NCBI GenBank assembly: GCA_037783415.1
Contig: JAZGTN010000027.1
Span: 3,496,001-3,560,000, forward strand
DNA: 64,000 nt
Direction of reading: 5' to 3'
DNA from: Leptasterias polaris
Lineage: Eukaryota > Echinodermata > Asteroidea > Forcipulatida > Asteriidae
The first letter of the stretch is position 1, and every line of letters begins with the position of its first letter. The position numbers and the translations under genes were made by a program. The notes under the pieces are model-generated. The model was not told where the DNA came from and searched no databases. It saw only the letters and a list, made by a program, of their open reading frames with translations. Positions 1-64,000 of this stretch are shown piece after piece.

Positions 1-205
1 TTTGGCAGTACCTGCAAAGACGACTTCGGTCGCTATATCTGCCTGTGTCCATCTGGCTTCACCGGACTACACTGTGAGATTAATATTGATGACTGTGGAA
101 CATCAACACCCTGTGAGAATGGTGGCAGCTGTGTGGATGGTATAGGAACTTTCTCTTGTGAATGCCCACCAGGATTCTCAGGACAACTGTGTGAGCTTGA
201 AAAAG
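1..205 (+). CDS. EGF-like exon of a multidomain extracellular gene (partial at window edge)
   Basis: Reading frame 1 gives the end of one EGF repeat (C-x-C-P-S-G-F-T-G-x-x-C pattern) followed by a complete EGF repeat. The second starts NIDDC and holds C-V-D-x4-F-x-C-x-C, the calcium-binding and Asp/Asn-hydroxylation signature. The exon ends with AAAAG followed by GTAAAT, a good donor, and leaves one base of the next codon (phase 1). The gene continues upstream of the window. It is the first of seven exons to about 6260 that I read as one gene: EGF, TSP1, sushi, two exons of unknown module, a C-P-S-G exon and GCC2/GCC3. This domain set recalls invertebrate SVEP1-like adhesion proteins, but no orthologue is claimed. 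The product is expected to be secreted or on the cell surface. Confidence 0.85.
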
Positions 206-1553
206 GTAAATAAATCAAGCACAAATGTTTGTATTTTAGAATCTATAATTCACTGTCGGCATCTACTGGAAATTTCACATGAAGATTGACAAGTATCTAG
301 AAATATACATAAATTATGATTTTCAGAAACAATCTTTCGCACCCTTCAAAACAACTTTGAAAACTTTGTTGTTTGTTGAGTGTGCATATTGCAGAAGCAA
401 CAGTTCTCCCAGTGCCAAGATTTCCAGAACTCCTAAACACAAAACTTCCCTAAGCATATGAATTGTTGCCTCCTAGAATCACATCAACCACCATATTATT
501 CACCTGTAGCCAGAGCCATGACATTTTGGGAATAGAAATTTTGCTTTTGCGACTACAAAGTTATGAAAGTCCCTTTCATAAACTCTTAGAACCACACACC
601 TCCCCCCACCCCCCCCACACAGACGGAAAAATGCATCCTTGTGGAGCACTCTTTTGTTCTTTCCTTTGTCCCTGCACTTAACAGTTTCCCATAGACTTTG
701 TACACAAATTTCCTTGTGGAGCACCCCGGTCTTTAGAAATTCCATGTGGAGTCCTTTTGTTTTCCCTTTTTTGTTTTGTCCTTGGTCTCCAGAAGGTACC
801 GAAAGTGAGAGACCACACACACACACAGCTCTGTGTTACACTCACTGTGTGGACATTCCTTTGTTCTATACACTGAGGAAAATCCTATTCCTCATCACTG
901 AAAATAACACTGTGTGGACAAGTGTAAGTCCACATAGTGTTTTAAGTCCCTCTTTTGTTAAAACACACACACATGTAAACACCTGGAATCGGGGACCTCC
1001 AATTATCCCACTTTTGTTTTTGGCAACCTGTTGTCTTTTGTTATAGGTCCCCGGTTTGTGTATATCTACCCACACTACTGAACAATCAAAAATAAATGTA
1101 AAATCTCACCAATTCAAAAGTTCATCAATCATTATTTTGGTACTTGTATTAAAGGTACTTCATTTGTAAAATGCATTTCTTTCAGTTATGTTATGCACTG
1201 TATCAAATTCCTCTTGTTGTTATAACTAAAACTTAATAGAAGCATTCTTAAAGTATCTGCAGACATTTATTTTAAACAGCCACAGCCCAAAGATAATGCC
1301 TTCATTTTGATTGTTTTCTATATTTTATAACGCATCCAGCAGAGCAAATCAACTATTAAATTTAGATGTGGGAGGAAAACCCATACACTATTACTGTGAA
1401 AACCCACACAATTCTGTAAGGACTGCAAACCCAATCCACATGTAAGGCGCCGGCCCAAGGTGGGATTGGAGCCGGGATCTACAGAGGTGGATGTAGGGAC
1501 AGAAACCCACTAAGCCAATCTGATTCATGTTCTTTATTTCATCAATCTGACAG
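206..1553 (+). other. Intron between EGF and TSP1 exons
   Basis: Non-coding. Holds a CA/GT-rich stretch with repeated GTGGAGCAC and CTTTTGTT blocks (about 600-1075). Its end (about 1025-1075) resembles the reverse complement of 16440-16510, so it is an interspersed repeat. The SINE at 1355-1525 ends only about 30 bases before the acceptor. Confidence 0.6.
1355..1525 (-). mobile_element. tRNA-derived SINE (antisense)
   Basis: On the minus strand there is a box-A-like TGGCTTAGTGGG, a box-B-like GGCTCCAATCCC about 45 bases on, and then a body with TGGGTTTTCCTCCCACATCT. That last block is a conserved-core type motif seen in deuterostome SINEs. The element ends close to the acceptor of the TSP1 exon. 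The family was not identified. Confidence 0.6.
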
Positions 1554-1724
1554 TTCATGGTGGGTTGACTGCATGGAGTGACTGGAGTGTCTGTAGTGTA
1601 TCCTGTAATGGTGGTACTCAGTCACATCAACGTACTTGTACCAACCCCCAACCAGCCCATGGAGGTAACCCTTGCGTTGGCCCTCTCACTGAAACCCAGC
1701 AATGCAAAACTGGACCATGCCCCA
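1554..1724 (+). CDS. Thrombospondin type-1 repeat exon
   Basis: Flanked by CTGACAG acceptor and CCCA/GTAAGT donor; 171 nt, phase 1 at both ends. It encodes one TSP1 repeat with W-S-D-W-S-V-C, then C-S-V-S-C-N-G-G, and the closing C-V-G-P...C-K-T-G-P-C. All six expected cysteines are visible. TSP1 repeats bind glycosaminoglycans and extracellular partners, and the WSxW motif is usually C-mannosylated. A symmetrical single-domain exon is typical of exon shuffling. Confidence 0.9.
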
Positions 1725-2637
1725 GTAAGTCACCTTAGCAGATTTTCCTGAATTCAAGATTGATTAGTAATCTGTATATAGTTTTCTGAATATTGCAAGG
1801 TCTTGACACTATCCTGTTCATGTCGGTGATGCAGTTTCATAGAAAATTCTTGGACTTGTCTGTCAGCTGTGTTTTACAAAGACTCAAGATCTTAAAGAAT
1901 TAAAAGTTTCTGATATAAGAAAAGCCTTTGAATAAATGAAATGATTAACTTTTGATAGATTACACATAAAAATATGGCAATTGTGGAGCTGTAAGCTACA
2001 GCAGGTATGTGCTACTGCTAGACTTGTCGACATGTCGTTAAATTTCTGTTGCGGTGATAATGAAAAAGCTCTCTCGCAATATCTTGCGTGACTGCTGCTC
2101 TGCGCGAGACTACTGCTCTGCGCGAGACTACTGCTCTCACGACTGGTCACATTTACGAAGAGTCAGCAGCCAGCAACTTCGCGCGAGAGCAGTCTGTATT
2201 ACGCTACCACCATGACTTGACAATCACTGCGACAAACAATTAATGACTTGTCCTCAAGTCTAGGTATGTGTATGAATGACGTATTGAGTCACCAGCAAGA
2301 AAGCCTAAAAGTGCTTTGAGTAATCTTATCTGAATTTGATGAAAAAATGGAGGTGTACCAAACATCCAGAATGTTTTTGTATTTTTCAGAAACATACACA
2401 AATATTGTGGAATACAAGGAACCTAGTCAGTGAAACTTCCATCAGAAAATAAACAAGTTTATAAATTTTTTGATTTTCAGAGATTTGTTTTTTAGATAGG
2501 GGGAAAATTTTACCTAGTTGTCACTGACCTGGACCATGGGAACAAACAAATAACAAACAAATATGAATATATTTTGGGCTTGTTACGAGTGAGATAACAT
2601 TCTAACGCATTCATTCTGTAACCCTGTATCATTTCAG

Positions 2638-2841
2638 GCTGTAAGATCTTGACACACCCGTTCAATGGAGAGCTACACTGTGAGACTGTTGGTTTAGAGC
2701 AGAATTGTACCATCTCATGCCTCAAAGGCTATGCTTTCAGCAGGGCTGTTCTGCGAGCTTATCGCTGTGGTCCATCTACCAACTACCAGTGGTCTCATGA
2801 ATCAGATGCAGACCCAAGAGTGAACTTCCCTAAGTGTACAG
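2638..2841 (+). CDS. Sushi/CCP-like exon
   Basis: 204 nt, phase 1-1, after TTTCAG and before ACAG/GTTGGT. The frame reads SCKILTHPFNGELHC, then C-T-I-S-C-x-x-G-Y near the middle, and ends in Y-x-W, F-P-K-C. This is the cysteine and G-Y/W spacing of a sushi (complement control protein) module, although the loop between the third and fourth cysteines is unusual. Same reading phase as the neighbouring exons. Confidence 0.8.
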
Positions 2842-3022
2842 GTTGGTCAATCTTTCCCAGTGACAAAATATTTCAGAAACTGGAGAAAAAAAACCAGTAT
2901 GTCCTCAATTCACCAGGGTTGACAACTCTTCATTCCTTCAATTAATAGGTTGTATTTTGGACAGGTAAATTTCCACATTCTGTATTTGGCTTTGTACTGT
3001 AATGATTGTGCCTTTCTTACAG

Positions 3023-3204
3023 ACTACAAACCACCAAGCAAGTTTGCCATGGAGATGGTCTTAGAATATGACAACCTTGTGTGTGACGGAATCAATGTGG
3101 CCAAGGATAACATGGTATATCAGCAAGTCAGTAATGCAGTTACATCCAGTGTCAACTCTATCAAGTGTGTCAAGGACAATAGTTGCTCTGTCAAGCAGTC
3201 TGAG
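3023..3204 (+). CDS. Unrecognised extracellular module, first exon
   Basis: Acceptor TTCTTACAG, start phase 1, donor TGAG/GTGTGT, end phase 0. It encodes about 61 residues beginning DYKPPSKFAMEMVLEYDN with three cysteines. It continues in frame into the exon at 4543, forming one module between sushi and GCC2/GCC3. I do not recognise the fold. Its downstream half carries a dibasic cleavage site. Confidence 0.65.
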
Positions 3205-3571
3205 GTGTGTAATTGCAGGAGGAATTAGAGTCCAATAAGCGTTATTCTGCTTCTGCTTAAATGGAGCCACTCTCTGCACAATGCCAACACATGCAATAGA
3301 AGTACATCAAGACCCTTGTCATCCATTCTTAGACAACTAAGGCGGATGCATTATTAGTTAATATTGTTCCCATTCAGATGTCATTTGGAATTCCTGAATA
3401 GAAATTAGACTGTAAAAAATAATCTTTTAAGCATTGAGTTGTCGTGAAATTAGGCCCCTACTACAACACTTGTATTGTGGTCTCTGGTTTTGAAAATGTT
3501 TTCTTTCATCAAGTTTGGTTCCTTTTTCTAAACATTTGTTTTATTGTTATTCATGTTAATAAAGGAATAAA

Positions 3572-3687
3572 AGAGGTCTTAAGCGGCTATTTAAAACTGG
3601 CAGGGTCGTGGCCAACGAACCAAAGGCGAGGTCCTTTATCGCAAGGCAACAACCCTGCAGGGTTTTAAATGGCCATTTAAGTCTGAG
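3572..3687. repeat. Hairpin MITE-like repeat in intron
   Basis: The left arm (CTTAAGCGGCTATTTAAAAC, then GGCAGGGT) is mirrored by ACCCTGCAGGGTTTTAAATG and GCCATTTAAG on the right, with a central loop of about 30 bases. The palindrome is imperfect. It carries no coding sequence. Confidence 0.55.
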
Positions 3688-3919
3688 TCACCGCTGTTTT
3701 ATTCCCACTCATGAATACTTTTCCGTTAAAAACATCCAAAAACCTTTAAAATTTAATATCAAATCTGACATTTTAGCTCAGATCGCCTTGATATTGCCTT
3801 GAATTTTTTGTCCATGTTGAGAGCAAAGTAGCTTAAGTTTCAAACTATTGCACGCAAGGAGCCAAATATGTGACCTTTCAACTTGAATGAGGCTATGAAA
3901 TTTGCGCGCTCCGTGCAAT

Positions 3920-4365
3920 CATCTAATAGCGCCCTCTTTTGACTAAACTTTCCCAGGCAATGTTCAAACAGTCCTCAACATGCTTATATTTCAAAGTATA
4001 CCTTTGGTTTTTGAAACCGTTTGATTGTTTTAATCTTATATAAATGTAGATATATACAATAAAACTAACCTGTGAAAATTTCACTTCAAAAGGTGGTCGC
4101 GTTTTTGAGATATCGCCCCAAAACCGGAGCGAAGAATAATCCCTATAGAAGTACACAATCTGAGAAACGTTTCTTACAGAAACGTTTTTCAGATTCAAAT
4201 TTTGAGGCAAAACCAGATATCTTTTTACATAACCACATTGCTTCAAAGTGAAATGATTCTCAAAATGCTTTATACTATCGAAAGCTGCTGTACTTTTTAC
4301 CACGTAAGTTTTTATTGCCATTCATTTTCAAAGTTTTTACCAAACTAAAGACCCTTTAAGCATGG
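3920..4365. repeat. Interspersed repeat, shared with 54870-55510
   Basis: Blocks such as GCACAATCTGAGAAAC-like, CGTTTCTTA, ACCAAGTAAGTTTTTAT-like and ATAGCGCCCTCTTTTGA recur at 54980-55130 and 55484-55500. The family is unidentified, and the end ACTAAAGACCCTTT looks like a terminal motif. Confidence 0.45.
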
Positions 4366-4542
4366 CCACATGATCTCCTCTTGACCAATCAAAATGGATA
4401 AACTGTCCCTGGCAATTGTGAATTGAAAATAAAATATGATGTAGGTAGCCATAGCCTATGTAGGTAGCCATAGCCTATATGGCTGCATTGGAGAAGTTGA
4501 TGTAGTTGCTCATGGTGCAAGATGGATTTGTATACCCCTCAG

Positions 4543-4684
4543 GTCATTGGCTGCAGTCCCTCAGAAGTTCTCCCTCAAAGCCGACGACGCAAACGATCAG
4601 TTGATGAGAATTGGATTAAAGTCAGCATCATATTGGAGCATGATGTACACATTTCACATACACACAACCTCACAAATGATCAAG
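4543..4684 (+). CDS. Unrecognised extracellular module, second exon with furin-like site
   Basis: Acceptor CCCCTCAG, donor CAAG/GTAAGT; start phase 0, end phase 1. The peptide starts VIGCSPSEVLPQSRRRKRSV. R-R-R-K-R/S is a strong proprotein-convertase consensus, so the mature protein may be cut here while the halves stay linked by disulfides. The donor matches the consensus exactly. It joins in frame to the exon at 5554. Confidence 0.7.
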
Positions 4685-4798
4685 GTAAGTACATTTGGAG
4701 CTGGTCTTATGAGCATGTAACTAGTGCCGTTAAAATAATACATAAAGCATGGGATTAATGGTGATGAGGTCAAGCAAGGTCCGGCTACCTGTCACCCA

Positions 4799-4912
4799 CA
4801 GAGTTTACCAATGGTTTGGGTGTTGAGTTTACCAATGGTTTGGGTGTTGAGTTTACCAATGGTTTGGGTGTTGAGTTATCCAATGGTTTGGTTGATGAGT
4901 TCACCAATAATC
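4799..4912. repeat. 24-bp minisatellite, left part
   Basis: About 4.5 units of GAGTTTACCAATGGTTTGGG plus TGTT. The same array continues after the SINE at 4913-5330. Open frames across it are repeat artefacts. Confidence 0.9.
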
Positions 4913-5330
4913 ATAATATTAGTGGCTTCTTATATAGCGCTCATATCCGTCACTCAGTGACGCTCAAGGCGCTTCAACATTCAGTATTTTTCTGTAAGGT
5001 ATGTGGAGCTATGTTCTTGAAGTATGAGACCTATTCCTTTGCATAGCACCATGTAATGGTTTACAAGGTGTTGTGGCGCAATATGCAGCCAATCAAGCCA
5101 GGAACACCTGGGCGAACCCCATCTCTTTGAGATAAGTGCAATGGGATCTTTTACGTGCATTACACAACACATGGGACAAACGGCTTTACGTCCCATACGA
5201 AGGACAAAGCAATAATGGTTATAAGTGTCTTGCTGAAGGACACAAGTGTCACGACCTGGACTCGAACCCACACTCTGCTGAACAGAAACACCAGAGCTTG
5301 AGACCGTTGCTCTTATCCGCTCAGCAACGA
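4913..5330 (-). mobile_element. tRNA-Leu-related SINE inserted in the minisatellite
   Basis: Read on the minus strand, the head (about 5330 to 5245) resembles tRNA-Leu with a CAA anticodon: GCTGAGCGGATAAGAG, CTCAAG in the anticodon loop, then GTGGGTTCGAGTCC as box B. A body of about 300 bases follows, ending AGCGCTATATAAGAAGCC and an AT-rich tail. A second copy lies at 54045-54470. CCAAT flanks both sides and could be a short target duplication. Confidence 0.75.
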
Positions 5331-5462
5331 CATGCCAATGGTTTGGGTTTTGAGTTTACCTATGGTTTGGGTGTTGAGTTTACCAATGGTTTGGGTGTTG
5401 AGTTTACCAATGGTTTGGGTGTTGAGTTTACCAATGGTTTGGGTGTTGAGTTTAGTAATGGT
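5331..5462. repeat. 24-bp minisatellite, right part
   Basis: About 5.3 units of the same 24-bp unit as 4799-4912, split from it by the SINE. Confidence 0.9.
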
Positions 5463-5553
5463 GTTGAAACTGATGAGGAAAGATCCATTTATTCTTTACG
5501 TTATTGTATTCCTTTTAATGAGTTCCTTTCAATTATTTCCTTTCAATGACCAG

Positions 5554-5757
5554 TGGCAAATCATAGCAGTTCTGTGATTGCTATCAGTGAGCTTGAGGAT
5601 GGTGCAACTTATCTTGTGAACCAGACAGTGGCTGGTCACTTTGCCATCAGCATTGACAGTGACACATATGATATTGACACCAATAAGTCTTCAAGCTTTG
5701 GTGTGCCTGTGTGCCCATCGGGAACAGTTCGAGTTGGTACTGAGGATGCACGATGTG
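5554..5757 (+). CDS. Extracellular exon leading into GCC2/GCC3
   Basis: 204 nt, phase 1-1, acceptor GACCAG, donor TGTG/GTAAG. The frame ANHSSSVIAISELEDG runs to VCPSGTVRV and ends in C. The C-P-S-G-T plus a cysteine two residues before the next exon fits the start of the cysteine pattern that precedes GCC2/GCC3 (ephrin-receptor-like) repeats. Three N-x-S/T sequons support extracellular location. Confidence 0.75.
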
Positions 5758-6096
5758 GTAAGTTCTACAGTTTTAATCTCCTGGTTAACATTTCCTCTAT
5801 ACAAAGATCGAGGAACAGATTGCACTGAAATGCATGCTTAAAATCCCCTGTTTTAAGTATTGATGCAAAGTAATAAACATGTTTTGTTTGTTTTTGTCTA
5901 ATTGTTTAAAATAACAGCACTTAAGATAGCTAAGAGTACGGTGTACTTCCTGGGAGTTAACTTTCAAGTCCACACAATGTATTAATTATAATTTGTACAG
6001 AAATGTTGCTTTCTCAATGTGAAATGCATGTTTTTATTTCATGAAGCATGTATTCAAAATAATGTAAAATGTTGTTTGATTTTGTCTTTCTACCAG

Positions 6097-6260
6097 TTCC
6101 TTGTTATTCTGGTACATTTGATGATGGAGACGCTTGCCGAGAGTGTCCCTCTGGAACCTACCAGTCACATAAGGGCGCAACACGCTGCCACATCTGCGGA
6201 CGAGGATTTACCACTTTGTATACTAGATCAGTCCTCAAAGAGGATTGTGTCCGTCTGTAG
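6097..6260 (+). CDS. GCC2/GCC3 (ephrin-receptor-like) exon, probable gene end
   Basis: After TTTCTACCAG the frame reads VPCYSGTFDDGDACRECPSG, then T-Y-Q-S-H-K-G-A-x-x-C-H-I-C. This is a textbook GCC2/GCC3 repeat (C-x2-G-T-F, C-x2-C-P-x-G-T-Y-Q, G-A-x2-C-x2-C). It ends ...KEDCVRL with TAG at 6258-6260. Either this is the natural terminus, or a weak donor (TGT/GTCCGT) carries on to exons I could not find. The first AATAAA downstream is at 6819. Confidence 0.75.
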
Positions 6261-8530
6261 TGGACCACCTGAGGGCCACTCAGGTTGCTGTGTCTGAATT
6301 CTGGAACTTATCACTCCTAAAGACTGTGCAAGTCTCATGTAAATTCTAACTAACTCTTGTGTAATTGAGTTCATGTAAAAATGTGGAGGAATCAAAAGCG
6401 TACACATTGAACTGATTGCAATGTTAGAATACACACAAGACTTGCGCAGAGTATCATTATATTAATTATTTGATCATATCAGTAAATGTAAACTATGCAA
6501 GGTAACAAGAAAATAACAGAATGATTATACAAATATTAAGAACAAGAAATTAACCCAAGCATCAAGGTCTTAAAGGCAAACAAATTTGCACAAACACTTG
6601 CACAGAACCACCCCTGGGCTTCAGTCCCAGCTATACCACTTGCCATTTCTTGCACTATTCCTTTGGGTACCTTGGTTGACTCATTGTACATAAATCACAA
6701 TCCATTACCACATTTCAAACACCTTCATTGTATAGAATTTGAATGTGAAAACTGAGGGTGTCGTTGCTTAGCCTAACAAATAATGTAATGAACCTTAAAA
6801 ATAGTTGAAAATGTGTGGAATAAATTTGCCAAACATTGTTAAAGCAAGTGAATTACTTGTTACATTGGCTTTATGTTTCCTGAACAAATTTATGCCCTGT
6901 TTGTGAATTAAATACTAAACATAAATAACACTTCGTGTGAAACGCATAGACCCTAAAGAGGTGACAATGGGGGTTGTTGTGGATGACATCAAAAAGCTTT
7001 AAAATGTTCACAAATTTCTGTCCACCTCTTTTGAAAAGCTATGACAAACTGTCGACAAACTGCAAAAAACTGGCTGCCGCCAAATTATGCCCTGCAAACA
7101 AGATCTGTGATTGGTGAAAAAAAACATCTCCTGCACTGATTGGTTAATTAACTGCAATGTGATTGGCTGATTTTGGATCATCCGATTTTGGCTAACCATA
7201 CCAGACCTTGAAACCCAGTTTGCCCCACAATTTACTATAGCAAAACACCCTCTATACTTGCCTATACACTGTACACACAATTTGCTTGCAATTTGATTAG
7301 CTTCAAGTTTGTTTACAGGACCCTTGATTTGCTAAACTGCTCCACATAAAATGAAATGGAACACAGTGTCACCTGCACAGTGTGTACTTTGTGTGCTAGG
7401 ACACACAACTGCACATACATAGATGCATAGCAATACAACCTTCCCATGTATCCTTCTTCATATCTATTCTATTTTACGTTATGTAACTGTTCTGTTTTGA
7501 ATTTGCGTAGAAAAATCTATTATACAAATAATATTAATATTGACAAGTACATGTACCTTAGCTTTAAGCAGAAAAACCTGGTATTGTGCAGAGTGCGGGT
7601 TTGTGAGCCATAAAAGTATGCAGACTTTTCTGAGTAGAATGTTTTTGATTAAACATTTAGGTAGGCCTATACAATACAAACCTATTTTTATATAAATATT
7701 TTTGAATTTATGCAGAGTATTTTGAGCCGCTATAGGTCTCATACATGAACTGAGCAGGTTTTTGGGGCCAGTCCGTTTGATTGCTGCTCAATTTTTTTTT
7801 TAAGGAAGTAATCATATGAATTAATTTAGGGCTAAACTTTTCAAGAAAGGACATTTTTGAACAATCCTCTTTTGATAAATTAAGGATCTTAAATTTTCAA
7901 GATTACTTGTTTTGGTAAACACATAATCGTTAAATCAAATAAGGTGATGAAAGTTAAAGAAATGGTTTTGATAAACACATAATTACGACCAAATTAGGTT
8001 GTTGCGTTTTCAAAAAATCAGAGAATGAGGGTTGCATTTTTTTTCAGGAATTTGAACTCGTGAAGTTCATACCAACTTTTGTTTTGAATGACAATGTCGT
8101 TTTATTACTAAGTTTTTAAGAGCATAATGTTATGTGTTATCGTGTATCATGCTATATAGTGTTTATTTAAAACAGGTGCAAGAAGTTTGATTAAAGAGGT
8201 AAAGTTGCAAGGTAATTGTTAAAATGTTGGTCGGTGTCAAATTCCTGTACCCCTTGGATGGTAGTTGAATACACAGGGAGCTCGTTGCAACACTCTACCC
8301 ACCTAAACCTATTTTTGTTAACCTAAACTCAAACCTTTGGAGGTTTCATCAAACTAGTCACGTTTTAGTGAAAAATCCTTTTAAAAACTGTCTCTATTTT
8401 GTCAAGAATTTTTGTTTGCTTTTAATTGATTACATTTTTATTTCTGGAACGGAAGCGTCAAGGGACATGACGCAACAATAGGCCTACAAGTGAAATTGAA
8501 TATCCGTTTTGATTTGCGAACGATTTCACG
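6261..8530. other. Intergenic or 3'UTR, no gene seen
   Basis: AT-rich, no exon-like frames. AATAAA at 6819-6824 is a possible poly(A) signal for the gene ending at 6260. No recognisable repeat. Confidence 0.6.
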
Positions 8531-8539
8531 CAAATTAGA

Positions 8540-8990
8540 ACTAGGCGAATAGGTTTTAATAGGTTGCTTATTAGCTGTTCCGACCTAGCTGTCGGAACAG
8601 CTCTTGTTTTCGTCGAGATTTTCTTATTCTTTGTTTCCGCCTAAATCCCATAGCATTTGCACACGTTTTTTGTATACACGTAATATCCTAGAGCGTAACA
8701 CGAAAGAGTGAGATAATTATATAAAATTGAAGCATAGTAAATAAACTTAACTCTAAATGTAATAAATGTTAAAATTCTTAATTAATTAGCCACTTAACAG
8801 CGAGGTGAACATTTAATTAGCCAACCTTGTTAGCACCATATCTCAAAAAGTATATCCCCGATCGTCAAACTTTTTTCAGTTAAGCACTTGTCTTGTAATG
8901 TAGATGTGCCTTTTAGCCTAACATTCTCCGTCACGTCATCATGACGTCAGTCGTAGGCGTTTTTTCTTTTAGTGTACAAAACACAAACGT
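8540..8990. repeat. Interspersed repeat with perfect 12-bp hairpin
   Basis: AGCTGTTCCGAC and GTCGGAACAGCT flank a 6-base loop (8573-8602). The following sequence (CGGAACAGCTCTTGTTTTCG, then ATATCTCAAAAAGT...TCAAACTTTTTTCAGTTA) matches modules at 14365-14880, so both are one repeat family. Confidence 0.6.
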
Positions 8991-9144
8991 TTTGGTGACG
9001 TTTAGGTGATTCAAAACACAACCGTGGCTACAACGCTGTGCTTTTTTGATTAGGTCCAGTCACCTACCTTTGTTTGGTTACTCTGGAATTCGGATCGGGT
9101 ATTGTGAAAGCCTGTTAGTCCGTGGGCTACCCCCACCCACCCCG

Positions 9145-9267
9145 CCCTGCACCCCCCTGGGGATTTTTGGAGACAACTATTTTTGACCATATTACTTTTG
9201 AAATCTGGTTGTCTGCAAAAAATCCTGGTGGTGGGTAAGACCGTGAGGGCGCTGTTTTCAAGATGGC
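9145..9267 (+). repeat. Left inverted repeat bracketing the LINE cluster
   Basis: The 30 bases 9145-9174 (CCCTGCACCCCCCTGGGGAT plus TTTTGGAGAC) are the exact reverse complement of 13424-13453. GGTGGGTAAGACCGTGAGGG and CGCTGTTTTCAAGATGG further in also match the right copy imperfectly. Confidence 0.8.
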
Positions 9268-9469
9268 CCCCAAAATACCACTAAATGGCATAATTGAGCC
9301 CCCAATTAAATCAGGCTAATATCTTTACATTTCTTGATTTGTAGTGAGAATAATACTACAGAGCTGTTGAACTAAAGTATATTTAGATTTTTATTATTTT
9401 CAAAATGGTGGCACTAGAAGTCACTCGAGTAAAGTAGTAAGTAGGCATTTCCCCTTCCCATGTGTTGCC

Positions 9470-10900
9470 TCTGCTCTCTGCTTTTCTCAATTAGTTGACG
9501 TAGAGTGAATATTACATTGATGGTGGTTCTATCAGCTCTGTACCCTGACTGAGATTTGGTTACATGACCTATTGGAGGCGTTGTAGCAAGATGTCAGCAA
9601 AACATTTATCTACAACGCTCAGTAGATAGATACCTCTGTGTACATAGTTGTCACACAAATACTTGGCTCCTTTCTCGTAGAGAATCAACATGTTAGCAAT
9701 CTTGAGGTCGGTAGGGATGTTCTTATGCAACATATCATTGAAGATTTTGCATACATGTAGGTGCCTAAATCATGACATCTCCTCCATATTACGGGAAAGC
9801 TCTATTTCAGAAAGAGGCTAACATAAAACATCCTTTTCGTCTGGCAACTCACATCTGTTATCTCCATGTAATGCCTTTTCCAAACAGTGGAGTTAATTGG
9901 ATTATGCACAAAACATAAAAAAGTAGCGCTGCTGACTGCCCCAGGCAAACTTACTGCTCATCCATTAAGTTTAATGACCCAAGTAATTCAATGTACATTC
10001 CCACTAAATAAGTGAAAATACTCGGAAGTTATTTAATGGAGCTTTCCGGTAATGCATTTTTAATGTTTCAGGGGGTATGCCATCTGGTCCAGGGCTTCTC
10101 TTAAAACTTCGTCTATTTTATTGACTCGATTACCTCAGCCAGTGTTGGTCCTGTTCCTAGGTCATGAATTACCCAGGACCTGAATGTTGCCACTGCAGGT
10201 TGGTTTAGAAGAGTAGAAAAATGTTCCATCAATCTGGCTTTGATGTCTCTGGGGGAGGTCGGAAGTTTGCCAACAGTGGTGATGGGATGAGAACTTGGAC
10301 CATATATATCATGTTGAGTGATGTGTAGAAGTCGCGATAGTTTTTCCTCTGTGCAAACTTCTCAACTTTGTCTGCTCTGTCTTGGAACCAGTTGTTTTTT
10401 AGGTCATGGATTCAACTTCGTAGTTCAGCTCTGTCAAGTTGAGGGTTCATAGCTGCGTCGTATTAATTTTGTAAGTTGATGAGCTGAACCTGGTGGTCAT
10501 CGTATGGTGAAAAATCTGCACTTTGTGATAAGCAGCCTATGGTCTGTGAAGCAGTTTGCACTCCGAAGCATGCGGGTGACGCAAATGTTATTGAGTGCAT
10601 CGGCCGGCATTCGCAAGGATGTGATCTACATGTATCTGATGCCATTGCTTGGATCTTATAAGCTGCCATGTTCTCATTAAATTGTTTTTCAATCTGAACA
10701 GTATCCCATTGACAGTCAGCTTCGATTGGGTACACATATTTAGCAGTAGCAGGCTGTTAGAATTCAGCTTTCCTACACCATGTCTGCCAAATACACCAGG
10801 CCAAACTACTCATTCTCTTCCAACTCGTGTGAAGTCTGCAATCACAATCATTTTACCTTTGGTCTTAGAGATGGTGCAATTAAATAAAAGGCTTCTTTTT
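9470..10900 (-). pseudogene. Decayed RTE-like LINE (endonuclease, linker, RT start)
   Basis: Minus-strand fragments in several frames, 5' to 3': an endonuclease-like stretch (10860-10500) with IVIADF, NGLLLLNMCTQSKLTV, RSKQWHQI; a linker (10450-10200) with NNWFQDRADKVEKFAQRKNY, IYGPSSHPITTV and EHFSTLLNQP; and an RT opening near 9560-9480 resembling ESQ-G-[YF]-R-x-x-R-T-T-I-N-V-I-F. Endonuclease followed by that IYGPS linker is characteristic of RTE-type LINEs. Many stops and shifts make it non-functional. The RT catalytic part is missing. Confidence 0.7.
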
Positions 10901-10969
10901 CATCATCTCGTCTCTGCATTGTTGATGCATAAACACTGCTAAAAGTCACACTTTTGCCAGATTGAAAAA

Positions 10970-12665
10970 CTGCTGTCATGGTCATGAGTCTGTCATTTAT
11001 AGCAGTCGATTCACTAGGTCATTCGAGATGTCAACCATGATTGTCAGTGATGTTGTAGCGAGCACCTTGGTCTTCTTTGTGTTCAGCTGGAGTACAACCT
11101 TCAGCAATAGGTCCGAGCCTGCTCCAATGTATTTGAAACAATTGCAATGTCATATCAGCAAAGTCCATATCAGTGATCATCACAGGAGACACTCGTCGGC
11201 TCTTGCGGGTCACTATGGTGAAACCCAGCTCATCTTCTCTTCCATTGATTGCCCTCCTCAGCCTCAGGGCGTAGTCGAGGACGATGATGAAGAGAAATTG
11301 GGCCAAGGTGTCACCCTGAAACACTCCTGCCAGGATGTCAAAGAACACAGTGACATCATCTAGTTAAGTGACCCTGGCCCGGGTGTTTGCGTATAGGTTA
11401 CCCCATTCACTTGCACTAACTTTTTGGGGACTCGCGGTGAGGATGTTCATCATCTTGACCCGGTAGTGTCAAAGACCTTGCGGAAGTCAATGAAGGTGAT
11501 GACTGCAGGGAGATATTTATGCTTCACACCTTCAATAAGTCTCCTAGTGCAATGACGTGCCCCACCGTAGACCTCTCTCGTCTGAATCCCCACAGCACTT
11601 TCCACCCTGAGCGCACCCCTTGCCTTGACATTCCCCTCATGGTTGAATGGGCCATCCTCGATGTCCAGGGTATCGAACACCTGACCTCCACCTGTGCACC
11701 CAGCATGCTGCAGCACCTCCGGTTCATCACCAAGAAGGTTTTTGAAGTGGTTTTTCCATGTCTCTACCCGTTGTCATCGGTATCTCCCATAATCTTAGAG
11801 GGTCTGGAGGACTTTCTGTCGGTAATCTCGTTGATGAATCTCCAGCTCACCGCATGCGTTTGGTTGACATCCGCATGAGCTTCTTTCACTTTTCTGATTT
11901 TTAGGGGTAAGCTCCTCCTCCTCGATGAGATCATAAGTTTAAAGTAGGACTTTCTTCTTGCTTTTGTACACCGTCCTCTTTTTTGGTGAAGCTGTGGTCT
12001 GCTACGAGAGACCATGCCAGTAGGCCACTTCCATCTCCTCCCGATCCCTAGCTCCGACGACCCGAGGATCAGATGTGGCCCCCCCACCTCTTCACCTTGT
12101 CCATGCAGATCTCCGCAGCCTCCTTGTTTGCTCTCACGAACTTGTTATAGCGGTTGGTTGCATAATCATCATCAATCATCCTCCGTCAATACCTGCAACC
12201 GATTTTGAATTTCTACGGCATGGCGGGCATACCTCTCCTGTAGATCGCTGTTTCTCTTGAGCTTTTCCCAATTGTACTTCACCCGGCTTGTCACTGCCTT
12301 GCGTGGTGCACGGAGGCTGAGACGAACCTTCATCACCACCACTCTATGATCTGATCATACCGTAGAGAAGGTACTGTGGGCATAAGAGTTGATGATACTG
12401 TTACGCCATTTCCTCCTGGTCAGAATACAGTCGATCTGGGCCTTCCTCCCGGATGGTGACAACCACAGACGCAAACCGTTGTTGTTTGTGTCTTGATGAA
12501 AGGTGAAAGGAGCGTCCCCCAGCCCCAGTCAGGCATTGAAGTCACCAAGGGTGGCAAGGAAGTGGTGATGGGGAACAGCCTCTATCGCGTGTCGTAGATC
12601 ATTATAGAACTTCGTCTTCTCCTCTTCAGGTGCAGTTAGAGTTGGTGTGCGTAGGCCACCGTGGT
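10970..12665 (-). pseudogene. Decayed LINE of a second family (endonuclease and RT)
   Basis: Minus strand, 5' to 3': endonuclease C-terminal half (12600-12250) with L-G-D-F-N, QIDCILTRRKWRNSIINS and S-D-H-R-V-V-V-M-K-V-R; linker (12087-11764) with SWRFINEITDRKSSRPSK; RT motifs AVITFIDFRKVFDT (about 11510-11460), GVFQGDTLAQFLFIIVLDYA (about 11320-11260) and ITDMDFADM (about 11175-11150), where the catalytic Y-A-D-D equivalent reads F-A-D-M. It is split across frames, so inactive. It lies directly 5' of, and in the same orientation as, the RTE-like remnant. Confidence 0.75.
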
Positions 12666-13320
12666 TGTGAGGACTTCATGAAAGTGACACAATTGGCTTA
12701 AATGATGAAACTGTTGACACATAATTTAAATTATAAACGTTTCAGCCTCCAGTTTTGGTAAACAAAGTAAATATCTGGTCTCATATTATGTACCATGCAT
12801 TTGGTGATCGTTGATTGCTGCACTATCCCTTTGACTGGTTTGCATGGTACGATTGGATTAAATTTTACAGAGCCTTTCAAATGACAGTAAAGTCTCATTT
12901 TGATTGCCTGCTATGGCAATACAGGTGACATATTTATATGCACATTTTCCTTCATATTTGACCTTGTATGACCTTTAATGACCGTAAAGCGACCTCCATT
13001 ATATGTTATTGTTCTCTCATCTCTATATCTGCATTTCATGCACCAATAGCTTTAATTTGATACCAAATAAGATATTATGTTTATATGACAAACTACATTT
13101 GTCATAATTATTACATAATCAGAAAAGTGGGCGTGGCTTGTGACGTCAATATAAAAAAATTGCCCAAGTGTGCCAAGCCAGATTTTGGCTCTAGACACCC
13201 TCATCTATCATTTTCAGCAATAAAATTGCATTTGTACCCTACTTCAATTGGCCCTTCCACAATTTACTCATATCCACCTGACTAATAACAATGAAAACAT
13301 CTATCATTACGTTTCTTTGG
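12666..13320. other. No gene seen
   Basis: AT-rich sequence between the LINE remnant and the right inverted repeat; no supported feature. Confidence 0.5.
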
Positions 13321-13321
13321 C

Positions 13322-13453
13322 AGCCATTTTGAAAAAAGCGCCCTCACGGTCTTACCCACCATTATGAATTTTGCAGACACCCTGATTTCAATAGCCCATA
13401 GGATAAGGTTTCCAAAAATACCAGTCTCCAAAAATCCCCAGGGGGGTGCAGGG
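13322..13453 (-). repeat. Right inverted repeat bracketing the LINE cluster
   Basis: Reverse complement of 9145-9267, with the outer 30 bases perfect (13424-13453). Confidence 0.8.
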
Positions 13454-13534
13454 TTTCGGTATTTGGCCCATGCACTATTGTCAAGAATGGGACTTATCTC
13501 AGTTCGCCCAGAAGTAATCCTTAGATGTTATTGA

Positions 13535-14290
13535 TGCAAAAAATAAGTTAGTGGCCTGACGTTTCGACCCTAGCAGAGTCTTTCTCGAAGGCTAAATGAC
13601 AACACACAACACACATACAAGCAGACAAGAGTTGCAAGAGTAGTCAAGTGGAAATACATGAATAGAGAGAGTGGAGGGAGAAAAGCAGAAATCATTCAGA
13701 GAAGGCAGGGGGTAAGCAGGGATTATGAAGACAAAGGGTGGGGGGTTATGAAGGGAAGGGGAAAGCTTGACCACAAGAAGTTAGGAACACAAAGGACAAA
13801 ATGGAAGGTTAGAAGAGAGGTAAATAGTTAATACAATGAAGGGCAGACTAATAAGGTGGATAACTGTGTGGGAAAAGGAGAAGGCAAAAACAAAAGGTTA
13901 TTAGTCATTTCCTTCTTGGATATTCAAACCATGGGGCTGAGTGGTCTTTATGCGCCTTATCCAAAGTTTTTCCCTACTCAGACGGACAGTCTCTCTGCAG
14001 TTACCTAGTGCCTCAATGCCCTGTAAATTCATGTCAGAAATGGAGTGGTTAGGAAGGTTGAAGTGTGGTGTCCTACAGGTGTATCCAGCTGTTGGGTGTT
14101 GACTGTGGATCTGTGGCCATAGAAACGCCTCTTGAGTGTAGTTCTTGTTTTACCTATATATTGAACACCACACTCTGCAAGATATTAGATAGATTAGATT
14201 AGTGGTGGTGCAGGTGACATGACCCCTTGAATACCACAGGTCCTTTTGGTTGGTAAGCAGTTTGCAACACCTAATTCTATTTTCTCATTT
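13535..14290 (-). mobile_element. Penelope-like element 3' end with GIY-YIG endonuclease remnant
   Basis: Minus-strand translation of about 14210-13900 gives C-R-V-W-C-S-I-Y (GIY-YIG region, degenerate), a TPHFNLPNHSISDMNLQGIE-type segment and R-E-K-L-W-I-R-R-I-K-T-x2-P-x-G-L-N. These are the C-terminal landmarks of Penelope-like element endonucleases. One in-frame stop is visible, and no RT is retained. It is followed by the hammerhead-like motif at 13554-13592, as expected of Penelope-like termini. Confidence 0.7.
13554..13592 (-). ncRNA. Hammerhead-ribozyme-like motif (Penelope-like type)
   Basis: Minus strand: GCCT, core-like TCGAGAA, stem GAC...GTC, then GAAACGTC and AGGC. GCCT and AGGC pair as stem I. 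GAAA-CG-TC matches the GAAA core with the minimal palindromic stem III reported in Penelope-like hammerheads. The CUGANGA box is not canonical, so self-cleavage is doubtful. Confidence 0.45.
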
Positions 14291-14359
14291 AGATGTTATT
14301 GACAAACATTCTTAATTAGTTAATCACTTGATAGCAGTGTGAAGTTTTAGTTAGCCAAA

Positions 14360-14745
14360 CTTGTTTCTGTAATATCTGAAAACTACACAACCGATTTTCA
14401 AACTTTTTTCGGTTCTATACTCCTTGGGCATTGCAGATTAGCCTTGGAAAACCGTGACCCCATGTTGACCTTTACCTATGGTTCAACCGGAAGTGGGACC
14501 ATATCTCAAGATCTATACACAACCGATTTTCAAACTGTTTTCAGTTATAGACTCCTTGGGCATTGGAGATTAGCTTTGGGTAACCGTGACCCCATGTTGA
14601 CCTTTACCAAAGGGTCAACCGGAAGTGGGACCATATCTCAAGAACTACACAACCGATTTTCAAACTTTTTTCAGTTAGAGACTCCTTGGGCATTGCAGAT
14701 TAGCCTTGGACCCCATGTTGACCTTTACTTCCGGTCTTAACAGGA
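14360..14745 (+). repeat. About 131-bp tandem repeat, three copies
   Basis: AACCGATTTTCAAAC occurs at 14389, 14521 and 14651 (periods 132 and 130), with ACTCCTTGGGCATTG, CCCCATGTTGACCTTTAC and CCGGAAGTGGGACCATATCT also repeated. Frames through it are artefacts. It is related to 8820-8900. Confidence 0.85.
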
Positions 14746-15034
14746 AGCTCAAAATTTGAGATAATCATATCTCCTGAACCACATGTCATAATGTCGTAAT
14801 GTTTGTGATTTCCTGTTTATTGTTAAAACATTTTATGAATCAGAAAAACCGGAACAGCTCTGTGTTTGTCCACAAACACCTAATGTCTAAATACCCATTT
14901 TATATATAAAACCAATATTTAGGCTCAAAGGCTCAACAATTATTTAACTGTTGGGCCTACTTATTAACCATTATTTACATTGTGTATTTGGTTCGCGGTA
15001 ACAACATGTGCATAATTTATCTTCTTGCTAGGTA

Positions 15035-15350
15035 GATTTTGTTCTTTGAGAACTTGTCTTGCTATTTATTCTACTGCCGCGGAGTAGATTATTTGGAATT
15101 CGGGAGACTTCAGGAGACTTCTCAGTTCTGAAAAGAACTGTCCTCATGCTTATTAACTACTACCTGGGCGGGAGGTAGGAAATCGGCCGGGACTACTACT
15201 TGATCGCTTTGTGGATCGAGGGGACTTCTCGTTATTAACTACACTGCCGCGGAGTGAGTTCTGAGTTCTTAATAGGTCTCAACATTTGGACTAGCTTGCT
15301 CTAGTTATCGTCAGGAGACTGAAGAGTGTAAGACATGTTGGTTTATTTAT
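15035..15350 (-). mobile_element. Penelope-like terminal repeat fragment
   Basis: GC-rich blocks CTGCCGCGGAGT occur twice (15070 and 15244) around AACTACTACCTGGGCGGGAG. The far end carries the hammerhead core at 15276-15319. No endonuclease or RT lies next to it. Confidence 0.5.
15276..15319 (-). ncRNA. Hammerhead-ribozyme-like core, mutated
   Basis: Minus strand: GTCTC, CTGACGA (a perfect CUGANGA box), stem II ACTAG/CTAGT, CAAA in place of GAAA, TGTT, GAGAC. Stem I (GTCTC/GAGAC) pairs perfectly. The G-to-C change in the GAAA box should abolish cleavage. Confidence 0.6.
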
Positions 15351-16720
15351 AGGGGTTCAGGGGTTTCAGTGTAGAGTCAGTCACTGCTCTGATTGGTTCT
15401 GCCGAAAGGAGGATTATTTACATATAACCATAACTTATTGTAGGGAGCCCAAGTGCGCCCTCAGTGTTGTTGATTGTGAAAAGTTAAATTTGGGGTCGCG
15501 ACCTGTAGACCCAGTCTCTTTCTCTTTGGTAGCATTTGCACGAGAGAGCACATTATTTTCGCTCTATATTTCTCTCCATTTTGTGGGGAGCATGGCTCTG
15601 GCCATGCTCCACATGCTATTCATTTGGGAGGGATAGTTTCGTAGAGCTCTCAGTGAGTATTATTTTGTTTAAGCGTTTTTACAAGCTCGGTTCATCCTCG
15701 GTGACAAAATCAAACTACCAAACCGTAACTTGTTGGCTCGTCGGTAGGCTTGGTTTCAAGATTACAAAACATGTTCAACGGATTTCATTTTTGAAAACGA
15801 CAATTGTCAATAATTAGAAAGAAATATAATAGTACAATAAAACTTTACTAACCCATCAATAGAAAGAGAGACTGGCCAATCCCAAATATGGGATCGTTTT
15901 AATGATCAATTTGATATAAGTATTGTGAACATGCTTGTTTATTTTGTATTGCATTATCTTTTTGTTTGTATACGCGCATGGATTGTGAAATATTGCCAAA
16001 CCTCAAAACGTTTTTGGACTGCTTAAGCTTTGATTTCAAACTACTTCATATGTTCCCAAGACTTGTTACAGTTCATCATGGAGGTAGAAACTGTCTGAAT
16101 GATTTATAAACAAACCCAACATTGAGAATTGGGAACAGGACAGGGGCGGATACAGGGGGGCGTGGGGGCGCACGCCCCCCTTTTTTGCTTGAGAAAAAAA
16201 GAGAGAGAAAAAGAGACACCGTCAAGGAGAAAAGTGAGGGAGAGACAACATTAACGACATAGGCCCTACCTAGTATTTTTTTTTTTTAAGCTACTAATAT
16301 TCGTACCTCGTACACTTTCACTGACTGACATTGTCTCACGTAAATCTGTGTGTACTGTGTGGACAGCGTGTTTTTCTCAAACACTGAACATGCCTGGCGC
16401 GGGGATCCGGGGGCGTGAATATGATTCACCCGTAGCGTGAGTCTGTGTGAGTAGGTAACCACATTCAAACCGGGGACCTATAACAAAAGAGGACAATAGG
16501 TCCACGGTTGCTATCACAAAGGAAAGCATTTTGGTGCACGGTTGCTATCACAAAGACTTGAACAAAGGAGGTTTTACGATTGCAGGCTGTTACACACTTG
16601 GGTGTGTGTGTACATTGTGCAAAGAAGTTTCTGGCTGGAAAGTCAGCACTCGTGCCATTAAAAAAAATGTGACTTTTACAATACGAACTTCGGAAACTAA
16701 TGAAGACATAGCTCCATGAA
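15351..16720. other. No gene seen; MITE-like edge at 16141
   Basis: Mostly unassigned. CAGGGGCGGATACAGG at 16141 followed by G/C-rich DNA resembles terminal motifs of abundant DNA transposons. A facing CCTGGAACCGCCCCTG lies at 31554-31569. 16440-16510 resembles the inverted 1025-1075 repeat. Confidence 0.45.
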
Positions 16721-16830
16721 TAGGGCCAATCCACTTCGTATCCTTGGCCCTAGCACCATTGCATCCTAATTTTGTGTCCGATTTTTTTTTTAATCCGGGT
16801 TATGAAACTTACCGATCGAATGCTACTGTA

Positions 16831-16834
16831 CTTG
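16831..16834. other. Gypsy target-site duplication, left
   Basis: CTTG immediately before the 5' LTR. The same CTTG follows the 3' LTR at 25121-25124. The uninterrupted right arm has CTACTTGCAG at the equivalent place. Confidence 0.8.
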
Positions 16835-17655
16835 TGTAGCACAGAGCATAAAAGGAGATAGCGCCCTCAAACGGCAGGATGTGTCCAGGCCATGTGACAG
16901 TGTTTTGGTGGCAGACATGTTTGTTGTCATGTAAAAGTTTTAATCATCGTTTTGTTCAGAAATTAAATAGTTTTGGGGAAGAAATAGTAACTTCCTGTTG
17001 ACAGGATTTCTTCCAACATCATTAAAGATTATTGATTGCAGTTGTTGGATCTCAGATCTACGATTTTAGATTTTCTCTGAATGATCTCAGCTTTTCAAGT
17101 TAATGAACTCTGAACTGTTGGTGATGAATGAAGCTGCACTGCATGTTGGTAGGATCTACACATGCTAGCTGCAGCAAGCGTTCAAAGTGAACTCTGGACT
17201 CGCTGTCTGGACTGTTGGTGAGGGAATCCGCCCACGGCATAGGACCTACTACCTAGCTGCAGCAAGTTTCAAGTTGAATCCTGAACTGTTGATCTACACG
17301 TACATATAGCTGCGCCAAGTTTCAAGGTGAACTCTGAACAATTGTCATTGACCTATACGTACCTACATGTACCTGCAAGGTGTCAAGTGGAGGAGTATTT
17401 AACAGTTCTTGTATCCTTGATAATCGCGGATTTGAACTCTCAGTGGACTGAACGATAAATCCAGGATCCTGGTGTATTGAGATTTTGTGTTGGCCAATAT
17501 TTAGTATACAGCTGTTCATGTTTTATTGTATTTTGCATTTAAGCTAAAAGTTAAAGTTTGTTATCTTCTTGAAGAAAGAGCTATGAAGGTCATTAAAAGT
17601 GGTTCTTTCAAGTTTTAAATTCATTTGCACAGAGTCAGTTTGTGTGTGTGTTACA
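16835..17655 (+). repeat. 5' LTR of the gypsy element
   Basis: 821 bp, begins TGTAGCACAGAG and ends GTGTGTTACA (TG...CA). It is matched by 24300-25120 over its full length. ATTAAA near 17022 is a possible poly(A) signal. Confidence 0.95.
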
Positions 17656-17659
17656 TAAT

Positions 17660-17677
17660 TGGCGACCTTGCCAGGAC
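17660..17677 (+). promoter_or_regulatory. Primer-binding site candidate
   Basis: TGGCGACCTTGCCAGGAC lies four bases after the LTR. It starts TGG, complementary to the CCA end of a tRNA. The primer tRNA was not identified. Confidence 0.6.
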
Positions 17678-17942
17678 CTACTCGAAAAGTAGAAGCCCTG
17701 AAACAACAAAACATCTGCTTGTGCAAGTTGAATTTTATTAAATATTTTAGTGTTCTTCATAGCTGGTGTTTAACAAGTTTAATTTTAGTGATTTATTGTG
17801 AGAGCCAACAACTGATTTGTGTGTTGCATGAAATTTGTGCATTGTCAAATTCAAATGTGCCGCAGCATGCAAGCGCTTTTTGAGTGAAAAATTGATTATA
17901 TTGAAAATTCGTTTTGTTTTCATTCAATCGTAAAAATACAAC

Positions 17943-19271
17943 ATGCCTGACTGTTCACCAGAGCTTCGTGAATTTGGTCTATCGTGGTGTAAAAAGGAAG
18001 ATCTGCGTCATACTCATTGCTTTCTTCTCGTAAGTGCAGACACTATACATGCTCCCACAGACACCATAGCCCTGGCGCTTTACCAGACTGTCAACCATCT
18101 CACCAGTGTTTCACGCCATGACAAAGGCAATCAAACTCTCCTTCTCATTGAGTTCGACCAAGCTGTGAAGGATGTCACACTTCCGCATGATGGGAGGATC
18201 AGATTGAACATTTATGATGAGCAAGTTGTGTTCATGATTCATCAGTTTGGATCCCCCCGTGAAAAGGTGACCATAGCCGACTTAATGTCCAGAGGTTTGC
18301 TGCCATCATCTTCCAAAGACATGCCATCCTCAGCAGAGAAACAACCCGAAGATCATGGAGAGGAAAGGAAATCTGCAGCCAATGGATCCAAGGATGTGGC
18401 AGTGGGGTTGAGAGAGGCGCTGTCTATGTGCAAAATATCAAACAGCCGAAGACTTCCTTCTTTTTCTGGATCTAAGCAGCCAGCACGAGATGAAGAAACC
18501 TTTGATCTGTGGGTGGAAATCGTCCATGGTCAATTAGAAGAGGAAAGCGATGAAGGAGAGAAGAGAAAAAGACTAAGAGAAGCACTGCGTGCCCCAGCTG
18601 CAAATCTGATCACAGACTATAGGAGAGACAACCCACAAGCCACAGCAGCTGATTACCTAACAGCTTTAGAACTTGCATTTGGTGACACACAATCAGCAGA
18701 GGAGTTGGAAATCAAGTTTCATCAGCTACATCAGAAGAAAGAAGAAAAGCCCTCTGACTTTCTGACACGCCTTCAAGGTCTCCTTAGGAAGCTGATTCGA
18801 AAAGGGGGTGCACCACTGGATTCAGCAAACTCACTGCTGTTGTCTCAGTTCATTCGGGGAACACTATACAACGACATGATGCTTATCAACCTCAGACTGA
18901 AGGATAAAGTGAAAACGCCACCTAAGTATCTATCTCTTCTTCAGATGGTGAGGAGGGAAGAGGCCGAACAAGCAGAAAAGATCAGCCATAGAGAGCCCGA
19001 GGCTGTTTCCAACCCATGTCCAGTCTCCATCCCACAACAACAACCCAAACCACAGGCCAAAAGTTGTAAGTTTGACCAGAGATGTGATAAAGGCAGAGCA
19101 AATCAGCGTCCAAACTTTTGTTTCAAGTGCGGTTTGGAAGGCCACTACCGTCCCAAATGTGCCAATCCGTCTGACCCAGATAAAGTCAGCGAAAGGTTTA
19201 TCCAATTCTATCTTCAGGGAAACGGGAAAGGGCATTCCAAAGAGGCCGATGTGATGCCCCAACAGAACTAA
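17943..19271 (+). CDS. gag: Gypsy Gag (PNMA-like architecture)
   Basis: 442 residues. It forms the structural capsid and nucleocapsid that package element RNA in the cytoplasm. An N-terminal about 110-residue region with LREFGLSWCKKEDL is followed by a charged linker and a capsid-like segment from about 165 (RLPSFSGSKQPA...F-D-L-W) through LRAPAANLITDYRRDNP and ALELAFGD to LRLKDK. The zinc knuckle C393-x2-C396-x4-H401-x4-C406 binds RNA. The combination of N-terminal domain and capsid recalls the vertebrate PNMA family, which derives from Ty3/gypsy gag; this is a pattern judgement, not an alignment. A -1 slippery heptamer near the 3' end (19217) can shift ribosomes into pol. Confidence 0.92.
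   Translation: MPDCSPELREFGLSWCKKEDLRHTHCFLLVSADTIHAPTDTIALALYQTVNHLTSVSRHDKGNQTLLLIEFDQAVKDVTLPHDGRIRLNIYDEQVVFMIHQFGSPREKVTIADLMSRGLLPSSSKDMPSSAEKQPEDHGEERKSAANGSKDVAVGLREALSMCKISNSRRLPSFSGSKQPARDEETFDLWVEIVHGQLEEESDEGEKRKRLREALRAPAANLITDYRRDNPQATAADYLTALELAFGDTQSAEELEIKFHQLHQKKEEKPSDFLTRLQGLLRKLIRKGGAPLDSANSLLLSQFIRGTLYNDMMLINLRLKDKVKTPPKYLSLLQMVRREEAEQAEKISHREPEAVSNPCPVSIPQQQPKPQAKSCKFDQRCDKGRANQRPNFCFKCGLEGHYRPKCANPSDPDKVSERFIQFYLQGNGKGHSKEADVMPQQN
19217..19223 (+). promoter_or_regulatory. Candidate -1 ribosomal frameshift site
   Basis: G GGA AAC in the gag frame is a canonical X-XXY-YYZ heptamer. After a -1 slip the pol frame is open from 19223 through the protease with no stop. GGCAT (19231-19235) can pair with ATGCC (19254-19258), giving a short stem 7 nt downstream. 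Confidence 0.65.
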
Positions 19272-22200
19272 GGCCATGCAGTACTCAACCAAGCTTTCGA
19301 TGTCAAGCCGACACCGACATTCCAGAGGGGTTGATTGGGGGACTGACCATCAGGACATGCAAGGTGGATGGGGTAGATGCGAGTGCACTTGTAGATAGTG
19401 GTTCCCAAGTGACACTTATTTACAAGAAGTTTTTTGACACCCTCGATAGATCACTGTACCCACTTAAAGATTTAGTGTTGTGGCATGGTGGTGATGATCT
19501 TATGCCATACTTAGGATGGACTGAAATCAACCTTGGTTTCAACGAGAAATTCTGTGGTACACGAAAGATGTTTCGAACCCTTGCTCTGGTGGTCCCTGAT
19601 AGCAAAAGTGCTGTTGATTACCAGTTGATAGTTGGTACAAATGCTGGAGTATTCAAGGACTGCTACTCAGAAGTGCAGCGTGACTCAAGTGAAGTGACGA
19701 TTGATGCAGTTTGTGATAAAATCTACGAAGATATTAGATGTTCGACAAAAGCAGGCCCCGATGGTTTACTTGGGTATGTCAAACTCAAAGCCAGAGGTAG
19801 AGTGGAAATTCCAGCGGGATCAACCAAACAAGTGGTTGGAGTGATCAGAAATAAATGTGGGAAGTCTGTTACCGGATTACTGGATTCATTTGTCCCAAAT
19901 AAGCTACCTGGAGGGATAGAGGTTTCTTGCTCGCTTTGTACCATCAAAAGAGGGTTTAGTAAAGTAAAGGTCTGCCTCACAAATCAAAACCAGAACAACA
20001 GGCCTGTTATTTTGTCTCGAAGATGTATTGTAGCGGGGGCTTACCTGACATCATGGGTAAGTGACACAAGCAGCGAAACCAGTGATGTTCCGAATCCATC
20101 TTCATCTGGAGTGGCACAATGTAAGGTGACGTCGACTTCACAGAGCCAAAATTGTTCAATCACAGAGGAGGAATTCCGGAAACTACCCTTTGATTGGGGA
20201 CCGATAGATGCCAAGGAGAAAGACCGACTACTAAAGATTGCATTCCAGAGATCTGAAGTTTTCTCTACACATGAGTGGGACATTGGTGTGACTACTGAGG
20301 CGTATCATGAAATTCGACTGAACAATGATGAGCCGTTTCGTGAAAGATCTCGACGGGTTGCTCCAAGGGATTTGCAGGATCTTCGAGACCACATCCAGAG
20401 TTTAGTTGACATAGGAGTGATCACAGAGTCGAGAAGTAGATATGCCTCACCCATTGTTATTGTCCGTAAGAAGAATGGCCAAATACGCCTGTGTATCGAC
20501 TATAGGACCTTGAATGCACGAACTATTCCAGACCAATATGCAGTTCCACTTGTTCATGAAGCGTTAGACTGCCTACATGGGTGTAACTGGTTCTCCGTCA
20601 TTGATCTCAAGTCCGGATATTATCAAATACCAATGAACCCTGACGACAAAGAGAAGACAGCCTTTACGTGCCCCGTCGGGTTTTACCAGTTTGAGAGGAT
20701 GCCGCAAGGTGTAAAAGGGGCTCCTGCAACTTTCCAAAGGTTGATGGAGAGGTGTATGGCTGGTTTGAACATGTCGGAAGTTTTGGTGTACATGGACGAC
20801 ATTATTGTATTTTCTTCAACGTTGGAGCAAATGGAAGAGCGACTTGCTAGGGTGTTCGACCGTCTTGCAGAGTTTGGCTTGAAGGTTTCGCCAAACAAAT
20901 GCCAGTTTTGTTGTACCTCTGTGCGATACCTCGGTCATATTGTCTCTGGAGAGGGAGTTCAGACTGACCCTGCGAAGGTAGAGGCGTTGAAAACTTGGGC
21001 TCGTCCAGAGAATGTCCGTCAACTGCGATCCTTTTTAGGGTTTGCGAGTTATTATCGTAGATTCATTGAAGGGTTTTCTGTTGTGGCTAAACCTCTTTTT
21101 CAGCTGACGGGGGGTGTTCAGAAAAAGGACTCTGTGACTAAGGAAAATTCTGTCAACCCAAGGGCTCCATTTGGACCACGTTGGACACCAGATTGTGAAA
21201 CAGCATTTCAAACCTTGAAAGAGCGGCTTTGTACTGCACCTGTGTTGGCGTTCGCAGATATGGCCAGTCCCTTTATTCTACATACAGATGCCAGTCGTGA
21301 CGGCCTAGGAGCAGTTCTCTGTCAGGAAATAGATCACAAAGTACGACCTATATCATATGCTAGCCGCAGTTTGAGCCCGGCGGAGAAAAACTACCCTGCT
21401 CACAAGTTGGAGTACCTCGCCCTCAAGTGGGCCGTAACTGAAAAATTTAAAGACTACTTGTACTCGGCCCGGGGTACCAGGATCTACACAGATAACAACC
21501 CGCTCACGTATATACTTACCTCAGCTAAATTAGATGCGACCGGGCACAGGTGGCTAGCAGCACTGGCCACATTTGATTTTACAATTCACTACAAGCCCGG
21601 GCACTGCAACCAGGATGCTGATGCTCTATCACGGAGACCTGACCCCAATTCTGTCGGTGGTGGAGAGTTTAACCAGACCGAGATGATCTGTGATCTTGAG
21701 GCACGATTGAAAGTGGACAGCGAGGAGAAATACCAAACCTGTGGCAAGGAACATGTTGATGCGATCTGTGCTCGATATCTTGCAGGCGATGTTTTCAGTC
21801 CATCTTCAAACTCTGCCTCTGTTGATGATCTACCCCTCGTGTACTCCATGGCAATGAGTGCCGAAGCTGTTCCATCAAACTACTGCAATCCAGACACTGA
21901 AACAAAGGTGGTTGCTCTGGATAATGTTGATTGGAGGAAGGAGCAAGAAGCTGATGCAGATATTAGTCAACTTATCAAATTTGTCAAAGAAGGGGTACGA
22001 CCCAAGAGATCTGATGATTTCTCCAAGGACTTGAACATTATGCTTGGCCAATTCAATCGTCTTGTTCTGAGAGATGAAATATTGCATCGAAGATCAATTG
22101 ATTCCAACGGTCTTGCCAGATTTCAGTTGGTATTACCCAAGAACTATAGAGCCAAAGCAATGAGAGGCCTACACAATGACCTCGGACATCTTGGTGTGGA

Positions 22201-24289
22201 GAGAGCGGTCACTTTGGTTAGACCAAGATTCTACTGGCCAAAGATGGTGTCTGATGTGGAGGAGTGGATCAGATGTTGTGAAAGATGTGTGACGCATAAG
22301 ACACCCACCAAGATCTCCGCTCCTTTGGTCAACATCTCGACTACTTACCCGTTGGAGTTGGTTTGCATAGACTTTTTGAAACTGGAACAGGACCGAAGTG
22401 GTGCTCAGTACATTCTAGTCATCACTGATCATTTCTCTCGGTACGCTCAAGCACATCCGACAAAGGACAAATCATCTCGAACAGTCGCCAGGTTGCTATG
22501 GGAGAAGTACTTTTTGCATTATGGTCTGCCTACCAGATTGCATTCAGATCAAGGACGTGAATTTGACAACAAACTCATCAAGGAACTGACTGGTATGTTG
22601 GGTATAAGCAAATCACGGACTACGCCCTACCACCCTCAGGGTGACCCTCAACCTGAGAGATTTAACCGGACACTGTTGAGTATGATGGGAACTTTGCAGA
22701 ATGAAGACAAGCAGCACTGGAGTAAGCATGTTAGCTCCCTGGTACATGCTTACAATTGCACTCGAAATGATAGCACTGGATTCTCCCCATACTTCATCAT
22801 GTTTGGAAGGGAAGCCAGGCTTCCTATTGATGTTTCCTTTGGTACTTCTCCTGATTGTGTGACGAACAAGGACCACTCAAAGTATGTTCAAGAGTTGCGA
22901 AGTAATCTAGAAAGCGCATTTAGACGAGCATCAGAAGAGTCAGCCAAGTCGGCAACAGCAAACAAGCGAAGGTATGACCTGAAAGTGCGAGGAAATGAAC
23001 TTCAGAAGGGAGACCGTGTCCTTATCAGGAATGTTGGTTTGAAAGGTACTCATAAGCTAGCTGATAAATGGGGACAAGATGTGTACCTCGTTGTTTGCAG
23101 ACATAGTGACAATATACCAGTGTATCAGCTCAAACCAGAAGCTGGTGAGGGTAAGAGTAAGACACTTCACAGGAACATGATTCTTCCTATTGGAATGCTT
23201 ACAGGTGAACACAAGCAGCCGCCCTCTGAGAAGGTACATCGACCCATAACAAGAAAGTCAAAGAAACCCGAAACTGTCCAGTCTGACCCCGATGATCCAG
23301 AAAGAGAACTTGAACACATAGAGTCAGACTCCGAGGAATCTGATGTAGTTGTTGTGTGGCCCAAGAAGCGAGACTCCTCTTCACAGCCTGATACCCAATC
23401 TGGTGTACAGAACATCCTGATGGATGAAGGTTCAATTGATTTTGGACCACAGGTTAGGGCACTTGATGGAAATTCTTCAGTTGAAGTGGATTCGACATTG
23501 AGAGAATCGGCGGAGGAATTTGTTCCTTATTCCCAGTTGTTGAACTCTGAAAGATGTTCGATTATGGATCCTGCTGAGAAGACACCTGATTTGGACACCC
23601 AAGCCGAACCCTTTAGTGATACCGAAGCGAATGTGAACTCCTGCCTTGAAGACGGTCTGCTGAAACCCGTTGACGATGTCCACGATGATGGTGTTCCTGT
23701 CGCACTAGACCCCAGTGTTGAGGGGGACACATTGTCACTTCCTTCAATGAATGAGATGGATGAAGGCAATGTTTGCGCCAGCAGTCATGATGTCCAGAGC
23801 AGTGGTTTAACTTCCAGCGAGGATGATCTCAAGCAGATACCAGCAGATGACCTTGCAGTATCCGACCACCCACCTGGTAATAGTATGGACCCTGAAGGGA
23901 TTGGCAGCAATGCTGATGATCATGAACCCCATGAACCCCATGTCGAGACTACACCTGTTGAGATTACTGAGGAAAATGTCAATCAAAGCCCGATTTCGTC
24001 ACAGCCTGATCTTAGCCTACCTGATGCTACATTGCCATCGGATATCTCTGTGGAACAGGTTGTGGATGAGGTTGAATCGGAAAGTCTTGAGGATGACCAA
24101 GGTACATTCCCGAGTTCCCGCCCCTCAAGAGTACGAAAACTCCCTCAGCGATTCACTTACGATACGCTGGGTCAGCCTACCTACAGTTTGTCAGTTACCC
24201 CTACATTTGGAGATTTCGTTCCAGCACTAAGCAGGTTTTTGTTTGGGACCAGACGAAATGAGTGCATCGGGACGATGCAGCAAGTTTAG
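19223..24289 (+). CDS. pol: Gypsy Pol polyprotein
   Basis: The frame is open from the slip site. The coordinates used here start after the slip, because no ATG lies at the head of the domain region (a TTG opens the obvious ORF at 19331). Counting from 19331: aspartic protease D22-S-G; RT with the YMDD box at 487-490; RNase H with H-T-D653-A-S and ending near 765; integrase zinc domain from H948 (H-H-C-C); catalytic D1014, D1073, E1109 (35 residues between the last two, the D,D35E spacing); an SH3-like C-terminal stretch; then an acidic tail of about 300 residues of unknown role. All catalytic residues are present. RT copies the RNA to DNA and integrase inserts it. No chromodomain was recognised. 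Confidence 0.95.
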   Translation, partial: RERAFQRGRCDAPTELRPCSTQPSFRCQADTDIPEGLIGGLTIRTCKVDGVDASALVDSGSQVTLIYKKFFDTLDRSLYPLKDLVLWHGGDDLMPYLGWTEINLGFNEKFCGTRKMFRTLALVVPDSKSAVDYQLIVGTNAGVFKDCYSEVQRDSSEVTIDAVCDKIYEDIRCSTKAGPDGLLGYVKLKARGRVEIPAGSTKQVVGVIRNKCGKSVTGLLDSFVPNKLPGGIEVSCSLCTIKRGFSKVKVCLTNQNQNNRPVILSRRCIVAGAYLTSWVSDTSSETSDVPNPSSSGVAQCKVTSTSQSQNCSITEEEFRKLPFDWGPIDAKEKDRLLKIAFQRSEVFSTHEWDIGVTTEAYHEIRLNNDEPFRERSRRVAPRDLQDLRDHIQSLVDIGVITESRSRYASPIVIVRKKNGQIRLCIDYRTLNARTIPDQYAVPLVHEALDCLHGCNWFSVIDLKSGYYQIPMNPDDKEKTAFTCPVGFYQFERMPQGVKGAPATFQRLMERCMAGLNMSEVLVYMDDIIVFSSTLEQMEERLARVFDRLAEFGLKVSPNKCQFCCTSVRYLGHIVSGEGVQTDPAKVEALKTWARPENVRQLRSFLGFASYYRRFIEGFSVVAKPLFQLTGGVQKKDSVTKENSVNPRAPFGPRWTPDCETAFQTLKERLCTAPVLAFADMASPFILHTDASRDGLGAVLCQEIDHKVRPISYASRSLSPAEKNYPAHKLEYLALKWAVTEKFKDYLYSARGTRIYTDNNPLTYILTSAKLDATGHRWLAALATFDFTIHYKPGHCNQDADALSRRPDPNSVGGGEFNQTEMICDLEARLKVDSEEKYQTCGKEHVDAICARYLAGDVFSPSSNSASVDDLPLVYSMAMSAEAVPSNYCNPDTETKVVALDNVDWRKEQEADADISQLIKFVKEGVRPKRSDDFSKDLNIMLGQFNRLVLRDEILHRRSIDSNGLARFQLVLPKNYRAKAMRGLHNDLGHLGVERAVTLVRPRFYWPKMVSDVEEWIRCCERCVTHKTPTKISAPLVNISTTYPLELVCIDFLKLEQDRSGAQYILVITDHFSRYAQAHPTKDKSSRTVARLLWEKYFLHYGLPTRLHSDQGREFDNKLIKELTGMLGISKSRTTPYHPQGDPQPERFNRTLLSMMGTLQNEDKQHWSKHVSSLVHAYNCTRNDSTGFSPYFIMFGREARLPIDVSFGTSPDCVTNKDHSKYVQELRSNLESAFRRASEESAKSATANKRRYDLKVRGNELQKGDRVLIRNVGLKGTHKLADKWGQDVYLVVCRHSDNIPVYQLKPEAGEGKSKTLHRNMILPIGMLTGEHKQPPSEKVHRPITRKSKKPETVQSDPDDPERELEHIESDSEESDVVVVWPKKRDSSSQPDTQSGVQNILMDEGSIDFGPQVRALDGNSSVEVDSTLRESAEEFVPYSQLLNSERCSIMDPAEKTPDLDTQAEPFSDTEANVNSCLEDGLLKPVDDVHDDGVPVALDPSVEGDTLSLPSMNEMDEGNVCASSHDVQSSGLTSSEDDLKQIPADDLAVSDHPPGNSMDPEGIGSNADDHEPHEPHVETTPVEITEENVNQSPISSQPDLSLPDATLPSDISVEQVVDEVESESLEDDQGTFPSSRPSRVRKLPQRFTYDTLGQPTYSLSVTPTFGDFVPALSRFLFGTRRNECIGTMQQV

Positions 24290-24299
24290 AAGGGGAGGA
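24288..24299 (+). promoter_or_regulatory. Polypurine tract
   Basis: AGAAGGGGAGGA directly abuts the 3' LTR and primes plus-strand DNA synthesis. It overlaps the pol stop codon. Confidence 0.9.
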
Positions 24300-25120
24300 T
24301 GTAGCACAGAGCATAAAAGGAGATAGCGCCCTCAAACGGCAGGATGTGTCCAGGCCATGTGACAGTGTTTTGGTGGCAGACATGTTTGTTGTCATGTAAA
24401 AGTTTTAATCATCGTTTTGTTCAGAAATTAAATAGTTTTGGGGAAGAAATAGTAACTTCCTGTTGACAGGATTTCTTCCAACATCATTAAAGATTATTGA
24501 TTGCAGTTGTTGGATCTCAGATCTACGATTTTAGATTTTCTCTGAATGATCTCAGCTTTTCAAGTTAATGAACTCTGAACTGTTGGTGATGAATGAAGCT
24601 GCACTGCATGTTGGTAGGATCTACACATGCTAGCTGCAGCAAGCGTTCAAAGTGAACTCTGGACTCGCTGTCTGGACTGTTGGTGAGGGAATCCGCCCAC
24701 GGCATAGGACCTACTACCTAGCTGCAGCAAGTTTCAAGTTGAATCCTGAACTGTTGATCTACACGTACATATAGCTGCGCCAAGTTTCAAGGTGAACTCT
24801 GAACAATTGTCATTGACCTATACGTACCTACATGTACCTGCAAGGTGTCAAGTGGAGGAGTATTTAACAGTTCTTGTATCCTTGATAATCGCGGATTTGA
24901 ACTCTCAGTGGACTGAACGATAAATCCAGGATCCTGGTGTATTGAGATTTTGTGTTGGCCAATATTTAGTATACAGCTGTTCATGTTTTATTGTATTTTG
25001 CATTTAAGCTAAAAGTTAAAGTTTGTTATCTTCTTGAAGAAAGAGCTATGAAGGTCATTAAAAGTGGTTCTTTCAAGTTTTAAATTCATTTGCACAGAGT
25101 CAGTTTGTGTGTGTGTTACA
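24300..25120 (+). repeat. 3' LTR of the gypsy element
   Basis: 821 bp, same as 16835-17655; followed by CTTG. Confidence 0.95.
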
Positions 25121-25397
25121 CTTGTTTTTAAAAAACATCACAGATCTTTTGGGAAAAATTGTTTGCTTTTCGAGTCGCGAGTGTGATTTTTTGTTCACAT
25201 ATTATTAACTTCCGCGAAAACCATTGTCAGGTTCCCTCAACAATCCACAACAGTTAGACGATCAATTGCTGATTTAGGCCAAGAGCATTAGCTTTAACCC
25301 GGATATAGCTCATAACAAGCTGATTTTTTCAGGATAGGTCCGGGAATGTACCTAGAATGACATACTAAAAGTCCCCTAAAATCCCCCTGGAGCTCTT

Positions 25398-25790
25398 TCC
25401 GAAATCCAAGATGGCGTCCAAAACGGCCGCCATTTTCAAATCTCATCATACCTATGCAACCAGATATCATGCTGTAAAAACAAATAAAGTGTCTAAATAT
25501 AGGTTTTGAGGCACAAGGAATCCAATAAAACCATTATTTTGAAATTTTAGAACCTATTAGTATATAAAACCAAGATGGCGTTCAAAATGGCCGCCATTTT
25601 CAAATATTTACCTTTTTATGCAACTTTAAATGCTGTAAACACAAATAAAATGTCAAAACATACGTTTTTAGGCACAAGGACTCCAATAGAACCATTATTT
25701 CGAGAGTTTAGAACTCATAAGTATCTAAAACAAAGACGGCGTCCAAAATGGCCGCCAAAATGGCCGCCATTTTTATATTTAAAAATTTGT
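25398..25790. repeat. 160-bp tandem repeat in left fold-back arm, about 2.5 copies
   Basis: AAGATGGCG(T)-type starts at 25408, 25572 and 25733. Each is followed by AAAATGGCCGCCATTTT and a 130-base AT-rich body. Mirror of 29700-30310. The AAGATGG and GCCGCCATTTT blocks resemble the YY1 consensus. Confidence 0.8.
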
Positions 25791-26811
25791 AAATAGACAA
25801 AGATGTTTGTTTCTACTTGTGCGAGATTTATATCTTGTGATTTGTATCCCCATTCTGTATTCTAGAGTATTCCCATCAATTCTTCAAAAAGGAGAGCATG
25901 CAGTCCATGCCAAATGGGATATATGTGCAGTATTCATTAAGTGATTCAAAGTTGCTGGCCCCATAGACATTAAGAACACTAATTTACCTGGTTTGTGATA
26001 GGCAACTCGGAACACGAGACCCGATGAGCCATGAACCAAACTCGAAGCCTCTTTTCAGAATCGGGGTTCATAATAAACAAAGATAAATCTTTGCCAATTA
26101 TTATCTCCACCCAGCTAACCTTTTTCAGGGTAGACCTTTAACGAGGTCTAGCTTTCCTCCACATAGGAGCACAGTCATTCAAAACCCTCTGGAGTTCATC
26201 CCTCTGTCCATATTGCCCCAGCTGTAGCCTGGCTACATCTCCTGCACCTCATGGCCAGCCCATGCATCCACTTTTGGTCACATAATCAGCACAATCTTTG
26301 CACCGGATAGGTCATGCATCCCCCAATAGACGTTTCAAAAAGTAGTATTAGCTCGGTATTGGGGACTTCATTCTAGAAGGAGACTCGCTTCCACATCAAT
26401 GTTTCTGAATTGTTTGCAGTGTACCAGGCATTGAGGCACTTGAAGAGAACTGTCACAGGGAACGCTGTTTTTGTCAAATTAAAAAACTCAACAGTCAGTT
26501 CGTACATAAACCGATATGGTGGAACTCAGTCACCACTCTTGTTTGCACTAGACAAAAAGTGACATAGTTCTCTCCACAGTTCACTATGTTAGAAGAATCA
26601 GGGTGGTTGCGCTGTCCAGAGGAAAAGTCATCCCTACATAAAACGGTCTCTCAACCAAGCAGTCATTCAAACGATCTTCCAGACACCCTCGGGCGTCAAC
26701 AACGAATTCCCAGTCATTTATGCTCGGAACGGTATGAAGCCCCATTGGTGCCACTTGACAAGTGCATATATGTTTCACTGAATGATATGTATTTCACAGC
26801 ACCGCCACTTA

Positions 26812-27058
26812 TATCTTGCGGCCGCCACTTATTATCTTGCGGCCGCCACTTATTATCTTGCGGCCGCCACTTAGTAAGTTGCGGCCGCCACTTATTATCT
26901 TGCGGCCGCCACTTATTATCTTGTGGCCGTCACTTATTATCTTGCGGCCGCCACTTATTATCTTGCGGCCGCCACCTATTATCTTGCGAAGTTGCGGCCG
27001 CAACTTATTATCTTGCGGCCGCCACTTAGTAAGTTGCGGCCGCCACTTATTATCTTGG
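26812..27058 (+). repeat. 21-bp NotI-containing minisatellite, array 1
   Basis: About 11 units of GCGGCCGCCACTTATTATCT plus T. It encodes only artefactual frames (R-P-P-L-I-I-L repeats). Confidence 0.95.
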
Positions 27059-27900
27059 TAATCTTTGATAACATTCGAGTCTTGAAGGTATTTATTTTAG
27101 ACTTTTTTGAGGATGTGGGTAGGTGTAGAGGTCATGCTCCGACAGAATTGCTGCAAATTTATTGGACTTCCTTGTAGATTGTTATTGAAAGAGTTTCCTA
27201 CGTTGGGAGCTGAAATCACTCCTGAATTTTGTTATATTTTATATACATTATACAGTGGATGTCGATCCAGTGAGATAACCCTCTTTTCCTTTTCGTTTAT
27301 GTTGTTCAAATGTTATTAAATATTAAAAATAAGAGAGATTTTTTATAAGGCTTTGTGAGTTTGAGATAATAACAATTTCTATAAACACTGCTGCTTCAAA
27401 TGTGTAGATCAGTTTCGAGCCATTTTCATCATTGGTAAATATGGAAGTGTAAATTGAAGAGTTCTTGGTGATACCGAAATTAAGATTCGTGCCTTGTTAT
27501 GAATTCTTTGTTGATCAAGTTTCTTTACAAGACTGCATCACTTAATCTCCAGCTTATGCCTACTTCAATTAGGAAGTTATGTATGATAGTATTGACTTAG
27601 TAACTTTTTGAACATTGGGGTTTTAAAATGGTTGAAACCCACTTTATAATTTTGAGACTATATTTTACAGGGCCTTGTATATACCGGTACCTTTTGCTGA
27701 TATAGACTGTTAAAGTAAAACAATACCCAGGATACAATCTTAGTATTCCGCATCTTTCGGCGGTGTAAAATGCACGTTACTTAGAAAATCTCTTTCAAAA
27801 CCTGTAACTGGTTCATTCGTTTTTGAAAAGTAAACTCATCAAGCAAAAAACATAGGTCACAGGCTAGCAGCTGAATCGTGAAGTTTCATCCATGCATGAC
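27059..27900. other. Centre of the fold-back structure, no gene seen
   Basis: AT-rich unique-looking sequence of about 840 bp between mirror-image minisatellites. Confidence 0.6.
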
Positions 27901-27902
27901 AA

Positions 27903-28512
27903 CTGGCAAGATACTAAGTGGCGGCCGCAAGATACTAAGTAGCGGCCGCAAGATAATAAGTGGCGGCCGCAAGATAATAAGTGGCGGCCGCAAGATAATA
28001 AGTGGCGGCCGCAAGATACTAAGTGGCGGTCGCAAGATACTAAGTGGCGGCCGCAAGATAATAAGTGGCGGCCGCAAGATACTAAGTGGCGGCCTAAGAT
28101 ACTAAGTGCCGGCCGCAAGATACTAAGTGGCAGCCGCAAGATAATAAGTGGCGGCCGCAAGATAATAAGTGGCGGCCGCAAGATAATAAGTGGCGGCCGC
28201 AAGATAATAAGTGGCGGCCGCAAGATAATAAGTGGCGGACGCAAGATAATAAGTGGCGGCCGCAAGATACTAAGTGGCGGCCGCAAGATACTAAGTGGCG
28301 GCCGCAAGATAATAAGTGGCGGCCGCAACTTACTAAGTGGCGGCCGCAAGATAATAAGTGGCGGCCGCAAGATAATAAGTGGCGGCCGCAAGAAAATAAG
28401 TGGCGGCCGCAAGATAATAAGTGGCGGCCGCAAGATAATAAGTGGCGGCCGCAAGATAATAAGTGGCGGCCGCAATATAATAAATGGCGGCCGCAAGATA
28501 ATAAGTGGCGGC
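27903..28512 (-). repeat. 21-bp NotI-containing minisatellite, array 2 (inverted)
   Basis: About 29 units of the reverse complement of array 1. Its outer flank (28513-28600) is the reverse complement of 26730-26805. Confidence 0.95.
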
Positions 28513-28669
28513 CGTGAAATACATTCAATGAAACATATACGCACTTGTCAAGTGGCACCATTGGGGCTTCATAGAATGGAGATCCGGGCACTTTGGAGAA
28601 CATTATTTGCTCATGCCTTTCCTCCAAGCTCTCTCCTAGGAGTATTGACAAATGACACAGAGGGAATGC

Positions 28670-29135
28670 TGCATGATCCTCATAGCCCCATTATGGCCAT
28701 GCCAGCCCTGGTTACGTAGTGATCCTCATAGGTCGATTATGGCCATGCCAGTCCAGGTTGCAGAATGGTCCTCGTATATCCCCACCCCATTTGGCTATGC
28801 CAGCCCTGGTTGCAGAGTGATCATCTAGCCCCATTCTGGCCATGCCAGCCCTGGTTGCAGAGTGATCCTCTAGCCCCATTCTGGCCATGCCAGCCCAGGT
28901 TGCAGAATGGTCCTCGTAGCCCCATTTGGCCATGCCAGCCCAGGTTGTTGCAGAGTGATCCTCTAGCCCCATCCTGGCCATGCAATCCCATGCCAGGTTG
29001 TAGAGTGATTTCACATAGGTCCATTATGGCCATGCCAGCCCTAGAGTGATCCTCATAGCCTTATTCTGGCCATGACAGCCCTGGTTGCAGAATGATCCTC
29101 ATAGGTTCATTCTGGCCACAACAGCCCTGGTTTCT
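28670..29135 (+). repeat. About 45-bp minisatellite
   Basis: About ten diverged units containing GGCCATGCCAGCCCTGGTTG, CAGAGTGATCCTC and TAGCCCCATT. No counterpart in the left half of the fold-back structure. Confidence 0.9.
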
Positions 29136-29699
29136 AAAATTTGTGCGGCTACTGATCCACCCTCAGAAGTGAACGGATCTACTGTACCAACATCTCAGAT
29201 TTCAGGGAGAATCGCTCACTTGCCGTGTCGGATGTTGTTTAAGCAACCACACAGACCTACAGGCAGGGCTGCACTGCAAAAACAAAATCGCATGCAGCCC
29301 TTTCTGTTGATACATTTCAAGCACCATCTACCTCACCACCTCCGATCCCTCATCTTGCTTGTTAAATTGATCTCTAATTGTTTTAGAACTTTAAGTTTGG
29401 TAGAGCACAAAGGGACCAGGAGCTGGGCTTCCCGAAGCAGTCTTACCTTACCCCACATAGAGCACCTCATTCTCTCGGTGCTAATCTAACCTGCATAAGT
29501 ACGTTTATCAGGTATGAGACATGAAGTAGACTCTCCCGAATCAAAGGTGATTTGAGACTCCGCGAAGTTAAACCACAACCTCCTGCCCCAAAGAAGGATT
29601 GATCGTTGGATGGTTGGCACTCATGCAAAGAGAGTAGAGGTCGATTGACTGAATGGTACTGATTGGCTCTTGAGTTTTAAACTCACAAAACAATCATTC

Positions 29700-30310
29700 T
29701 ATTGGATTCAACGTGCCACAAAACATATGTTTTGACAGTTTGTGTGCATTTTTTTATTGTCTGGTTAAAAAGTATGGATACAAATTTTAAATGGCGGCCA
29801 TTTTTGACGCCATCTTGGTTTTATATATAAACAATAATATTATGAGAACTAAAATCTCAAAATAATTATTCTATCGGACTCCTTGTGCTTCAAAACACAA
29901 AGAAACTTCTGTTTCTACAGCATGTCTGGTTGCATGACTATGATAAGATTAAAAAATGGCGGCCAATTTGGACGCCATCTTTGTTTTAGATACTTATTAG
30001 TTCTAAACTCTCGAAATATTGGTTCTATTGGATTCCTTGTGACTAAAAACCTATGTGTAGACACTTAATTTGTGTTCACAGCATGTCAAGTTGCATAGTT
30101 ATGAAATATTTGAAAATGGCCGCCATTTTGAACGCCATCTTGGTTTTACATACTAATGAGTTTTAAAATCTCAAAATAATAATTTAATTGGATTCTTTGT
30201 GCCTCAAAACATATAATTCGACACTTTGTTTGTATTTATAGCATGTCTGGTTGCATAGTTATGATAATGTTTGAAAATGGCGGCCATTTTGGACGCCATC
30301 TTGGATTTCG
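29700..30310. repeat. 160-bp tandem repeat in right fold-back arm, four copies
   Basis: Inverted relative to 25398-25790. CGCCATCTTGG-type boundaries occur near 29810, 29972, 30135 and 30295. The GGCCGCCATTTT (or GCGGCCATTTT) block recurs in each. Confidence 0.85.
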
Positions 30311-30445
30311 TAAAGAGCTCCAGAGGGATTTTAGGGGACTTTTAGTATGTCATTCTAGGCACATTCCGGGACCTATCCTGAAAAATCAGCTTGTTATGAG
30401 CTATATCCAGGTTTTGGCATAATGGTCTAATGCTCTTGGACTAAT

Positions 30446-30588
30446 TGGGGACCAGAGTCTGAATTACTCAGCGCGCCGAGCGCAATCAAGGTTTTGTGAA
30501 ATACGTGTAAAATGCGGTGCGCATCTCACGCCCGTCTGCGCAAAGAGATATTATGCTCAGCGCGTTATGTGATTCAGTCTGGTCCCCA
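30446..30588. mobile_element. Small hairpin MITE within the right arm
   Basis: TGGGGACCAGAGTCTGAATT at the left is mirrored by GATTCAGTCTGGTCCCCA at the right. The left arm lacks this block, so it inserted after the arms formed. Confidence 0.65.
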
Positions 30589-31507
30589 GATAGATTTTAA
30601 TGTTGTAATATTGTTCAGGGAATCCAACTAGTATGGTTCTCGCGCAAGTTGTTAATACAGTGATCAATTTTCCCCCCAAATCCGTGATGTTTAGCATTAG
30701 GGCTTTCTGCAAGTAGGCCTACAGTAGCATTCGATCGGTAAGTTTCATAACCCGGATTAAAAACTACATCGGGCACAAAATAATAGGATTGCAATGGTAC
30801 TAGGCCCAATTGGCAAGGATACGAACGAAGTGGATTGGCCCTACAGTGGGGCTAGTGAAGAGCATCGTTTGGTGTCTCACTATGTTTAGAAAATCACAGA
30901 TTTTTTTCGTATTCAAGAAAGAGGGTAAATAACCGTTGTGTTTCTTTCAAACTAGTAATTATCAATAATCGTGCAGATAGTACAACGATGCAGGGCTGGG
31001 GGAGGGGGCTAGGCCTCTAGTAGGCCTACCCTCACCTTGACGTACATTAATGTTACTGTTGCTCGATCGCGCTGTCACTGAAGAAAAGCACAATTTGTTC
31101 TAATCAGTAGTAACATATTTTGTGTCACATTCTAATCCTCAAGTATGTGAAAACTAAATGACAAAGAGACCCTTGGTTATTTATTTTAAAAATTGCACTT
31201 TCGTTTGTCTCGCCCAACAGTTTTTTTCCCCTGAATAAGTATTATTTTGTAGCCTTCCTTTTGATTTTATAACTCAGGATGGCTGATTCAAATCAATGAC
31301 TCCCAACTCAAAAATAATGTTTTAATAATGATCTTGCTAAAACAAAATCGGTTATAAAGTGGTCAGATATTGCATGAGATCGCACCACAGAGCATCTAGA
31401 ATCCAAACTGTTTCGGAGCATTTAAGCGGGCCCCGGAAGCGGCCCATGCCGTAGGGCTTCGCGTTATGCGCTCGTAGGCGCCACAAATTGCATTCACCAT
31501 TTGCTGC

Positions 31508-31569
31508 TTGGTAAATTTTCACGCCCCCCCCCCCCCCCCCCCGTTTGGAAAATCCTGGAACCGCCCCTG
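31508..31569 (-). repeat. Poly-C tract with CAGGGGCGG terminal motif
   Basis: About 20 C's then CCTGGAACCGCCCCTG. It faces the similar motif at 16141. The flanking octamers do not match. Confidence 0.5.
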
Positions 31570-31734
31570 TTGGTAAACATTTGTCATAATAATATTTACC
31601 ATTGAATCGAAAACCCAAAAGCTCGTATAGTATGTAGTTTATGTAACCGGAAGGCCGATTTAATATCTGATTTGGCCATCCAAGCCAGTGCATTTTGACG
31701 TTTATCAATGAAATCATTAATTGATTACAGCGAC

Positions 31735-31799
31735 TTGAGCACCTTTGGTGAATATGTGCGCTTTATAAGTCTTCGTTATTATTATTATTATTATTATTG
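31735..31799 (+). mobile_element. SINE tail fragment
   Basis: GCGCTTTATAAGTCTTCG followed by (TTA)n matches the 3' tail style of tRNA-derived SINEs. The head is missing. Confidence 0.5.
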
Positions 31800-31849
31800 A
31801 TTCACCTGAGGGAAATGATAAATAAGCCTGAAGGAATTCGGTTCATATT

Positions 31850-32557
31850 TGGGAACTAAATTACCGATGGGTGAACACTGTAAATTCGGTAAAGGGGGAA
31901 ATCAAAGGGGGCTTGCGATCCTACCAAGACTAATTTCTTTATACAATTTCTCTTCTACTAGTTGTGGCTGCTTGGCAGCTGATGAAAGGCAATCAGAATC
32001 ACGTCCCACCCGTGGCCCGTTAAAACCAATTTTGAAATCTTGTGGGCAAAACCACCCCGAAAGAGATCTGCAGCCTCCCTGTTTAGGTAATGGCATAACC
32101 AGCTGCGCAGAACACCCTAATTAAACTAGTTGGGTGCACGAAAAATCACGCTGAAAATTGTTGGCATCCCCTTTTTGTTCGCAGTTACCCCTCACACACG
32201 GTAACCTGCCTAATGTGTGACCGGCCCATTTTGCAAATTACGAGCCGCAGGCTGGGACGAGAAATTCCTTGGGCCATGCCGTACTGTCCTAACGTTACTG
32301 TTACTATTATTACCATTAAATCTATTGTTGCTAGCCCTGCTCACATTACATGTTGTTATCCCATGACCCTCATTACAACGTTTACATCTATGGGAAAAAC
32401 GGCAATGCTGCCAATTACAACCTTTGTCAGTATTTAAAGAAATCTGCTCAGTTGCATTTTGTGTTAAATATTTCCTTACTTTGCCTATATTACGAATGTG
32501 AAATGTCGTAGAACATGCAATACTACAGATAGGCCTATTTGTAGCTGCTACTCCCAT
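31850..32557 (-). pseudogene. Retroelement gag/RT remnant, possibly DIRS-like
   Basis: A minus-strand frame at 32470-32385 holds KGCNWQHCRFSHRCKRCNEG (Cys-rich, C-x4-C-x3-H-x2-C-x2-C). About 300 bases further on, GRIASPL-like sequence near 31905 resembles the start of DIRS-type RT domains. It is short and broken. The assignment rests on two motifs only. Confidence 0.35.
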
Positions 32558-32755
32558 TTTAAAATCTGTGCTGTATCAGTTTTAGAATCGTGTTTTATCT
32601 TCGTCTCCTTTTTGCCATCTAAGCTTTATTTTGATGCAACAATACTACTTTGCTGCTCGTGATGTGAATTGGTGATGTATTTTTTCTATTATCCCGTGTG
32701 TTTGAGGGTATTTTTTACGAAAGCCCATTAGCGCGACGAAAAAATAAAAATCAAA

Positions 32756-32826
32756 TCCGTTATTACGGATTCGAATCCGTTATTACGGATTCGCAATCCG
32801 TTATTACGGATTCGCAATCCGTTATA
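32756..32826 (+). repeat. 21-bp palindromic satellite, array 1
   Basis: About 3.5 units of CGGATTCGCAATCCGTTATT plus A. Each unit is nearly self-complementary (TAACGGATT-cgc-AATCCGTTA). Confidence 0.9.
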
Positions 32827-33923
32827 GTGCAGCTGCTAAGGTAACAATTGTGCACTTTGTGGTAAAAGCATGAAATTTGCTATGATGGTTGGTATGGGGC
32901 TAAATATAATTTTTAGACTTGGACCCACCTTGGGTCTCACCTATTTTGGGGCGGAGCTTAATTTGCATAAAAGGGGGGTGTCGATAATTTAAAAATGAGA
33001 AAACCAATTCTAGAATTGAAAAATTTTGTATTTTTTTTCCAATTAATACAAGCTTGAACAATATCATAATTTTTGGGGTACAAATAAAAATTTAAAATCC
33101 CCCCTTAATGGGCGGAGCTTCGATTTTCCTAAAAGTGGGCGTCTTTTTAAAAGAATTTCGTTTCCTTGTGTGGTATCATATTTTTTGTTTACATACATAT
33201 TACTTATAGACATAGACTGAATGGAAATTGATCACAAATTAAATCGCCCTTATCGGACCCATCTTTTGTGGGTAGGGCTTGTATTTTAAACACTGGGGAG
33301 AAACATCTTAGGGTACATGTAACATAAACTTTTGGTTCCTTTTTTAGTATCTTAAACTTCTGAAAATATTTTTAACAGCGATTTTGTTTATAGATTGTCA
33401 GTGAATGATACATCCATACAATAAGACAAAAGTTTCTTTGCTTGAATACCATATTACCCTTGAGAATTGTAAGCGTCACAAGAGGGCGCAACTGTAATTG
33501 TCACAAGAGGGCGCAAAACCAATATGGCAGCCCCCATGATCTGGTTAAGTGCAGCCACGTGGTGAGTATTATTTTGACTTTTTTATACAAACATGGTCTG
33601 TAGGGAAGTAAATTCACTCTTTAATTTGATAATAACTTACAACCCAACTACAACCTCGCATTTTCTGCAGTAATTCTTCTCCATTCAAAGGATTTTAGTG
33701 TTTGAAATTGCATGGATAACTCAACTTACTAAAAGTTCCCATTTAACTGCATTACAGACAGAGAGTATACAGCGCGTCAGTCTGACTCAGCCATACAGTT
33801 GAAGACAATCTGATCTAAACACCAGTGAGAATTAGTAATATATATTACAGTCTGCGTATTACAACAGAGCAGAGAGACAGAGTAGGCCTTGTTTGGACAT
33901 AAACTGGTACACAGTGACTAAAA

Positions 33924-36900
33924 ATGGCCAAGCGCTACATGCTTGTTGATCCTTTCCAGCCGAGCACACCCAAGCAGCCAAAGATTTTATCAACAACCTG
34001 GGAGCGATGTGCTCTATGCCAAACTGATACGGATGAAGCTTTGCAATGCCCAGCAAAGTCTGCAGGAATTGGATATATGACCTTTGCAGAGAATATAAAA
34101 CAGTTTGAAGAATTCGGATGCACATTGCCCATTGACCTAGATCCTAGCCGACTTGATGATGATGGGCGTGGCATCGAAACAACACTGATGAAACATAAAG
34201 CAGTGTGGCACAAAACCTGTTTGCTGAAATTCAGTAAAATTAAGTTGGAGCGCGCCATCAAGTCTAAAACTGCGAGAAGCACACATGAGAAAAATGCAAC
34301 AATTCAAACTCGACGGCCAAGTGAACCATGCTCTGAGCCAATATGCTTCTTCTGTGAAGAACCTGCTGGGAAACTAGTTCTCCACAGTGTGTCTACCTTT
34401 GACCTTGACGCAAGAGTTAGAAAGTGTGCTCTTGATTTGCAAGATACAAAGCTTCTTCGAAAGCTGGCAGATGGTGACATGATAGCCACAGAAGCAAAGT
34501 ATCATGCAAGGTGTTTAGTTACATTATACAATAAGGCTGCTAGGGACAAGCCTAGTAAATCTCAGGATCCTGACGCTCATCTGCATGGCATCGTTTTGGC
34601 AGAACTTGTTGCGTACATGGAAGACTTTTGTGATCAGGAAGATCTTGTTCCTGTGTTCAAACTATCCGATCTTGCTACACTTTACCAGGACCGGCTAAAG
34701 CAGATGGGAGCAGTCAGTGATTCTAGAGTTCATAGTACACGGCTAAAAGATCGTCTAATGACAGCACTTCCTCATTTGTCAGCACACACAGAGGGCCGTG
34801 ATGTTCTCCTTACCTATGATACAAACCTTGGAGCAGCTTTGATAAAAGCGTGTGATTATGACAATGATGCCATACATTTGGCAAATGCTGCAAAGATTGT
34901 ACGCCGTGAGATGTTCACTCATCAATGTTCGTTCATGGGAACATTCAAGCAAGGTTGCCAACAAGATGCTGTACCATCCTCTTTGCTAGCTCTGGTAAAA
35001 ATGATACAAGAAGGACCAAACATCGAAAAGCAGTCTAAACTTGCAGATGGTACATCATCCAGGACCCCTTCTGCATTATCTATATCCCAATTGCTTATGT
35101 TCAACAGTGTTCAACACGCAAGCAAGTCTCACCTTCAATCGGGTAATAGAATACGCCACACAAGAGAAAGAGAAACACCTTTGCCCGTGTACATTGCTCT
35201 AAAGCTGCATGGACTAACCCGGAAAAGAATTCTGGTTGATGTATTCTACTGCCTTGGTATGTGTGTATCCTATGACAGACTTCTGCAAATTACAGCGGAT
35301 ATGGCAAATGGAATATGTAAGCAATTTGAAACAGAAAAAGTTGTGTGCCCAAGTAAAATGCGTCATGAACTTTTCACAACAGGGGCAGTGGATAATATAG
35401 ATCACAATCCCAGCTCTACAACATCTCATGATTCATTCCATGGTACAGGCATATCCATCATGCAACATCCATCATATAGGGATACTGGTATTGACCGTGG
35501 ACTGGTACTGATCAACAAAGAAACATCTTCAAGCTGTACAAAGACGGTTTCTCACCTACCAACCTTCTACACATCTGTTCCACCAGTTGCTATGAAGAAA
35601 AAGGAGTTCACTGCACCTACAGTACCTGGGCCGTTATGTCCCAGTGACGAACTGATGTTTTCTAAGGCCATTGAAGAGGAGAAACAGTGGTTGAATGTGG
35701 TCACTGCAGCCTTGAAGAGAGACAAACTAGATGATTCAGAATGGATATCATGGAGTGCATACCATGCCGATACACAGCAAACAGATGCCCCGCCACCAGC
35801 ATTGAATGCTCTGATGCCACTCTTCTTGGACAATGCTCACTCAGTTGCCATGATAAAGCATTCTATGGATGTTGTCAGTGCGGCGGTCAAGTACCTCAAC
35901 CCCGGTCAAGTTCCTGTACTTGCAGTAGATCAACCACTCTTCGCCCTAGCAAAGCAAATTCAGTGGATGTGGCCAGCATCACATGGAGAAGATTCTATCG
36001 TTGTGATGTTTGGAGGACTCCACATCGAGATGGCCATATTAAAGGTAACTATAAACCATACTCTACTATTTGTACATTAGTGCAATGTTTAAAAAAACAT
36101 TTTGTGTGGTTCTTTTTTTGTTACCTAGATTGTTTGTGTTTTAAGTTTGAATTCTATTACCATGTCTTTACAGCTACTGGGAGACTGGCTGGATGGTAGT
36201 GGATGGACCAGTGTTCTAACAGAAGCGAGCATTGCTAGCACGGGTACATCGGACTCATTCATCAGGGTATGCCATGTGACAAAGACACGTCATGCACACC
36301 AAGTCACTGCAGCCACTCTTCATGCTCTTCTTCAAGATGCTTACACTGATTACACTGATGGAACCACTGGTTCAGAATGTAGTCTATCATTTGATGACTG
36401 GTGCTCACAGCGAGCTCGAGAGAGTGTCCACTTCGACTACTGGATGAAGGTAATCTCTCTAGAGATCAAACTTCTAATCTTTGTGCGCTCCATCCGCGAA
36501 GGGAACTTTGATTTATACATTCAATCTCTCACTGCAATTATGCCTTGGTTTTTTGCACTGGATCATACTCACTACTCTCGGTGGTTGTCTGTTCACATCC
36601 GTGACATGATGTCTCTAGAACAAAAACACCCTTCCATCTTTGAGGAATTCAGAGCAGGAAAGTTCGTCGTCAACAAGTCAGTACACCGATTTTCAGGAAT
36701 GGCCATCGACCAATGCCATGAGCAGAACAACGCGTTGATAAAGGGTACAGGCGGAGCAGTTGGGCTAACGGATAACCCGGGAGCTTTAAGGCGTTGGATG
36801 GTGGCAGGGCCTGAGGTCGTCCGTGTACTGACTGAGTTTGAAGAAGACCACTTAAGCATATCCCAAAAGGCACGAAAAGGTAATAATGAGCGACACCATG

Positions 36901-38633
36901 AACAGCGTCCGGCAGTGCAGAATACTTTCAAGGCAGATGTCAGGTCCCTTAAAACGGCGATGGAAGAGCTCGGAAATCCGTTTCTCGAAACGAGCAAGGA
37001 TCTTCTTGTTTTGGATACAAAAGAAATAATGGAAGAATCAGTGGTGGAAGCTGTGAGAAACATCGAATACAAAGGAAAGCAGCAGTACGACACATTTGTT
37101 GAGGAGAGGCTGTCCACGTGTGTGAAGCCCGTTTCTGAAACAATTCGCAAGAATAAGCTTACGTTATTTAGAAGCTCTGGACCAATCCATCGGACCAAAA
37201 GTAAACTCCAAATACAGTCATTAAAGAGTGACTGTAACCTCTTTGCAAGGTTATATCTCGCGTGCCAATCACGAGACGGAGATATCGACACGTTCTTCGA
37301 ACATGAGAACCAGGCATGTCCACCTTCCTTGTCACAAAGCGGAAAACTGAGGCTTGGAACTAAAGCAAAGCTGATGTCCTGTTTGGAAGCAGAGGTCGAA
37401 GGCTCAAATGAACCTTTAACAGTTGATGCAACCATTTTGGATGGTGCTGCTATAGTACAGATGTTGGCCCCAGGAACAGTTCGGACATTCTATGAATATG
37501 CAAAGCAGATATTCGTACCATATGTGAAAAAGGAGCTTGGGAAGACTTCACGTTTGGATATTGTTTGGGATGTTTATCGGCCAGATAGTCTAAAGAGTAC
37601 AACAAGAGAAAAGAGAGGCAAAGGTGTTCGTAGGCGAGTTGAAGGTTCAACGACAATGCCAAGATACTGGAAAGACTTCCTGCGTGTAAACGAGAACAAG
37701 ACCGAGTTATTCAGTTTCTTGACGCAGCAGATTACATTGTTAGCAATACCCGGCAAAGATATATACGCTACTGATGGGGGAAGTGTTCGCTGCTCTCCAT
37801 CCACACTCGATATCAGCAGGATAGCCCCATGTTCTCATGAAGAAGCGGACACCCGAATGCTTTTGCATGCAGCCGATGCCAAGCAGAAAGGATGTAAGAA
37901 GCTATTGGTGCGCACAGTAGACACCGATGTTGTTGTCATTGCAATATCTGTCATGAATGACATCAAGCCTGAAGAGCTCTGGGTGGCCTTTGGAGTTGGC
38001 AAGAACTTCAGATATATACCCATTCACAGCATTGCTGCATCAATTGGTCCTCGGAAGTCAGCTGCCCTCCCATTCTTTCATTCTTTCACTGGCTGTGATA
38101 CAGTATCATCATTTACAGGGATAGGGAAAAAGACGGCATGGAATGTATGGAATGTGTACCCTGAAGCAACTGAAGCCTTTGAGGAGTTGGTGTCCATGCC
38201 AGATAACATCAGCCACAAGTCCATTGCCTTGATGCAGCGTTTTGTGGTGCTTCTTTACTGTCGAACCAGTGACCTTGACACTGTAAATGAGGCAAGAAAA
38301 CAACTGTTTGCAAGTAAGTCCCGTTCAATAGAGAATATTCCACCGACCTTTGCTTCCCTTCTTCAACACATCAAACGTGCTTGCTTTCAAAGTAACTGTT
38401 GGAAGTTCTGTCTTCATCCTGATCATCATCAGCCAAGCCCTTCGGATTGGGGATGGACAAAAGTGTCCGGACTGTGGCATCCATTTTGGACCACACTTCC
38501 AGAAGCATCCAAGACATGCTCAGAGTTACTACACTGCTCATGCAAGAAGTCATGCGGTGGACGCTGCAAGTGTGGAAAGGCTGGATTGGCATGCACTGTA
38601 TTATGTGCATGCTCAGGAGAATGCCAAGATTAA
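33924..38633 (+). CDS. Transposon protein with FEN1/XPG-like nuclease motifs (Academ-X-like transposase)
   Basis: Two exons, 33924-36044 and 36174-38633, joined at phase 0 (AAAG/GTAACT...TTTACAG), give 1526 residues. The N-terminus has paired C-x2-C motifs (C29/C32, and C-F-F-C near 142) each followed by H-x-x-C, suggesting zinc fingers. The C-terminal third has H-E-E-A-D-T-R (from 1262), T-V-D-T-D-V-V-V (D1290) and G-C-D-T-V-S-S-F-T-G-I-G-K-K-T-A (D1349). These are the acidic and helix-hairpin-like motifs of FEN1/XPG/PIN nucleases. A Cys-rich tail of about 30 residues closes it. Zinc fingers plus an XPG-like nuclease fit my recollection of Academ-X transposons. It is uninterrupted, so may be functional. 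AATAAA lies at 38777. Confidence 0.7.
36045..36173 (+). other. Intron of the nuclease-like gene
   Basis: 129 bp, GTAACT to TTTACAG, with a T-rich 3' half. Both exon frames stop within it if it is not removed, which supports splicing. Confidence 0.8.
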
Positions 38634-38984
38634 GACCTGTTGTTGCGTTTCCAAGAAAACCAGCATACCTTGTGTTGTCAAGGTAATCTACCTTACCTTT
38701 CCATTTTTCTTCAGAATAGAAGAAACCTAGTTACAGATTTAGGTGAAAATCTTGATGATCTACATTTAGTTGCTTCAATAAAAAGGGAAAAATAGGTTCA
38801 AGTTAACAGTTGGCAGATTATGTTTTAAAAAACGTAACTCCGCCCACAAAAGGGTCAGAAATAAACAAAACTTCATATAAACATTTATCATTTCACTGTT
38901 TTTATGTTTTGCAGTCCCAAAAAGTGCAGAAAAATAAAACAATCTAGTGGAAAAGTCAATTTGGCGATTTTTACCCCCACTTTC

Positions 38985-39135
38985 TTAAAACATAGCCCCG
39001 CCCCTAAAATAGGTAAGATCCGAGATGGGTCCAAGTCTTAAAATGATCCTTAGGGTGTATATAACAACTGTAGGAAGTTCCATGCTTTTACCACAAAGTG
39101 CACAATTTTTTCACATATGGGCCTTAGCAGCTGGA
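38985..39135 (-). repeat. Inner inverted repeat copy of 32834-32985
   Basis: Its reverse complement contains CAGCTGCTAAGG, GTGCACTTTGTGGTAAAAGC and AGACTTGGACCCA, then ACCTATTTTAGGGGCGG. All are present just inside array 1. Confidence 0.85.
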
Positions 39136-39140
39136 CTATT

Positions 39141-39319
39141 ATAACGGATTCGCAATCCGTTATTACGGATTCGCAATCCGTTATTACGGATTCGCAATCC
39201 GTTATTACGGATTCGCAATCCGTTATTACGGATTCGCAATCCGTTATTACGGATTCGCAATCCGTTATTACGGATTCGCAATCCGTTATTACGGATTCGC
39301 AATCCGTTATTACGGATTT
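39141..39319 (+). repeat. 21-bp palindromic satellite, array 2
   Basis: About 8.5 units with central TTCGCAA, the same orientation as array 1 although the flanking inner repeat is inverted. Confidence 0.95.
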
Positions 39320-39929
39320 ACTCGAGGATCCCTTGAGGGCGCTGTTTGCTGGTCACTCTGCTGCTTGGAGAGTGTGCAGTGGTTTCAACGTGACTGAGTG
39401 ACCGAAGAGTTATCGTGACTGGAAATTCTTGATACACACCCAACAGGTATTTTGTCTTTTTTTAACCTTTTCATGTTAACTGGACATAATGTGTATCTGC
39501 AGTAGGTGCTATAGGCTTGTTTGGAATTAGGTTTTGCTGTTTTTAAGCGCTGCTCTGCTGACTTTTTTTATGTTGCTAGGTATGCTTTTATTATAGCGGC
39601 CTGGCTGTTTATGCTTGTTTTTCTAGTACTGAGAACTCCCTCTGACTCTGATGGCCGGCCCTAGGCCATTCAATACAATGTAGGTTCGCCTGTGAGATCG
39701 ATGAGTTGGGCAATTTAGCTAGCTGCCTTAACTTCGCCCATGTAATTCATTCAGTAATTTTATTGTTGAAATGAATAAGTAGGCCTGAAGTTGCCGGATT
39801 GACTTAGTTTATGTTTTTAACCGACTGGATGGGGAGGGTTTCATCGATCTCCCGGCCAAAGCTTGGCATTGGGCCAAGAAAAGAAGGAGACCAAGTGTTG
39901 GCATTATTTACGGGGCTCGGTGTGCCTTT

Positions 39930-39937
39930 ATTCAAGC
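39930..39937. other. 8-bp target-site duplication, left
   Basis: ATTCAAGC, repeated exactly at 40856-40863. Confidence 0.9.
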
Positions 39938-40855
39938 CAGTGTTGTAGTCGAGTCACCTGTGTCGAGTCCGAGTCCGAGTCTCAAGTCACTTGGGTCGAG
40001 TCCGAGTCCGAGTCCCGAGTCACTTGGTCCGAGTCCGAGTCCGAGTCACGAGTCACTTGGTCCGAGTCCGAGTCACGAGTCACTTGTTTAAATATTGATT
40101 GCAAACCAAATGTCGTAAAATAAGAATTGGAAATGACAAAATAAAACACATTTATTTTAAACAAAGTTCTGTTAATTTTTTTTTAAAAGTTGGTATAACC
40201 AAAAGAAACAATACGGGGCGGAACGGCAGATGCCATGATTTAAAAAAATGTGTACTACATTTTACTAGTGACGTGACCAAACTTGACGTCGTGTGTTTCG
40301 ACCATGTGTAGAAACTGGTGCAAACAACACACAGCCATCACAGTGCAATATGCAGGCTGTGTTTTACAGGTACCAGACATGCCATTTCCCCGGTAATATG
40401 CATCAAGCACAAGCAGTGGCTATGGTGTTAACGTTGACAGAATACCAGCATAATGCTGGTGTCGTGCATCCCAGTGTTATTATGCGTATTGAACATACGA
40501 ATCGAACATACATGTACACGCGCTGTACGTAGATGGCCATTTACACAATAATCACGAACACTATTACTTGTAACACCACACGACAGTGTACTTATTTATT
40601 GTGCTAGACGTTAACTCCATGTGCACTCCGGGAATGACGATCGGATCATCGGAATTGTTTTTAATATTTAAAAAAGGTATTGTTTGTGAAAATACGTGAC
40701 TCGAGTCACGAGTCCTCGGGGACAAGTCCGAGTCATGATAGTCGAGTCCGAGTCCGAGTCTTTTGCAGACGTGACTCGAGTCAAGTCCGAGTCACCGAAA
40801 TTGTGACTCGAGACGGACTCGAGTCCGAGTCCTGGACTCGAGTCATACAACACTG
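39938..40855. mobile_element. Non-autonomous hAT element
   Basis: 918 bp with terminal CAGTGTTGTA...TACAACACTG and a perfect 8-bp duplication ATTCAAGC, the hAT hallmark. Both subterminal regions are packed with GAGTCCGAGTCC and TGACTCGAGTC repeats in inverted orientation, likely transposase-binding sites. No transposase ORF. It lies inside the giant element and is younger than it. Confidence 0.92.
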
Positions 40856-41265
40856 ATTCAAGCTGTATCCTGAAAAAAACAAAACACTGATTTTGAAAAT
40901 GATTTTTGGAGTGCCAACATCTGTTCCGACTAGCTTTAGAAGTTCTTTTTTTCTGTTGTTTTGTTTGTTTTCTTTGCTAACTTAATTACCATTTGTTGAA
41001 GGGAATCCAGTTCAATCATTTCTTTTCAGTTTTTCTCAAGCTTTCCTTGAGTCTAAGTACAAGCAGTTGTATTGTTTTCCCACAAGGCGTAGACCTATTT
41101 AAAGAAACAATGTAAATGTCCGGTCTTTTGGTGACTATTTTTCTCTTTTTGACACACCGTTTAATAATTATTTTAGAGGTTAAAAAAATGTTTACGCAGG
41201 TTATAATTTTAAATATTTTAATAAAAATTTACTATTTTTATTTTGTTTCTTATCAGGCAGATAAG

Positions 41266-44182
41266 TGTGGAGCGATGGTGAATATGTACAAGCCCTACAG
41301 GAGAGAGGGATTCAAATGGAGATAATCGACAGAATGAAAGATGAAAAGGTTTGAAACTCAGAAACACATCCTCTTCCTTTACCAGATTATAACCCATGCA
41401 TAAATAGGCCTAGCAAATAATTATTTCGTGTATTATTTGTTAATGTTTTGATTGTTTTACCTTATATTCAGGGGGTGTTTTGAATGACATGCCACACGAG
41501 GCTAATGTTAAAAAGTTAATGTAACAACAACTTATTTGGTAAAAGTCTTTGAAAGTAAATAGTTATAGGCCTATTATCGTAGACCACTTACATGTATGAT
41601 GGTAAAGGATAGGCCTATAATACATGACTTTTTTTTAATCACCCACGACAACCAATGGTGTGATATACTGTAGTGTAAACACTTAAGAGGTGCCACATAA
41701 AAACTGACCGATAAAGCATACAAAAAAAAAATCGGGTGTAAGACTCTCCTCTTTGGGCTGTACATACATAATGGTTTATTTATAACCGTATGGCTACACA
41801 AAGATGTCCAGTGAAGTCCAGAGATGAGCAACGGATAAAGAATTATTGTTAAAAGAAAATAATTAGACTTTTAATTATATTATATTGGTCAGGAAGGGTC
41901 AGTGTGACATGGTCAGTGAGGATGAGGGTGGTTGGTGGTCAGTAAAAACTCATAAATTCGTCAAGTCCCAGACAGCCAGCCCAGACACTGGTGTCTGGGT
42001 GGGCATTGGATTAAGACGATGGGGCACCTGTTGGCTTGAGACTGGGGAAGGATGGGGGGGGGGGGGGGGGGGGGAGTATGGGGCACATCAAAATTACAAG
42101 CAGTAACATTTTGGTGTGTAAAAAAATTATTTTTTTGCATGAAGACTGAAATTGCATTTCTTTCAACCGAAGTATACTTACCTTTCATCTTTTTAATTTT
42201 TGCTTTAGATTGACGCAGATACTGTTGGGATGATGGATGATGACACTTTAAAGACCTTCATCCCTCTGCTTGGCGACAGAATTGCAGTAAGAAGCTTTTG
42301 TCAAAAGGCAGGCCCATCAGATCCACCACCATCATCAAAGAAAAACAAACTCCTGAACACACTGCGTCGGAAGCTGCAGCTTAAACGGCGAAGGGAAACA
42401 GTCACTGATACTGAAGATGAAGAAGAGTTTGAAGCGTCTGGAAGTAGTGACAACCGATCAGTGAAGCTTAAAGGCAACAGAAATGCCCGGAAGGATATTA
42501 GAAAAATTGACATTGGGTGGATTGACTACAACTACCATACGAGTTCCTACAAGCAAGTCCGTAAACAGCATGGAGGAGGAACTCGGCCAGTTTCTGTGTC
42601 CAAAACAGCTGGCAGGGAAGACTTGGTGAAGTTATCTAAGAACCTTTTTTTTAAGGGCGGGAGTTCCTCAAAAGGAAAGTTAGACGATTTCGAGTTTGAA
42701 ATGTGCGACTTCAGAAAACTTCCAGTGTCTTCTGACTTCACCGTAGGTGCCCTATATGAAGAAGTTAAAATGCCTGTACTGCGTTTTTATCTGCAGACGA
42801 ACAAGAAAAGCCAAGAGAAAAGTCAAGCTGAAGAAAGCAAAGCTGAAGAAGGCGCCAAAACTGAAGATGACACCTCAGCAGAAGAAAACGGATGTGGAGG
42901 AAACAAGGAACAGAAAAACAAAGAAAAGCAAGAGGAGAATAAGACTGAAGCGGTTGCTCAGGCTGAAGAAGATGACCAAGAACTACCGGTACTTTGGTGG
43001 GATATCGGCAATGAGGTGGTTGTAGACATCGACAGTCCGGAATTAGTTGGATCGCAACCTGACACTCCGACTGTGCAGTTTGGACCATCGGGCAGTAACG
43101 AAGTCGAACATCTGAATGACACCCTACCGTTTCAAACTACCCCAGTGCCAGATGAAGAAGGGGGTAATTGTTCGGCAAGTTCTGGTGTATTTGAAGTGAT
43201 CATCCTTAGGAGAGGATTCATCATTGGAGATTTGATTGAGGCTTTCTCTGTGCCAAGCATCATGGGATCCAAAATATCGGTCCACATGATTTTACCCAAT
43301 GGTGAAGTGGAGTTAGGGCAAGGCATTGGAGTATTCCAAGATGCTCTCACCCAATTCTGGTTGGAGTTTAACGAAAAAATGACGACAGGAGCGACATTTA
43401 AGGTACCTGTCCTTCGTCACGACTTTTCTGAGCGGGAATGGGAAGCTGTAGGAAGGATTATTGCGAAGGGATGGAAGGAGCTCCGATATTTCCCAATTGG
43501 TCTTGCTCCAGCTTTTATGGAAACTGCCATTTATGGCGACAGTAAAGCTGACACTAAAGAAACTTTCCTGCAGTTCATTCCCGAATCTGAACGGGAGATT
43601 ATTGAAGCAGCATTGGATGAGTTTCCTTCTGATGACACGGGTGCTGATGAACTGTTAGACATTCTGGGAGGATATGAGTGCAGGAGATTACCAACTGAAG
43701 ACAACCTACCTCGACTACTGACTGAATTAGGTCACAAAGAGTGCATTCAGAAGCCCAGCTTTATCGCCGAAAACATGAAGAAACATCTCAAACCAGTTTT
43801 TTCACAGTTGTCCAGAAAAGAGTTTGTGTCAATGTATGATGACCTGAAGCCTGATGCGAAGAAAGTACTCGCGAAGCTGAAGTTTCCAGAACATGCTACG
43901 CCTCAGCAGGGCACGGTTATTACATTTTTGAAGAGATACATTAGATCGTTAGACAACAAATTGCTTGCAAAATTTCTGCGATTCTGCACAGCCTCTGACA
44001 TAACACCACAGGAGAATATCACTATCACCTTTACCAGTCTTGATGGGTTTCAGCGACGACCAGTCGGCCACACCTGTGGTAAAGTTTTAGAAGTACCGTC
44101 GACGTACGAAAGCTTTCTTGAGCTAAAACAAGAGTTTAACGAAATTTTCAACAGTGGGATTTGGGTAATGGACATCATGTAA
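41266..44182 (+). CDS. HECT-domain protein (transposon-associated E3 ligase-like)
   Basis: Exons 41266-41348 (upstream AG acceptor, donor AAAAG/GTTTGA) and 42209-44182 (acceptor TGCTTTAG) join at phase 0. The exon junction creates a SAM-like stretch (W-S-D-G-E-Y-V...I-D-R-M-K-D-E-K then I-D-A-D-T-V-G-M-M-D-D-D). Counting from Met 42230 (650 residues): a basic region, a low-complexity K/E-rich linker at about 190-255, a HECT N-lobe from about 360 (PNGEVELGQGIGVFQDALTQ), and a C-lobe with R-R-P-V-G-H-T-C616. That Cys matches the thioester Cys of HECT E3 ligases. A true 5' end was not found. The upstream exon starts in phase 1, so more exons probably exist. Confidence 0.75.
41945..42080 (+). repeat. 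Interspersed repeat with poly-G
   Basis: GTCAAGTCCCAGACAGCCAG and GACACTGGTGTCTGGGTG with GCATTGGATTAA recur inverted at 62935-63020. A run of about 20 G's (42054-42073) follows. Confidence 0.75.
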
Positions 44183-44213
44183 AATAACAGTAGGTGATTG
44201 ATTGTCATGTACA

Positions 44214-44529
44214 GAGCTCCACGAGTGTCATGCCACTTATCTAGATAACGACATAATTTATCTTGCCAAGTAAACTTTTTAAAACGAAAACTCCGACTTA
44301 TCATGATAGTTAATCTCACCAAGACGAATTCCTAAAACTAAAAGGCTGACTTATCATGATAATTTATCTTGGCGAGATAAATTATCATGATAAGTCAACT
44401 TCTTAATTTAAGGAAATCGTCTTGATGAGATAAATTACCTTATTAAGTCGGCGTTTTGTTAAAAAAAATTGACTTGGCAAGATAATTATGTTGTTATCTA
44501 GATAAGTGGCATGGCACTCGTGGTGCTCC
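44214..44529. mobile_element. Palindromic MITE 1
   Basis: Nearly full-length hairpin: GAGCTCCACGAGTG...CCACTTATCTAGATAAC at the left, mirrored by GTTATCTAGATAAGTGGC...CACTCGTGGTGCTCC at the right. TTATCATGATAA blocks lie inside. Confidence 0.85.
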
Positions 44530-44592
44530 TGACCTATCCCACTATCCTATCAAAAGCGATTGAAATGAATATGGTCGAACATATGTATAAAA

Positions 44593-44752
44593 AGTAGAAT
44601 ATAATGATCCACACAAAATTGTGTGGTTTTCGATTTACCTTGTGAACTAACACCGTCCGCCATTTTGTGGAGTCAAAAAAAGGCGGACCGTGCTAGTTCA
44701 CGAAATACAAGAAAAACCACACAATTTTTTGTTTGGATCATTATGTTCTACT
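44593..44752. mobile_element. Palindromic MITE 2
   Basis: AGTAGAATATAATGATCC and GGATCATTATGTTCTACT bound it. AATTGTGTGGTTTT and GTGAACTA...CGTCCGCC are also mirrored. Confidence 0.85.
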
Positions 44753-44848
44753 GTTAAAACACCATTCCAACCATATTAATTTCAATTCACTTAATAACAA
44801 ACGCCTTTTATATCCCAAATCACCCAATTCGGGGCAACGTGTACTTTA

Positions 44849-45140
44849 AAGGGTGTGTACAACATTGGTAATTGCCAAACGATTTAGACCTGTATCCACA
44901 CTTGATGTGACCCAACATATACATGAAATAACAAACCTCTGAAAGTTTAAGCTCAATCAAAACTTATATGTTCTAACTTTTTAAAGACTTTTTTTTTACT
45001 CATTTCCTAAAAAATATGGAATTTCAAGCAAAACTATTTCAAAGGAAGTTTTCCACCATGACCATCTTTATACCATGTAAGTTATGTGCAAATCTGTGAA
45101 AATTTATATTTTCAATCTTACCAATGTTGTACACACCCTT
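44849..45140. mobile_element. MITE 3 with perfect 23-bp terminal inverted repeats
   Basis: AAGGGTGTGTACAACATTGG plus TAA at the left is exactly mirrored at 45118-45140. TTA flanks both sides, a possible 3-bp target duplication. Confidence 0.85.
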
Positions 45141-45309
45141 TTAGCATTATTAACCACTAGTTACCCTCCATATTAATGTGACAGTTTTCCCCCCTTCCGC
45201 TGGCGGGCAGAAAGGAGGGACAATAAAGAAATATAGGGCTTCTCAAACTGTATTGTTCATTAACTTCTGACACCAATATAAAATCCCGGTCCAACAATAT
45301 TTACTTTAA

Positions 45310-45792
45310 AACTTTATTTGTTTACTTTGAGCACAAAGTGTGTGACTTAATACTTGCCAGATTTTATACTGTTTATTTATGTCAGGGTGGGGGAGGGGGG
45401 GGGGGGGGGGGGGCTCACTAAAAATGTTTTAGTTTACTTTGAGCACAAAGTGTGTGACTTAATACTTGCCAGATTTTATACTGTTTATTTATGTCAGGGT
45501 GGGGGAGGGGGGGGGGGGGCTCACTAAAAATGTTTTAGTTTACTTTGAGCACAAAGTGTGTGACTTAATACTTGCCAGATTTTATACTGTTTATTTATGT
45601 CAGGGTGGGGGAGGGGGGGGGGCTCACTAAAAATGTTTTAGTTTACTTTGAGCACAAAGTGTGTGACTTAATACTTGCCAGATTTTATACTGTTTATTTA
45701 TGTCTTTCTGGATGTCAGGGTGGGGGGGGGGCTCACTAAAAATGTTTTTGTTTACTTTGAGCACAAAGTGTGTGACTTAATACTTGCTGTAT
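45310..45792 (+). repeat. Tandem repeat with variable poly-G tracts, five copies
   Basis: Unit of about 90-125 bp: TTTACTTTGAGCACAAAGTG, TGACTTAATACTTGC, ATGTCAGGGTGGG, a G run that shortens from copy to copy, GCTCACTAAAAATGTTTTAG. Confidence 0.95.
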
Positions 45793-46680
45793 TTATTTTT
45801 GTATTTTTGATAGATATACATTTATTTTATATAATATTCTTTCAGGAGTTGCATATATTGGAATAAAAGTAAATGCATTACAATCATGAGTATTTCAAGT
45901 TGTGTTTATAAAAAGAAAATTAATGTAATTTCACGGATTCTAATTATTTTAAATAACTTTCAGTTCTGTAAATTTGAATAATTGAAGAAGGTTGAAAACA
46001 CAAAACACAGAAGTTCAGTTAGTTGCATTTATAGGTTTGCCTGTATTTTGCCTGTGTGTCTGTTTAGATAAAAAACATGCCATTTTATACACTACAAAGC
46101 CCCTCCCATGATCACTGCCAACATTATTTTACAAAACTCTCTTATTGGTTATTAACCTATGCCATGATGTAAAATGCACAAGTCTTGTTAAAATAATAAT
46201 TTCGTTACATTAAAGTTGTTTTTAGGGACCGACTTCTATGATGTTACATGTTAAAGTTATGACGTTCAATAAAAATGTTTATAAAACATAACTGTTCCTG
46301 TTTTCATCATGGTTTATTGAACTTAAAATCATATTTTTCTGTTAAGCAAAAATATGGAAAATAATACTGGCCAATTGGTTAATTAGGCGTCATCGGAAAG
46401 TTTAAGGGTATTATGCATGACAATTGACAAAATAAGCTTTACGGTGGAGACTCGACTTGATGTCTTTTATTTAAACCAATTAGATAATCAACTTTGGCAA
46501 CCAAGTGATGTTAAGTTTGATTTTGGAGGCTTGTAGTTGCACACCATTTACCCCCCCCCCCCTAAAAGAAGTGCTTAACACGATTTCTTTTGAATTATTT
46601 TATTCTGGGGGACTTAAACTAAGTCCTTTGAGGCCATGGTTTGTGTTTGATCTACCTTCAGACTCAGACAAGTAATGGAA
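45793..46680. other. No gene seen
   Basis: AT-rich spacer inside the giant element, between the HECT gene and the convergent integrase gene. AATAAA at 45862 could serve the HECT transcript. Confidence 0.5.
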
Positions 46681-48214
46681 CTACAACTGTCTTCGAATTA
46701 TTGTTCTGAGAAAATTATATAAACGAAGACCTTCGTCTGAGTCCCGCGGAACAGAGAAGCCACTCTCTATCATCAAGATGGTACACAGCTCAAACACGTC
46801 CACATCACAGGGGTAATCTCCTTTGAAGGTGCATTCAGTGTCACACACTTCTATTTCTTCAAGATGGACAGGCACGCACAGGTCTATGGCTCCGTACAGT
46901 TGAGGCAAGGAGTACATGACTGCAGGACGTCCAAATGGTCCATCGCGATTTCGCGAAGAACTGATGCGGTGGGCATTCCACTCTCGAACAACTGTGTCCA
47001 GCTCTTCCTATAGATACACAAGAAAGTGCAATACATTTTCAATTTGGGTAAAGTGGTGATAACGATGATTGCACAATGTTCAAGTGCCCCATGCATGCAT
47101 GCATGATGAGAATTGTTTATACCAGCAACCGATTGACGGGTATGGACACCTTGAAATAATATGTTAATACTAATAATTGAAATTTAATAAGAATAGCACA
47201 TCGGTTGTTCCAATTCTCCCCCATCAGTCTAATTGTGATATCTCTGGTGGTGTTTTTTTTACTGTAATGACTTTAAAACAATTTGATGGTGTGAAGGTGT
47301 CTGAATTGCGATAAAACAACATATTGCCTGCAATGTAACACCATGGAGAAAGGAAAGTAACACATACCTGGATAAGATTCAAGAAGCAAAATTGAATCAG
47401 TGAAATGTCCAGAAAATCTCCACTGAATTCGCCGTTGTCTTTCAATTCATGAAAAATGTTCATCCAAAACTGCGCACAATGTTTGCGTAAGATGCTCCAC
47501 CAGCACTCAATACGTTGGTTGTTCGTACTGCTACCGAGAATGACACTTTTTTCACCAGCAAGTGCGTCATGGCAGTTCCTTCGCAAAAATATCTGCATTT
47601 GATGCACGACGGTATTCTCGGTTCCAAAATCTGCCCTGACTATTCTTGGACATCTTCTCCTGTCACGCACTGCATGCATATAATAACCTGCGATTACTGT
47701 TGGGTCACTACTTGTTGTATACGCTTCTAACCATATTATTTGTCTCGAAAACCCGTCGATACAGCCATTAATGCATATTCCATAATGCTTTAACTTATCA
47801 TAAGAGTCGATGTGCCACATATAGTTCGGACCTCTAACTCTATACACGCGTCTCTGAAGCCTTTTCCTTGCTCTGCACTTAACTCCGTCGGGATCTAAGA
47901 TTCCTAACAGAAGGCGGACAGATTCCCTGTCAGTGTTAATACCATTTTGGATGCATTTCAAATGCATCCATCTGTAGCCATGTAAGCGGCCTGACTTCTG
48001 CACTTCTTCTTCAAGGAAGCAAGCTAATTCAACAATGTCGGTATGATGTTTCCGCCGAAACAAACCCATGCATACCTCGGAGTTTTCGCTGGAGAGTTCG
48101 TCTGCTTACCAAAATATTGTGGTTAGCTAGTAACGACGCCAGTATCTCATCATAGGTGAAACCCGAATTGAAATAAAAGCGAACAATTTCTGTATTTAAA
48201 GCTGTCGGTGGCAT
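46681..48214 (-). pseudogene. DDE integrase (rve-type), frameshifted, two exons
   Basis: Minus strand; exon 1 48214-47368, donor CCAG/GTATGT; exon 2 47007-46681 after TATAG, phase 0. The N-terminal helix-turn-helix-like part (48214 to about 48065) is separated from the catalytic part by a 4-base duplication, ATGCATG at about 48062-48068, which shifts the frame. The catalytic part has W-H-I-D-S-Y-D, V-R-A-D-F-G-T-E-N and N-N-Q-R-I-E-C-W-W, supplying a D, D, E triad. The C-terminal part has V-R-E-W-N-A-H-R-I and S-L-P-Q-L-Y-G. It resembles the integrase-core proteins common in fish, coral and echinoderm genomes and may belong with IS3EU-like transposons (uncertain). With a single frameshift it is a recent pseudogene or a sequencing artefact. 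Confidence 0.75.
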
Positions 48215-48285
48215 TGTGCACTTGTGTGATGGTGGACCAGCAATCTACTACAACATACAAGTCATGCATAAATCAACAAAGTATG

Positions 48286-48578
48286 AATCCGTAATAACGG
48301 ATTGCGAATCCGTAATAACGGATTGCGAATCCGTTATAACGGATTGCGAATCCGTTATAACGGATTGCGAATCCGTAATAACGGATTGCGAATCCGTAAT
48401 AACGGATTGCGAATCCGTAATAACGGATTGCGAATCCGTAATAACGGATTGCGAATCCGTAATAACGGATTGCGAATCCGTAATAACGGATTGCGAATCC
48501 GTTATAACGGATTGCGAATCCGTAATAACGGATTGCGAATCCGTTATAACGGATTGCGAATCCGTAATAACGGATTTG
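48286..48578 (-). repeat. 21-bp palindromic satellite, array 3
   Basis: About 14 units with central TTGCGAA, inverted relative to arrays 1 and 2. The outer flank GGATTTGATTTTT...GCGCTAATGGGCTTTCGTAA matches the left end of the giant element inverted. Confidence 0.95.
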
Positions 48579-48668
48579 ATTTTTTTTTTTGTGTGGCGCT
48601 AATGGGCTTTCGTAATTTTTGGATTTTTGGATTTTAATAAGTCTGAACTGTGTTTTCTGCAATTCAAG

Positions 48669-48731
48669 ATGGCTGCCATACAGATCTGGATCGGCCTGCT
48701 ATTACTATTCTCATCACACCATCACTTTCAG
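48669..48731 (+). CDS. Possible signal-peptide first exon (very tentative)
   Basis: AAGATGGCTGCC is a good start context. The frame reads MAAIQIWIGLLLLFSSHHHF, a signal-peptide-like leader. It is followed by CAG/GCAAGG, a strong GC-AG type donor. No matching downstream exon was identified. Confidence 0.2.
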
Positions 48732-48789
48732 GCAAGGAATTTTTCATTTGTGACTGATATTGAATCAATTAGTCTCACAATTTGCCAAA

Positions 48790-49175
48790 TCCTGCCTTTC
48801 ATCTGATAAACACCGCCACTTATTTCCACAAACTAGACAAACAGCATCAGGTCGTAACCTCAGAAATTCTCAACAACTAGATATTCCCAAAATCAGAACT
48901 TCTAGATATAAGCAGTCATCCATTCCTTATATGATTAGCCTTTTAAATGCAGCCCCCACTAATTGTGCATCATTTTTAATTTTAATTCTTGTCCCCCGCC
49001 TTTTATTGTAATATATATTTTTATATATTTTAAAATCCTAATGTTTTATCTCTAACTTATTTCAATTTAGTTAACTTATTTTTGATGTCACTCTTTGTAA
49101 ACTAAATATTTTTAGTCTCCGGACTTGTTGTTTGGTATTTTTAATAAAACCGAAATGAAATGAAATGAAAGGAAA
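48790..49175 (+). mobile_element. LINE 3' end fragment
   Basis: Plus-strand peptide R-N-L-R-N-S-Q-Q-L-D-I-P-K-I-R-T-S-R-Y-K resembles LINE RT C-termini. It is followed by an AT-rich 3'UTR and an (AAATG)n tail at 49152-49168. Confidence 0.55.
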
Positions 49176-49179
49176 AAAT

Positions 49180-49626
49180 ATGCGAACTAAGTGTCATGGA
49201 AGAGTCGAATATCACACCAAGATTACGAGCTTTGGTAACCGCGGTAACCTCGGAGTCACCTATATTAATATGGGGAATAGTAACTTTGTTGGCGTGAACC
49301 AAGTATCATAAATCATCAGTTTTGTTGTCATTAAGCTTAAGGAAATTTTCTTGCATCCAAACACGAATTTCACCAACACATGTTTCAATACGACTGATGC
49401 TCTCATCAGCAAAATTTTTGGATGGTTTAAAAGAGAAATATAACTGAGTGTCATCAGCATATATGTCCCTTTTTGTTGCATTCATGGCATGTTGCATTCT
49501 TGAAACGACACTGATTCGGGGAATGTCCCGCCCTTCCACAGCGAAAACGAATTTACTCTCAAGAGTTCTCCTTAGCACAATCTTGCACCAATGAATAAGA
49601 AGACAAACACTCCTTGTTAATAACAA
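49180..49626 (-). pseudogene. LINE reverse transcriptase fragment
   Basis: A minus-strand frame with D-I-Y-A-D-D-T-Q-L-Y (RT catalytic box) and W-M-Q-E-N-F-L-K-L-N-D-N-K-T. It ends before the thumb region is complete; L2/CR1/Rex-like by motif style. Truncated at both ends. Confidence 0.75.
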
Positions 49627-49914
49627 TGAGGTTTAAAAAAACATCCTTGTCGCCAGTTGTGGTGTATTTCGCGTGGGATGGTAGACAATAAATACACACA
49701 CTGTGCAAAGGAGCTGCCATACTGGAAAAACGTTTTATTTTCTATACCTGGGAATGCAGGTCATGGTGTGACCTTTGACATAAGCTGTATGCAAATTATA
49801 CAGTAGTAAATGGGCAAAGCAAATATATCACAACAACCAACTCACATCTTTGCAATGCCTGTGATATACCTCTCCCAACCATAGTTGTAGGAGTACATGA
49901 CCCACACCACTGAC

Positions 49915-50030
49915 AAATCCATTCTCCCTGCCCCCCCCCCCCCCCCCACTTGGAAGCAATGCCCCCCCCCCCCTGTTCCCCCACCAAAAAATGCCTGGCT
50001 ACGCCGCTGCCCCCCCCCCCCCCATTGTTG
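49915..50030 (-). repeat. Poly-C tracts with DNA-transposon-like terminus
   Basis: Three C runs (up to about 20). The minus strand reads GCAGCGGCGTAGCCAGGCAT, similar to terminal motifs of widespread MITEs (compare CAGTGGCGTAG at 59454). Confidence 0.5.
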
Positions 50031-50329
50031 TCGCGGAACCTGCCTGACATTTTTATCACAGTAAAATCCCCGCAAAACAGTCACAGTATACCCCATGGAC
50101 TATTTTTGTTAAATAATGTTGCCCCGGTGAAACAACATTCGATAGGTGCCTCGATATATTTTTATTTGTTAAACATCCTTTCCATTGTCTAGGTAATCAA
50201 ACCTTGATAAACTTGAGCACCGACAGGAAGGTGGTTTTTCTGGTATTGTGTCGTTTGTTTGAGTGTGTTTTTTTTCCTGTTACCAGATTGATATACGCAC
50301 CATATTTAATTGCTTGACGGTCTCAACTT

Positions 50330-50565
50330 ATTAAAGATGTATGATATTATACCCAGAGGGAAATTGATAGATCCATTCATTTTGTATACCGTGATGTCTT
50401 GACGAGTTGTGCCCCATCTGTCTATATCGAGCATGGTGTTGGAGCAAGATGGGCCGCTTGTGCCTGCCTGTTGTTCGTACTCCACAAGGTGAATCTGTTT
50501 CATTCTCCATAAACACTGGAGTTCTGCAGGGCGATCCCATCGCCCCCTTACCTAGATAGATAGAT
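50330..50565 (+). pseudogene. LINE RT fragment
   Basis: The plus-strand frame reads T-P-Q-G-E-S-V-S-F-S-I-N-T-G-V-L-Q-G-D-P-I-A-P-L, the RT motif around GVLQGDxxAP, then is lost. Stops lie upstream. Confidence 0.55.
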
Positions 50566-52350
50566 TAATGGTTGATTACAAACTTGACTGTCTTCGCATA
50601 ACAAAGGCTGACTACAATTTTACATTTTAAAACATTAACAATTTAAATTTGACAGGGGGAAAAATGAAGACATCAAACATTGAAAAAATTAACAAAACCC
50701 CACAAAAAAAACAATGTTCGGCTGATGCCCGAACACCCAAACAGAACTAGGTTTGCAAGAAAACTGTCAAATTTTAGTACTTTGATTTTGTTTCATCGAA
50801 ATGATGCATTAATGTCCACCGGCACAACAGTCTCTGACAAAGCAGAAGCTATAACTGACTTACAATCAAATTAATGGTCACACTTTGGCTGTTTCGTCAT
50901 ACTTTGGAAAGGACCCCAAATATGTGTATGTAATTTCTATCCGAAATCCTCCTTCATTATAAAGATAGTAAGTACGCTCCGAAATTATGTTCGTCTGATT
51001 AAAAATCAATAAGAGTATGTCGACAACTTTAAATTTCCACAATCACCATAAGGCGATTTTTTAAAGATTCAAATTCCATGGTGTCCGTTTGTGAATACTG
51101 CGGCCAGAGAAGTGGTTGGTACCCGCTGTCACCTCACTTAAACGTGAATGGATCCAACTTTCTTGATGAAAATCGTGACCATTTTTGCTGTTTTCTCAAC
51201 TTCAACAAAATATAGACACTTTTTGAGCTGATACTGCTTTTACAGGTGACTTTGATTGTATTTGTACCTCTAAATCAGCATTAGGGGCCTACGCCGACAA
51301 AAAACAAAACATTTTATTACCCTTCCTCTAATGGTAAACTAGAGAAGTGGAATGAATGTAGACCTACTCCATTTATTCTCATAACTAGCTATGTAGCACA
51401 CCTTTAAGTTTCGAGGGAAGTTTTAGGGGATTTTTCCAATCCCCGGGTATACTTCCTAAAAGTTTAAGTTTCCCGGTTCTGAGTTTATTGACCATCCTGA
51501 TCCTGAGGTAGGATAACATACTTTCATTTGAACTTCCGTGAAAGCAGACTTAAAGGCAATGTCCAACGGTCGCGAAAAGCATGAAGAGCACATACTGAAG
51601 ACGCCCACCCACTCTCAGCATCATACAGGGTTGTCCTGGCAGTCCCCCACCCCCCACCTCCCCCGCATTACTAATAATGCTACCACCGTGACCTTTCGGG
51701 TGTTCCAACACTTCCAAATGCTTTATCTGTAGACAACACATCAAAAAAGATTCGGATTCCTTCACCTGCAGCCATACCGGTGGTACCACCTATAGATTAG
51801 ACAAGAGGGTCATGCCACATGCACCACCACCACGAATATTAATCTCATCTTGTAAAGGTTGTGGTGTTCAAAATAGATGGGTCAAGAACAACACCCAAGG
51901 AGGCGTTTGTGTGGCTATAGATCCAAAGTCAACATCCAAAAGCTGGATACAATTGTAGGACAACACTTCAATCTTCATAATCACTCCATTCGTGACATGA
52001 TTTTTACAGGGCATTATGGCACCGCAATATATGTTCGTCATAGGCTAGTTTAGAGATAAACTGTGGATAAGGCGCCTCCAGACCATTTAACTCAAACCCA
52101 ATGTGTCTGCACATCCAAGAAGGTATAATGGTTAACAACTGGGGGGGGGGGGCACACCCCTCCTTACGTCAGTTGGCATCGATGCCCCAGTTATTTCTGC
52201 ATGTTAACATATGTTATTAATCATATTTTGTGTTGATCCAGATTCGGTGGAAATTGGGCCCGGTACACGGACCATTCCTTTACAACACGGACAAGGTCTA
52301 TATAAGGGCCTATTCCCCGGTGAAATGCAACATTTGTTGGGCTGTCCTCG
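50566..52350. other. No gene seen
   Basis: AT-rich with a C-rich stretch at 51640-51665 and a poly-G at 52141-52152. No coding or repeat assignment. The last 150 bases may include the promoter or 5'UTR of the collagen-like gene. Confidence 0.5.
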
Positions 52351-52356
52351 CCGAAA

Positions 52357-55300
52357 ATGACTTCGATGAAGAAGTTGTCTGACTTTCCATCGCTTGATCG
52401 TAGCGAAATGCTGATTCAATCTGAGAGACGTAGTGTGCAGCTTTGGCGGTGGTTTATTGCAGGAACACTGCTTAACCTGTGCACGACCGCTGCTTTGATC
52501 GGCTTGACGGCGTTCTACTTTAGCACGGAGTTGCAGTCCGCCAGGGTAATTTAATAGTTTGCGTTATAATTATTTTTTTTACCATTTGATTATCTGTGAC
52601 AAAAAAGTGTACATTTTGACAACGAATCTTAGAACTTATGCATGGCCTGGTTGAAGAGAAGATCAATTGAGCTCTTTTTGTCAAAGGTTTTCTCAAAATG
52701 ACCACACTAAATCTTGTACAATGTCCGAGAACTATGACTTACTTTGCGTAACACCAGTTGTTTTCCCTTTCACATTAGGATTTAACGTTTTATGACACAT
52801 GCATGCCGTCCCCGTTTTATCAACCTCTTAAACACTTAACATTGTTTTTCTTTTATAATCATGTTCACTACCAGCTCTGTTTTGTAAACCTGCTTTCCAT
52901 CAACCATAATGATTGAATTGTATGTTTATTGTTTTTTGTAATGTTGATGTATTAGGAAGCACATTATAATGTTAAACTTGGGACTTTTGTTTAAAATCTC
53001 AATCAATCTTAATCTAAAGACATTCAGTTTTATTGTCTTTTAAAGGGTTACTGACAAATTCATGCACTTCTCAGATTGTAAACTTTGACAGTTTATTTGC
53101 TAACATTAAAAGCGAAGTGAACATTAGGCCTACTATGACAGCAATGTGATGGATGTCTTCAGTAAAGGTAGGCCTACTGGTAAACAATGTTGATAAATAC
53201 TTGCCCTATATAAATAAGCCCTACTTTTTTGTAAACATTTTTTTGTAAACAAAAAGCTTCAGTAACTCTTGCTCTTCCTTCTGTGTGAGACCATTCAAGT
53301 CTGGTTGGGATAACATAGAATTACTGTAGTGTCATAGATTGGTTTTTGTCAACGTAATGCTGATTTACAGTCACAACCATAAAGAAAATGCAATAAAAGT
53401 CACACGTGAAAGTTTCATTGCTGAGGAAACCGTCTCGGTAATTTCACAAGAGCGTGGAACTCACGTATAGCGAGGTGACAGTTGGGTACCAACTGCATCT
53501 CCGGCCGCATGCGCATTCGCGAACGGACGCCAACTGTCGGATTCAAAGTTTTCGGTGAAAGATTATCCAAACCATTACTTGGAAGTGAATCCCTTCTCAA
53601 AACAGATTATACTTTCAACAACTGTAGTGCATGTTTCTCAGTAAGTTTCAGTATGGCAATTAATGTTTTTAGTATTTACCAATATAATCCTAACTGTATT
53701 TATAAATACTGTTATGATTAAGCAGTACATCAATGTCCAACAACAGAATAACATTAAACAGACATACGTCAATCCACACTTTTAAGCGCCACACCTGTAT
53801 AATTTTGTTTAGATCAGACGCCATTTCTCAGTTTACTACTTTCCCTATTTAGTCTAGCAATTCCTTCGTCAAAATAATGAGTCGTTTATGTTAGCCAGCT
53901 GTTCAATTACAGACCATTACGTACGACGTAGCCCAAAATGTCCGACTGATGGTGTCAAATGCTTAATTAAAACCGACCCATTATGGCCGACAAACCGTTA
54001 TGTCGCCAAACATCGGTTGTCGGGCATAATGGTCCATGTCGGTCACAATAATAATAGTGGCTTATTATATAGCGCTTATATCCGTCACTCAGTGACGCTC
54101 AAGGCGCTTTAACATTCAGTATTTTCCTGCAAGGTATGTGAAGCTATGTTTTTGAAGTATGATACCTGTTCCTCCTCATAGCACCATGTAATGGCTTACA
54201 AGGTGCTGTGGCGAAATATGTTGCCGATTAGACCAGGAACATCGGGGGAACCCCTTCTCTTTTCGATAAGTGCACTGGGTTCTTTTACGTGCATTACACC
54301 ACACACGGGACCAACGGCTTTACGTCCCATCCGAAGGACGAAGCAATAATTGTTGAGTGTCTTGCTTAAGGACACAAGAGTCACGACCGGGACTCGAACC
54401 CACACTCTGCTGATGAACAGAAACACCAGAGCTTGAGTCCGGTTCTCTTATCCGCTCGACCACGACACGACACGACACGACAATGGTCCATGTCGGTCAC
54501 AATATTGTCCATGTCGGTCACAATGGTGGCTTACAGTTTACGATGTGTGACATTTAAAGGCTATTTTTGCTTTATTTTCTTAAAATGTTTTCATCGGTTG
54601 ACGTCATACACCCCCTTTACGTTTTCAGGTTCAAATAGAATCGCACGGAGAGCGTCTGGCGTTATTGGAGAGAACTTCTCTACCAACAAGCCACAAGGAA
54701 AATGAAATGCCGGGCGCCACCAACGAGCTCTTGTCGAGACAGAGAAGACACCTGATGTCCATGGACTACGCGGTCGATGTCGAGAACAACGCCTCGTCAG
54801 TGCTCATACACCCGAATGGTAGATTTAGTTTTTTCTTCAGCAAGAAGTTTATTATTAGGTCCACTTTTTCTAGACCTGATTGTAAATGTAGGCCAAAACT
54901 AACCTTTCAAAATGTGGTAGCGTTTTTGCCGAAATCTTGAACATGTCCACGAGTGCAAGAAACGTAATCGTTATTGGAATGCACAATCTGAGAAACTGCA
55001 TAAAACGTTTCTTAGGTTGCAATGTTTTGAATCACTTTCTCTAAAATCACATTCCGTAGAAGGGAAGTGTTACAAAAAAAATTATGAACAGCTGAAGTGC
55101 TTCTTACCAAGTAAGTTTTTATGAACATTGTATTTTGGGGGTAACACCGAAGGTGCGCGTATACCCTGCCTTGAATAGGCTAAATATTACCTCTCTTTTT
55201 TAGCTAGACCATGGCCGCCTAAATAACCACTTTGTCATTTTTGGGATAATAGAAACACTAATTATTTTCAACTGACCATCAGATCGACCACTCGTGACAA

Positions 55301-58016
55301 GACCTTGTCGAGATGGACGGGATGGACGGGACGGGAGGCCTGGAGCTCCGGGCGTGACGGGTCCACCGGGAGAGAAGGTATTTTTACTACTACACTTCGT
55401 CAGTCACCCCACGCCGAACCGATGTGACTGTCCTCCCGGAGATTATGTGCCCCCCCCCCCCCATGTGCAGATATTTTGTCTGATAGCGCCCTCTTTTGAA
55501 TAAACTTCTTCAGCCCATATTTGGGGACAGTGGACACAAACACCGCTGACATACCTTTTTCGGGTATGTGGGACTGCGTAAAATCTTCTGTTTGTCATGC
55601 TTGGCCGAGTTGAACTTTATTAGGCCACCCACTTTCGTGTATCAAGAATTATTAATTCGAACCGTCGTATAAGCGCTTCGCATGAAGGCCTATACTTTAA
55701 AAACGGCGACATGATTCTTACCTGACACGCGGTACATTGGTCGTGACGTGACTGACAACATGTCTCAAACATTACAAATAAAAGATGTAAAAGAAAAAGA
55801 AAAAAACCCATTAAAATAGAAAATAAGGTAATCATAAGATTTTTTATCAAACACTTTCAATGTAAGGGGAGTCCTGGTGAGATAGGCCTGCAGGGAGAAG
55901 CCGGACCACAGGGCATGAAAGGAGACCCGGGTGACATCGGTCCACCCAACACTGGTAAGTTTCTATATCGTATAAATGTTCAATTTCTTTATCTAAAAAT
56001 AATATCAATTTCGTACAAATCACACTCCTATAAAGCAAGTCGTATAACTCTCAACAATAAGAAGTGACAATATTCTCCCCTCCCTGCCAGCTTGATAAAA
56101 TAATTGGCTGAAAAACAAGATAACTTTACCAAGAGAAGGATCTATAGACTGCTTAACAACATTAACTTTGCCAAAGGGATTTCAACAAAAGAATACATTT
56201 TTCAGTTTGCAAAAGTCATAGACTTTCGACTATAAATAATTTATTTGTCATAATTATCTAGACACCAATCCAGCAGGGGGACCTACTTACATCCGATGGG
56301 GGCGCACTACTTGTCCAGACCACGACGGCACCGAGTTTGTGTATCAAGGTAATGTATACATCTCGTCACCAATTCAAACATTGTGTCCCATGTGTTTTAC
56401 GGTTTACCCCAAGTAATTCGACCTAGAACTACACGCCACCGATAATAGCTTTACTATGGGCTAAAGTAAAGTAGTGAGGACTATAAGGATGGTCAATGCG
56501 AGAAAACGAAAGGGTGGATTACTGGACCATAAAGGTGGTAACTGCATCCTGCGGGAAGCATGTAAGGACAGGATTAGAGGACAAGCTTCATCCAGGGATT
56601 AAGAATATTATGGGCAGAATAAAATAATAACTTGTGCAAAGAGTCTAGTAAACAACAAGATGACTCTGTGAAAAGGGAGGTAATTATAAAAGAACCGAAT
56701 CAATGTATAAGAGGGTATTTAAGAAAATTGAAAATAGGTTGAGCAACCTACTATTGAGAGAGCGGGGTGTTGACACTTTTGGAAAAGGAATAGGTTTAAA
56801 AAACATATTGAGAGAAAGAGGGGGGAAAATAAACCAGCAGAGAGAAAAGGTTATTTACAGTAACTATATTTATTTAACACCAGAAAAAAGAGCTAGCCGA
56901 AGTGTAAAAGGGATTAAAGGGAAGTTATTTAACACCAGTGTTTATGTTGAGTACAAATGGTTGGACTGTCTTGAGTTGGTGAATCCAGTGTGATTCCCTG
57001 AGCTTGCGGTGTGTGTCATCACCATTGCAAGCCTCAATTACAGTAATTTCAACATCTTTGATGCAGTGAGTAGGGCTGTTGAAGTGGATAAATTATTATA
57101 TCTATATACAAAGACCATGTGACCTGTGACATCACATGTTTACAAAAGAGCCACAGAGCCTGGACTTCCTGCAGGCACAGTTTGTATACACAGCTCAATG
57201 GAAGACTACAACAAATCTTATGTTTCATGGGGATTGCACTGATTTTTCAACTTTTGATATGAAGAAAGGGGGGACATCACAAATATTGTACAGCTGTTGC
57301 TTTTGTAACTCTTGAATTTATGTGAAAATTATGACACAAAATGTAAATTTTCCCATAAGGCCTGTGTAGTAATAGTATACTTGCCTGTCAGGAAATACAT
57401 TAGAATGTACAAGGTCACTACTCTGCAAACAAAGGTCTGTATAATAATAGGCTATATTTATGTAGTTAACACAATACATTCAGAATAATTTTTATTAATT
57501 TTTTTTTTAACACACTTCCTTTCAGGATTTGGATCCGGAGCATCTAGTGCACACAAGGGCGGAACCTCTGACTTTTTGTGCATTCCTGCTGTTCCGGACT
57601 GGGCAGCTACTTTCAACGACGCAGCGAACTCGAATTCCTACCTGTATGGGATGGAGTACGAAGTAGCGTCATTTGATCCATTCTCCCACGAAAATGCCGA
57701 GTTTATCAACCAGCGTGACGTGCCTTGTGCCGTGTGCCGTCTCGCAGACCGTGGAACCCATCTTTTGATTCCGGCCAAGAGAGAATGCCCGCCAAACTGG
57801 ACCGAGGAATACCAAGGGTTCCTCATGTCTGGACTTAAAACAACTGAGCAGCGCGCTCAGGCGGTGTGTGTGGATGAAGCACCAGAGGTTATCCCTAGTA
57901 GTCAAGCCAGTACCACCGCAGCTCTACTTTACATCATGGAAGTTCAATGTGGCTCAATCCCATGTCCTCCATACGTTCAAAACCGTGAAATAACATGCAC
58001 CGTCTGCAGTGTGTAA
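52357..58016 (+). CDS. Type II membrane short-chain collagen C4-like protein
   Basis: Six exons: 52357-52545, 54629-54818, 55283-55377, 55867-55954, 56262-56348, 57526-58016; phases agree throughout; 379 residues. Residues 1-30 are cytoplasmic, about 31-55 form one membrane helix (W-R-W-F-I-A-G-T-L-L...), with no signal peptide. R100-Q-R-R103 is a furin-like site that could release the ectodomain. Gly-X-Y triplets run from about 138 across exons 3 and 4, interrupted at the exon 3 start by a Cys. The C-terminal domain has Y-I-R-W-G-R-T-T-C, V-Y-Q-G-F, D-F-L-C-I-P, V-P-C-A-V-C, I-P-A-K-R-E-C and a final C-T-V-C-S-V. This matches the short-chain collagen C4 (spongin-type) domain. It likely trimerises at the cell surface or in matrix. 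A membrane-anchored form is the unusual point. Confidence 0.85.
52546..54628 (+). other. Intron 1 of the collagen-like gene
   Basis: GTAATT to TTTTCAG. Contains the SINE at 54045-54470 and short GGTCCATGTCGGTCACAAT repeats at 54020-54050 and 54481-54530 on both sides of it. No coding exon recognised. Confidence 0.7.
54045..54470 (-). mobile_element. tRNA-Leu-related SINE, second copy
   Basis: Closely similar to 4913-5330. The minus-strand head reads TGGTCGAGCGGATAAGAG, ACTCAAGC at the anticodon position and GTGGGTTCGAGTCCCGGTCG as box B. It is a better tRNA-Leu match than the first copy. The GGTCCATGTCGGTCACAAT unit on both sides may be a duplicated target or an older minisatellite. Confidence 0.8.
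54870..55510. repeat. Interspersed repeat overlapping intron 2 and exon 3 surroundings
   Basis: Pieces at 54980-55130 and 55484-55500 match the 3920-4365 family. Exon 3 (55283-55377) lies between them. Confidence 0.4.
56349..57525 (+). other. Intron 5 of the collagen-like gene
   Basis: GTAATG to CCTTTCAG. AG-rich sequence in 56640-56900; no feature recognised. Confidence 0.6.
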
Positions 58017-58550
58017 CTACTATTGAATCACCTCATTGCAGTTAATACTTTCTACTTCCTCTTTGCTATTACATGATTATTGCTCGATATGTTATTTAGG
58101 CTCTACTTATAAAGCATTTGATTTTGATTTTCAATAATTTATCATCCTGACCCTCACAGTGCTGTTTTAACGCCGAGCTTCTGCTATACCGATACATGCG
58201 GATGCTGGAAAGAGTCTTTAGTCTACAAATAATTGATCGTATTGACAGTCATGACAAGGATCATGATTTGTTGTTATCGAAAATAATCACATTATTTAAA
58301 TTTGAAAGCTCGTTGGTTATCAAAGTTCATGCCTGTACAAATCTGTCTTAATTGACGTTATTAATATCAGAAAATGTTGCAGTCTATATCAATTGGTCTA
58401 TATCAATGATTTTCTTTGCAACATAATCGGGCGATCTGAACTTATAGCGGTCTAGCGCGTAAATTCTTACATAATTTCCTCTTCGGTGCATTTTCCATAG
58501 AAAAGTGCTATATTCTATCAGATGGTTGGACTGTATTATCAGTGATAACT
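58017..58550. other. 3' flank, no gene seen
   Basis: AT-rich. No clear AATAAA near the collagen-like stop. Confidence 0.5.
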
Positions 58551-58551
58551 G

Positions 58552-59430
58552 TTGTACGCTATAGCAGTATCGCAACCACCGCGACTCAACACAATCGTCA
58601 CAAAGAAACGGGTGTTTATCACTTTGCTTTGTGCAACAATAGACCTTTCTTTAATTGCAAGTGAACAGCCCGAGTTTTTTGCCAACCCAGGTTGGAAAAG
58701 TATGGAAAGCCATAACTGCAAATCAAAAACAGATTGCCACAGTTTGTAGCAGTGTTACACAAATATTCAAAAATAGTGTTGAATTTGTTGGAAACAAATC
58801 AACCAATCATGGAAGGTATTTCCGTTCATGAATCTTTACAGAAAATGTTGAATTTGGTCACAACATTTTTTAACACGATTGAATGTTTTGCTAACATTCG
58901 GCCGTCCATGCCAACCGGCGCACTTTGTTTATCAACAAAAGAAAGGTCTATACCGAGCTGCACAGTATGCTCTTATTTAATTGTAACATTCTGGGATGAG
59001 GAGGCTCACTCAATTAATTGCAACCATTGGCGTGTGCTGTTGTCACATTTCCACCTTTGATTATCATAACTTTGTACGTTAAACTGCTGTTGACAGCTCG
59101 TTCTCAGGCTCGGCGCACTCGGCGGCGCATAGCTGCAGCTGAGGTTGGTTTGAATGCCGCAGACGTAAACGCCCAGCTTCGTCGTTCCAACTCGAAATCT
59201 TTAAATACATTTTTGATTATCACTGGTACTATAAATAGTTACCTGGCTCCCATCCATCAAAGCTTACCAACTGATTATTCGTTCAGGCAATTTGCACACA
59301 TTTGTATATTTTGTAACACTGAGATTCAGCAATTCATGGCTTTATACTTTAATACTGGAGAGACAAAACATTTAGACAAATTGCTAAAAGACTCATTTTT
59401 CGAAACAGCGAACAATAGGCCTAAAAAGCT
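58552..59430 (+). pseudogene. Rhodopsin-type GPCR pseudogene, copy 1
   Basis: Starts with Y-A-I-A-V-S-Q-P-P-R-L-N-T-I, the loop after the DRY motif, then TM4-like V-F-I-T-L-L-C-A-T. The frame is then cut by a 309-bp MITE. After it comes C-T-V-C-S-Y-L-I-V-T-F-W-D-E-E-A-H-S (extracellular loop 2), and small deletions versus copy 2 break the TM5 frame. Intracellular loop 3 and TM6 follow (L-N-T-F-L-I-I-T-G-T). TM1-3 are absent, with a stop just upstream. Confidence 0.65.
58641..58949. mobile_element. MITE inserted in GPCR copy 1
   Basis: Ends AGACCTTTCTTT...AAAGAAAGGTCT. The flanks read CAACA-AT and AT-ACCGAG, while copy 2 has the uninterrupted CAACAATACCGAG at 60499-60511. This gives a 2-bp AT (or 3-bp ATA) target duplication. 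309 bp, non-coding. Confidence 0.85.
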
Positions 59431-59453
59431 ATCAAAAAACCCCAATGGGATCA

Positions 59454-59740
59454 GTGGCGTAGTTAAAGGGGGAACAGGGCAAGTGACCCCGCCCTGCCCC
59501 CTAAAAAAACACACACAAAACCAAACAACAACAACAAGGGTAGTTATTGTCCGTGACCACCTCCTTGGTGCCCCTACCCCATTTTGTCGGGACCTTTGAG
59601 ATAAAAACATTACCGGAATAAAATGTTAATGTTTTCAATGTTTTACCTCTACGTCAGATTATCTTATAAAAAGCAACCGCAATAACAAGAGCGCCGAAAA
59701 TGGGTTTAAATAAATTTTTTAAAAACAACAAAAAAAACAC
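59454..59740. repeat. Insertion-like block in copy 1
   Basis: CAGTGGCGTAGTTAAAGGGG and a C-rich part, absent from copy 2 except for a short remnant (GTTAAAGGGGGCATAGGGCA at 60994-61013). It is a DNA-transposon-like piece or a deletion in copy 2. Confidence 0.4.
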
Positions 59741-60479
59741 GAACGGAAACTTTACAGTAGATGGCCAGAAGTGTCCCCAGAAGAAAATGGTGCACCCCTT
59801 GTGCCACTTAATGTGATTGAGAATGTTGTCTAGTGTTTAAAATTCAGTTATTTTGTTTATGTGCATAAGCTGATCTTTCTTACTGAAAATTATGAATGAA
59901 GAACGGGGTTTTTTTAAAGAAGAAATTGATTCATATCTCTCGAATGTGAGTCGTAAAACAAAACAAAACAACAAAATCCTTATTTTAAAGAATTTTTCCC
60001 CCAATGAATCTTCACTGCCGTCTTCCGTTGGTGCTAGATTGGCGTCTCTACCAACACTAGAGGGTTTCAAACCTGTATTATCGCTGTGTGTGCCCGGAAG
60101 AGAACGGGGCGTAAGCAATAATAAGATTGATTTTCAAGAATAGTGAACGTAAAAGTTTTGTTTCTGCCATTCGTTTTGTCATTGTGGGAAAGTTAGGTTA
60201 TGCATGGGAATGGGAAAACATGTATTTGAAATTATTCTAGCTACAAAAAAAGTAACAGTAATGCAATGTTTTTTAAGTAGCCATTTTGTTGCTTATACGA
60301 CCTTCTGTTATCTGGACCAAAATGTACTTTGTGCCTGGAAGAAGGGCGTGAGCACCAATAGTCTTGATTGGCGATGTTTTTTGTACTAGCTACCAATAGA
60401 TGGCGCTACATTGACTGTTTGGGAGGCTGACTCAGAAGGACTGGGCAAGTCTATAAATCTGGATCGAAACAGATCGTTT

Positions 60480-60937
60480 TGATCCAGATGCTTTGTGCAA
60501 CAATACCGAGCTTCACAGTGTGCTGTTATTTAATTGCAACTTTCTGGGATGAAGAGGCTCACTCAACGCCACAGTTAATTGCAACCATATTGGCGTGTGC
60601 TGTTGTCACAATACCACCCTTGATTATCATAACTTTGTACGTTAAACTGCTGTTGACAGCTCGTCTTCAGGCTCGGCGCATAACTGCAGCTGAGGTTGGT
60701 TTGAATGCCGCAGACGTAAACGCCCAGCTTCGTCAGTCCAACGCGAAATCTTTAAATACATTTTTGATTATCACTGGTACTATAAAAGTTACCTGGCTCC
60801 CATCCATCATAGCTTACCCACTGATTATTCAATCAGGCAATTTGCACACATTTGTATACTTTGAAACACTGAGATTCAGCAATTCATGGCTTTATACTTT
60901 AATACTGGAGAGACAAAACATTACGACAAATTGCTAA
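60480..60937 (+). pseudogene. Rhodopsin-type GPCR fragment, copy 2 (TM5-TM7)
   Basis: Open frame of about 150 residues with no receptor N-terminus. Extracellular loop 2 (C-C-Y-L-I-A-T-F-W-D-E-E-A-H-S), TM5 (L-I-A-T-I-L-A-C-A-V-V-T-I-P-P-L-I-I-I), a basic loop 3 with R-L-Q-A-R-R, TM6 (F-L-I-I-T-G-T-I-K-V-T-W-L-P) and TM7 ending N-S-W-L-Y-T-L-I in the N-P-x-x-Y position. TM1-4 are missing, so it is a truncated duplicate rather than a working receptor. Ligand class unknown. Confidence 0.65.
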
Positions 60938-61619
60938 AAGACTCATTTTTCGAAACAGCGAACAATATGCCAAAAAGTTATTTTAAAAAACCCGTTAAAG
61001 GGGGCATAGGGCATGAACGGAAACTTTACCTTAGAAATTAACCAGAAGTGTCCCCAGAAGAAAATGGTGCACCCCTTGTGCCACTGAATGTGATTGAGAA
61101 TGTTGTCTAGTGTTTAAAATTCAGTTATTTTGTTTATGTGCATAAGCTGATCTTTCTTACTGAAAATTATGAATGAAGAACGGGGTTTTTTTTTAAAGAA
61201 GAATTTGATTCATATCTCTCGAATGAGAGTCGTAAAACAAAAGAAAACAACAAAATCCTTATTTTAAAGGATTTTCCCCCCAATGAATCTTCACTGCCGT
61301 CTTCCGTCGGTGCTAGATTGGCGCAGTCTCTACCAACACTAGAGGGTTTCAAACCTGTACTATCGCTGTGTGCCCGGATTTTCAAGAATAGTGAACGTAA
61401 AAGTTCTGTTTCTGCCATTCGTTTAGTCATTGTGGGAAAGTTAGGTTATGCATGGGGGAATGGGAAAACATGTATTTGAAATTATTCTAGCTACCAAAAA
61501 AAAGTAACAGTAATGCAATGTTTTTTAAGTAGCCATTTTGTTGCTTATACGACCCTCTGTTATCTGGACCAAAATGTACTTTGTGCCTGGAAGAAGAGCG
61601 TGAGCACCAAGCGATATGT

Positions 61620-64000
61620 GATATGTGTCCCGTTCTTATAGATTGTGTCCCGGCGGAACGGAACATTCTGCGAGACAGCCAATTGACTCTAACTTTATAG
61701 AATGATATGCTTTAAATAGTAAGCATTATGCGTGTGCAGAGTTCAGATGAATATATTATTACCTTATGATTAGAAGAGTATCAATCCGCAAGAAAAGGGA
61801 AGGTTGGCGTATCAATTATATGTAAAATAACAGATTAATTACTCCATTTAATCTAGGCGGTCTGTTAACGAGTAGTTCAAGTTTCGGCAAATCATGATCA
61901 AGTAAGTATAGTTAAACTCTTGTAGGGGTAAAAAAGGGAGGTTTTGTTTAAACCATAAACAAAAACGTCTTATGTTAAATCCAGGATTGGGTGAGTGTAT
62001 TTTGACTGATTAACTTAGTGTTTTTAGGTTACATTTTGATTGACAGTATATTAAGAAATATATTAAAATGTAGTCATTGTAGAGTACCTTATAATCATGA
62101 GGACACATTGCAGTATATTATTAAACTTATATAGAAAATCCAAAGTATTATCACAGCATTATTAATTTCTCAGTAGACAACTAAAATTAGTTTTTGTTAC
62201 GTTGTTTGCTAATGAAATAAATACTTTTCACATTGTTGTGGTGTGTTGTGTAACAATCTGTTATCTCAGTTTATGTCATTTTGTGTATAAATGGTGTTAA
62301 TTTCTGGACCTACAGCTTTTTGAGAAAATAGAATTAGCTGTTTCAAACTGCTTACCAACCAACAGAAACTATGTTGTACGTACAAACAGGTGAAGGTAAC
62401 AAAAGGGAAAAACGAGGGATTGAATCAATATTCATGAATACAGACGACTGTTAAAGTTAATAATAGACCGCACAAACACACTCTTCTACAATAGTGGCCA
62501 ACGTCGAGTGTGAATGCCGATCAAAACGCACCCAATTGTGTAAATAGATTTTGTAAATCTGGGAGGACTAAGAGGGACTTCCCCTTTCTCCCATGTTTGT
62601 TTGTTTGCTTGAAAGGCGACCTCACTCATCCATGTTGGCTATTGTTTCATATCCGGCGGTGATGCTAGCGCTAGAGGTGTGTTGTCTCGTTTACATTCAG
62701 TCAACATCAGGGGACGCAGACACATTAAATACGAAAGCTTTAAAGGGACGTTGAGAGAGAAAGAAAATTGAAGTAATAATTATGACTTATATTTCATAAC
62801 TGAGACTTATGAGCACAAGTTATGGTTATGACATTTGCTGAATCATAATTATACTTATGAGATATGTTCGTCATGCTATTGTAAGCTGGTAATGGTTTTA
62901 CCCCAGGCACTTCCCCAATCTCACAAGCACCCATCCTAATTAATCCAATGCTCACCCAGACACCAGTGTCCAGACTGGCTGTCTGGGACTTGACACATTT
63001 ATGACCTTAATGCCCACCTAGTTTGTTCCCACAACTTTAGTATAAAAATGCCCTTATGTCCCATCTTTAGTTTATTCTTCTCTGTTCTGGACTGATAGAC
63101 AGACCCAAATTAGTTTACCCAAATTAAGTCCAATGCGAACAGGGCTTTATAGACAGAAGACCCTCCTGGTTAGCCCAGTGCAAAATCTCGCACTGTGGCC
63201 CGATCCAGTTTTCTTCTATCTTTTCTTGCTTCTTCTCGTCTGATACACATCTTTGTAAAGCCATACAGTGGTAATAAATCATCTTCTGTATTCAAGCCCA
63301 AAGATAAGAGTTTATCGGAGTTTCATTTATATGCTTTACCGGTCAGCCCACAATTCTAGATATTAGTGACACACATTTTAAGTGTTACACTATTGCTAAC
63401 TCATTATGATCAGCAAAGTTACGGGTCGACTCGTACGAAATATAATAACAATTAAGTTAATTCTTTTATTCTTATCAATGTCGTAAACTTTATACATTAA
63501 AGAGAATACTGCTAAGTAATACTACTAGGCCTATTCTCAAACCTTTACATTTATTGGGTTTTCCCTAGAATGATAGATATATTCACGGTTCCTTCATAAT
63601 TATACAAAATGTATCCATAGCGTCAAAGAATAAGGGATTATACCAAAATACGAAGAAAATAAAGCCAAACTCATTTAAAGGAACAAACCACTCATCAATT
63701 ATCATTTTGCTTTTTTGGCCGATTTTCACCATCCTGGTTTCGCATTTGTTTTTCTCCATTTATAACCTATTTTCAGCGTCCCGATCTTTGCCTTAAATTA
63801 AAAAGCTCTATCCCGTTGCACGGTGACACTTTGCACCCCCCGACCCCCCCGCATACACACACGTGCCTTCTATAAAAACCACAGAGAAATGAAAACAGTA
63901 TGATAAAAATCCCAGATGTGTCTGTCCTGAACAACTCTGTGACCAGACGAAGTTGAACAAGTACACACTCAAGATTGCACCTCCCGACTGAACTTTCGAC
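61620..64000. other. No gene seen
   Basis: AT-rich. The segment 62935-63020 is an inverted copy of the 41945-42020 repeat. A C-rich stretch lies at 63835-63850. No exon-like frame was convincing. Confidence 0.55.

Follow-up and report, generated by a model that had tools for sequence, protein, structure and literature searches.

A 15.9-kb region of the Leptasterias polaris genome, within the 64,000-nucleotide stretch analysed here (the window), places a nuclease-like gene, a HECT E3 ligase gene and an integrase gene between one pair of terminal inverted repeats (TIRs). This arrangement raises the question of whether the region is one element or several. The original prediction had read it as a giant three-gene transposon, or as a composite of two elements mobile as a unit. 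The 15.9-kb stretch is two nested transposons: an IS3EU-like element whose left 21-bp array is interrupted by a nuclease-like element.

The outer ends were compared within the window and across the genome (629.7 Mb, 334 contigs). The 20-bp end TTACGAAAGCCCATTAGCGC was present at 32715-32734 on the plus strand and at 48596-48615 on the minus strand, identical at 20/20 positions. At up to 3 mismatches, only these 2 sites matched in the window, compared to 0 in 100 shuffled sequences, and the outer TIR showed 605+645 matches genome-wide compared to 7+6 for the reversed control. A chance TIR was ruled out by the 0 matches in shuffles together with this genome-wide excess. The real boundary was located one base inward of 32715-48615 on each side, giving an outer element at 32716-48614. 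Its left TIR, TACGAAAGCCCATTAGCGC, occupies 32716..32734 (+) and its right TIR 48596..48614 (-). The termini are of the TA..TA form (TACGAAAGCCC..GGGCTTTCGTA), and the 6-bp target site duplication (TSD) ATTTTT abuts both sides, at 32710..32715 and 48615..48620. Thus, the predicted bounding of the stretch by transposon ends was confirmed by both TIRs and TSD.

Inside the TIRs, repeat detection located 21-bp palindromic arrays, whose unit AATCCGTTATWACGGATT is palindromic at 16 or 18 of 18 positions. The left array consists of an outer part at 32754..32824/32825 (+, 3.5 copies) and an inner part at 39139..39318 (+, 8.6 units). The right array at 48285..48576 (-, 13.9 units) is inverted relative to both left parts, in agreement with the predicted likeness of the two ends. 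No Rfam model matched the window at its gathering score. The left parts, 32754-32825 and 39139-39318, are one array split by the nuclease-like element.

This inner, Academ-X-like transposon covers 6,314 bp at 32825..39138 and carries its own TIR, TAGTSCAGCTGCTAAGG. Its ends form the inverted repeat TAGTGCAGCTGCTAAGG / TAGTCCAGCTGCTAAGG, from which an imperfect repeat runs on for about 150 bp inward, and they are flanked by the TSD TTA at 32822..32824 and 39139..39141. One 21-bp unit is broken by the insertion; when rejoined, this unit is CCGTTATAACGG, and the right array contains the same variant.

Two near-identical copies of the HECT gene besides that of the window were detected, on contigs C83 and C171, both with 99% protein identity and the latter with a second N-terminal piece. 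Both siblings open with the outer TIR of the window, followed by 6 or 10 array units, and continue directly into sequence matching the window from 39319 onward, with identities of 97.8% over 744 columns (C83) and 95.8% over 663 columns (C171). The inner TIR and the nuclease ORFs had no match in the stretches of 27 kb and 38.5 kb searched around them (0/2), and the right ends of the two siblings were not found within these lengths. A CGAGTC-rich stretch of about 0.9 kb at 39938..40855 is also missing from both siblings and is probably a further insertion.

The inner TIR was also found elsewhere in the genome: allowing up to 2 mismatches, the genome-wide count was 96+101, compared to 22+16 for the control. 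Three exact pairs, defined by their ends, spacing and flanks rather than by interior sequence, were located at C27:4833949-4840262, C58:7373937-7380249 and C78:1287797-1294110. Their spacing is 6,313-6,314 bp, their TSDs are TGT, TTT and AAG, and no 21-bp array was present in their 30-bp flanks (0/3). Therefore, on the evidence of its own TIRs and TSD, its copies elsewhere and its absence from the siblings, the inner element moves alone and was inserted here.

These results bear directly on the prediction of one giant three-gene transposon, or of a two-element composite whose outer TIRs would move it as a unit. All three genes are indeed enclosed by the outer TIRs, and once nested, the inner element could in principle be mobilised together with the rest by the outer transposase. 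However, the inner element is equipped with TIRs and a TSD of its own, is missing from both near-identical HECT copies, and has no array in the 30-bp flanks of its three other TIR pairs; a sister element on contig C56, read end to end, also contained neither a match to the nuclease gene nor the inner TIR. The genome comparison thus returned the outcome that the original prediction had named as refuting it, HECT copies without the nuclease element and inner-TIR pairs without an array in their 30-bp flanks, and nothing was seen to show movement as a unit. Both forms of the prediction are therefore highly improbable. What stood was the joint presence of the HECT and integrase genes in one element, while the nuclease-like gene belongs to the separate 6.3-kb element.

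The gene of the inner element consists of a 5' ORF at 33918..36080 (+) and a 3' ORF at 36129..38633 (+) in the same frame, probably separated by an intron. The C-terminus of the 3' ORF is cysteine-rich, and relatives bear the name of CXC-domain proteins. The family is large: of 8000 candidates scored, 580 matched at E<=0.001. In the alignment of relatives, E571, E572, D574, D598 and D657 are invariant, and we assume that these acidic residues might fit an XPG-like pattern. Neither the Pfam matches above cutoff nor sequence comparison with solved structures named a nuclease; DUF6589 scored 0.0037, below cutoff. The predicted gene is thus a member of a real and large family, but its nuclease label found no match in Pfam or among solved structures.

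The AcademX lineage of Academ transposons was reportedly described by Kojima in 2020. According to the accessible text of PMC10045372, AcademX elements have 3-4-bp TSDs and are linked to a nuclease. A 3-bp TSD was found in 4/4 inner copies (TTA, AAG, TGT, TTT), which fits this range, whereas the inner gene gave no nuclease match by Pfam or by sequence to solved structures. The length of 6.3 kb compares with a mean of 5,565 bp given for bivalve Academ elements in the accessible part of PMC10294476.

The transposase of the outer element is encoded on the minus strand. Its catalytic exon at 47368..48105 was assigned by Pfam and alignment to rva_4/rve and ends in the donor CAG/GTATGT. The last exon at 46681..47007 was assigned from its ORF, from the acceptor ATAG/GAAGAG and from a similarity by eye to the C-termini of relatives, and the splice sites are consistent with an intron spanning 47008-47367. 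PF24764 (rva_4) matched at 1.4e-27 and rve at 0.0057, below its cutoff; the transposase profile had no match to solved structures at E<=0.01. The catalytic residues D100-58-D159-40-E200 lie in the ORF 47224-48105 and are invariant in 13/13 aligned sequences, including that of the window. An N-terminal part at 48029..48244 was recognized in another frame from the ORF list and by comparison with P0018, and the frame changes near 48066. The transposase of the window copy thus appears to be broken, and the copy is probably dead.

The accessible text of PMC10045372 gives TA..TA termini for every complete IS3EU family and, as a rule, TSDs of 6 bp. The TA..TA termini were present in both the window and the C56 element (TACGAAAGCCC..GGGCTTTCGTA), and TACGGAGCCCC was present at the single end read of two diverged loci, L073 and L074. 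The 6-bp TSD was ATTTTT in the window and AATATA in C56, and the transposase was of the IS3/IS481-like DDE type (PF24764, invariant DDE). The outer element is therefore IS3EU-like, an assignment based on termini, TSD and transposase domain. It has in common with the IS3EU elements of that paper the TA..TA termini, the 6-bp TSD and an integrase-like DDE transposase, and differs from them in its HECT gene and its 21-22-bp palindromic subterminal arrays; the terms "HECT" and "subterminal" do not occur in the accessible main text.

The second gene of the outer element encodes a HECT E3 ligase. Its main exon at 42209..44182 (+), with 657 open codons, was assigned by Pfam, alignment and structure prediction, and PF00632 matched at 2.4e-8, above its cutoff. 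A putative upstream exon at 41272..41348 (+), EYVQALQERGIQMEIIDRMKDEK, whose start is approximate, resembles the N-terminus of P0001 by eye and probably belongs to the same gene. The catalytic cysteine lies in the motif HTC at residues 621-623, which was aligned to STC of UBE3C. The predicted model of residues 322-653 matched HECT domains and displayed a two-lobe fold with the catalytic cysteine in the C-lobe, so the fold is predicted to be complete. The protein would be an E2-dependent ubiquitin transferase. Its nearest named HECT relative was from the starfish Patiria miniata.

An alternative is that this protein, together with its N-terminal domain, serves transposition as a structural or DNA-binding cofactor, for instance on the 21-bp arrays, with ubiquitin transfer being vestigial. 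Conservation extends to the N-terminal half, which contains a GGGTR motif, and by eye this half is recognisable in P0016, which has another C-terminal half; the small gene-less copies described below also retain their arrays. However, HTC with its cysteine is kept in 7/8 aligned sequences reaching that region (the eighth, P0008, has RTC), and the two-lobe fold is predicted in full. We regard such a cofactor role as unlikely.

The pairing of HECT and transposase genes was analyzed across the genome. At least 67 HECT and at least 112 transposase matches were obtained and merged to 48 and 90 loci. A transposase locus lay within 10 kb of 24/48 HECT loci, and 23 of these 24 pairs were convergent as in the window. 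Because contigs C41/C102, C18/C111 and C36/C129 look duplicated, these pairs are not all independent. Within 25 kb, 33/48 HECT loci had a transposase (30 convergent) and 15/48 had none. Uniform placement would put about 0.14 loci within 10 kb by chance, an expectation that is too low for clustered elements, yet far from 24. Among transposase loci of at least 450 bp, 30/46 had a HECT locus within 25 kb and 16/46 had none; decay or missed matches may explain loci lacking a partner, and HECT-less elements may also exist.

The identities of the two proteins to those of the window correlated, with a rho of 0.78 for 26 pairs and 0.64 for the 17 pairs left after removal of near-duplicates, and paired proteins were found down to 32% (HECT) and 49% (transposase) identity. 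The C56 sister element, about 10.07 kb long when read end to end, carries a convergent pair with 51% (HECT) and 71% (transposase) identity. It is bounded by the TIR TACGAAAGCCCAATCGTGCC and the perfect 6-bp TSD AATATA, and its inverted 21-bp palindromes form a 432-column inverted repeat at 97%. Five diverged transposases were sampled for arrays: upstream of L073 and L074, TACGGAGCCCCTAAAGGGAC is followed by 21- or 22-bp arrays, and L072, L075 and L076 (3/5) had no such palindromic array within 1.2 kb upstream.

Many transposons carry captured host genes, and the HECT gene could accordingly be a chance capture or a nested passenger of this lineage with no functional part in IS3EU elements. The 16 transposase loci without a neighbouring HECT gene agree with such a passenger, as does the comparison within the 51% group, where the HECT dN/dS was 0.7-2.1 from few differences and constraint was not apparent. 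Against it, the convergent order is repeated at nearly all close pairs down to the lowest identities, and the identities of the two proteins correlate even without near-duplicates. Between families, dS was saturated and the frames were open, which speaks for selection. Patiria miniata also has a HECT protein (P0016, LOC119740149) and an integrase (P0090, LOC119740150) with consecutive LOC numbers and contigs of equal length. A passenger HECT gene is thus clearly unlikely, and the convergent HECT-transposase pair is taken as the gene content of the outer element.

Outside this genome, the Patiria miniata pair was the only linkage seen. In tblastn searches, no relatives were found in contigs of prokaryote genomes or in viral contigs, and P0003 had none in phages.

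The outer-TIR pairs that were read are for the most part small copies. Among nine distinct exact-TIR pairs, five had a perfect 6-bp TSD (ACATTT, GATTTG, TTTTTC, GTAATC, GAAAAC) and four did not. This set of nine leaves out L020/21 and L026-L029, whose flanks are the same as those of L018/19 and L007-L010, and L005, L006, L017, L024, L025 and L030, whose partner is absent from the stretch read. A 4.3-kb TIR pair on contig C7 was rejected as a simple insertion, with flanks that are inverted complements of each other. L003, L013/14 and L022 also lacked matching TSDs; L003 and L022 have flanks in common with the nested pair L007-L010, from which they were probably rearranged. Seven small copies of 0.9-2.0 kb, one nested in another, were dissected; each end of these copies retained its TIR and array, and they matched neither HECT nor transposase.

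Taken together, the locus is very probably an IS3EU-like cut-and-paste element with a convergent HECT gene and subterminal arrays that was later hit by a 6.3-kb Academ-X-like element. In the mechanism proposed here, the transposase would bind the TIR together with the array units, the palindromes just inside the TIRs being most likely its internal binding sites, and would join the element to its target through joins staggered by 6 bp. Ubiquitin taken from a host E2 would be transferred by the HECT protein, which may mark a silencing or repair factor of the host, or tune the transposase level, to the benefit of the element. The Academ-X-like element later entered a single unit of the left array and duplicated TTA there. 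The nesting follows from the split array unit, the uninterrupted siblings and the inner ends found elsewhere; the 6-bp duplication, the arrays kept with the ends and the recurring convergent HECT-transposase pair were likewise observed, whereas we infer the transposase binding and the HECT role.

Fungal IS3EU elements, in the accessible text of PMC12730594, carry alpha-kinase and TET/JBP genes between ends of the form TAYGG..CCRTA with a 6-bp TSD. They have in common with the outer element a transposase and a second, oppositely oriented enzyme gene as well as the 6-bp TSD. The second gene is an alpha-kinase there and a HECT E3 ligase here, and that accessible text contains neither "HECT" nor "ubiquitin". 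By analogy with these fungal alpha-kinase and TET/JBP genes, a tentative and possible reading is that animal IS3EU elements are two-gene systems in which the HECT protein co-evolves with the transposase and disarms host silencing or repair, with the 21-bp arrays as a multi-site docking platform. The literature search gave no report of an IS3EU or other DNA transposon with a HECT gene; Repbase entries lay outside this search, and their curators may already know of the HECT gene.

The arrays kept in gene-less small copies offer a direct test of how the transposase recognises the ends. Such elements may also account for some HECT annotations in the genomes of starfish, firefly and ribbon worm. 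To our knowledge, alteration of host protein turnover by a transposon E3 ligase is a route of host-transposon conflict little described in animals. If this lineage has retained an E3 ligase of its own through long divergence, it would probably depend on altered host protein turnover.

The CGAGTC-rich stretch at 39938-40855 of the outer IS3EU-like element was missing from both sibling copies carrying a near-identical HECT gene (C83 and C171), and it is probably an additional insertion. Between the HECT and transposase genes, two foldback (MITE-like) sequences were recognized by eye, at 44203-44525 (arms 44276-44468) and 44604-44760. The segment 44528-44812 resembles the core of the small copies, which share the TIRs and 21-bp arrays of the outer element. 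Downstream of the HECT gene, a 106-bp tandem repeat including a poly-G run was present in 4.4 copies at 45320-45787, and part of it also occurs in siblings. Another tandem repeat region lies at approximately 26568-28719, and GRHLLSC and PQDNKWR motifs recur in its translated frames.

To the left of the outer element, two long overlapping ORFs of 445 and 1701 codons were found at 17934-24289 (+). Judged by eye from their motifs, they resemble an LTR retrotransposon of the Ty3/gypsy type, with one ORF each for gag and pol.

The window's HECT protein shares its N-terminal half with P0016, a HECT protein of Patiria miniata. The C-terminal half of P0016 gave a fuller Pfam HECT match than the window's protein, as if halves had been swapped.

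Merging the matches in the source genome gave 48 HECT loci and 90 transposase loci, and a single 9.46-Mb contig (C58) out of 334 holds 15 of each. Both gene types are strongly enriched locally on this contig.
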